From: Actinomycetota bacterium
GTDB lineage: Bacteria > Actinomycetota > Acidimicrobiia > Acidimicrobiales > CAIXPF01
DNA: 38,796 nucleotides
Direction of reading: 5' to 3'
Assembly (NCBI GenBank): GCA_016870475.1
Contig: VGBO01000017.1
Location: forward strand, 1-38,796
Part shown: positions 1 to 38,796 of the stretch, one piece after another
Numbering within the stretch: position 1 is the first letter of the stretch
Layout of the letters: each line of letters begins with the position of its first letter
Notes under the pieces: generated by a model
Told to the model about the DNA's origin: nothing
The model's input: the letters and a program-made list of their open reading frames with translations, nothing else
The model's database searches: none
Program-made: the position numbers and the translations under genes

Positions 1-1005
1 GACCTCCTCCTCGTCGTAGGCGGCGATCAGGAACGCCATCATCGACCGGGTCGCCCCGGCCGCCGGTTCGATGACATGGGGCACGTAGCGCGTGTTCGTC
101 TCCTGGTCGAAGTACGACAGGTCGGCACCGGAGTGCTGCGCGTGCTGGGTGAGGTCGTAGTCGGTCCGGTTCGCGATCCCCTCGAGCTCACCCCAACCCC
201 ACGGGAACAGGAACTCCACGTCCGAGGTGCCCGCCGAGTAGTGCGAGAGCTCGTCCGCGTCGTGGGGCCGCAGGCGGAGCCGATCCCGGTCGATGCCGTG
301 GTCGACGTACCAGTCGAGACGGGCCCGACACCAGTAGTCGTACCAGTACGACCCCTGGTCGGGCGGGACGAAGAACTCGAGCTCCATCTGCTCGAACTCG
401 CGCGTCCGGAACACGAAGTTCCCCGGGGTGATCTCGTTGCGGAAGCTCTTGCCGACCTGGGCGATCCCGAACGGCGGACGCTTGCGGCTCGTGTTCAGCA
501 CGTTCGCGAAGTTGACGAACATGCCCTGCGCCGTCTCCGGCCGCAGGTAGGCCACTGCGGCAGAGCTCTCGACCGGTCCCGCATGGGTCTTGAACATCAG
601 GTTGAAGTTGCGGGCCTCCGTGAAGGAGTCCCGCTTGCCGCAGTTCGGGCAGACGTTCGGATCGTCGAGATGGTCCTCACGGAACCGCTGCTTGCAGGCC
701 GTGCAGTCGACGAGCGGGTCGGTGAAGTTCTTGAGATGGCCCGACGCCTCCCACACCGCCGGCGGGGAGAGGATCGACGCATCGATCCCCACCACGTCGG
801 TGCGCAGCTGCACCATGGTCCGCCACCACGCGTCCTTCACGTTGCGCAGCATCAGCACGCCGATGGGCCCGTAGTCGTAGGTGGAGCGGAACCCGCCGTA
901 GATCTCCGCCGAGGGGAACACGAACCCGCGCCGCTTGCACAGGTTCACGACCCGGTCCATCAGGTCGGCGGGCACGTCGCGCGTCGTCTGCTCCGGTTCA
1001 GCCAT
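1..1005 (-). CDS. glyS: Glycyl-tRNA synthetase, C-terminus cut by window edge
   Basis: The product charges tRNA-Gly in the cytoplasm. It is the single-chain dimeric class II enzyme, not the two-subunit GlyQ/GlyS type. The 335 visible residues start [20 protein letters not shown] and include the typical N-terminal stretch [20 protein letters not shown]. Next come a Cys-X2-Cys pair (CTAC) and CPNCG, and then class II motifs such as [12 protein letters not shown] and [20 protein letters not shown]. The frame is open to base 1, so the C-terminal catalytic end and the anticodon-binding domain lie outside the window. The ATG at 1003-1005 sits 8 bases after a TAACCT box, which supports this start and a leaderless transcript. 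It is divergent from the RDD gene. Confidence 0.96.
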
Positions 1006-1013
1006 GGGGGGGC

Positions 1014-1019
1014 AGGTTA
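1014..1019 (-). promoter_or_regulatory. -10 box (TAACCT) of glyS
   Basis: On the minus strand TAACCT lies 8 bases before the glyS ATG. No clear -35 and no Shine-Dalgarno sequence are visible, which fits a leaderless transcript. Confidence 0.55.
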
Positions 1020-1061
1020 CCGACCGGTCCACCCGATCCCCTCGCCCGGCCCCGCGGCGGC

Positions 1062-1067
1062 CACAAT
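1062..1067 (+). promoter_or_regulatory. -10-like box (CACAAT) of the RDD gene
   Basis: CACAAT lies 6 bases before the ATG at 1074, the same geometry as the TANNNT boxes elsewhere in the window. The first base departs from the consensus, so this is a weaker call. Confidence 0.4.
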
Positions 1068-1073
1068 GGCGCC

Positions 1074-1949
1074 ATGAGTTCCCCCACGCAGGACACGCCG
1101 CCGGTCACCGCTGCACCGGCGGCGCGGCGCGTGGTGGCGCGGCTCCTCGACATCCTCCCCGCCGTGGTGCTCTTCGCGGTCATCTACGTCACCGGCCTCG
1201 ACCGCCTCGGCGACGTGGACGGGTGCGAGGAGGTCCCCTCGGACCGCTGCGAGATCGTCACCGTCGAACGGACCCGCGACGAGGTCGGCGGGGAGAAGCT
1301 CGTGTACGTGCTCCGGAGCGGGCGTGTCGTCCCTGCCGACCAGGACACGATCGCCGTGGCCGGCACCACCCTCCTCGTCGACCCGCCGCCGGCGTCGAGC
1401 TACGTCCCGTCGTTCGTCTACGCGATGCTCGCCCTCGGGCTCCTGCCCGGCCGCACCGGGTGGACGCCGGGTCGATACCTGCTCCGCCTGCGCGTCGTCG
1501 GACCCGACGGCCGACCCCACGGCCCGGCCGCCTCGCTGCGAGCGTGGGCACTGCCCGACGGCGCGATCGCCCTGACTGCCCTCGTGGCCGTGCGGGTCGG
1601 AGCACCCTGGCCGGTCGGCGCTGCTGTCGCGCTCAGCGTGCTTCCCGTGACCGGGTGGATCCTCGACCGGACGACCCACACCACGCGGGACATCACCGCG
1701 CGCGCCGCCGACGTCGCCGCGCGTCGCCCCGCGGCCGAGCCCGACGTACCCGCCTGGGACGACCCGGTCTGGCACGACCACGATGTGGCGGAGGTCGAAC
1801 CGGCCGACGTCGAACCCGCGCACGACGACGATCCGCTCGAGCCCCGTTGGGACGTCGACCGGCAGGCCTTCATCGCGTGGGACCCCGACCTCGGCGCCTG
1901 GCGGCAGTGGGACGACGAGCTCGGCGCCTGGGGTCCGCTCGAGGACTGA
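1074..1949 (+). CDS. RDD family membrane protein with WD-rich tail
   Basis: This is a 291-residue membrane protein of unknown substrate. The RDD signature is seen at about residues 18-40 ([17 protein letters not shown], first membrane helix). The conserved RDD segment [20 protein letters not shown] follows at about 136-155, with further hydrophobic helices at about 110-125 and 165-200. A charged linker leads to a tail at residues 251-291 in which a Trp-Asp-rich unit is loosely repeated ([32 protein letters not shown]). That tail is not a standard part of RDD domains. The gene is monocistronic, divergent from glyS and convergent with recO, and the stops are only a few bases apart. RDD proteins are often suggested to be transporters, but nothing here fixes the function. 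Confidence 0.85.
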
Positions 1950-1952
1950 GCG

Positions 1953-2669
1953 TCAACGGTCGCCGACGGCGGCCGCACGGAGCCTGCGGTCGAGATGGCG
2001 TTCGACCGCCCGCACGGCGAGGCGTTCGAGCAGGGACGTCACCGGCGACGACGGTTCGGCGAGCGCCGCCGAGGTACGCCCGGTGAGGATCAACCCGAGC
2101 AGTCGGAACCCGTCGTCGTCGACGGCGAGCCCGGACCGACACCGTTCGCAGCGAGCGCCGCCGACCTCGAGGTCGATGGCGACCAGCGGACCCTCGGCAT
2201 CGCAGGTGACGCACCGGTCCACCACCGGTGCGACGCCGTCGAGCTGGAGCAGGCGGAGCAGCGCCGCAGCGACGACGAGCGGCCGGTCACCCGCGTCGAT
2301 CGTGCGGAGCACGCCGAGCAGTAGCCGGTACACGTCGGGCGCGGGCTCACGATCGAGGGTCATCGCGTCGACCGCCTCCACGACGATCGAGGCCCGGGCG
2401 AGCCGGTCGAAGTCGGAGCGGATCGCCGCGAACGGTTCGATCGCCTGCGCCTGGGTGAGCGTGTCGAGCTCGCCACGCCCACGGTGGCACTGCACCCGCA
2501 CATGCGCGAGCGGCTCGAGGCGGCTCCCCTGCTTGCTCGTCGTGCGGCGGACGCCCTTCGCGACGACCCGGAGCTTCCCTGCCGTCTCACCGAGCAGCAC
2601 GCAGATCCGGTCGGCCTCGCCGAGCTTGTAGGTGCGCAGCACCAGCACGTCGTCGCGGTAGAGGTTCAC
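1953..2669 (-). CDS. recO: DNA repair protein RecO
   Basis: RecO anneals complementary strands and helps load RecA in RecF-pathway gap repair. The 238 residues open with the RecO OB-fold (residues 1-80, including RTYKLGEADRICVLLGE and GKLRVVAKGVRR). A helical region follows, then a four-cysteine zinc site at C153, C156, C174 and C177. The length is typical of the family. The start is a GTG that overlaps the uppS stop (GTGA at 2666-2669), so translation is probably coupled to uppS. It is the last gene of the minus-strand run and ends 4 bases from the convergent RDD gene. Confidence 0.95.
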   Translation of the reverse strand: MNLYRDDVLVLRTYKLGEADRICVLLGETAGKLRVVAKGVRRTTSKQGSRLEPLAHVRVQCHRGRGELDTLTQAQAIEPFAAIRSDFDRLARASIVVEAVDAMTLDREPAPDVYRLLLGVLRTIDAGDRPLVVAAALLRLLQLDGVAPVVDRCVTCDAEGPLVAIDLEVGGARCERCRSGLAVDDDGFRLLGLILTGRTSAALAEPSSPVTSLLERLAVRAVERHLDRRLRAAAVGDR

Positions 2670-3415
2670 CCCGGACGGTCGATGTCGCGCAGCCCGCCGA
2701 AGCGCCGGTCCCGCGCCTGGTACTCGCGCACGGCGTCGAAGAGGTGCTCCCGCCGGAAGTCCGGCCAGTACAGGTCCGTGAACACCAGCTCGGAGTAGGC
2801 GAGCTCCCAGAGCAGGAAGTTCGAGATCCGGTACTCGCCGGACGTGCGCACGACGAGGTCCGGGTCGGGCATGTCCGGGGTGTAGAGGTGGCGCCGCAAC
2901 GCCGCCTCGGTGACCTTGTCGGCGCTGACCCCCGACCGCATCATGGCGGCGACCGCGTCCACGATCTCCGCCCGGCCGCCGTAGTTGAACGCAATGTTGA
3001 GCGTCATCCCACGGTTCCCGGCGGTCATGGCCGTGGTCTCATCCATCACCTTCACGAGACGGCGAGGCACCCGACGGTCGCGGCGGCCGAGGAAACGGAT
3101 CCGGACCCCCTTCGCCGCGAGGTCGTCGCGATGGCCGACGAGGATCCGCTCGTTGAAGTTCATGAGGAAGCGGACCTCGTCGATCGGACGCTTCCAGTTC
3201 TCTGTCGAGAAGGCGTACACGGTCAACCAACCGAGCCCGAGGTCGAGCGCACCCTCGACGGTGTCGAAGAGCGCCTCCTCGCCCGCAGCGTGGCCGTCGG
3301 TTCGGCGTAGCCCGCGCTCCTCCGCCCAGCGCCCGTTGCCGTCCATCACGCAGGCAACGTGCCGGGGGATGCGCGTCGGGTCGATGCCCGGGACGGGACG
3401 GGACGAGCTGGTCAT
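2666..3415 (-). CDS. uppS: Isoprenyl (polyprenyl diphosphate) cis-transferase
   Basis: This is a cis-prenyltransferase that condenses isopentenyl diphosphate units into the polyprenyl carrier used for cell-wall synthesis. Of its 249 residues, the catalytic block MDGNGRWAEERG (Asp25, Asn27, Arg29) is intact. So are YAFSTENWKRP and the substrate-binding segment RTSGEYRISNFLLWELAYSE. The chain length of the product cannot be read from the sequence. The ATG lies 9 bases after a TAGGTT box, in the 35-base gap behind era, so uppS-recO can be transcribed on its own. The end overlaps recO by four bases. Confidence 0.96.
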   Translation of the reverse strand: MTSSSRPVPGIDPTRIPRHVACVMDGNGRWAEERGLRRTDGHAAGEEALFDTVEGALDLGLGWLTVYAFSTENWKRPIDEVRFLMNFNERILVGHRDDLAAKGVRIRFLGRRDRRVPRRLVKVMDETTAMTAGNRGMTLNIAFNYGGRAEIVDAVAAMMRSGVSADKVTEAALRRHLYTPDMPDPDLVVRTSGEYRISNFLLWELAYSELVFTDLYWPDFRREHLFDAVREYQARDRRFGGLRDIDRPG

Positions 3416-3424
3416 GCGCCCGCG

Positions 3425-3430
3425 AACCTA
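3425..3430 (-). promoter_or_regulatory. -10 box (TAGGTT) of uppS-recO
   Basis: TAGGTT on the minus strand lies 9 bases before the uppS ATG, in the only real gap of the recO-phoH gene run. It suggests an internal leaderless promoter. Confidence 0.55.
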
Positions 3431-3450
3431 CCGCCCGCAGGGGGAACGCA

Positions 3451-4317
3451 TCAGAACCCCAGTCGGTCGAGCGCCGCGGGGCGGCGCTGCCAGTCCCGTT
3501 CGACCTTCACGACGCGGTCGAGGTAGGTGCCCTCGGCGAGCTGGGCGCGCACGGCGATGCCGACGTCCCGGAGCACCGTGCCGCGGTGGCCGATGACGAT
3601 CCCCTTCTGGGAGTCGCGCTCCACGAGGATCTCGCACCGGATGTAGGGGCCGTCCCACTCGGTGACCCGGGTCGCGATCGCATGCGGCAGCTCGTCACGC
3701 GTGCAATGCAGGAGCTGTTCCCGCACGAGCTCCGCCACCCAGAACGCCTCGGGGTTGTCGGTGCTCTCGTCACGGGGGAAGAACGCCGGCCCCTCGGGCA
3801 CCCGACCGAGCAGGTGCTCGACGAGCGCGTCGACGCCGTCGCCGGTGCGGGCGGACACCGCGAAGTACTCGTGTCCCGTCCCACCCGACGCACCGAGCCG
3901 CCCAAGCTGCTCGACGATGCGGTCCCGGGCGGCGGCGTCGGTCTTGTTGAGCACGAGCACCGCGTCGCCGGGAACCCGGCCGAGGAGCCGTTCGTCGCCC
4001 CGTCCGAGTCCAGCCGCACCGTCGACCACGAGGCACACGACGTCGACACCGTCGGCCATCGCCTCGGCGGTCACGTTGAGTCGTTCGCCGAGCAGCGTCC
4101 GCGGCTTGTGGATGCCCGGCGTGTCGACGAAGCAGAGCTGCGCGTCGGGCCGGTTGAGCACCCCACGGATCGGCGTCCGGGTCGTCTGCGGCTTGTCGGA
4201 GACGATCGACACCTTCGCCCCGATGATCTGGTTGACGAGTGTCGACTTGCCCACGTTGGGGCGACCGAGCACGGCGATGAAGCCGGACCGGAACCCCGGC
4301 TGCTGGACGCCCGTCAT
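3451..4317 (-). CDS. era: GTPase Era
   Basis: Era is a small-subunit ribosome assembly GTPase that binds the 3' end of 16S rRNA. The 288 residues show the P-loop GRPNVGKST (18-26), the QTTRTPIRG switch region, DTPG (65-68) and NKTD (124-127). The C-terminal KH RNA-binding domain includes ILVERDSQKGIVIGHRGTVLRD. Length and motifs are normal. The ATG overlaps the stop of the upstream CorC-like gene (ATGA at 4314-4317), indicating coupled translation within the phoH-ybeY-corC-era run. Confidence 0.97.
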   Translation of the reverse strand: MTGVQQPGFRSGFIAVLGRPNVGKSTLVNQIIGAKVSIVSDKPQTTRTPIRGVLNRPDAQLCFVDTPGIHKPRTLLGERLNVTAEAMADGVDVVCLVVDGAAGLGRGDERLLGRVPGDAVLVLNKTDAAARDRIVEQLGRLGASGGTGHEYFAVSARTGDGVDALVEHLLGRVPEGPAFFPRDESTDNPEAFWVAELVREQLLHCTRDELPHAIATRVTEWDGPYIRCEILVERDSQKGIVIGHRGTVLRDVGIAVRAQLAEGTYLDRVVKVERDWQRRPAALDRLGF

Positions 4318-5561
4318 GCAGAGACCCGCTCGATGACGACGCTGCGGATCCGCCGGCCGATCACCCGTTCGACGATGATGCGACGCCCGTCGAGGACGAC
4401 CTGGTCACCGCTGCGGGGCACCCCGCCGAAGTGGTCGATCAGGAAGCCGCCGAGCGTCTCCCACTCCCCGTCGGGCAGGTCGAGCCGCAGCTCCTCGTCG
4501 AGGTCGTCGACCGGCACACCGGCGGCGACCCGGACCCGGTCGGTGCCGAGGTGTTCGATGTCGGGCCGCTCCTCGTCGAACTCGTCGGCGATGTCCCCGA
4601 CGAGCTCCTCGAGGACGTCCTCGAGGCTGATGAGGCCGGCGGTGCCGCCGTACTCGTCGACGACGACGGCGAGGTGCATCTTCTGCTGCTGCATCTCGGT
4701 GAGGAGCGCAGCGAGACGCTTGGACTCGGGCACGAAGAGCGCCGGGCGGGTGAGGTCGGCGACCGTGCCGGGCGGACCGCCGCCGAGCGCCGCCCGCACG
4801 AGATCCTTCGCGAACACGATCCCGACGACGTCGTCGATCCCCTCGCCGGTGACGGGGAACCGGCTGTACCCCTCGTCGACGGCGGTGCGCACCGCGTCGT
4901 CGAGCGGCGTGGCCGCGCCGAGGGCGATCATGTCGGGGCGCGGGATCATGACGTCTCGGACCTCGGCGCTGCCGAATGCGACGAGCGTGTCGATCAGGTC
5001 GCTGCCCTCCTCGCCGAGCGCGTCGACCTCGAGCGCCGATCCGGCGACCGCCGCGAAGGTGTCCTCGCTCGCCGTCCGGGTCGACTCCCGCTCCGGTGCG
5101 ACCCGCCGGACGATGGCGAGGACGGCGACGGCGCCGAGGCGGACGGGAAGGATCCACGACGCCGTACGAGCGGCGGGCACGGCGATGCGGATCGCACGGT
5201 CGAGGTTCTCGTGCGCCCACGTCCTCGGCCACGCCACGGCGACGAGGAACAGCACCGGCAGCCCGACGAAGAGCGCGACGACGACACCGACCGGGCCCGC
5301 GATCCGTTGCACGGCGAGCGCGACGACGCCCGCGGCGATCACGTCGCAGGTGAGCTCGAGCAGGAGGATCGTCTGCAGCAGCTCCTCCCGTCGCTCGAGC
5401 TGGGTTCGGAGCGCGCCGGCGGCCCGGTCGCCGTCCTCGGCGAGCTGTTCCGCCCGAACCCTGGTGACCTGGGTGAACACGGTGTCCGCGACGGCGAGGA
5501 AAGCGCTCGCTACGGCGAGCAGACCTGCGGCGAGCAGGGCGGCGACGTCGAGCAGGGTCAC
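4314..5561 (-). CDS. CNNM/CorC (HlyC) family membrane protein with CBS pair
   Basis: This protein is probably a divalent-cation (Mg2+/Co2+) transporter or its regulator in the membrane. I start it at the GTG at 5561, which overlaps the ybeY stop (GTGA), giving 415 residues; an upstream ATG at 5609 would run 50 bases into ybeY. It has an N-terminal CNNM/DUF21 region with several hydrophobic helices (about residues 1-150). A tandem CBS domain follows, opening with VRDVMIPRPDMIALGAATPL and continuing through AVVVDEYGGTAGLISLEDVLEEL. The C-terminal CorC_HlyC domain is at about 330-415 (LPDGEWETLGGFLIDHFG). Family members were long labelled hemolysins, but that is not supported as the role here. 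It overlaps era downstream. Confidence 0.9.
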   Translation of the reverse strand: MTLLDVAALLAAGLLAVASAFLAVADTVFTQVTRVRAEQLAEDGDRAAGALRTQLERREELLQTILLLELTCDVIAAGVVALAVQRIAGPVGVVVALFVGLPVLFLVAVAWPRTWAHENLDRAIRIAVPAARTASWILPVRLGAVAVLAIVRRVAPERESTRTASEDTFAAVAGSALEVDALGEEGSDLIDTLVAFGSAEVRDVMIPRPDMIALGAATPLDDAVRTAVDEGYSRFPVTGEGIDDVVGIVFAKDLVRAALGGGPPGTVADLTRPALFVPESKRLAALLTEMQQQKMHLAVVVDEYGGTAGLISLEDVLEELVGDIADEFDEERPDIEHLGTDRVRVAAGVPVDDLDEELRLDLPDGEWETLGGFLIDHFGGVPRSGDQVVLDGRRIIVERVIGRRIRSVVIERVSA

Positions 5562-6076
5562 GGTGTGGGCATCCGTTCGGTCGCACCCCACGCCCACGCG
5601 TCGTCCCACGACGTGGTGAGGTGCCGGTGTTCGTGGTCGCGCATGCGTTGCGCCTCGTCGTCGTCGAGGTGGTCATGTCCGAGCACGTGGAGGATTCCGT
5701 GCACCACGAGAAGTGCGATCTCGTCGTGGGGTGCACGATCGTTGGCGGTCGCGTACCGCTCGGCGACCGCCGGGCAGACGATCACGTCGCCGAGCATCCG
5801 AGGTCCGGGGGTCCCGTCGTCCTCGTCGTCGATGGGGAACGCCAGCACGTCGGTCGGACCGTCACCGTCGAGCCAGGTGCGGTTCAGCTCCGCGATGGTC
5901 GCCTCGTCGACGAAGGTCAGCGCCAGCTCCGCCGGGCCGACGACCCCCTCCGCGGTGAGTACCTCGACGGCGAGCCGCCGGTAGCGGGCGACGTCGACCG
6001 CGACATCGGCCTGTTCGGACCGCGTCGGGACGGATGGGGGCACCGGCGTGGCCGGTGCGCCGCCGGAGACGTTCAT
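5558..6076 (-). CDS. ybeY: Endoribonuclease YbeY
   Basis: YbeY is a single-strand endoribonuclease used in 16S rRNA 3'-end maturation and ribosome quality control. Its 172 residues carry the zinc-binding signature HGILHVLGHDH (His126, His130, His136). Upstream lie the conserved N-terminal blocks ALTFVDEATIAELNRTWLDG and PTDVLAFP. The start overlaps the phoH stop (ATGA at 6073-6076) and the end overlaps the CorC-like gene, the usual order in actinobacteria. The first 20 or so residues are Pro/Ala-rich and dispensable-looking. Confidence 0.95.
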   Translation of the reverse strand: MNVSGGAPATPVPPSVPTRSEQADVAVDVARYRRLAVEVLTAEGVVGPAELALTFVDEATIAELNRTWLDGDGPTDVLAFPIDDEDDGTPGPRMLGDVIVCPAVAERYATANDRAPHDEIALLVVHGILHVLGHDHLDDDEAQRMRDHEHRHLTTSWDDAWAWGATERMPTP

Positions 6077-7059
6077 CGGGAAGCTCCCGGGCCGCCCTGC
6101 TCGGCGCGGGCGTAGGCGTCGACGATGTCGGCGACGATCCGGTGCCGCACGACGTCACGGCTGCCGAGGTGGACGAACTCGATGCCGTCGATGTCGGCGA
6201 GCAGGGGCTCGAGCCCGCTCAGGCCCGACCTTCCGCCTGGCACGTCGACCTGGGTGGTGTCGCCGGTGATCACGGCGCGCGACCCGAAGCCGATGCGGGT
6301 GAGGAACATCTTCATCTGCTCGGGCGTCGTGTTCTGCGCCTCGTCGAGGATGATGAAGCTCCGGTTGAGCGTGCGGCCCCGCATGAACGCGAGCGGCGCG
6401 ACCTCGACGAGTCCTCGGGTCAGCAACTTCTGCGCGCCTTCGGTGTCGACCATGTCGTAGAGCGCGTCGTAGAGCGGACGGAGGTACGGGTCGATCTTCG
6501 CGGTGAGGTCGCCGGGGAGGAAGCCGAGCTTCTCCCCCGCCTCGACGGCCGGCCGGGTCAGGATGATCCGCTCGACCTCTTTCGCCTGCAGTGCCTGCAC
6601 CGCCGACGCAACGGCGAGCCAACTCTTGCCGGTACCGGCAGGGCCGATCCCGAACGTGATGATGTTCGACCGGATCGCATCGACGTAGCGCTTCTGACCG
6701 GCGGACTTCGGTCGCACCGACCGCCCTCGTGCAGCCCGCAGGATCTCGTCGGTGAGCACCTCCGAGGGCCGCTCGTCGGCGCGCACCATGTCGACGGCGC
6801 GGCGGACGTTCGGCGCGTCGAGCGTGTGCCCGAGCTCGGCCATGGTGACGAGCTCCTCGAACACCCGGCCGGCCCGCTGGGCCTCGTCGCCGGTGATCGT
6901 GATCTCGTTGCCGCGCACGTGGATGTCCGCACCGGGAAACGCGTCCTCGACGATGCGGAGCAGTTCGTCCCTGGGCCCGAGCAGCGCCGCCATGACGCGG
7001 TTGCCGGGGACGGAGAGCCGGAGGCTCGGAACAGGTGAGGACGTGGGGGTGAGTGGCAT
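6073..7059 (-). CDS. phoH: PhoH family ATPase
   Basis: This is a cytoplasmic P-loop ATPase of the PhoH/PhoL family, thought to act in RNA metabolism and usually encoded beside ybeY. The 328 residues show an N-terminal extension with a KH-like segment (about 15-80), Walker A GPAGTGKS (139-146) and Walker B ILDEAQN (237-243). The GDTTQVDVP sensor segment follows. The ATG at 7057-7059 is the first gene of the minus-strand run; no clear TANNNT box sits at the usual distance, so its promoter may lie farther back in 7060-7110. In mycobacteria rsmE lies close upstream of phoH; here about 11 kb separates them. Confidence 0.94.
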   Translation of the reverse strand: MPLTPTSSPVPSLRLSVPGNRVMAALLGPRDELLRIVEDAFPGADIHVRGNEITITGDEAQRAGRVFEELVTMAELGHTLDAPNVRRAVDMVRADERPSEVLTDEILRAARGRSVRPKSAGQKRYVDAIRSNIITFGIGPAGTGKSWLAVASAVQALQAKEVERIILTRPAVEAGEKLGFLPGDLTAKIDPYLRPLYDALYDMVDTEGAQKLLTRGLVEVAPLAFMRGRTLNRSFIILDEAQNTTPEQMKMFLTRIGFGSRAVITGDTTQVDVPGGRSGLSGLEPLLADIDGIEFVHLGSRDVVRHRIVADIVDAYARAEQGGPGASR

Positions 7060-7168
7060 TGAGGTCAGCCGCCGACCGCAGAGGACGACGCAGCGTTCAG
7101 TCTTGCACGGGGTTCGCCGAAGGACAACGACGGTCCACCGCCGCAGCGCGCCGACGGCGGAGTGGATC

Positions 7169-7174
7169 TAGCGT
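7169..7174 (+). promoter_or_regulatory. -10 box (TAGCGT) of the small uncharacterised gene
   Basis: TAGCGT lies 7 bases before the GTG at 7182 and overlaps the alternative GTG at 7173. It therefore favours the downstream start. The rest of 7060-7168 shows only a weak inverted repeat near 7137-7165. Confidence 0.5.
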
Positions 7175-7181
7175 GCCCGCC

Positions 7182-7730
7182 GTGGAGGGGACCGGGCCGG
7201 CCGACGGTGACGACGTCGAGACCGCCCTGCGCGAACTGCTCGCGCCGGACACCGTCGCAGCACGGGCACGGGAACGCCGACACCGCGAACGGCTCGCGGC
7301 GGCGGTCACCTTCGAGGGTGTCGTGGCGGCGACGCGTTCGACCGGCGCGACGGTCGACCTCGGCACCCGTGGCGGGCACCGATTCCGTGGCACGGTCGCC
7401 GACGTGGGCACCGGGGTCGTCACACTGCGGACCGCGCCCCGACGCATCGCGCTCGTGGTCGTCGACGCGATCGTGTCGCTCCACGCGCCGGGTGTCGGCC
7501 CCCTGCACGACGATGAGCCGCCGACGGCGCCGGTCGAGCTCGCCGACCTGCTGCTCGAGGCCGCGGCCGACCGGGCGGACGTGGTGCTGCACCTCGTGGA
7601 CGGCTCGGCGATCAGCGGGGTGCTGCACGGCTGCGGCATCGACGTCGTGTCGATCCGGTCGGGCGCCACAGATGTGGTCTACGTGCGACTCGCCTCAGTC
7701 GACGGGGCCTCGCTCACCGGCTCCGGATAG
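7182..7730 (+). CDS. Uncharacterised protein, beta-rich C-terminal half
   Basis: I do not recognise this 182-residue protein. I chose the GTG at 7182 because it lies 7 bases after a TAGCGT box; a GTG at 7173 in the same frame would add three residues. It begins with an acidic helix (ETALRELLAPDTVAARARER). Two similar halves follow, rich in short beta strands with Gly turns: AAVTFEGVVAATRSTGATVD then FRGTVADVGTGVVTLRT, and VVLHLVDGSAISGVLHGCGI then DVVYVRLASVDG. The pattern resembles small beta-barrel (SH3/LSm-like) folds, which is inference only. No signal peptide or membrane helix is present. The 3' end overlaps the convergent HTH gene by 52 bases. Confidence 0.65.
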   Translation: MEGTGPADGDDVETALRELLAPDTVAARARERRHRERLAAAVTFEGVVAATRSTGATVDLGTRGGHRFRGTVADVGTGVVTLRTAPRRIALVVVDAIVSLHAPGVGPLHDDEPPTAPVELADLLLEAAADRADVVLHLVDGSAISGVLHGCGIDVVSIRSGATDVVYVRLASVDGASLTGSG

Positions 7731-7930
7731 AGGTGCTCGAGGGTGCCCGGTTCGATCCGGCACGCCTCGATGAACGCATCGACCTCGTCGGCCTTGAGCC
7801 GGATCACCCGGCCGAACCGGTAGGCGGGGACCTGCCCCTCGTCGATGAAGCGGTACAGGGTGCGGGGCGTCACGCCGAGCCGGCGCGCGGCCTCGGGCGT
7901 ACTGAGCCAGACGATGTCCGCCGCTGCCAT
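7679..7930 (-). CDS. Excisionase-type helix-turn-helix DNA-binding protein
   Basis: This is an 83-residue DNA-binding protein of the MerR-like/excisionase HTH_17 family. The domain is at residues 7-56: LSTPEAARRLGVTPRTLYRF is the helix-turn-helix, and IDEGQVPAYRFGRVIRLKAD is the wing that ends before a C-terminal helix. Such proteins are usually transcriptional regulators; no integrase is nearby, so a role in excision is unlikely. The ATG lies 9 bases after a TAGTGT box. The 17-residue Ser/Glu-rich tail is encoded in the overlap with the convergent gene. It is divergent from the Tad cluster and could regulate it, although no operator was identified. Confidence 0.82.
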   Translation of the reverse strand: MAAADIVWLSTPEAARRLGVTPRTLYRFIDEGQVPAYRFGRVIRLKADEVDAFIEACRIEPGTLEHLYPEPVSEAPSTEASRT

Positions 7931-7939
7931 AGATGACCA

Positions 7940-7945
7940 ACACTA
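7940..7945 (-). promoter_or_regulatory. -10 box (TAGTGT) of the HTH gene
   Basis: TAGTGT on the minus strand lies 9 bases before the ATG at 7930. The remaining intergenic DNA up to 8075 must also hold the Tad-cluster promoter, for which no convincing -10/-35 pair was seen. Confidence 0.5.
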
Positions 7946-8075
7946 CCCACGCCGGCGCACGCGCCGAAGGGACATGCTAGACACCGACATGATCTGAGAC
8001 CACACCACATCGCAGGAGCCGGTACCAGGGGGTGCCGTCCTGCCACACGACGTCTCGTTGCCGGAGGGGGCATCG

Positions 8076-8762
8076 ATGGTCACCAGAGGTTCTGCGGCTC
8101 CTGCCGTTGCGTCGTCGATCGCGTCGAGGCTCGCCGTCAGCAGGCGACGAGCTCCCGCCCTGCGGCCGGCCGTCGGTGCGCTGCTCGTGCTCACCGCAGC
8201 GGTCGGCGCTTTCGCCGTGAGCGGCGACGGCACCGAGCGCGCCACGACCACGTATCTGACGACGACCCGGGCGCTGCGACCGGGCGACAGGATCACCGTC
8301 GACGACGTCGCCGCCGTCGCGATCGACCTGCCCGCCGCCCAGCGTGCCGGCGTCGTGACCGACTCGGCGGCGTTGCGCAACGCCGTGGTGCGCCTTCCCG
8401 TCGGCGCCGGGGCGCTGCTCTACGAGTCCGCGCTCGACCGCGGGTCCGGGGCCTCGACGACCGCCTCGTACCTCGAGCTCGCCGTCGCACTCCCCGCCGC
8501 GCGGGCCGTCGCCGGTCGTCTCGCCCCGGGTGATCGCGTGCACGTCTACGCATCGGACCGGGAGCGCACCCAGCTCGTCGCCGAGGCGGTCACGGTGCTC
8601 GACCTCGGCACCGACGACGGCGCCTTCGTGCGGACCGGCGAAGTGCTCGTCACCCTGGCGCTCCCCGACGAGGCCACCGCCCGAGCCGTGACGCAGGGCG
8701 CGCACGGCGACGGCATCACGCTGGTGCGCGCCAACCGGGCGGGCGATCCGTGGTCGCCGTGA
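8076..8762 (+). CDS. CpaB/RcpC-like SAF-domain protein of the Tad cluster
   Basis: This is a membrane-anchored SAF-domain protein at the head of the Tad pilus cluster. The start is the ATG at 8076, preceded at good distance by GGAGGGGG; a TTG at 8058 is less likely. Of 228 residues, a basic N-terminus precedes one membrane helix (about 33-50, PAVGALLVLTAAVGAFAVSG). A SAF domain follows (about 58-130, TTRALRPGDRITVDDVAAVA), then a region like the CpaB C-terminal domain (LAPGDRVHVYASD). CpaB normally works with an outer-membrane secretin, which a monoderm lacks. In actinobacteria the family is kept and probably acts in the cell envelope. The stop overlaps the next start. Confidence 0.8.
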   Translation: MVTRGSAAPAVASSIASRLAVSRRRAPALRPAVGALLVLTAAVGAFAVSGDGTERATTTYLTTTRALRPGDRITVDDVAAVAIDLPAAQRAGVVTDSAALRNAVVRLPVGAGALLYESALDRGSGASTTASYLELAVALPAARAVAGRLAPGDRVHVYASDRERTQLVAEAVTVLDLGTDDGAFVRTGEVLVTLALPDEATARAVTQGAHGDGITLVRANRAGDPWSP

Positions 8763-10015
8763 CCGCCCGCTACGTTGTCCTCGGGCTCGCCCGGCCCCGC
8801 ACCCCGTGGTTCGGCGAGGTCGGCGCATGGTCAGCCGGGGGCGCCACACCGGTCGACTTCGTCCGCTGCCTCACCGCCGAAGAGGTCCGCGCCCGACTCG
8901 CCGGCGGGCAGCGCATCTCCGCGTTGCTCGTCGACAGCCGGGCGCCCGGCCTCGACCGTGACGTGCTGAACAGCGCCCGCCGGGCCGACGTCGCGGTGAT
9001 CGTCGTCGACGACGGCGCCGTCGACCGGGACTGGCACGCCATCGGCGCGACCGCTGTCCTCCCTGCGCCCTTCGTCGAGGACGACCTCGTCGCCCTCCTC
9101 GCCGACCACGCCCCCGCCGTCCCCCCGACCCCCTTGCCCGGACCCGGAGCCGATGGACCGACCGAGCGCGTCGGTCGCCTGATCGCGGTGACCGGCAGCG
9201 GTGGATCCGGCACATCCGTGCTCGCCATGGCCCTCGCCCAGCACCTCGGAGGACGCACGCACGGCGACGTGCTCCTCGCCGATCTCGCCCTCGACGCCGA
9301 CCAGGCGATGCTGCACGCCGCACCCGACGTCGTGCCCGGCCTCACCGACCTCGTCGAATCCCACCGCCTCGGGACACCCGATCCCTCGGCCGTGCGCTCG
9401 ACCACCTTCGAGGTGCACGGCCGCCACTACCGGCTCCTGCTCGGGTTGCACCGACACCGGGACTGGGCGGACCTTCGCCCGGCGAACGTCGCGGCGACCG
9501 TCGACAGCCTGCTCCGGGAGTTCCCCACCGTCGTGGTCGACGTCGACGCCGACGTCGAGGGCGCCCGCGACTGCGGGGTCGTCGAGGTCGAGGAACGCAA
9601 CGTGCTCGCCCGGACCGTGCTCGGACGCGCCGAGGTCGTCATCGTCGTCGGCAACGGCGGCACGAAGGGGATCCACGCGCTCACCCGGACCCTCCAACGG
9701 CTCGCTGCGTTCGGCGTCGAACCGACCCGGACGATCCCCGTGCTCAACGGCAGCACCGGGATCGGCCAGCGGTGGCGGCGCGCGCCGCAGGCCATCGACG
9801 ACCTGGTCGCGGAGGCTGGCGACGACCTGCGACGGAGGACCGTGACCGTCCCCTGGCACCGCGGCGTCGAGGCGGCCCTGCGCGACGGCGGACCGCTCCC
9901 CCGCGCGCTGGGCGCACCGCTCGCCGCCGCACTCGCGACCACGGCATCCGCCGGCCGGAGTCACCGGGAGGAACCGGTGCCCGTGCCGGCCGTCGCACCG
10001 GGGCGGCCCGGATGA
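8759..10015 (+). CDS. TadZ/CpaE-like MinD-superfamily protein lacking the P-loop lysine
   Basis: This is a cytoplasmic protein likely to place or organise the Tad machinery. I start it at the GTG at 8759, which overlaps the previous stop (GTGA); a GTG at 8750 adds three residues. The N-terminal 130 residues look like a degenerate receiver-like domain (ISALLVDSRAPGLDRDVLNS, VAVIVVDDG). A Pro-rich linker precedes a MinD/ParA-like domain. Its P-loop reads TGSGGSGTSVL (about 145-155), where the usual Lys of GGxGK[ST] is Thr, so normal ATP hydrolysis is doubtful. Downstream are LLADLALDADQAMLH and VVVDVDAD. Atypical P-loops are known in TadZ and in actinobacterial Ssd-like proteins. Confidence 0.82.
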   Translation: MTARYVVLGLARPRTPWFGEVGAWSAGGATPVDFVRCLTAEEVRARLAGGQRISALLVDSRAPGLDRDVLNSARRADVAVIVVDDGAVDRDWHAIGATAVLPAPFVEDDLVALLADHAPAVPPTPLPGPGADGPTERVGRLIAVTGSGGSGTSVLAMALAQHLGGRTHGDVLLADLALDADQAMLHAAPDVVPGLTDLVESHRLGTPDPSAVRSTTFEVHGRHYRLLLGLHRHRDWADLRPANVAATVDSLLREFPTVVVDVDADVEGARDCGVVEVEERNVLARTVLGRAEVVIVVGNGGTKGIHALTRTLQRLAAFGVEPTRTIPVLNGSTGIGQRWRRAPQAIDDLVAEAGDDLRRRTVTVPWHRGVEAALRDGGPLPRALGAPLAAALATTASAGRSHREEPVPVPAVAPGRPG

Positions 10016-11313
10016 CCACGCCTGCGCCACCGACCCCGCTCCAGGAGATCGAGCGGGCGGCGCGCGTCCGTGCCGATGCCGCTGCGCTCGACATGAACGA
10101 CCCCGACGCCGCTGAACGTCTGCGCGCCATCATCGCCGAGGAGGTCGCCCGCTGGAACGACGACCAGCGTCGCGGCCGACACAGCCATCGCTTCCCCGAC
10201 GAGCACGCGATCGTGACCCGTGCGTTCCGCAACCTCGCAGGGTTCGGCCCGCTCGAACCGCTCCTCGACGACCCCGACGTGTGGGAGATCATGGTCAACG
10301 CCCCCGACGCCGTCTTCGTGCGACGCCACCGGGCGCCGTCGGGCTACCACGAGGAGTCCTTCCACGACGACGACCACGTCGCCCGCACCCTCAACCGTCT
10401 CCTCGACGCGGCGGGAACCCACCGCAAGCTCGATCCGGCCGAAGGCCTCCAGGACGCGCAATTGGCGAGCGGCGCACGCGTCCACGTCGTGCACCGCGAC
10501 CTCACCGCGGGAGCCCACCTCGTCGTCAACATCCGCAAGTTCACCGGCGTCGCCGTCCGGTCCCTCGACGAGCTCGTGGCGCTCGGGACGCTCGACGCCG
10601 CCAGCGCCGCCGTGCTGCGGGCGGCGGTGCGGGGCCGCCGGTCGATCGTGTTCAGCGGTGCGCCCGGCTCGGGCAAGACGACGCTGCTCTCGTGCTGCGC
10701 CGCCGAGCTCGACCCGTCGCTCCGGGTCGTGACGGCCGAGGAGGTGCTCGAGATCGACATCCCCGTGGCGAACGTCGCGTCCCTGCAGACGCGCGCCGCC
10801 CGGAGCGACCGCGAGGCCGTCGACCTCCGTCGCCTCGTCGCGGGATTCCTGCGCATGTCACCCGACATCGCGATCGTCGGCGAGGTCCGCGACCGGGAGG
10901 CCCTCCCGCTCCTGCTCACGCTGTCCTCGGGCGTGACCGGCTACACCACCATCCACGCGGCGTCGGCACGCCAGGCACTGACCCGCCTGCGGTTCGTCGC
11001 CCAACTCGCGGACGGCGGGGCATCGCTCCCCGCGCACCCGCTCACGACCCTCGTCAGCGAGACCGTGGACCTCGTCGTGCACTGCCGTCGTGGTCCCTCC
11101 GGACCCGTCGTCGAGGAGATCGTCGCCGTCGAGGACCTGCTGACGACCGGCGAGGCCGCGCCGTTCACCGTGACCGAGCTCTTCCACCGCCCGACCCCCG
11201 AGACCGGACTCCGCTGGACCGGCACCCTGCCGATCCGGCTCTGCCGTCGACTCGAGCGCCACGACGTCGACCTCCGCACCATGTTGCAGAACCTCCCCGA
11301 ACGGGAGGACTGA
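10012..11313 (+). CDS. tadA: Tad secretion ATPase TadA/CpaF
   Basis: This is the hexameric cytoplasmic ATPase that powers Tad/Flp pilus assembly. The ATG at 10012 overlaps the previous stop (ATGA) and gives 433 residues; the open frame runs farther upstream but would lie inside the TadZ gene. The N-terminal domain includes FGPLEPLLDDPDVWEIMVN (78-96). The ATPase core has Walker A GAPGSGKTT (216-224) and an acidic box with MSPDIAIVGEVRDREAL (282-298). A His box follows (GYTTIHAASARQALTRLRF). All catalytic motifs appear intact, so this motor should be active. It is followed by tadB with a 1-base overlap. Confidence 0.94.
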   Translation: MTTPAPPTPLQEIERAARVRADAAALDMNDPDAAERLRAIIAEEVARWNDDQRRGRHSHRFPDEHAIVTRAFRNLAGFGPLEPLLDDPDVWEIMVNAPDAVFVRRHRAPSGYHEESFHDDDHVARTLNRLLDAAGTHRKLDPAEGLQDAQLASGARVHVVHRDLTAGAHLVVNIRKFTGVAVRSLDELVALGTLDAASAAVLRAAVRGRRSIVFSGAPGSGKTTLLSCCAAELDPSLRVVTAEEVLEIDIPVANVASLQTRAARSDREAVDLRRLVAGFLRMSPDIAIVGEVRDREALPLLLTLSSGVTGYTTIHAASARQALTRLRFVAQLADGGASLPAHPLTTLVSETVDLVVHCRRGPSGPVVEEIVAVEDLLTTGEAAPFTVTELFHRPTPETGLRWTGTLPIRLCRRLERHDVDLRTMLQNLPERED

Positions 11314-12200
11314 TGACCACCCGACTGCTCCTCGCCATGACCGCTGCGCTCGGCGCGGCGCTCCTCGTCTGGACGCCGCACCTCCGCCTGCGCGACGACG
11401 CTCGCCCGGGTTCCGCACCATCGGGTCGTCACGGGCGGTCCGGCCGGGGCCGGGACCGCAGCGGTGATGCGCCGGTCCCGCTGCTGATCGTCGCCTCCCT
11501 CGCCGTCGGCGGCACCGGCGCGGTCGCCGGCCTGGTCCTGCTCGGTGGACCGGTCGCCGCCCTGCTCGGTACCGGCGCCGGAGCGGTGCTGCCCGTGGCG
11601 CAGCTCCGGTTCGCCCGAGCGGCCCGGCGAGCCCTCGTCGCCGAGGCATGGCCGGGCGTCGTCGAACACCTCCGCGTGGAGACCCAGACGCTCGGCCGGT
11701 CGATCCCCCTCGCCGTCGCCGACCTCGCCACCGTGGCGCCCGCCGGGCTGCGCCCGACGTTCGAGGCCGCCCGACGAACCTGGCGGCTCACCGGGGACCT
11801 CGGTGCCACGCTCGACGTGCTCCGCGACGGCTTCGCCGACCCCGGCGTCGACATGACCTGCGAGGTCCTGCTGCTCGCCCATGAGCTCGGTGGATCGAGC
11901 CTCGACCGGCGACTCCGCGACCTCGCGGAGGATCGTCGGACAGAGCTCGCCCAGCGACGGGAGGCCCGGAGCCGCCAGGCGGGCGTCCGGCTCGCCCGGA
12001 ACCTGGTGCTCGTGGTCCCCGTCGGCATGGCGGCCGCCGGTTCGATGATCGGGAACGGCCGCTCGGCGTACGCGACCCCCGGCGGCCAGCTGGTCATCGG
12101 GGTCGCAGCGCTCCTCATCGCCGTCTGCTGGTTCTGGTCGTCCCGCTACCTCCGGCTGCCGGCACCGCCGCGCCTGTTCCGCAACGGGGCCGGGGCATGA
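11313..12200 (+). CDS. tadB: Tad inner-membrane platform protein TadB
   Basis: This is one of two membrane platform proteins (type II secretion F family) that TadA acts on. The start ATG at 11313 shares one base with the tadA stop (TGATG), and GGGAGG lies just upstream. The 295 residues have an N-terminal membrane helix (5-22) and a Gly/Arg/Ser-rich linker. A hydrophobic pair lies at about 57-92, followed by a cytoplasmic helical T2SSF domain with EAWPGVVEHLRVETQTLGRS and MTCEVLLLAHELGGSSLDRR. Two C-terminal helices complete it (LVLVVPVGMAAAGSMIG and LVIGVAALLIAVCWFW). It overlaps tadC by four bases. Confidence 0.88.
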   Translation: MTTRLLLAMTAALGAALLVWTPHLRLRDDARPGSAPSGRHGRSGRGRDRSGDAPVPLLIVASLAVGGTGAVAGLVLLGGPVAALLGTGAGAVLPVAQLRFARAARRALVAEAWPGVVEHLRVETQTLGRSIPLAVADLATVAPAGLRPTFEAARRTWRLTGDLGATLDVLRDGFADPGVDMTCEVLLLAHELGGSSLDRRLRDLAEDRRTELAQRREARSRQAGVRLARNLVLVVPVGMAAAGSMIGNGRSAYATPGGQLVIGVAALLIAVCWFWSSRYLRLPAPPRLFRNGAGA

Positions 12201-13102
12201 CCACCATCGCCCTCGTCGCGTGCGCGTCGGTCGCCTGGCTGGGCCTCGCGCTGCTCCTCGACTCGGTACCGCTGTTTCGGCGCCGCTCGCTCACCGACCG
12301 GCTCCGCCGATACGCCGCCGACCCGCACGTCGCCCGTCGGGCCGACGGCCCGGTCGGCATCGGCGCCCTCGAGGCGCTCGTCGGCCCGTGGCGCGCACCG
12401 CTGGGCTGCGTGCGGACGGCGTTCGCCACCACTCCGCTCGCGGTGCGTCTCGCTCGGGCCGGCCGTCCTGGCGATGTGGCGGGCTTCCGTCGCCGGCAGG
12501 CGAGCGGGGCGTTCGCCCTGGTGGTGCTGACCGTGCTGCTGGTCGCCGCCGGCGGCGCGCCACCGTGGGCGTCCCTCGTACTCCTCGGCGGGGCACCGTT
12601 CGTCGGCGCGGCGGTTCCGGGGCTCCTCCTCGATCGCTGCGCCGCGGACCGCCGGGAGCAGCTCTTCCACGAGCTTCCCGTCGTCGTGGAGCACCTCGGC
12701 GCGCTGATCGGCAACGGCTTCTCGGTCGGCGCCGCCGTGCAACGCCTCGCCCGACGGACCGAGGGTGTCGCCGCCGAAGATCTCGCTCGCGTGGCGAACC
12801 GGGTCCGCCAAGGCACCGCAGAGCGCGACGCCCTCGAGGAGTGGGCCCGCCTGTCCGGGCTCCCCGAGGTGCGACGGCTCGCCGCCGTGCTGGCCCTCGA
12901 CCAGCAGGGGGTCGACCTCGACCGCCTGCTCGCCCTCGAGGCCGAGGCCGCACGCCAGGAGGCGCACCGGCGTGCCGTGGAGACGATCGACCGGCGCACC
13001 CAGCTCGTGTGGATTCCCGTCACCGTCGCCGCCCTGCTGCCCGGGATGCTCCTGCTCGCCGTGCCCTTCCTCGCCGCCCTCGCCGACCTGTCCGTGCCCT
13101 GA
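12197..13102 (+). CDS. tadC: Tad inner-membrane platform protein TadC
   Basis: This is the second T2SSF-family platform subunit, expected to pair with TadB in the membrane. The ATG at 12197 overlaps the tadB stop (ATGA). The 301 residues have an N-terminal helix (3-22) and a hydrophobic pair at about 108-150. The cytoplasmic T2SSF domain includes LFHELPVVVEHLGALIGNGF (about 156-175), RTEGVAAEDLARVANRVRQG and RLAAVLALDQQGVDLDRLL. Last comes a C-terminal double helix (WIPVTVAALLPGMLLLAVPF). The next gene starts 22 bases downstream with its own strong ribosome site, which would allow more pilin to be made than platform protein. Confidence 0.88.
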   Translation: MTTIALVACASVAWLGLALLLDSVPLFRRRSLTDRLRRYAADPHVARRADGPVGIGALEALVGPWRAPLGCVRTAFATTPLAVRLARAGRPGDVAGFRRRQASGAFALVVLTVLLVAAGGAPPWASLVLLGGAPFVGAAVPGLLLDRCAADRREQLFHELPVVVEHLGALIGNGFSVGAAVQRLARRTEGVAAEDLARVANRVRQGTAERDALEEWARLSGLPEVRRLAAVLALDQQGVDLDRLLALEAEAARQEAHRRAVETIDRRTQLVWIPVTVAALLPGMLLLAVPFLAALADLSVP

Positions 13103-13124
13103 ACCGAACCGATGGAGGAGAACC

Positions 13125-13316
13125 ATGAACAACGAACGGATCCGATCGACGCTGTCGAGTCTGCGGGCCGATGACCGCGGCGAGGGGGTGATCTCGATGG
13201 CGATCGCCATGCTGATCGTTGCGTTCCTCGGCGTCGCCGCCTGGGTGATCTTCAGCAACGTGCTCGACGCCGCCGGCGAACGCGTGAAGGAACAGGTGGA
13301 ACAGGTCGGTTCGTGA
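13125..13316 (+). CDS. Small Flp-pilin-like protein
   Basis: This 63-residue protein is the best candidate for the major pilin of the cluster. A clear ribosome site (GGAGGAG) lies 4 bases before the ATG. A charged 19-residue leader ends in DDRGEG, followed by one hydrophobic helix (VISMAIAMLIVAFLGVAAWV) and a charged tail (AAGERVKEQVEQVGS). Size and layout match Flp pilins. The usual Glu-Tyr after the cleavage site is absent, however, so processing by a TadV/CpaA peptidase is uncertain. No prepilin peptidase gene is in the window. The stop overlaps the next start (GTGA). Confidence 0.75.
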   Translation: MNNERIRSTLSSLRADDRGEGVISMAIAMLIVAFLGVAAWVIFSNVLDAAGERVKEQVEQVGS

Positions 13317-13711
13317 GCACGGACGACGGCACCGGGCTGCTCGGCACCGCAGCCGGGTTGGTGATGGTGGTCGCCTTCCTGCTGCTCGCGATCGACACCG
13401 GCCTCACGCTGCTCGTGCGATCGACCGTCGGCGCAGCCGCCACCGACGCCGCCACCATCGTCGCCCGCGCCGCAGGACCGGACGGCGTTCTCACCACGGA
13501 CGAACTCGAGGCGGCGACCGTGCGCGCCCGGGACCGCGTCGACGCGCTCGCCGGATCGGCTGCGACCATGTCGCCACCGTCGTTCGACGGACGGAGCGGC
13601 TCGGTGACGGTGACCGTCCGCCGACCCGGACCGCGCACGTTCGCGGCGCTGCGCGCCGGTTCGGCGACCGTCGAGCGGTCGGCGACCGTCCGCCTCGAGG
13701 TGCTGCGATGA
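13313..13711 (+). CDS. TadE-like minor pseudopilin
   Basis: This is a 132-residue membrane-anchored pseudopilin candidate. The GTG at 13313 overlaps the pilin stop. A very short leader (MSTDDGTGLLGTAAG) precedes a long hydrophobic helix (LVMVVAFLLLAIDTGLTLLV). An extracytoplasmic domain with AAATDAATIVARAAGPDG and a beta-rich end (SVTVTVRRPGPRTFAALRAG) follows. The helix-then-Ala-rich pattern is that of TadE/TadG proteins, but similarity is weak and the role rests mostly on position. The stop overlaps the next gene (ATGA). Confidence 0.72.
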   Translation: MSTDDGTGLLGTAAGLVMVVAFLLLAIDTGLTLLVRSTVGAAATDAATIVARAAGPDGVLTTDELEAATVRARDRVDALAGSAATMSPPSFDGRSGSVTVTVRRPGPRTFAALRAGSATVERSATVRLEVLR

Positions 13712-14154
13712 GAGGACGTGCGGGGCACGATGCCGGCAGCATCGGCGGCGTGGAGGTCCTGCCGCTCTGCCTCCTCGTCCTCGTCGGATTCGCCCTCCTC
13801 CTCGCCAACGGTTGGGCGGTCGTCGACGCTCGCGGCGTCGCCGCCGATGCCGCTCGGGAGGCGGCCCGAGCGTTCGCTGAGGCGCCGGCAGACCTCGACC
13901 CCTGGGCCGAAGCGTCCGGCGCTGCGCTGCGCGCCGTGGACTCGACCGGCCGGTCGCGCCAACGGATCTCGGTGCGCATCGACGCCGTTGGACACCGCCG
14001 GTGCTCGCCGGTCACGGTCGAGGTCACCTACCGGGTACCGACGTCCTGGCTCCCCGGCACCTCCGGCGGGCCGCAGCTCGGCGTCGTCCGTGCCCGCCAC
14101 ACGACGGTGGTCGACCCCTACCGCAGCGGCCTGAGCGGTGACGGCTGTGGGTGA
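13708..14154 (+). CDS. TadE-family pseudopilin
   Basis: This is a 148-residue TadE-like protein, the most typical of the three pseudopilins. The leader ends in AGSIGGVEVLPLCLLVLVGF, which keeps the TadE pattern of Gly-Ser before a helix with an early Glu. The helix is followed by ARGVAADAAREAARAFAEAP, the usual Ala-rich amphipathic segment, and a beta-rich domain (RQRISVRIDAVG, CSPVTVEVTYRVP) with two later Cys. The ATG overlaps the upstream stop, and the 3' end overlaps the next gene by about 8-17 bases depending on that gene's start. Confidence 0.8.
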   Translation: MRGRAGHDAGSIGGVEVLPLCLLVLVGFALLLANGWAVVDARGVAADAAREAARAFAEAPADLDPWAEASGAALRAVDSTGRSRQRISVRIDAVGHRRCSPVTVEVTYRVPTSWLPGTSGGPQLGVVRARHTTVVDPYRSGLSGDGCG

Positions 14155-14572
14155 GGGCGACTGCGACCAGGGCACGGCGCTGCTCCTGGTCCCCACCGCC
14201 GTGGTGATCGTCCTCGTCGCCGCCGCGCTGGCTTTCGACGCGGCGCTCGCGTTGCAGGCAAAACGCGCACTGCTGCACGCAGCGTCCGGTGCCGCCAACG
14301 AAGCCGTCAGCCTCGGGGTCGACGAGGCCGCGCTGCATCGCACCGGGATGCTCTGCCTCGACCCGGCACGGGTGACCGATGCACTGGGCGCAGCGCTCGC
14401 CGATCGGTCGGAGGTGGACCTGCGCGCCGAGATCGGGCCGTCCGAATGCCCGCGGTCCGTGCGCGTCGACCTCACGGCGCCGGGTCCGCGACCGTTCCTG
14501 CGGCTCATCCCACCGGGGCGACCGACCACGGTGTTGCGCGCCCAGGCGACCGCCCACCTCGCCGAACGGTAA
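14138..14572 (+). CDS. TadG/TadE-like protein, Rv3654-type
   Basis: This is a membrane-anchored protein of up to 144 residues. Two in-frame GTG starts are possible (14138 and 14147); I give the longer. The leader GDCDQGTALLLVPTAVVIVL runs into a hydrophobic helix, then FDAALALQAKRALLHAASGAANEAV, the Tad_N/TadG-like pattern. A short extracytoplasmic part has two Cys (CLDPARV and SECPRSV) that could pair. It closes the overlapping part of the Tad operon, with 29 bases to the next gene. Confidence 0.7.
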   Translation: MTAVGEGDCDQGTALLLVPTAVVIVLVAAALAFDAALALQAKRALLHAASGAANEAVSLGVDEAALHRTGMLCLDPARVTDALGAALADRSEVDLRAEIGPSECPRSVRVDLTAPGPRPFLRLIPPGRPTTVLRAQATAHLAER

Positions 14573-14589
14573 TTGTCCGTGCTTTTCAG

Positions 14590-14595
14590 TATTCT
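14590..14595 (+). promoter_or_regulatory. -10 box (TATTCT) of the pseudokinase gene
   Basis: TATTCT lies 6 bases before the ATG at 14602, in a short AT-richer patch. It suggests an extra leaderless promoter inside the Tad cluster. The TTGTCC at 14575 is only 9 bases away, too close to serve as its -35. Confidence 0.5.
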
Positions 14596-14601
14596 TCATG
14601 C

Positions 14602-15522
14602 ATGTCCAATCAGCAGGCGGCGGGAACCCTCGCCGAGGTGACCGCGATTCGGCCCGACCAGGCCGTCCAACTCCTCGCAGATCTCTCGGCGACCCTCGCC
14701 GCATGTCACGAAGCCGGACGCAGCCATGGATCGATCGACCCCCGTCACGTCCGACCTGGGTCGACGGCGGGCCCGGCGCACCTGCTCGACTGGCCCGAGG
14801 ACGCGGGGGCCGAACGCATCGACGACGACGTGCGACAGTTCGGACTGCTCGTGGAGTTCGTGGCCGGGCGGATCGGCCCGAGCGGCCGCTCGCGCGGCGC
14901 TGCCGACCGCGTCCGCATGCAACTCGACGCTCTCGCCGCGACGACCGTCGACCCGGACCCGTCGCGTCGTCCCTCGATGGAGCAGTTCGCAACGGCGCTC
15001 GACGCCCTGCGGCGCCGGGCGACCACCGCGCCCGGCGCGGCGCCACGGCAACGGTCGCCGCGCACCCTCGGGATCGCTGCGGCGGCAGTCGCCGTCGCCG
15101 CGCTCGGTGCCACGGGCGTGCTCGTCGCCGGTCGCGGCGCCTCCGAGCCACCGACACCTCCCGACGTCCTCGCCCCGACGCCCACTGCCGTCGCTCCTAC
15201 CGCTTCCGAGCCCGTCGGTACGGGCTCACCGGGGCGCATCGAACGGAACGGTCGCGACTACGAGGCAGGGGCAGCCGGCGACCTCCTCGTCAACCTCGAC
15301 GCGGCATGCCCGGGCGGCCCGGTCGCCGTGCTGCTCGCGGACGACGACGGCGCCGTCATCACCTTCGACCGATGGCCCGACGGACCGCAGGGCGTGGAAG
15401 GACAGGTCGTCGGGACCGTGCCCGGAGCGATCGGCGCGACCGCCGACGACGGCTGCCGCTCCCTCGCCGTGCACCGGGACGTCGGCCTTCCCGTCGAGGT
15501 CTCGCTCGGGCGGCCCTCGTGA
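14602..15522 (+). CDS. Membrane-anchored degenerate protein kinase (C-lobe only)
   Basis: This 306-residue protein carries a reduced Ser/Thr kinase-like domain at residues 16-137. Only C-lobe landmarks remain. CHEAGRSHGSIDPRHVRP stands where active kinases have HRD...N (here HGS, and no Asn). LLDWPED stands at the DFG position. DDVRQFGLLVEFVAGR and DPDPSRRPSMEQFATALDAL match the usual late helices. The N-lobe, with its Gly loop and Lys, is missing, so catalysis is very unlikely. A membrane helix (about 156-176) follows, then a Pro/Thr linker and an outer domain with two Cys (AACPGG and DDGCRS). It overlaps the LysM gene (GTGA) and follows the Tad genes, which suggests an envelope scaffold or sensor. 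Confidence 0.75.
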   Translation: MSNQQAAGTLAEVTAIRPDQAVQLLADLSATLAACHEAGRSHGSIDPRHVRPGSTAGPAHLLDWPEDAGAERIDDDVRQFGLLVEFVAGRIGPSGRSRGAADRVRMQLDALAATTVDPDPSRRPSMEQFATALDALRRRATTAPGAAPRQRSPRTLGIAAAAVAVAALGATGVLVAGRGASEPPTPPDVLAPTPTAVAPTASEPVGTGSPGRIERNGRDYEAGAAGDLLVNLDAACPGGPVAVLLADDDGAVITFDRWPDGPQGVEGQVVGTVPGAIGATADDGCRSLAVHRDVGLPVEVSLGRPS

Positions 15523-16199
15523 ACGGCGCACGGTTCCGCCAGGTGTTGACCCTCGCCGCGGCGCTCGGTTGCGGCGCCGCCCTCCTCGGCAGCGGCGAAC
15601 GCGTCGGCCCGCTGCCGACGGACGCCGTGTCCCTGCTCCGCTCGGTCACCGCGCCGGACGGTCCGCTCGTCGTCCTCGCCGGCTTCCGTCTGCTCGGACT
15701 CGCCCTAGCCGTGCACCTGGCCTGTTGCAGCACCCTCGCCCTGCTCGGCGGACGGAGTGCCGTAGCTCGTTTCGCCGGTCGTGCCTCGCTCGGCCTGCTC
15801 GGGGGAACGATGATCGCCGCGGTCGATCCCTCGATCGGGCTCGCCGAGGAACGACCGGTCGCGATCCTGCGGCTCGTGGACCCCCGGACCTCGATCGGGC
15901 TCGCCACCGTTCCCGTCGAGCAGGTCGCCGTCGCCGGGCCCGAGTCCATCGACACCGGGCTCGAGTCCATCGTCGTCGACGACCCCACCCCGCGATCCTC
16001 CGGCGCCGGCCGCCACGTGGTCGTCGAGGGCGAGAGCTTCTGGTCGATCGCCGCCGACCACGCCGACGGACGACCCGTGGCGACTTACTGGCGGACCCTC
16101 ATCGAGGCCAACCGCAGCAGGCTCGTCGACCCGACGAACCCGGACCTGATCCACCCCGGGCTCGTCCTTGACCTCCCAGCGCCACCGGAGCCCCGATGA
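15519..16199 (+). CDS. LysM-domain membrane protein of the Tad cluster
   Basis: The protein has 226 residues with a C-terminal LysM domain at about 168-222 (HVVVEGESFWSIAADHADGR to HPGLVLDLPAP), expected to bind peptidoglycan. Ahead of it are hydrophobic segments at about 8-25, 45-68 and 78-95 and a low-complexity stretch with a repeated ESI motif (PESIDTGLESIVVDD). The GTG start overlaps the pseudokinase stop. LysM proteins often follow actinobacterial Tad genes; anchoring the pilus base to the wall is a reasonable inference but is unproven. Confidence 0.8.
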   Translation: MNGARFRQVLTLAAALGCGAALLGSGERVGPLPTDAVSLLRSVTAPDGPLVVLAGFRLLGLALAVHLACCSTLALLGGRSAVARFAGRASLGLLGGTMIAAVDPSIGLAEERPVAILRLVDPRTSIGLATVPVEQVAVAGPESIDTGLESIVVDDPTPRSSGAGRHVVVEGESFWSIAADHADGRPVATYWRTLIEANRSRLVDPTNPDLIHPGLVLDLPAPPEPR

Positions 16200-16204
16200 C
16201 GCGG

Positions 16205-16210
16205 TACCTT
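16205..16210 (+). promoter_or_regulatory. Possible -10 box (TACCTT) of the luciferase-like gene
   Basis: TACCTT lies 37 bases before the ATG at 16248. The leader carries a G-rich ribosome site (GGGGGCAGGG) next to the start. Confidence 0.35.
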
Positions 16211-16247
16211 CCGGTCCGGAACGCAACAGCACACCTTGGGGGCAGGG

Positions 16248-17399
16248 ATGCGAGTCGGGGCGACGATCTTCAACCAGAACTACGCCGACTGGGACCGGTA
16301 CGAGGCGGAGGAGCGCGGCGAGTCCGTCCCGTCGCGGCCGGCGACGACCGACCGGCAGATCTTCGCCGAAGAGCTCGACATCGCCCGGATCGCAGACGAC
16401 GCCGGATTCGACTCGGTGTGGACGATCGAGCACCACTTCACGCCGTACACGATGGTCACGAACCCGCTGCAGTACCTCACCTACGTGGCAGGCATCACGA
16501 GCAGCGTCGACCTCGGCACGATGGTCACCGTGCTGCCCTGGCACAACCCGGTGCGCGTCGCCGAGGACGTGAACATGCTCGACACGTTCCTCGGCCCGGG
16601 TCGTGAGGTGATCTGCGGGGTCGGGCGCGGCCTCGGTCGACGCGAGTACCAAGGGCTCGGCATCGACCAGAACGAGGCCCGCGGGCGGTTCGACGAATCC
16701 CTCTTGGTGCTGCGCACGCTGCTCGCGACCGGAACGTGCACCTTCGACGGGGAACACTTCCAGGTGAACGACGTCCGCCTCCGCCCCCAGCCCGACCGGG
16801 ACCTCAGCGCGAACCTGTGGTGCGCAGGCGGCACGTCGGAGACCGTGGAGATCATCGCCCGCCACGACGTGCGGCCGCTGATCATCCCCACGACGTCACT
16901 CGACCTCGCGCTGCAGAACGCCCGGCGATACGTGCAGCTCCGCGCCGACAGCGGGGTCACCACACCCGTCGCCACGAAGCTCTCACTGTGGACCTACGTC
17001 GCCGAGACCGAGGAGGCCGCTCGCGAGGGCGCGGAGCGCTACATGGTGGAGTACGCCGACTCGGCGCTCCGCCATTACGAGCTACGCAACGATCACCTCG
17101 GCGACATCAAGGGGTACGAGGCGTACGCCGCGCAGTCCCGGGCCCTCGCCAAGGACGCGTCACCGTTCCTGCGGGGCTTCTACGGCTCCCACCCCTGGGG
17201 CACGCCGGAGCAGGTCATCGCCCGGGCGACCGAGCTCGCCGAGACGTTCGGCACGAACGAGCTCATGTTCGTGTTCCGCTACGGCGGCATGCCGATCGAA
17301 GCGGCGCGACGCAGCATGCGCCTGTTCGCCCGCGAGGTGCTCCCAGCGCTGCAGGCCATCGACCCGGCACCCCTCAGCGTCACCTCGCTCGCAGCCTGA
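16248..17399 (+). CDS. Luciferase-like (LLM) flavin/F420-dependent oxidoreductase
   Basis: This is a 383-residue bacterial-luciferase-like monooxygenase or F420-dependent oxidoreductase with a TIM-barrel fold; the substrate is unknown. Visible family blocks are ELDIARIADDAGFDSVWTIE with the following HHF, GTMVTVLPWHNPVRVAEDVN, the GVGRGLGRREYQGLG loop, RFDESLLVLRTLL and GTPEQVIARATELAETFG. FMN and F420 users cannot be told apart by eye. The ATG at 16248 has a G-rich ribosome site; a TTG at 16236 is less likely. It stands alone between the LysM gene and the convergent BldD-like gene, and a 7-bp hairpin separates the two ends. Confidence 0.87.
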   Translation: MRVGATIFNQNYADWDRYEAEERGESVPSRPATTDRQIFAEELDIARIADDAGFDSVWTIEHHFTPYTMVTNPLQYLTYVAGITSSVDLGTMVTVLPWHNPVRVAEDVNMLDTFLGPGREVICGVGRGLGRREYQGLGIDQNEARGRFDESLLVLRTLLATGTCTFDGEHFQVNDVRLRPQPDRDLSANLWCAGGTSETVEIIARHDVRPLIIPTTSLDLALQNARRYVQLRADSGVTTPVATKLSLWTYVAETEEAAREGAERYMVEYADSALRHYELRNDHLGDIKGYEAYAAQSRALAKDASPFLRGFYGSHPWGTPEQVIARATELAETFGTNELMFVFRYGGMPIEAARRSMRLFAREVLPALQAIDPAPLSVTSLAA

Positions 17400-17401
17400 G
17401 G

Positions 17402-17423
17402 CACCCGCCCGCGTCAGCGGGTG
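17402..17423. terminator. Hairpin between convergent genes
   Basis: CACCCGC at 17402-17408 pairs with GCGGGTG at 17417-17423 across an 8-base loop, between the LLM stop and the end of the BldD-like gene. There is no T tract, so termination strength is uncertain. Confidence 0.45.
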
Positions 17424-17938
17424 ACGCGAAGACCGAGCTCGTCGAGCCGCTCGACCGTGGCGTCGACCGGACTGCCGAGGATCGCCGCGATCGACCGCAG
17501 GTCGTCCCGACGAATCGTGATCTCGCGGCTCGTGAAGTCCTGTCGCATGATCTGGATGGTCGACAGGTACCGACCGAGCATCTCCGTCTCGGGACCCTCG
17601 AGCTCCTCGAGACGGTCGAGATCGATCGTCACCGCGTCACTCTGCTGCGCCCGGGCATCGGCAGAGGCCGCGGCGAACGCCGGCCCACGGTCGGCGGGCA
17701 GCAGCTGATCGACGGGCACGGCGTAGAACCGGGCGAGTCGCTGCAGCCGGGGAACCGAGATCGCCCGCTCGCCACGCTCGTAGGCGCCGAGCACCGACGC
17801 CTTGAACTCCTGCGCGGACGCCGCCTCGACGTCCTGCAGCGAGAGCCGCTTCTGGCGTCGGATCACCCGAAGCCGTTCACCCACCTGCATGCCGTACTGC
17901 GTCGGCACCTCGGCACTCGCTGCGCGTTCGCTCACCAT
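17414..17938 (-). CDS. bldD: BldD-like transcriptional regulator with c-di-GMP-binding signature
   Basis: The 174-residue protein matches Streptomyces BldD from end to end. It has an N-terminal XRE helix-turn-helix (residues 19-81: GERLRVIRRQKRLSLQDVEA, KASVLGAYERGERAISVPRL, FYAVPVDQLLP). A variable linker leads to a C-terminal domain (104-172). In Streptomyces that domain binds tetrameric c-di-GMP through an RxD-X8-RxxD motif. Here Arg132-Gln-Asp134, eight residues, then Arg143-Arg-Asp-Asp146 reproduce it exactly. BldD represses developmental genes when c-di-GMP is high; the targets here are unknown. The start is the ATG at 17938; an upstream extension is unlikely. It is convergent with the luciferase-like gene, and rsmE lies upstream on the same strand. 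Confidence 0.9.
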   Translation of the reverse strand: MVSERAASAEVPTQYGMQVGERLRVIRRQKRLSLQDVEAASAQEFKASVLGAYERGERAISVPRLQRLARFYAVPVDQLLPADRGPAFAAASADARAQQSDAVTIDLDRLEELEGPETEMLGRYLSTIQIMRQDFTSREITIRRDDLRSIAAILGSPVDATVERLDELGLRVTR

Positions 17939-17964
17939 CGGACCCCTACTCCGCACAGCCGGAC

Positions 17965-17977
17965 GCGCGTGACGCGC
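17965..17977. promoter_or_regulatory. Inverted repeat upstream of bldD, possible operator
   Basis: GCGCGT, one base, ACGCGC forms a perfect 6-bp inverted repeat 27-39 bases before the bldD start. It could be an autoregulatory site, but it does not clearly match the published Streptomyces BldD box. Confidence 0.3.
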
Positions 17978-18030
17978 ACGCCGCCCGGCCCCTACGAGCG
18001 GTGAGGTTAGGCCGCACCCCTCCCGGTCGG

Positions 18031-18729
18031 TCAACCGCGCTGCGTGGCGGAGCGGGCGAGCGACAGCATCGCTGCGCCGACGACCGCTGCGGTCTCCACC
18101 CGGAGGACGTGCGCGCCCAGCGTGACCGTCGGCAGCCCGCACCCGAGCTCGGCGTCGCTGAAGCCGCCTTCAGGGCCCACGATCAGGCATCGCACGCCGG
18201 CGTCGACGGCCACACCCCCGGGGGCGGCGAGCGCGGCCCCTTCGAGACGCACCGCATCGGCGAAAGGGATCGGTCCGTGCACGACGGGAAGGAACGCCCG
18301 TCGGCTCTGCGCCGCAGCCGCCCGTGCGATCCGGTCGAGGCGTTCGACGTTGCGCTGCACCTTGTCGGCCGCCCAGGTCACCACCGACCGGTCGACGAGC
18401 AGGAGCTGAAGGTCGTCGACACCACACTCGGTGGCCTTCTGCACCGCCCACTCGGTGCGGTCGCCCTTCACCACCGGCATGCAGATCCTCACCCGGTGCG
18501 GTGGCGCGGCCTCCCGGCACACCGGACCCGTCGGGCGGACCGAAGCGCCGAGAACGGCGCGGCGCCAGGCGCCCGCCCCGTCGCAGAGCACCACGTCGGC
18601 CCCGTCACGCAACCGGAGCACCCGCCGCAGGTGGTGCAGATCGTCGTCGGCGACCGTCGGCTCGTCGCCGTCCACCCCGGCCACGTACAACACCGGCCCG
18701 CGGGAGGACCGCAGGTCGCTCCCCTCCAC
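18031..18729 (-). CDS. rsmE: 16S rRNA m3U1498 methyltransferase RsmE
   Basis: RsmE methylates N3 of U1498 in 16S rRNA, using S-adenosylmethionine in a SPOUT (trefoil-knot) fold. The 232 residues have the N-terminal PUA-like part (DDLHHLRRVLRLRDGADVVL). The knot follows with PVVKGDRTEWAVQKATECGV, LIVGPEGGFSDAEL and VTLGAHVLRVETAA. The start is a GTG at 18729; a later GTG (residue 13) is possible. It lies 17 bases behind dnaJ, as in the hrcA-dnaJ-rsmE order of other actinobacteria. Confidence 0.94.
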   Translation of the reverse strand: MEGSDLRSSRGPVLYVAGVDGDEPTVADDDLHHLRRVLRLRDGADVVLCDGAGAWRRAVLGASVRPTGPVCREAAPPHRVRICMPVVKGDRTEWAVQKATECGVDDLQLLLVDRSVVTWAADKVQRNVERLDRIARAAAAQSRRAFLPVVHGPIPFADAVRLEGAALAAPGGVAVDAGVRCLIVGPEGGFSDAELGCGLPTVTLGAHVLRVETAAVVGAAMLSLARSATQRG

Positions 18730-18746
18730 AGCGTCGCCGTCCCCGC

Positions 18747-19871
18747 TCAGCGGATCGCCGACCGCAGGCGGGCGAAGAACCCGCGACCGGCCTCGGCGAC
18801 CGGTTCGCCCCGCAACTCGGCGAGGCGCCGCAGCAGCTGCTCCTGCTCGTCGTCGAGGCCCTCGGGGGTCTCCACGACGAGCTCGATCAGCAGGTCACCC
18901 CGCCCACGGCCCTGCACCGACGGCACGCCCTTGCCCCGGAGTCGGAGCACGGCACCGGTCTGGGTGCCCCGGGGCACCTCGATCTCCTCCTCACCGTCGA
19001 GGGTGGGGTAGGTGAGCGAAACGCCGAGCGCCGCCTGCGCGAAGGTCAGCGGAAGCCGGTGGTACAGGTTCGCCCCGTCGCGACGCAGGTACTCGTGCGG
19101 CGCGACGGCGATGTGCACGTACAGGTCACCCGCTGCGCCTCCGCGCTGGCCGACCGCCCCTCGACCGCCGAGACGCAGCGTCGTGCCGGCGTCGACCCCG
19201 GCGGGGACGACCACGGTGAACGTGCGGTCGGCCTGCACCCGACCCTCACCACGACAGGTGGTGCACGGTGAGGGAATCAGCTCGCCGGAACCGGAGCACC
19301 GGGCGCACGGCGTCACCGAGACCATCTGGCCGAGGATCGACGGACGAGCCCGTCGGACCTGTCCCGATCCTCCGCATTCGTGGCACGCGGTGACCGTCGA
19401 GCCCTCCGAGGCGCCGCCGCCGGAGCAGTCCTCGCAGGTGACGAGTGTCCGCACCGTGACGCCCCGTTCGACCCCGAACACCGCCTGCTCGAATGTGAGG
19501 TCGACGCGGGTCTCGAGATCCGGCCCTCGGGGCGGTCCAGTGCGGCCCCGGCCACCGGGACCGCGGCCCTGGTTGAACCCGAAGCCGTCCATGAACATGC
19601 CGAGCAGGTCGTCGAGACCGCCGCCGCCGAAGCCCGGGCCGAACCCGCCCGCGCCGGGGTCGTCGGTCCCGAACTGGTCGTAGCGGGCACGGCGTTCCGG
19701 GTCGGAGAGCGTCTCGTAGGCCTTCGAGACCTCCTTGAACCGGGTCTCGGCGCCCGGGTCGGGGTTCACGTCGGGGTGCAGTTCCTTGGCGAGGCGCCGG
19801 TACGCCCGCTTGATCGCCTCCGGCGACGCCGAACGGTCGACGCCGAGGAGCTCGTAGTAGTTCGTGCTCAT
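18747..19871 (-). CDS. dnaJ: Chaperone DnaJ
   Basis: This is an Hsp40 co-chaperone that delivers substrates to DnaK. The 374 residues have a J domain with the HPD motif (32-34) and a Gly/Phe-rich region (about 72-112, including [10 protein letters not shown]). Four zinc repeats follow ([32 protein letters not shown]), then the C-terminal substrate-binding domains. All motifs are intact. The gene starts 10 bases after hrcA and precedes rsmE. The dnaK-grpE genes are not nearby, so this is the hrcA-linked copy often called dnaJ2 in actinobacteria. Confidence 0.97.
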
Positions 19872-19881
19872 CGGGATCCGT

Positions 19882-20880
19882 TCACCCTTCGGACAGTCGG
19901 TTGCCGAGACGCTTGCTCACCACGGCGACCGCGGCGAGGGCTTGCGGATAGTTCATCCTCGTCGGGCCGAGCACCCCGATCGAACCGACGGCGGTCCCGT
20001 CGACGGTATACGGGGCGACGACGATGGAGCACTCGGCGAGCGGTTCCACACCGGTCTCCGAGCCGATCGCCACCCGCAGCCCACGGTCCATGATGTCCCG
20101 GATCAGGGAGACGACCACGTACTGCTCCTCGAGGACGCCGAGGATCGAGCGGACGGTGTCCATCGCATCGAACGCCGTCGCCACGTTCGCCGCGCCGCCG
20201 ACGAACATACGCCCGCCCGCCTCTGCGCCGTCGTCCTGCAGGAGACCGACGACCTGGTCGACGAGGTGGTCGACCACGACGTTGCCGGTGGGGACCACCG
20301 TCACCGGGGCTGCGAGCGGCCGTCCGACGAGCAGCCCGGCGAGGCGGGCGGTGGACGCGCCGAGGTCGACGTCGGAGACATCCGGGTCGACGTCGAGGGG
20401 GTAGCGGTCGACGGCGCCGTCGGAGAGCACGACCACGACGACGGCCAGACGACCTCCGAGCCCGACGACCTGGACGCTGCGCACCGTCGCGGACTCGCGT
20501 TGCGGGGCGACGACCACACCGGCGTAGCTCGTGAGCGACGACAGCAGCCGCGACGTGTCGGCGAGCATCTCCTCGAGCCGGGTGTGGGCCCGATCGAAGA
20601 ACTGCCGCACCGTCCGACTCTCCATCGACCCGAGGTCGGGCTGCGCAAGGTGGTCGACGAAGAACCGGTAGCCCTTCTCGGTCGGCACCCGGCCGGCGCT
20701 CGTGTGCGGCTGGGCGAGGAAGCCTTCGCGTTCGAGGAACGCCATGTCGTTGCGGATCGTCGCGGAGGACACCGGGATCCCGGTCGCGACGACGACGTGG
20801 GAGGACCCGACCGGCTGGGCGGTCTGGATGTACTCCTCGACGATGGCCGAGAGGATGGCGGCTTTGCGGTCATCGAGCAT
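19882..20880 (-). CDS. hrcA: Heat-inducible transcription repressor HrcA
   Basis: HrcA represses heat-shock genes by binding CIRCE elements. The 332 residues have an N-terminal winged helix ([20 protein letters not shown], then [19 protein letters not shown]) followed by [20 protein letters not shown]. The GAF-like C-terminal domain includes [20 protein letters not shown]. No CIRCE repeat (TTAGCACTC-N9-GAGTGCTAA) is visible upstream, so this operon does not look self-repressed. A TAGGAT box lies 23-28 bases before the ATG. Confidence 0.96.
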
Positions 20881-20902
20881 GGCGGCGCACCTGGAAGCCC
20901 CG

Positions 20903-20908
20903 ATCCTA
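20903..20908 (-). promoter_or_regulatory. -10 box (TAGGAT) of hrcA-dnaJ-rsmE
   Basis: TAGGAT on the minus strand lies 22 bases before the hrcA ATG, in the 31-base gap after lepA, and predicts a short leader of about 15 bases. Confidence 0.45.
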
Positions 20909-20911
20909 TGG

Positions 20912-22693
<1,782 letters not shown>

Positions 22694-22707
22694 GGCAGTC
22701 GGCTGCG

Positions 22708-22713
22708 ACGCTA
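22708..22713 (-). promoter_or_regulatory. -10 box (TAGCGT) of lepA
   Basis: TAGCGT on the minus strand lies 14 bases before the lepA ATG, predicting a leader of a few bases. Confidence 0.45.
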
Positions 22714-22760
22714 CCAGCGGGCCGTCGGCTGCCGAAGTTCCCCTCGGCGGGCGGAGCCGC

Positions 22761-22766
22761 TAGTCT
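22761..22766 (+). promoter_or_regulatory. -10 box (TAGTCT) of rpsT
   Basis: TAGTCT lies 36 bases before the rpsT GTG. The leader contains TAGGAA as a ribosome site, so this gene, unlike many neighbours, is leadered. Confidence 0.5.
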
Positions 22767-22802
22767 TTCGGGGCTTCACGACCGGCGAGCAGTAGGAACC
22801 CC

Positions 22803-23066
22803 GTGGCGAACATCAAGTCCCAGATCAAGCGCAACCGTCAGAACGAAGCCCGTCGGCTTCGCAACAAGGCGACGCGCTCCGAACTGAAGACCCGTCGCAA
22901 GGCTGCGGTGACCCAGGCCGACGCCGGCGTGGAGACCGCCGCCGACGCACTGCGTCAGGCGATCAAGCGCATCGACATGGCCGCCGCCAAGGGTGTGATC
23001 CACAAGAACAAGGCCGCTCGGGACAAGAGCCGGCTGATGGCCCGCATCACCCGCGGCGCCGACTGA
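22803..23066 (+). CDS. rpsT: 30S ribosomal protein S20
   Basis: This is a small-subunit protein that binds 16S rRNA. The 87 residues match S20 throughout (MANIKSQIKRNRQNEARRLR, RKAAVTQADAGVETAADALR, KGVIHKNKAARDKSRLMARI). The start codon is GTG with AGGAA upstream. It is divergent from lepA and convergent with holA, the arrangement also known near mycobacterial rpsT. Confidence 0.98.
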   Translation: MANIKSQIKRNRQNEARRLRNKATRSELKTRRKAAVTQADAGVETAADALRQAIKRIDMAAAKGVIHKNKAARDKSRLMARITRGAD

Positions 23067-23081
23067 ACGACCCGGATCCCC

Positions 23082-24080
23082 TCAGCGTCCGGCGCCGGTG
23101 CGCCGGAGACGCGCCAGTCGCGCAACGAGTACCTCGAGGACGAGTTCGTCGTCCCAGGATGACGCGCCCCGGAGGTCGAGGTCTGCGTCGGCGAGCAGCT
23201 CGACCGCACGCACGATGCCGTCGTGGCCAAGTCGTCGCGCGCCGTCGAGTGCCTTGCGCGCCGGGAACGTCGACCCTTTGATACCGAGCACCTCCGCCGC
23301 GCCGCGCTCGTCGCGGGCCTCGCTGCCGTCGAGCGCGAGCATCCGGTCGACGTGACTCGTGAGGGTCGCCATCACCTGGAGCGCGTGCCGGGTGGTGAGG
23401 ATGCGGCGCACGAGCTCGACGGCGAGGGCTGCGTCGCCCCGGTCGATCGCGTCGGTGAGATCCCACGGTGGGACGCCGCCCGCCTCACCGAGGAACGGGG
23501 TGATCGTGGCCGCGTCGAGGCGTTCCGCGCCGAACACCGCGGCGAGGGTGTCGAGCAGGTTCGGCACCCGGCTGACGTCCTCGCCCACGGTCGATTCGAG
23601 GAGCGCCCGTGCGGCGCCATCGAGCCGCACACCGGCACGGGCGTACTGCTCGTCGTACCAGTCACGTCGCCCGGACTTCCCGCCACCCGGGCCCGTGGTG
23701 ACCGTGCGGGCCCCCGCAGCTGTCAGCGCCGTCTCGAGCGCCTTCGGGATCCGACCGCCGCGCCCCCACGCGATGACGAGGGACGTCGTGTCGAGCGGGT
23801 CGGCGAGATACTCCAGCAGTGGCGTGAGCTGGTCGACCGTCACGTCGTCCGCACCGATCCGCACGACGACCACCCGGCGATCGGTCAGGAACGGCGGCGT
23901 CGACGCAGCGTCGACGAGTGCGCCGATGTCGACCTGGTCGCCGTCGTTCTCGGTGACGACGAGATCACGGTCGCGGTCGCCGACGGCCTCGTCGACCGCA
24001 TGCCGCACAGCGTCACGAAGGAGTACCGGGTCCTCACCTCGGACGAAGACCACCATCGCCGCAGTCGCCGCCGCACCCAT
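23082..24080 (-). CDS. holA: DNA polymerase III delta subunit
   Basis: The delta subunit opens the sliding clamp within the clamp loader. I start at the ATG at 24080, 8 bases after a TAGGTT box, giving 332 residues; the frame stays open upstream into comEC. The sequence shows the delta-subunit layout: VVFVRGEDPVLLRDAVRHAV at the start, then the AAA+-like fold without a working P-loop (FLTDRRVVVVRIGADDVTVD, TSLVIAWGRGGRIPKALETA). The helical collar region follows (LTDAIDRGDAALAVELVRRI). The -10 box shares bases with the comEC stop. Confidence 0.92.
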   Translation of the reverse strand: MGAAATAAMVVFVRGEDPVLLRDAVRHAVDEAVGDRDRDLVVTENDGDQVDIGALVDAASTPPFLTDRRVVVVRIGADDVTVDQLTPLLEYLADPLDTTSLVIAWGRGGRIPKALETALTAAGARTVTTGPGGGKSGRRDWYDEQYARAGVRLDGAARALLESTVGEDVSRVPNLLDTLAAVFGAERLDAATITPFLGEAGGVPPWDLTDAIDRGDAALAVELVRRILTTRHALQVMATLTSHVDRMLALDGSEARDERGAAEVLGIKGSTFPARKALDGARRLGHDGIVRAVELLADADLDLRGASSWDDELVLEVLVARLARLRRTGAGR

Positions 24081-24088
24081 GGCCGCCG

Positions 24089-24094
24089 AACCTA
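24089..24094 (-). promoter_or_regulatory. -10 box (TAGGTT) of holA
   Basis: TAGGTT on the minus strand lies 8 bases before the holA ATG. Its first three bases are the comEC stop codon. The matching -35 position falls inside the 17-bp inverted repeat at 24109-24149. Confidence 0.55.
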
Positions 24095-25996
24095 GCGGGG
24101 CGGCAGGTCGTCGACGGCCGAGGCTTCGCAAGAGCCTCGGCCGTCGACGGCGAACGACGTCGTCCCCGACCGGACCGAGGCCGTGAGTTCGACGTCGTCG
24201 ACGACGAACCGGGCACCGTCGGCGGGTGCGACGAACCGTTCGTGACGCGCCGGGCCGAGGACGAGCGGCGGGTCGAAGCGTTCGAGGAGCGGTTCGACCG
24301 CACGGACCGCCGTCGGCGACGCCGTGGAGAGGGCGAGGACCTCGACGCGCCGCACGCCGGCGGCGCGAAGCTCACGCAACGTCCGGGCACTGTCGACCAC
24401 CCGATCGACGACGAGCACGGTGGCGCCCGACGTCGACGTCGCCGCACGCACCCCGGCTGGCAGGCCGCAGACCGGACCGGGGCCCGCGCCAGGAGACGTC
24501 GCCGCGACGACCGACCCGGCGATCACGAGCGCCATGCCGACCCGTGCGGCACGGCGCCGCGCCCCGACGCCGAGGACGACGATGCCGACGCCCGCAGCGA
24601 CGGTGGTGAGCGTCATCGGACCGAACATCCCGACCGGCAGTCCGGCGGACACCCGAGCAACGCCGTCGATCCAGCCAAGAGCCAGTCGACTCGGCGCATG
24701 CAGCACGCCGGCGACCGGTCCGCCGATCAGACCGGCGAGAAGTCCCACCGATGAGCCCCATGTCATCACGAACGCCACCGCAGGTTCGACGAGCACGTTC
24801 GCCGCCACCGCCACGACCGGCACGACACCCCCGGCCGCGAGCAGGAAGGGTGCCGTCGCCAGCTGCGCCACGATCGGGACGGCGACCGCCAGACGGAACC
24901 AGGTCGGGCCCCGCAGACGCTCCGCAAGAGGCGCCGCACCGACGATGATCGCCGCCGTCGCCGCCACCGAGAGCCTGAACCCGAGCGAGTGCACGAGGAG
25001 CGGGTCGACCACCACCAGTGCGGCGACGGTCACCGCAAGGATCCGTCGCGCTCCCGCAGGACGTCCGAGTGTCCACGCCAGGAGCGCGAACCCGGCCATC
25101 CCCACCGCCCGCAACACCGGCGGTTCGAAACGCGTAACCGTGGCGAACAGGCCGAGCACGACCGTGGCGATGCCGAACCGGGGCCACGGCCGAAGCCGCC
25201 GGAGGACCGGACTCGCGCCGAGGAGCACGAACGCCACGTTCTGCCCGGACACCGCAAGGAGGTGACCGAGGCCGGCCGCAGCGAACGCGTCGCGGACGAG
25301 CGGCCCCTGGTCGCGGTCGTCGCCGACGACGAGCCCCCGCAGGAGCGCGGCGTCGTCCTCGTCGAGGTCGGCGGCGCCCCGGACGAGCAGCCCTCGTAGC
25401 CACGCCGCGATACGCCAGTGCAGCGCGCCGCGGTCGACCATGGAGGCCTCGTCCACCACGACCGCCGCGACAATCCGGTTCGCCGGCCAGGCGGCGATCA
25501 CGGCCCTCGAACGCGGGGCGAGATCCCCGGTGACGTGGAGCCGCGCGCCGGCGCCGACGCCGAGCAGGGTCGCCGCCGCAGGGCCGCGCGCTCGGAGCTC
25601 GACACGCCCCACGGCTGTCGACGCCCTCACCGTCGTCCCCGCGGTCGTCGCCTGCGGGTCGCCGACGAGGGTCACCGTGCCCGAGAACGGCCCGGGTTCC
25701 GGCGGCCGCAGGCCGGCCCACGCGAAGGTCGCCGACCACGTGGCGAGCAGTGCGACAGCAAGGAGGGCGACGCCTCTCGCCCGCGCTCGCGTGGCGATCG
25801 CCACCAGGCCGACGAGCACCGGGCCGACGAGCACCGGCCAGGCGTCGACCTCCGCGCCCGCCGCCGTGTCGGCCCGGTGACCGGAGGCCCACCAGGCGCC
25901 CACCCAGGCGGCGATGGCGAACCCGCAGACCATCCGGTCGCTCCACGCCCCCGACTCCCCCGCGACCGTGGCCCTCTCGGCCGGCGACCCGGTCAT
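24092..25996 (-). CDS. comEC: ComEC-like DNA-uptake channel with degenerate nuclease domain
   Basis: This is the membrane channel that moves transforming DNA into the cytoplasm. The ATG at 25996 overlaps the comEA stop (ATGA) and gives 634 residues. An N-terminal membrane region and OB-like domain (about 25-190) precede the competence domain with GLGHLLAVSGQNVAFVLLGA and many helices (about 230-520). The C-terminal part resembles the usual metallo-beta-lactamase domain (VLVVDRVVDSARTLRELRAA, then GVRRVEVLALSTASPTAVRA). The metal-binding THxHxDH is replaced by STASPTA and the domain is short, so nuclease activity is very unlikely. It precedes holA, as in mycobacteria. Confidence 0.88.
   Translation of the reverse strand: MTGSPAERATVAGESGAWSDRMVCGFAIAAWVGAWWASGHRADTAAGAEVDAWPVLVGPVLVGLVAIATRARARGVALLAVALLATWSATFAWAGLRPPEPGPFSGTVTLVGDPQATTAGTTVRASTAVGRVELRARGPAAATLLGVGAGARLHVTGDLAPRSRAVIAAWPANRIVAAVVVDEASMVDRGALHWRIAAWLRGLLVRGAADLDEDDAALLRGLVVGDDRDQGPLVRDAFAAAGLGHLLAVSGQNVAFVLLGASPVLRRLRPWPRFGIATVVLGLFATVTRFEPPVLRAVGMAGFALLAWTLGRPAGARRILAVTVAALVVVDPLLVHSLGFRLSVAATAAIIVGAAPLAERLRGPTWFRLAVAVPIVAQLATAPFLLAAGGVVPVVAVAANVLVEPAVAFVMTWGSSVGLLAGLIGGPVAGVLHAPSRLALGWIDGVARVSAGLPVGMFGPMTLTTVAAGVGIVVLGVGARRRAARVGMALVIAGSVVAATSPGAGPGPVCGLPAGVRAATSTSGATVLVVDRVVDSARTLRELRAAGVRRVEVLALSTASPTAVRAVEPLLERFDPPLVLGPARHERFVAPADGARFVVDDVELTASVRSGTTSFAVDGRGSCEASAVDDLPPR
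24109..24149. repeat. Perfect 17-bp inverted repeat at the comEC 3' end
   Basis: CGTCGACGGCCGAGGCT (24109-24125), a 7-base loop, and its exact complement (24133-24149) form a very stable hairpin within the last codons of comEC, 15 bases from the holA -10 box. No T tract follows on either strand. It may be an attenuator, a protein-binding site or a terminator-like element. Confidence 0.8.
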
Positions 25997-26625
25997 ACGC
26001 GCACCGAGGGCCGGATCGTGGCGAGCTTGGCGGGCCCGATGCCGGGTACGTCGAGCAACTCCTCGACGGAACCGAAGCGCCCCACACGGGTGCGGTGGGT
26101 GATGATCGCTGCCGCGGTGCTCGGCCCGACGCCCGGCAACCGCTCGAGCTCGGTGGCCGTCGCCCGGTTCAGGTCGAGCGGGAGCCCGCCCGCAGCGTCG
26201 CCGCCGAGTTGCCCCGGGGCAGCGACGGGCTGCGCCGGTTCCCCCGGCGCAGGAATGTGCACGCGTACCCCGTCGACGACGACCTGCGCGAGGTTCACCC
26301 CGGCGAGGTCGACCGGCGGACGCACCCCGCCGGCGGCGCGCACGGCGTCGGCGACACGCGCCCCGGCGGGAACTTCGACGAGGCCGGGCTGCACGACCGC
26401 GCCACTGACGTGCACCACGATCGGTGGCGGCGGCGCCGTCGTGGTCGTGACCCGCACGACCCGCGGGAGCGGCGTGGCGGGTTCCGGCGCCGAGCGCACG
26501 ACCACCACGGCGACCGCTCCGGCGCCGAGAGCGCCGACGAGCAGCGCGGCGACGGCACGCCGATGAGCCTCGACGACGTCCCGAACCACACCATGGAGGT
26601 CCGACATCCGATTCTGACGTGCCAT
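25993..26625 (-). CDS. comEA: ComEA-like DNA-binding protein
   Basis: This is an envelope DNA receptor that feeds DNA to ComEC. I choose the ATG at 26625, 8 bases after GGGAGG, giving 210 residues; a GTG at 26643 adds six. A cytoplasmic stub precedes one membrane helix (about 25-45, AVAALLVGALGAGAVAVVVV), then a Thr/Pro linker. A SLBB-type domain follows (VVHVSGAVVQPGLVEVPAGA to LAQVVVDGVRVHIP), then a double helix-hairpin-helix DNA-binding domain (LDLNRATATELERLPGVGPS and LLDVPGIGPAKLATIRPSV). It is the complete and usual ComEA layout, operonic with comEC. Confidence 0.92.
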   Translation of the reverse strand: MARQNRMSDLHGVVRDVVEAHRRAVAALLVGALGAGAVAVVVVRSAPEPATPLPRVVRVTTTTAPPPPIVVHVSGAVVQPGLVEVPAGARVADAVRAAGGVRPPVDLAGVNLAQVVVDGVRVHIPAPGEPAQPVAAPGQLGGDAAGGLPLDLNRATATELERLPGVGPSTAAAIITHRTRVGRFGSVEELLDVPGIGPAKLATIRPSVRV

Positions 26626-26671
26626 CGCACGCACCTCCCGCACCGCGGGGCCGAATCGGGGAAGACAACGG

Positions 26672-26677
26672 AACCTA
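26672..26677 (-). promoter_or_regulatory. -10 box (TAGGTT) of comEA-comEC
   Basis: TAGGTT on the minus strand lies 46 bases before the comEA ATG, so the transcript would have a leader of about 40 bases that includes the GGGAGG ribosome site. Confidence 0.4.
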
Positions 26678-26704
26678 CCCGGTACCTGCGGCGCAGCGGA
26701 GGGT

Positions 26705-27472
26705 GTGGGGCGCGCCCACTACGGTTCGCCCCTGCTTTCCACCCGGTCCTTGCGGCGTCTGGCTGCGGCGAGCGCTCTCGTTATCGGCGCGGTCCTCAGC
26801 GCATGTACGGCCGACGCCACATCGACCGACCGCGCCGAAGCGGCGGGAACGTCAGTCGTCAGCGGACCGGCCGGTCCGACCGGGCCCGTGGGCGCGCGGG
26901 GTGCGACCGGCGAGACCGGCGCGGCCGGGGCCACCGGCGCCCACGGGCACACCGGTGCCGCCGGTCAGCAGGGCGCTCGAGGCGAGCCAGGTCCACAGGG
27001 CCCCGCCGGCCTCGGCGACCTCGGTTGCACCGACGGCCAGACCGTCGTCTGGCAGGCATCGACGAGCTCGTGGCAGTGCACGAACACCGTCGCGAACCCG
27101 CTAAGCCAGCTCAGCTGCACGCTCGACCAGTCGATCCGGTGGAACGGGACGGCGTGGGCGTGCGTCGACACGACGAAGGTCTTCAGCCTCGGGCGGAGTA
27201 CGACCTGGCAAAGATTCAACGGCTCGACCGTCGCGGCCGTGTTCCCGCTGCGAAGCGCCGGCGTGGACGGTGGATCAACGTGCAGCACCTTTAGCTACTG
27301 CACGATCACGTTCACGAATGTCTCGGACCATCGAACCTGCACGTTCACCGAAGCCGGCTCGCAACGCCCGATGAACTCGGCCGTCTTCTCGATCTCGAAC
27401 ATCCAGTTCTTCGACCTCGACTATCCGTTTGAGTTCGCTATATCGATGAGCCTCACGTTCTTCTGCGCGTGA
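26705..27472 (+). CDS. Collagen-like lipoprotein
   Basis: This is a predicted surface lipoprotein of up to 255 residues. The N-terminus reads LRRLAAASALVIGAVLSAC, a lipobox ending in the Cys to be lipidated. After a short linker come 16 unbroken Gly-X-Y triplets (residues about 54-101, GPAGPTGPVGARGATGETGA onward), a collagen-like triple-helix stem. A C-terminal domain with six or more Cys (CTNT, CTLDQ, CVDT, CSTFSYC and others) and WNGTAWAC motifs may trimerise or bind a ligand. The start is unclear: GTG 26705, TTG 26750, or a CTG at 26732 that sits 6 bases after a TACGGT box. The 3' third is visibly less GC-rich than its neighbours, hinting at acquisition. Confidence 0.8.
   Translation: MGRAHYGSPLLSTRSLRRLAAASALVIGAVLSACTADATSTDRAEAAGTSVVSGPAGPTGPVGARGATGETGAAGATGAHGHTGAAGQQGARGEPGPQGPAGLGDLGCTDGQTVVWQASTSSWQCTNTVANPLSQLSCTLDQSIRWNGTAWACVDTTKVFSLGRSTTWQRFNGSTVAAVFPLRSAGVDGGSTCSTFSYCTITFTNVSDHRTCTFTEAGSQRPMNSAVFSISNIQFFDLDYPFEFAISMSLTFFCA
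26720..26725 (+). promoter_or_regulatory. Possible -10 box (TACGGT) of the collagen-like gene
   Basis: TACGGT fits the local -10 pattern but lies inside the frame opened by the GTG at 26705. If real, it would put the 5' end at an in-frame CTG (26732). Confidence 0.35.
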
Positions 27473-27482
27473 GCGGCGCAGG

Positions 27483-28184
27483 TCAGAACAGGCGCGAGGT
27501 GAGCAGCTTGCGGTACTGCGTCGTGCGGGGATCGTCGGGGCCGAGCACCTCGAGCAGGTCGACGTACTGCTGACGGGCGTCGTCGTCGCCCTTCACCCGG
27601 TCGAGCAGGCCGAGCAGCGTCGTCTCGACATCGTCGGCGACCGGGCCGGTGCGGGCGAGCGCTGCGATGCGGCGGGTCTCGGCGTTCTCGGGGATGCGGG
27701 CGAGGAGAGCGAGCGCCTCGTCGTTGTCGCCCCGGGCGACGAGCAGGTCGGCGAGCGCGACGACTGCGGGCTCGTACCCGTGGTCGAGCTCGAGCGCGGC
27801 TCGCAGCGACGCCTCGTCGCCGGCGGCCACGAGGCGGTCGATCTCGGTCTCCTCGGCCGTCGGCAGCAGGTTCTGCACGAACGCCCGCACCTCGCGCTCA
27901 CCCTGGGCCCCGACGAAGTTGTCGACGACCTGCCCCTTGCTGATCGCGTACACGGCAGGGATCCCCTGCACCCGGAACGCCTGCGCGATGCCGGGGTTCT
28001 CGTCCACGTTGACCTTGGCGAGCACGACCGCGCCGGCGGTCTCGCCGATCACCTGCTCGAGGATGGGACCGAGGGTCCGGCACGGGCCGCACCACGGGGC
28101 CCACAGGTCGACGACGACCGCCGCCGAATCGGAACGGACGAGCACGTCCTGTTCGAACGTTGCATCGGTGACGTCGATGACCAT
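27483..28184 (-). CDS. Thioredoxin-TPR protein, CnoX/YbbN-like
   Basis: This is a cytoplasmic thioredoxin-fold protein fused to a TPR-like tail, related to the chaperedoxin CnoX/YbbN. The 233 residues have a thioredoxin domain (1-108) with the active site WCGPC (31-35) and the cis-Pro segment QGIPAVYAISKG. Helical repeats follow at about 115-230 (AALELDHGYEPAVVALADLL, ETTLLGLLDRVKGDDDARQQ). Unlike E. coli CnoX, which lacks the first Cys, both active Cys are present, so thiol redox activity is likely. A strong GGGAG lies before the ATG. The promoter is shared head to head with the PAC2 gene. Confidence 0.92.
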   Translation of the reverse strand: MVIDVTDATFEQDVLVRSDSAAVVVDLWAPWCGPCRTLGPILEQVIGETAGAVVLAKVNVDENPGIAQAFRVQGIPAVYAISKGQVVDNFVGAQGEREVRAFVQNLLPTAEETEIDRLVAAGDEASLRAALELDHGYEPAVVALADLLVARGDNDEALALLARIPENAETRRIAALARTGPVADDVETTLLGLLDRVKGDDDARQQYVDLLEVLGPDDPRTTQYRKLLTSRLF

Positions 28185-28215
28185 GGTCGCTCCCACCTCG
28201 TAGAACCGCCCCCCA

Positions 28216-28224
28216 CGGTACCGT
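28216..28224. promoter_or_regulatory. Palindromic overlapping divergent -10 boxes
   Basis: Within ACGGTACCGT, TACCGT occurs on both strands: plus at 28219-28224, 7 bases before the PAC2 ATG, and minus at 28216-28221, 31 bases before the thioredoxin ATG. Two polymerases could not occupy both boxes at once. Confidence 0.55.
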
Positions 28225-28231
28225 CGTGGCG

Positions 28232-29104
28232 ATGGACGACCGCCAGCCCTTCCACCACGACCTCGTCGAGGTCCTCGTCGACCCGCTGCCCCGTGCCGAG
28301 GTCCTCGTCGTGTCGCTCGACCCGTGGATCGACGCCGGGTTCGGGGCGTCGCAGGCCCGCACGGCACTCGTCGCGCTGCCGTCGCGGGTGGTGGGGCGCT
28401 TCGACGCCGACGCGTTGGTCGACCACCAGGCCCGCCGACCGGTCGTCCGCATCGTCGAGGGGGTGCACGACGCCATCGCCTGGCCGGTGATCGAGCTGCA
28501 CGAGGTGACCGACACCGCCGGGCGCACGTTCCTGCACCTGCGCGGCCCCGAGCCCGACCACCGTTGGCGGGCGGTCACCGTCGCCGTCGTCGGGTTGTGC
28601 GCTGCGGCGGGCGTCCGTTCGGTGCTCTCGCTCGGCGCCTACCCCGCCCCGATGCCGCACACGCGTGCGGCGCGCGTCGTCGCGAGCGCGTCGTCACGCG
28701 AGATCGCAGAACGGGTCGGCATCGTGCCGGGACAGCTCGACGTCCCGGCCGGCATCAACGCAGCGATCGAGGTTGCCTGTTCGGGTGCCGGCCTCGAGAC
28801 GGTGTCGCTGTGGGCACAGGTTCCCCACTACGTGGCGAATCTGCCGTACCCGGCGGCGGCGTTGGCGCTGCTCGGGCAGGTCCACGACCTCGCGGGGATC
28901 ACCGTCGACACCGGAGAGCTCGCCACCGCCGCCGCCGACACGCACCGGCGCATCACCGAACTCGTGGCCTCGAACGACGAGCACCTCGACATGGTCCGCC
29001 AGCTCGAGACCGCCTACGACGAGGTCGTCCCACCCCCGACGGTCCCCTCCGGCGACGAGATCGCCGCCGAGCTCGAACGCTTCCTGCGCAGCGAGGACCG
29101 CTGA
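28232..29104 (+). CDS. PAC2 family protein
   Basis: This is a 290-residue protein of the PAC2 (proteasome-assembly-chaperone-like) family, whose role in actinobacteria is not settled. The start is the ATG at 28232, 7 bases after TACCGT; a GTG at 28226 would overlap the promoter. Family landmarks are LVVSLDPWIDAGFGASQART, the GAYPAPMPHTRAARVVASAS segment and WAQVPHYVANLPYPAAALAL. A C-terminal helical region follows (DMVRQLETAYDEVV). No signal peptide is present. It is transcribed alone, followed 70 bases later by a secreted-protein gene. Confidence 0.88.
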   Translation: MDDRQPFHHDLVEVLVDPLPRAEVLVVSLDPWIDAGFGASQARTALVALPSRVVGRFDADALVDHQARRPVVRIVEGVHDAIAWPVIELHEVTDTAGRTFLHLRGPEPDHRWRAVTVAVVGLCAAAGVRSVLSLGAYPAPMPHTRAARVVASASSREIAERVGIVPGQLDVPAGINAAIEVACSGAGLETVSLWAQVPHYVANLPYPAAALALLGQVHDLAGITVDTGELATAAADTHRRITELVASNDEHLDMVRQLETAYDEVVPPPTVPSGDEIAAELERFLRSEDR

Positions 29105-29160
29105 TGGCGAGCGAGGCGTTGTTCTCGACGTCGAGCCATCGAGATGCGGCCGGCGGCGTG

Positions 29161-29166
29161 TACCCT
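29161..29166 (+). promoter_or_regulatory. -10 box (TACCCT) of the secreted-protein gene
   Basis: TACCCT lies 8 bases before the ATG at 29175, in the 70-base gap after the PAC2 gene. Confidence 0.5.
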
Positions 29167-29174
29167 TCCGTCCC

Positions 29175-30008
29175 ATGGTGCGCCGCAGCACGGCCGTACT
29201 GGGCTCGATCACCGTCGCCGCTGCTGCGCTGATCAGCGTCGCCGCACCCGCCGGGGCGACCCCGCCGGACGTCCTGATCATCCACTCCTACGCCGACGGC
29301 GGCTATATCAACGTGCTGACCGGTCCGGTCGTGTCGGGGCTCACCGCAACCGGGGCGTTCGGCACGATCACGGTCTTCGACTCCTTTCAAGGACGGGGAA
29401 CGGCGCCGACGACCGCGACGCTGGCCGGCATCGAGGTCGTCATCGTGACGAGCGACCAGGACTTCGTCGACACGGTCGCGCTCGGGGACCTGCTGGCCGA
29501 CTTCGTCGACAGCGGCAGGCGCGTCATCGAGGCCACGTACTCCTTCGCCTGCCCGACGGTCGGCACCCCGGGCAGCGAGTGGGGCATCGGCGGCCGGTGG
29601 GAGTCGGGGGGCTACAGCCCGCTCGTGAACCCGCAGCCCTCGTCCTGCGCCGACTACACCTGGGTCGGCGGCGCCGACGGCGTCATCGATGCCGCCGGCT
29701 CGCCCTACGTCGCCGGGGTCACGCCACCGTTCGGCACCCCGTCCGGCGCGAACGGGATGAACCGGAACGTCGTCGCGGTGCGCAACACGGCGACCACGAT
29801 CATGTCCTGGAGCGATAACAACGCCCTTTTCGCCGTCGGACCCAACTGTGTGATGGGGATAAACATCTGGCCGCCGGACATGCACGAGTGGAACGACGCC
29901 GCCTCCGCGTACCAGCTGTTCGCCAATGCTGCGACCGTCCCCTGCACCCCGGCGGGGTCAGGGACCCCGCCGCCGGCACCGGTCGTTCAGCCCGCTTACA
30001 CGGGCTGA
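29175..30008 (+). CDS. Secreted protein of unknown function
   Basis: I do not recognise this 277-residue protein. A typical signal peptide (RRSTAVLGSITVAAAALISV) ends at a probable cleavage site after APAGA. The mature part begins PPDVLIIHSYADGGYINVLT and continues with strand-helix units (ATLAGIEVVIVTSDQDFVDT, ALGDLLADFVDSGRRVIEAT). These suggest a Rossmann- or glutamine-amidotransferase-like fold, which is inference only. Four Cys (SFACP, SSCADY, PNCVMG, VPCTP) could form two disulfides. The tail is Pro-rich and lacks a sorting motif or membrane anchor. The ATG follows TACCCT by 8 bases. Two hairpins lie at its 3' end. Confidence 0.75.
   Translation: MVRRSTAVLGSITVAAAALISVAAPAGATPPDVLIIHSYADGGYINVLTGPVVSGLTATGAFGTITVFDSFQGRGTAPTTATLAGIEVVIVTSDQDFVDTVALGDLLADFVDSGRRVIEATYSFACPTVGTPGSEWGIGGRWESGGYSPLVNPQPSSCADYTWVGGADGVIDAAGSPYVAGVTPPFGTPSGANGMNRNVVAVRNTATTIMSWSDNNALFAVGPNCVMGINIWPPDMHEWNDAASAYQLFANAATVPCTPAGSGTPPPAPVVQPAYTG
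29951..29971. repeat. 9-bp hairpin near the end of the secreted-protein gene
   Basis: GGCGGGGTC, a 3-base loop and GACCCCGCC pair perfectly within the coding end. A second hairpin follows 16 bases later; the two may act together in termination. Confidence 0.5.
29988..30007. terminator. Hairpin between convergent genes
   Basis: CAGCCCG, a 6-base loop and CGGGCTG span the stop codon of the secreted-protein gene, 9 bases from the end of the convergent acyl-AMP ligase gene. No T tract is present, so efficiency is uncertain. Confidence 0.5.
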
Positions 30009-30015
30009 GCGGAGC

Positions 30016-31680
30016 TCAGATCCGGCTGAGCGTGCCGTCGAGGTAGCGCTCCCGGCAGAGCGCCCGCTGCAGCTTGCCCGACGACGTCTTCGGGAGCGTC
30101 CCGGGCGTGATGAGCACCACGTCACGGGCGGGGATGCCGATCGCCTCGCGCACCCGCACCCCCACCGTGTCGGCGAGCGCCGCGGGGTCGTCCGCCCGCG
30201 ACTCGGCGACGACGACGAGGCCCTCCTTGCCGTGGCGGCCCTCCACACCGAAGGCGATGACATTTCCGGCCCGCACGCCGTCGACGGTCGCGACGACGCG
30301 TTCGACGTCCTGGGGGTGCACGTTGCGGCCACCGACGATGATCAGGTCCTTCATCCGGCCGCAGATCACCAGGTCGCCCTCGACGAGGTAGGCGAGGTCG
30401 CCGGTGCGCAACCAGTCGCCGTCGAAGAGCTCCCGGGTCGCCGCCTCGTTCCGGTAGTAGCCGGGGGTGACGGACGTGCCACGGATCTGCAGTTCGCCGA
30501 CCACACGTTCGGCGAGCACCGTGCCCTCGGGGTCGACGATGCGGAGGTCCATGCCACCGAGCACCCTGCCGAGCTTCACGAGCTCGCGTGCGGTCTCGTC
30601 CGCCGGAGAGACGGGAACCGCACGACCCTCCGCCTCGAGGACGGCGGCGTCGACGGCGTCGGTGCGCAGACCCGCCATCGGGTCGGGGAACGTCCCACCG
30701 ATCGCGACCTCGGCCATCCCGAACGCCGGGAACACCGCGCCGGGGCGCAGCGCGTGCGCCGCACCCGCGGCGATGTAGTCGCGGACCGTCGCCGGATCCA
30801 CCGGTTCGGCCCCGTTCAGCCCGATCCGCAACGACGACAGGTCGAGCGGTTCCTTGCGGCGCCGCAGCGCACGGGCGGCGAGCACCCAGGAGAAGTTCGG
30901 GCCGGCGGTCGCCGTGCCCCGGTAGGTGTGGATCCACTCCATCCACCTGCCCGGGTCGGCGAGGAAGTCCTGCGGGGCGCCGAGCACCAGGTCGACACCG
31001 TTCGCCATGCCCAACAGCAGCAGACCCACGAGCCCCATGTCGTGGTAGAGCGGCAGCCATGAGACGAGCACGTCGGCGTCGGTGAGGTTCGCCCGTTCGA
31101 TCATCGCGTCGTGGTTCGCGCAGATGATCCGGTGCGGGATCATCACGCCCTTCGGTTCCGCCGTCGAACCCGACGTGAACTGCAGGATCGCGAGGTCGTC
31201 GGGCGCGACCTGCGGCCGCGCGTAGGCCGACGGGTCGCCGCCGAGCAGGTCCTGCAGGACGACGGTCGTCGGGTCCAAGGGGTCGGCCTCGACGAAGGGG
31301 GCGAGATCGGCGTCGATCACGAGGAGGTCGGTGTCGGCGTTGCGCACCCGGGAGCGGGTCTGCAACGTGAACTCCTCGAGCGACCCGAGCCGCATCGGCA
31401 GCGGCAGCACGACCAACGTCGCCCCCGCCAGCCACGTCGCCTGCATGAAGGTGACGAGCGCCCGTGACGTCGGGGCGAGGACCGAGAGGTGACTGCCTGC
31501 GACGATGCCCCGCGCCTGCAGGTTCGCGGCGACCGCCCGGGCCTCGTCGTGCAGTTCCGCCCACGACAACCGGTCGGGTGAACCACCGGTCATGAAGACG
31601 ACGTCGCCCGATCCGGGTCGGGTCGCGGCGTGCTCGATGCGGTCGAGAAGGGTGTGCACGAGGGTCGGACCGCACAGCAC
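30016..31680 (-). CDS. Fatty acyl-AMP ligase / acyl-CoA synthetase (FadD-like)
   Basis: This is an adenylate-forming enzyme that activates a fatty acid as acyl-AMP and passes it to CoA or a carrier protein. The 554 residues show the nucleotide-binding loop [12 protein letters not shown] (168-179), then [26 protein letters not shown] and [10 protein letters not shown]. The hinge region ([20 protein letters not shown]) leads to the C-terminal lysine segment [18 protein letters not shown] and GLNGAEP are typical of the FAAL-like branch of FadD proteins. No polyketide synthase or carrier-protein gene is adjacent. The GTG at 31680 is the likely start, with TAACCCT 5 bases upstream; it is divergent from leuS. 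Confidence 0.88.
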
Positions 31681-31723
31681 GCCCGAGGGTTACCCCCGGT
31701 CGCTCCGGGTGGGGGCGCCCGTC

Positions 31724-31729
31724 TAGCGT
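31724..31729 (+). promoter_or_regulatory. -10 box (TAGCGT) of leuS
   Basis: TAGCGT lies 8 bases before the leuS ATG, in the 57-base gap shared with the divergent acyl-AMP ligase gene. Confidence 0.55.
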
Positions 31730-31737
31730 TCGACCCC

Positions 31738-34584
31738 ATGTCCGCCCCGTCCCCCGAGAACGCCACCTCCGGTCTGCCCGAACACCGGTACACGGCTCGC
31801 CTCGCCGAACAGATCGAGACTCGCTGGCAGGATCGCTGGGAGACCGAGGGCACCTTCGAGGCCCCGAACCCCTCGGGCCCGCTCGCCGGTCCGGGGGCGG
31901 CCGGCCGGCCGAAGCTGTACGTACTCGACATGTTCCCCTACCCCTCCGGGTCGGGTCTGCACGTCGGTCACCCGCTCGGCTACATCGGCACCGACGTGTA
32001 CACCCGCTACAAGCGGATGAGCGGCTTCAACGTGCTCTACACGATGGGCTTCGACTCCTTCGGCCTGCCCGCCGAGCAGTACGCCGTGCAGACCGGCACC
32101 CACCCGCGCACCACCACCGAGGCGAACGTCGCGAACATGCGCCGCCAGCTCCGCCGGCTCGGCCTCGGTCACGACCCGCGCCGGTCGGTGTCGACCACCT
32201 ACGTCGACTTCTACCGCTGGACCCAGTGGATCTTCCTGCAGATCTACAACGCGTTCTACGACGCCGAGCAGCGGCGCGCCCGTCCGATCACCGAGCTCGT
32301 CGCCGAGTTCGCCGCCGGGACGCGGCCGACACCGGACGGCCGAGCCTGGGCGGCGCTCAGCGCCGCGGAGCAGTACACCGTCGTCGACGACCACCGCCTC
32401 GCGTACCTCGCCGAGGCGCCGGTGAACTGGTGCCCCGGGCTCGGCACCGTCGTAGCGAACGAGGAGGTCACCGCCGACGGGCGCTCCGACCGTGGGAACT
32501 TCCCCGTGTTCCGCCGCACGATGCGCCAGTGGATGATGCGCATCACCGCGTACGCCGACCGCCTGCTCGACGACCTCGACCTGCTGGACTGGTCCGAGTC
32601 GATCAAGTTGATGCAACGCAACTGGATCGGTCGTTCCCGTGGCGCGCGAGTCGACTTCGCGTCCCCCGCCGGTCCGATCACCGTGTTCACGACCCGACCC
32701 GACACGCTGTTCGGGGCGACGTTCATGGTGCTCGCACCCGAGCACCCCCTCGTCGACGCGCTCGTACCCGACGCCTGGCCCGACGGCACGAAGGCGGCGT
32801 GGACGGGCGGTGCGGCGACCCCGGCGGATGCGGTGCGCGCCTACCAGCGCGCCGCCGCAGCGAAGAGCAACATCGCCCGTCAGGCCGCCGACCGGGACAA
32901 GACCGGCGTGTTCACCGGCAGCTTCGCCACCAACCCGGTGAACGGCACGCCCGTTCCCGTGTTCATCGCCGACTACGTCCTCACCGACTACGGCACCGGG
33001 GCGATCATGGCCGTGCCGGGCGAGGACCAGCGCGACTGGGACTTCGCCGCACAGTTCGACCTGCCCGTCGTCGAGACCATCGCCCGCCCCGAAGGCTGGG
33101 TCGGCGAGGCGTTCGAGGGTGACGGCGTGCACGTCAACTCGGGGTTCCTCGACGGCATGGGCAAGGACGAGGCGATCGACGCGATGATCTCCCGCCTCGA
33201 GGCCGACGGCACCGGCACCGGCACCATCAACTACAAGCTGCGCGACTGGTTGTTCTCCCGCCAGCGCTACTGGGGTGAACCCTTCCCGATCGTCTACGAC
33301 GAGGACGGGATCGCCCACCCGCTCCCCGACGGCCTGCTGCCCGTCGAGCTGCCCGACACCGACCAGTTCTCCCCGCGCACCTTCGACCCCGACGACGAGT
33401 TCTCCGACCCCGAATCGCCGCTCGACCGGCTGGGTGACTGGGTGCACGTCACGCTCGACCTCGGCGACGGCCCGCGCCGCTATCGCCGTGACACGAACGT
33501 GATGCCGCAGTGGGCCGGGTCGTGCTGGTACGAGCTCCGCTACCTCGACCCGACGAACGACACGGCGATGGTCGACCGTGACGTCGAGCGCTACTGGATG
33601 GGCCCCGACCCGACCCGACCCGGCCACCCCGGCGGTGCCGACCTGTACGTCGGCGGGGTCGAGCACGCCGTGCTGCACCTGCTCTACGCCCGGTTCTGGC
33701 ACAAGGTGCTCTACGACCTCGGCCACGTGTCCTCCGTCGAGCCGTTCCACCGGCTCTTCAACCAGGGCTACATCCTCGCGGCGGCGTACACCGACGAACG
33801 CGGCGTCTACGTCGACGCGGCGGCGGTCGAGGAACGCGACGGCGCGTACTTCTTCGAGGGGCGCCCGGTCACCCGTGAGTACGGGAAGATGGGCAAGTCC
33901 CTGCGCAACGCCGTCACCCCCGACGAGATGTACGACGCCTACGGCGCGGACACGCTCCGGATCTACGAGATGTCGATGGGACCGATGGACGCGTCACGGC
34001 CGTGGGAGACCCGCGCCGTGCCGGGGGCGTACCGGCTCCTGCAGCGGATCTGGCGGAACATCGTCGACGAGGACACCGGCGCAATCACCGTGGTCGACAC
34101 GTCTGCTGACGCCGCGACCCGTCGCCTGCTGCACCGCACGATCGATGCGGTCCGCACCGAGTTCGAACACCTGCGGTTCAACACGGCGATCGCCCGCATC
34201 ACCGAGCTCAACAACCACCTCACCGGCATCGCCGCGGCCGGCGGATTGCCGCGCGCCGTGGCAGAGCCGCTCGTGCTCCTGCTCGCCCCGCTCGCCCCGC
34301 ACCTCGCCGAGGAGCTCTGGGCGCGGCTCGGCCACGACGCGAGCCTGGCGCACGAGGCGTTCCCGACCGCCGACCCCGCCGAGCTCGTCGAGGACGAGGT
34401 CGAGGTCGCCGTGCAGGTCTCGGGCAAGGTCCGTGCCAGGATCACCGTTCCCGCCGACGCGAATGCCGCCGCCCTCGAGGCCGCGGCCCGTGCCGACGAA
34501 CGGATCGCGGAACTGCTCGCTGCCGCCACGGTCCGCAAAGTGATCGCGGTGCCGGGCAAGCTCGTCAACTTCGTCGTGGGCTGA
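31738..34584 (+). CDS. leuS: Leucyl-tRNA synthetase
   Basis: This is a class I synthetase that charges tRNA-Leu and edits mischarged products. The ATG at 31738 follows TAGCGT by 8 bases and gives 948 residues, a normal length. The HIGH motif appears as HVGH (76-79, within [18 protein letters not shown]). The CP1 editing domain includes [20 protein letters not shown] and [20 protein letters not shown]. The KMSKS loop reads KMGKS within [12 protein letters not shown], as in other actinobacterial LeuRS. The anticodon-binding and C-terminal domains are complete. Confidence 0.97.
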
Positions 34585-34598
34585 GCGGCCGCCGCGGC

Positions 34599-34604
34599 TA
34601 CCGT
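34599..34604 (+). promoter_or_regulatory. -10 box (TACCGT) of the CoA-transferase gene
   Basis: TACCGT lies 6 bases before the ATG at 34611, in the 26-base gap after leuS, so the gene need not depend on leuS transcription. Confidence 0.55.
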
Positions 34605-34610
34605 CCGGGC

Positions 34611-35831
34611 ATGCCTGCCGCAGACGACCTGCCCCTCGCTGGGATCCGTGTCCTCGAGCTGACGAGCTGGATGGCCGCCCCGTCCGCGGGGGCGATCCTC
34701 GCCGACCTCGGCGCCGACGTCGTGAAGCTCGAGCCGCTGCGCGGCGACCCGATGCGGGGCATGTCCCGCCAGCCGAAGCGCGAGGAGGGCGAACCCGAGC
34801 GCGACGAGCCGTTCCACGTCGACAACCGGGGCAAGCGGTCGATCACCGTGGCGATCGACCAGCCCGACGGCGCAGCCCTCGTCCGACGGCTCGTCGCCGA
34901 CCGCGACGTGTTCCTCACGAACCTGCTGCCCCGTCGGCAGGAGCGCTACGGCCTCGACCCCGACAGCCTGTTCGCCGTCCGGCCCCAGCTCGTGCACGCC
35001 ACGTTGTCCGGCTACGGCCGCAGCGGGCCGGAGGCGGGGCGTCCGGGCTACGACGTGACCGCGTTCTTCGGCCGAGGCGGGATCTCCGACTCGAGCATCG
35101 AACCGGGCGGACCGCTCCCCGCACCCCGGCCGGCACAGGGCGACCACACCACCGGCCTTGCGCTCGTCGCCGGGATCCTCGCAGCGTTGCGACGCGCCGA
35201 ACGGACGGGTGAGGGACAGGCGGTCGACGCGAGCCTGTTCGGCACCGCCGTGTGGACGATGGCGACCGACTACGCGGCAGCGGTGATCGACCACCGGAAC
35301 CCCTCCAAGCGGGATCGGCGCCACCTGATCACCCCGCTCGCAAACCGGTTCCGGTGCGCGGACGACCGTTGGGTGGTCGTGAACATGCCCGAGCAGCACT
35401 GGTGGCCGGTGTTCTGCAAGGCCGTCGGGCTCGAATCCCTCCTCGACGACGAACGCCTGCAGACGACCAAGGGCCGGTTCGACAACATGCCCGAACTGAT
35501 CGACACGATCGATGCGGTCATGGCGACCCGCCCGCTCGCCGAGTGGGCGCGCATCTTCGACGACGTCGGCATGATCTGGGGCCCAGCGAACACGCTCGCC
35601 GACGTGGTCGCCGACCCGCAGGCGCACGCGGAGCGACTGTTCCCCGAGATCACCATGGCCGACGGAACGACGTTCCCGACGGTCGCGATCCCCTTCAAGA
35701 TCCGGGGCGCGGCGATCGGCCCGCAGGGGCCGGCACCTGAGCTCGGAGCCCACACGGCCGAGGTGCTCGGCGACGCAGGGGTCACGGCCGCCGAACTCGA
35801 CGATCTGCGGAGCCGGGGAGTGATCGGCTGA
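34611..35831 (+). CDS. CaiB/BaiF (family III) CoA-transferase
   Basis: This enzyme moves CoA between carboxylic acids through an aspartyl-CoA thioester. The 406 residues carry the family start (LAGIRVLELTSWMAAPSAGA, ILADLGADVVKLE) and the NRGKRSITVAI and SGYGRSGPEAGRPGYDVTAF blocks. The catalytic Asp is in PAQGDHTTGLALVAGILAAL. The C-terminal part includes GPANTLADVVADPQAHAERL. The acid substrate cannot be inferred. Twenty bases after its stop comes an enoyl-CoA hydratase gene with its own promoter, so the pair may act on the same acyl-CoA pathway (inference). Confidence 0.93.
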   Translation: MPAADDLPLAGIRVLELTSWMAAPSAGAILADLGADVVKLEPLRGDPMRGMSRQPKREEGEPERDEPFHVDNRGKRSITVAIDQPDGAALVRRLVADRDVFLTNLLPRRQERYGLDPDSLFAVRPQLVHATLSGYGRSGPEAGRPGYDVTAFFGRGGISDSSIEPGGPLPAPRPAQGDHTTGLALVAGILAALRRAERTGEGQAVDASLFGTAVWTMATDYAAAVIDHRNPSKRDRRHLITPLANRFRCADDRWVVVNMPEQHWWPVFCKAVGLESLLDDERLQTTKGRFDNMPELIDTIDAVMATRPLAEWARIFDDVGMIWGPANTLADVVADPQAHAERLFPEITMADGTTFPTVAIPFKIRGAAIGPQGPAPELGAHTAEVLGDAGVTAAELDDLRSRGVIG

Positions 35832-35839
35832 CGCTGGGC

Positions 35840-35845
35840 TAGGGT
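35840..35845 (+). promoter_or_regulatory. -10 box (TAGGGT) of the enoyl-CoA hydratase gene
   Basis: TAGGGT lies 6 bases before the ATG at 35852, in the 20-base gap after the CoA-transferase gene. Confidence 0.55.
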
Positions 35846-35851
35846 CCGGCC

Positions 35852-36664
35852 ATGAGCGACCTGGCCATCTACGACAAGTACCAGCACCTGCTCTTCGAGC
35901 GGCGTGGCAACGGCATCCTCTGGATTACGATCAATCGTCCCGAGCACTTCAACGCGACCGACAAGGTGCTCCACTGGGAACTGTCGAAGGTCTGGCTCGA
36001 GGTCGGCGAGGACCCGCTCACCCGCGTCGCCGTGATCACGGGCGCGGGCCGGGCGTTCTCAGCCGGTGGCGACTTCGGGATGATCGACGAGCAGCACAAC
36101 AACTTCCGGCGCGTCAGCGAGATCGCAAAGGAAGCCGCCGACGTCGTCTACAACATCATCGACTGCCCCAAGCCGGTGATCTCGGCGATCAACGGGGTGG
36201 CGGTCGGTGCGGGGCTCGCCACTGCGCTGATGGCCGACATCTCGATCATGGCGCACGAGGCCCGCATCACCGACGGGCACACCCGTCTCGGTGTCGCTGC
36301 GGGTGACCACGCCGTGATCCTGTGGCCGCTGCTGACCAGCATGGCGAAGGCGAAGTACTACCTGATGACGTGCGACTTCATCGACGGCGTCGAGGCGGAA
36401 CGCATCGGGCTCGTGTCGCGCTCGGTTCCGCTCGCCGACCTCGAGGCCACCGCGATGGAGGTCGCGACGAAGTTGGCGACGGGCGCCCAGTCGGCGATCC
36501 GTTGGACGAAGCGAAGTCTCAACCTGTGGCTCAAGCAGTCGACGCCTGCGTTCGAGGCATCGCTTGCGTATGAGATGCTCGGCTTCTTCTCCGACGACTG
36601 CCGCGAAGGGCTCGACGCCCTGCAGGAGAAGCGGGACCCGGACTACCCCTCGGCGCGGGACTGA
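35852..36664 (+). CDS. Enoyl-CoA hydratase/isomerase (crotonase) family protein
   Basis: This is a crotonase-fold enzyme acting on an acyl-CoA. The 270 residues contain ILWITINRPEHFNATDKVLH, the first oxyanion-hole segment GAGRAFSAGGDFGMID and the second, AINGVAVGAGLATALMADIS. TDGHTRLGVAAGDHAVILWP and a C-terminal helix (ALQEKRDPDYPSARD) follow. The two Glu of classical hydratases are not clearly in place, so hydratase, isomerase or another crotonase reaction is possible. It lies downstream of the CoA-transferase and convergent with the DUF4190-like gene. Confidence 0.92.
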   Translation: MSDLAIYDKYQHLLFERRGNGILWITINRPEHFNATDKVLHWELSKVWLEVGEDPLTRVAVITGAGRAFSAGGDFGMIDEQHNNFRRVSEIAKEAADVVYNIIDCPKPVISAINGVAVGAGLATALMADISIMAHEARITDGHTRLGVAAGDHAVILWPLLTSMAKAKYYLMTCDFIDGVEAERIGLVSRSVPLADLEATAMEVATKLATGAQSAIRWTKRSLNLWLKQSTPAFEASLAYEMLGFFSDDCREGLDALQEKRDPDYPSARD

Positions 36665-36683
36665 CCCGACCGGCCCGCGGCCC

Positions 36684-37412
36684 TCACGACGCCGAGGGCG
36701 ACGAATCGAGGAACGGTTCGTAGACCTCGGCCACGTCGCAACGCAGCGCCGACCGGGCCGTCATTGCCGGAACCGTGGCGCTGAGCGCCACCGATGCGGT
36801 CCCGCGCGCGGGAACGTCCACGGACCCCCGATCCGAAGCGGCCTCGGAACCGGCGACGATGAACGCGCCCTCGACCACGAAGGTCTGCTCGAACGCCGTA
36901 CGGTTCCGCAGGGTGACGGTCATCTCGACGAGTCCGTCGGACGACAGGTCGCAGGTGTCCACCGTCGTGCTGTACGTGCCGAGGTCGGCGACATCGCCGA
37001 CGGGCACGTCGAGGTTCTCGGCGAGGCCGATGATCGCAGCGACGAACGCGATCGTGCCGAAAACCCACACCGCGGCACCGACCACCACGCTCGACAACCC
37101 GAGGATCCACCCGGCGCGGGCCTTGCCGAGGCCGACGCCGCCGATCTTCTTCGCCGTGCCGGCGGCCACGAGTCCGAGGATGAACGCCATGATCCCGGGG
37201 AGGAACATCCACTGGCAGAGCACCAGGGAGACGATCCCGAGCACCAGCGCCGCGGTGGCGAGCCCGTTGGAAGGGGACGGAACCGGTCCGCGGTACCCGC
37301 CGGAGGTGCCGTACCCGCCGGGGGTCGCCGGGGTGAGCCAGGGCTGGGCGGGTTGGGGAGCCTGCGGCTGCGGCGGCCGGTACGGGTCTCCGGGAGGCGG
37401 TGCATCGACCAT
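36684..37412 (-). CDS. DUF4190-like membrane protein with extracellular beta domain
   Basis: This is a 242-residue membrane protein of unknown role. A Pro/Gly/Tyr-rich cytoplasmic N-terminus (about 1-48) leads to a DUF4190-like region with two helices (ATAALVLGIVSLVLCQWMFL and WILGLSSVVVGAAVWVFGTI) joined by AAGTAKKIGGVGLGKARAGW. An outer domain of about 100 residues follows, with two Cys (DTCDLSS, LRCDVAE) and a beta pattern (VEMTVTLRNRTAFEQTFVVE) like DUF4352 or FxLYD domains. The ATG follows TAGCCT by 6 bases. It is divergent from the tRNA gene. Confidence 0.82.
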   Translation of the reverse strand: MVDAPPPGDPYRPPQPQAPQPAQPWLTPATPGGYGTSGGYRGPVPSPSNGLATAALVLGIVSLVLCQWMFLPGIMAFILGLVAAGTAKKIGGVGLGKARAGWILGLSSVVVGAAVWVFGTIAFVAAIIGLAENLDVPVGDVADLGTYSTTVDTCDLSSDGLVEMTVTLRNRTAFEQTFVVEGAFIVAGSEAASDRGSVDVPARGTASVALSATVPAMTARSALRCDVAEVYEPFLDSSPSAS

Positions 37413-37418
37413 ACGCGG

Positions 37419-37424
37419 AGGCTA
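37419..37424 (-). promoter_or_regulatory. -10 box (TAGCCT) of the DUF4190-like gene
   Basis: TAGCCT on the minus strand lies 6 bases before the ATG at 37412. Confidence 0.5.
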
Positions 37425-37432
37425 TCCGGCGT

Positions 37433-37463
37433 TTGCCGGGCCCCGACGGCAGGCTGCTATCGT
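37433..37463 (+). promoter_or_regulatory. Promoter of tRNA-Ala (TTGCCG-N19-TATCGT)
   Basis: TATCGT (37458-37463) ends 11 bases before the mature tRNA. TTGCCG (37433-37438) is a possible -35 with a slightly long 19-base spacer. Confidence 0.5.
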
Positions 37464-37474
37464 GAGCGAGCCTC

Positions 37475-37547
37475 GGGGCTATAGCTCAGGTGGAAGAGCG
37501 CTTGCATGGCATGCAAGAGGTCGAGGGTTCAAGTCCCTCTAGCTCCA
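37475..37547 (+). tRNA. tRNA-Ala (anticodon GGC)
   Basis: The cloverleaf is complete. The acceptor stem GGGGCTA pairs with TAGCTCC (one G-T), and the D arm is GCTC/GAGC. The anticodon stem CTTGC/GCAAG carries the loop ATGGCAT, giving anticodon GGC. The T arm holds GGTTCAAGT, and the discriminator base is A. CCA is not encoded. It reads GCC codons, which are abundant in this GC-rich genome. Confidence 0.97.
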
Positions 37548-37556
37548 CGTCGATGG

Positions 37557-37584
37557 AACGGCCCGGCCAGCTGGCCGGGCCGTT
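37557..37584. terminator. Strong palindromic terminator after tRNA-Ala
   Basis: AACGGCCCGGCC pairs perfectly with GGCCGGGCCGTT around a 4-base AGCT loop, followed by a T on the plus side. It sits 9 bases after the tRNA and just before the end of the convergent membrane-protein gene, so it can serve both. Confidence 0.8.
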
Positions 37585-37589
37585 TCGCG

Positions 37590-38099
37590 TCACCGACCCG
37601 CGCGACGCACCGGTCCGAGTGGACGGAGCCGAACCCCGACGAGGCCGATGAGGCACGTGAGGACCAACGACGGGACGTGGAGCAGCTCGGAACTCGCGAG
37701 ACCGACCCCCGGCTCATCGAAGACCCCGGCGACCGCCTGCGCGACGATCGCCGCCGAGGCGAACGCGAAGCACGGCAGCGACCACCTCGGGCGCCAGGCC
37801 ACGAGGCACCCGCCGACGCTGACGACAAGCCCGAGCGCGCCGTCACGGGTCAGGTGCGCTGCGGTCGAACCCTCGAGCAGCCCGAGCGGGTCCGCGCCGA
37901 CCAGCCACGGCAACGCGACGACCGACTGCGCGACTGCGAGCACGGCGACCGTGAACCTCAACCAGCGAGGCGGCCCCGGGAGCGCGTCACCGAGTCGCGC
38001 GAGCAGGTCCTCGGCGTCGTCCCTGCTCCTCGGCAGGCCGACCACCGGAGCGAGGCCGTCCTCGGCGTCGTCGTCCCGGTCGTGGCCCTGCCCGCTCAT
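37590..38099 (-). CDS. Four-helix membrane protein co-encoded with an ECF sigma factor
   Basis: The protein has 169 residues from the ATG at 38099, which overlaps the sigma-factor stop (ATGA). An acidic, basic-poor cytoplasmic N-terminus of about 50 residues (GQGHDRDDDAEDGLAPVVGL, AEDLLARLGDAL) precedes four hydrophobic helices: WLRFTVAVLAVAQSVVALPW, GALGLVVSVGGCLVAW, CFAFASAAIVAQAVAG and SLVLTCLIGLVGVRL. There is no zinc-finger HxxxCxxC motif of classical ZAS anti-sigma factors. Position and coupling make it a candidate membrane anti-sigma factor or signal partner (inference). A longer upstream frame would lie inside the sigma gene and is rejected. Confidence 0.75.
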   Translation of the reverse strand: MSGQGHDRDDDAEDGLAPVVGLPRSRDDAEDLLARLGDALPGPPRWLRFTVAVLAVAQSVVALPWLVGADPLGLLEGSTAAHLTRDGALGLVVSVGGCLVAWRPRWSLPCFAFASAAIVAQAVAGVFDEPGVGLASSELLHVPSLVLTCLIGLVGVRLRPLGPVRRAGR

Positions 38100-38587
38100 G
38101 CCGATCGCGCGTCGCCTGCGTCGAGCGCCTCGGCGAATGCCGCCCGGGCCCGGTGGAGCCGGGAGCGAACGGTCCCGACCGGCAGATCCAACACCGCGGC
38201 GGCGGTCTCGTAGTCGTAGCCGAGCACGCCGCACATGACGAGCACCTCGCGGTGGTCGCGCTGGAGCGTGGCCAGCACGGCGAACGTCTCCCCGGAGGCG
38301 TCGGGATGCTCCACCAGCGCGGGCGACCTCGTCGCGAGCCCGGCGCCCCGGCGTTCACGACGTTCGAGATCGATCACGCACCGGCGACAGATGCGGATCA
38401 GCCAACCTTCGAAGCTGCCCTCCCCCCGGAAGGAGTCGAGGTGCCGCCAGGCTCGAAGGAACGTCTCCTGGACGGCGTCCTCGGCGACCGTCGAGGACGA
38501 CGCGAGCGATGCCGCATACGTTCGGACGGCACGATGGTGCTGCCGCACCAGCTTCTCGAACCCTCGTTCCGGCACCGCTCCAGTCAA
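38096..38587 (-). CDS. ECF-family RNA polymerase sigma factor
   Basis: This is a 163-residue extracytoplasmic-function sigma factor. Region 2 spans about residues 9-75 (FEKLVRQHHRAVRTYAASLA, VAEDAVQETFLRAWRHLDSF, GWLIRICRRCVIDLERRERR). Region 4 spans about 100-155 (LATLQRDHREVLVMCGVLGY, ETAAAVLDLPVGTVRSRLHR). The start is a TTG at 38587 or the GTG at 38575; an in-frame stop at 38603 excludes a longer protein. It is coupled to the membrane protein downstream and divergent from copC. The copC promoter matches the ECF consensus, so copC is its likely target (inference). Confidence 0.93.
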   Translation of the reverse strand: MTGAVPERGFEKLVRQHHRAVRTYAASLASSSTVAEDAVQETFLRAWRHLDSFRGEGSFEGWLIRICRRCVIDLERRERRGAGLATRSPALVEHPDASGETFAVLATLQRDHREVLVMCGVLGYDYETAAAVLDLPVGTVRSRLHRARAAFAEALDAGDARSA

Positions 38588-38626
38588 GCCGACGCCGACC
38601 GGTCAGGGCCACCACCGGGCATCGCC

Positions 38627-38654
38627 GGAACTTTTCGCGGGATCGGACCGTCTA
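38627..38654 (+). promoter_or_regulatory. ECF-type promoter of copC (GGAACT-N16-CGTCTA)
   Basis: GGAACT (38627-38632), 16 bases, then CGTCTA (38649-38654) match the common ECF consensus with ideal spacing. The copC GTG starts 6 bases later, so the transcript would be leaderless. No matching promoter was seen for the sigma gene itself. Confidence 0.72.
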
Positions 38655-38660
38655 CCCGTC

Positions 38661-38796
38661 GTGCCCAGGGAACGCCGAACGGCAACGGTCGCCCGTCGCC
38701 TCGTGCTCACGCTCGCTGCACTGGTGGTGGTCGGCGGCGCCTCGGCCGATCCTGCTGGGGCCCATGCGGCGCTCGTGGGCAGCGAACCCGCCGACG
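38661..38796 (+). CDS. copC: CopC-like copper-binding protein, N-terminus only
   Basis: The first 45 residues are visible; the rest is beyond the window. A signal peptide (RRLVLTLAALVVVGGASADP, then AGA) is followed by HAALVGSEPAD, the conserved start of mature CopC proteins. There the N-terminal His is a copper ligand after cleavage. The start is a GTG 6 bases after the -10 of an ECF-type promoter. It is divergent from the sigma-factor gene. A copper-handling role is known for the family; the ligands beyond His1 cannot be checked here. Confidence 0.8.
   Translation, partial: MPRERRTATVARRLVLTLAALVVVGGASADPAGAHAALVGSEPAD

Follow-up and report, generated by a model that had tools for sequence, protein, structure and literature searches.

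Why does a Tad pilus locus end in a gene for a kinase-like protein that has lost its catalytic residues, followed by a gene for a LysM protein? To our knowledge, the anchoring and placement of Tad pili in one-membrane, thick-walled bacteria are little understood, and we know of few bacterial pseudokinases with a known function. We addressed the question for the window, i.e., the whole of contig 17 (38,796 bases, high-GC) of a 2.45 Mb assembly. PK denotes the protein or gene at 14602-15522, and LysM the partner gene at 15519-16199.

The window locus and its kinase remnant

A Tad/Flp pilus locus (8058-14572, + strand), with genes for TadA, TadB, TadC, CpaB, CpaE, a pilin and TadE-like proteins in order, lies directly ahead of the PK and LysM genes. 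The genes, with their neighbors on both sides, are:

7679-7930 (-): BldC-like HTH_17 regulator, 83 aa (HTH_17, 7.7e-15), divergent from cpaB, place conserved
8058-8762 (+): CpaB/RcpC (SAF; TIGR03177, 3e-10)
8750-10015 (+): CpaE/TadZ-like ATPase (position, P-loop, weak family matches)
10012-11313 (+): TadA/CpaF ATPase (T2SSE, 1e-34; TIGR03819, 1e-52)
11310-12200 (+): TadB (position; conserved)
12197-13102 (+): TadC (T2SSF, 2e-8)
13125-13316 (+): Flp-like small pilin, 63 aa, one helix (conservation in relatives)
13313-13711 (+): TadE-like pseudopilin 1, single helix (TadE, E 0.011, Pfam)
13708-14154 (+): TadE-like pseudopilin 2, single helix (order conserved in relatives)
14138-14572 (+): pseudopilin-like 3, single helix (no family match; place conserved)
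14602-15522 (+): PK gene, 306 aa (C-lobe remnant, membrane helix, outer domain)
15519-16199 (+): LysM protein, 226 aa, with N-terminal membrane segment(s) and a C-terminal LysM at about 16014-16178
17414-18142 (-): BldD homolog, conserved downstream neighbor (BldD-like_C, 1e-13; PDB 2ewt, 1e-16)

The earlier note had placed three pseudopilins before the kinase-like gene; all three are single-helix genes found in identical order in relatives, and only one of them matches TadE in Pfam (E 0.01). A luciferase-like (LLM) monooxygenase gene (16236-17399, +) separates the LysM gene from bldD, and none of the relatives' loci examined showed a homolog of it there. Beyond lepA and holA, at about 8-10 kb from the Tad-PK-LysM block on its downstream side, come comEC (24092-26065, -) and comEA (25993-26643, -), the latter adjoined by a gene (26705-27472, +) whose secreted product carries collagen-like repeats of the GxT/GxP type (Pfam Collagen, 1e-8). 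The nearby comEC and comEA genes possibly link the window Tad pilus to DNA uptake, a role it may have.

Three parts can be told apart in the window PK:

14623-15024 (+): kinase C-lobe remnant, aa ~8-141 (helix E, HGS, LLDWP near the DFG position, alpha-F Asp76)
15058-15129 (+): single transmembrane helix, aa about 153-176 (hydropathy; helix in the predicted model)
15229-15504 (+): outer beta domain, aa ~210-301 (invariant Cys236 and Cys285; DAACPG)

HRD is replaced by H42-G43-S44, the activation segment is absent, and nothing is encoded N-terminal to helix E, so there is no N-lobe. Without beta3 Lys, HRD Asp and Asn, the protein does not qualify as an active Ser/Thr kinase; an ordinary active kinase is ruled out by these residues together with the missing activation segment. 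In the predicted structure (mean pLDDT 79), helices E and F and two further helices of the C-lobe are followed by the single membrane helix and by an outer domain of 9 strands; the structure matches kinases in Foldseek with E 1e-4. The earlier note had described a catalytically dead, membrane-spanning protein with kinase C-lobe landmarks only, HGS in place of HRD, a membrane helix and an outer domain that carries two Cys, and had proposed structure prediction as a check. Sequence and predicted structure both agree with this description, as the model contains C-lobe helices only and no full active kinase fold, and the two cysteines, Cys236 and Cys285, are invariant in 33 aligned sequences.

With the window PK alone, Pfam gave no match (E up to 1) and NCBIfam only a weak MAD6 kinase match (E 0.005), so single-sequence searches are nearly blind for PK and the kinase reading rests on its relatives. 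The gene is an open frame with coding-type GC3 (0.83), and it keeps all of the invariant family residues H36, H42, D76, D227, C236, F255 and C285. At the relatives' DWxCDG site its outer domain has DAACPG, which makes it a more derived copy than most; judged from this substitution, the window copy may be decaying.

The PK family, its LysM partner and its active relatives

We surveyed 298 genomes of the order Acidimicrobiales, calling PK at a profile E of 1e-40 or better, and found it in 99 of them (the set includes a few intact kinases); many relatives in the order align with the window PK over its whole length. A 19-row alignment of relatives gave no conserved stretch, and a narrower one was used for the locus search. 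The relatives have a Hanks-type Ser/Thr kinase fold: a profile of 14 of them matched PpkA (9e-15) and PknB (1.6e-12) in PDB, and a structure predicted for one full-length relative, with mean pLDDT 84.5, matched PDB kinases in Foldseek with a best E of 2e-9. The stretch from the DFG position to alpha-F (activation loop and P+1 loop) is missing in the profile, and the predicted structure has both lobes, with alpha-F right after the DFG strands. The missing N-lobe pointed out in the earlier note is thus a property of the window PK but not of the family, in which most members keep a degenerate N-lobe with beta3 Lys and alpha-C Glu; contig-end cuts set aside, it is missing in few (the window, L038, L046 and L185).

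Catalytic residues were read in 128 homologs, 122 of which are readable at the C-lobe sites (6 are not). HRD Asp is present in 14 and absent in 108 of the 122, replaced mostly by Arg, Ala, Ser or Gln; the catalytic-loop Asn has become His in 106 homologs, and DFG Asp is kept in 11. Beta3 Lys is retained in 95/112 and HRD His in all 122 readable homologs. Only 4 of the 128 (L171, L180, L191 and L120) combine Asp, Asn and DFG Asp, and all four lie outside the tad/bldD slot. Two genomes, G163 (with L191) and G018 (with L171), encode both an intact kinase and a pseudokinase with the same outer domain. The outer-domain consensus of the family is GDWxCDGxxTPAxLRPxTGxV, and the domain is weakly FG-GAP-like (one member, E 0.043).

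The coupling to LysM put forward in the earlier note is found throughout the family. In the window, the PK stop codon (TGA, 15520-15522) overlaps the LysM start codon (GTG, 15519) by the four bases reported earlier (GTGA, 15519-15522). Among 127 distinct PK loci, LysM is adjacent on the same strand in 77, and 70 of these 77 pairs have the 4-bp overlap; the other 50 loci, some of them cut by contig ends, have no LysM. An accident of one genome is ruled out, since the pair recurs in many genomes. LysM partners have a common layout, with one or more membrane segments at the N-terminus, then a linker rich in Pro and Thr, and at the C-terminus a LysM domain, which in the window matches Pfam PF01476 with E 4e-5 (23.9 bits vs a cut-off of 20.9), and from this domain the protein would be expected to bind the cell wall. 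A related-locus search with the window LysM protein as query found none.

In a phylum sample of 297 genomes, there is one match outside the order, L198. This kinase is intact, with HRD, DFG and activation loop, shares the outer domain of PK, and adjoins a LysM gene, an HTH_17 gene and a full Tad operon. Other members of the sister order to which L198 belongs have Tad-LysM loci in which a kinase follows pseudopilin 3 and precedes LysM: the kinase of L227 is intact (its outer domain is not readable in its frame), and that of L228 is part-degraded. In L089, from an Egibacteraceae MAG, the gene immediately ahead of HTH_17-cpaB-cpaE encodes an intact kinase; its outer domain lies in a second frame, possibly through a frameshift or a fault of assembly. 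PK probably derives from a Tad-linked active kinase, as intact kinases with the same outer domain stand beside the same Tad and LysM genes. From these sequences, a history from an active Tad-linked receptor kinase to a pseudokinase and then to a copy without N-lobe is likely, with the direction inferred. A quick FastTree tree joins the window PK with family members L004 and L005 (support 89) and leaves the number of activity losses unresolved.

Linkage to Tad genes and an upstream repeat element

A close TadA was found in 111 of the 298 Acidimicrobiales genomes, 71 of which also have PK (odds ratio 10, p 6e-18 by genome, without correction for kinship); 28 of the 99 PK genomes have no close TadA, and 40 genomes have this Tad type without PK. 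Counted by family, PK and Tad are both present in 21, PK alone in 5, Tad alone in 12 and neither in 23 (p 6e-4). PK lies within 12 kb of tadA in 41 of the 71 genomes, mostly in the orientation of tadA and about 3.5 kb beyond it, a distance that equals the length of tadB-tadE3, and this close physical linkage is spread over 14 families. The earlier note had proposed a search for the pair beside Tad genes in relatives and named an absence of co-occurrence as what would speak against it; with PK and a close TadA together in 71 genomes, significantly so by family, such an absence is not seen. The commonest full arrangement is corC-ybeY-phoH-HTH_17 leftward, then cpaB-cpaE-tadABC-flp-tadE-PK-LysM rightward, then bldD-rsmE-dnaJ-hrcA-lepA leftward.

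The PK-LysM pair also precedes bldD in genomes with Tad elsewhere. Six loci (L045, L147, L174, L175, L182 and L143) keep cpaE, for the pilus-positioning ATPase, and PK with the rest of the Tad genes gone. Families f54, f16 and f3 have lost the close Tad but retain HTH_17 / cpaE-PK, and f3 retains LysM as well. The retention of cpaE-PK where the close Tad was lost suggests that PK is functionally tied to CpaE and not to the fibre of the pilus, and since PK persists without Tad, its main role may not be pilus-related.

Just upstream of most PK genes is an element with a period of about 10 bp, roughly TTTCATGNNN-TTTCATGTAT-TTTCA, which scores well upstream of about 75 of 101 members. The window has one copy:

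14584-14609 (+): 10-bp direct-repeat element copy (TTTCAGTATTCTTCATGCATGTCCAA), 11.6 bits with a model trained without the window copy

This copy overlaps the PK ATG, with TATTCT 6 nt before it, and may be a promoter/operator, possibly a leaderless promoter. A scan of 44 loci (714 kb) gave 53 strong matches, every one of them ahead of PK, cpaB or tadA (random expectation: none), including three labelled LysM that stand ahead of the PK-LysM pair; the PK matches are partly so by construction, as the model was built from PK upstream regions. A model built from loci away from Tad alone found the element in 18 of 41 Tad loci; the corresponding rates were 2.8% in local shuffles and 0.4% in random windows. 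L061 also has the TTTCATGTAT repeat ahead of both cpaB and tadA, and L148 has it ahead of cpaB. A strict Tad operon gene is ruled out by the element of its own and by the Tad-independent occurrence of PK; of the Tad coupling proposed in the earlier note, the recurrent association (71/99 genomes) stands, and strict operon coupling does not.

The HTH_17 gene divergent from cpaB is conserved across the order, and its product in the window is a short HTH_17/MerR-like protein of the BldC regulator type, which makes it a candidate binder of the repeats. BldC of Streptomyces, likewise a small MerR-like HTH protein, binds AT-rich direct repeats head to tail, with the consensus AATTXXXX(C) as compared to TTTCATGTAT with a 10-bp period in the window locus (PMC5859096). 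No BldC structure is among the PDB matches of the window HTH_17 protein.

Proposed role, alternatives and known systems

The reading that we favor, with a probability of about 0.45, is that PK and LysM form a non-catalytic membrane scaffold pair, derived from a Tad-linked kinase and expressed from its own promoter, that ties CpaE and the Tad apparatus to the wall. It builds on the catalytic decay, the conserved pairing and overlap, the Tad linkage, the conserved repeats and the active relatives beside Tad, and from these we infer complex formation, contact with CpaE, a positioning role, the identity of the regulator and the active-to-dead direction. The earlier note had likewise suggested an envelope scaffold, one that would position the pilus or report on it. 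The two proteins would be translated together and form a membrane complex, in which the cytoplasmic kinase fold of PK would serve as a docking platform without phosphotransfer, the outer domain would probably be stapled by a disulfide, and the LysM protein would be the wall anchor. CpaE would be the cytoplasmic partner, as the retained cpaE-PK pair suggests, and the complex would tie the cytoplasmic CpaE/Tad apparatus to a wall site, in the manner of EssB/YukC in the type VIIb secretion system. An ancestral receptor kinase beside the same Tad genes would have lost activity and kept its docking and outer functions; in the window PK the N-lobe would have gone too, leaving the helical C-lobe as the platform. 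The pair would have its own promoter, to which the BldC-like regulator encoded at the locus would probably bind.

Tad may also be merely a neighbor, through an inherited slot before bldD, of a general envelope or cell-cycle sensor or scaffold that acts on wall synthesis or polarity, as the MviN pseudokinase domain does through FhaA. The pair does precede bldD-rsmE-dnaJ-hrcA-lepA with or without Tad, PK has its own upstream element, and the 28 PK genomes without a close TadA fit as well; however, the co-occurrence with this Tad type is significant even by family, the active relatives outside the order are also in a Tad neighborhood, and the repeat found upstream of PK also precedes Tad genes in L061 (cpaB and tadA) and L148 (cpaB), and we regard this explanation as rather unlikely.

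A decidedly unlikely one is that PK acts as a signalling partner, a heterodimer with an active paralog kinase that shares its outer domain, modulating that kinase and so controlling Tad genes. The two genomes that encode an intact kinase beside a pseudokinase agree with it, but the four kinase matches to an active member in the window genome stop before the outer domain, and no such paralog was seen there. That the window PK is a relic on its way out, with the LysM gene alone mattering, is suggested by the loss of the outer DWxCDG motif and by its place among the few members without N-lobe; the open frame with its GC3, the seven invariant residues and the preserved LysM overlap argue against it and leave it very improbable.

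Several described systems resemble the pair that we take as a scaffold. A solved precedent for a scaffold of this kind is EssB/YukC, which is unable to bind ATP and makes contact with every component of its secretion system (PMC9600267). Like PK, it joins a pseudokinase in the cytoplasm to an outer domain through a single membrane helix, is encoded in the locus of an envelope machine, and has degraded catalytic motifs and a short activation loop; the likeness is one of topology, however, as the machine (T7SSb vs a Tad locus), the outer domain and the phylum differ, and EssB was not seen among the matches listed for the PK profile or structure. Of the seven bacterial pseudokinase families listed in a review of 2025, ActPs3/MviN is also actinobacterial, with an activation-loop deletion, a membrane segment C-terminal to the kinase domain and a likely scaffold role (PMC12599244). 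Its listed members lack beta3 Lys and HRD His (PMC12599244), whereas in the PK family Lys, alpha-C Glu and His are mostly retained; compared by published description, the ActPs3 pattern of motif loss (VALT, L for His, no DFG) is not that of the PK family, and the outer domain and LysM partner differ as well. PknB-type receptor Ser/Thr kinases share fold and topology with PK, which unlike them has no catalytic residues, activation segment or PASTA.

Micrococcus luteus, like the window, has an HTH_17 gene divergent from cpaB-cpaE; mutations in this locus change com gene expression and transformation, and a PAS histidine kinase is reported beside the operon (PMC8467076). The earlier note knew of no described Tad system with the pair, and we found no description of the PK family or the PK-LysM pair in the literature searched (mostly open papers); on a pseudokinase with a Tad pilus, the one paper that turned up was a survey of T7SS, some of whose variants adjoin Tad loci (PMC11217815). 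PK would then be a Hanks-fold pseudokinase scaffold in a new setting.

More broadly, we put forward tentatively that a Tad (possibly DNA-uptake) pilus of Actinomycetota came with a dedicated receptor kinase, which in Acidimicrobiales turned into a pseudokinase scaffold with a co-translated LysM protein and BldC-type repeats, giving an undescribed pilus-positioning module of single-membrane bacteria. PK adds a family to the bacterial pseudokinases, and its natural series, from an active kinase through a dead one that keeps the N-lobe to a C-lobe alone, bears on what a kinase fold does after catalysis is lost. The PK-LysM module is a concrete candidate for the anchoring and placement of the Tad pilus.
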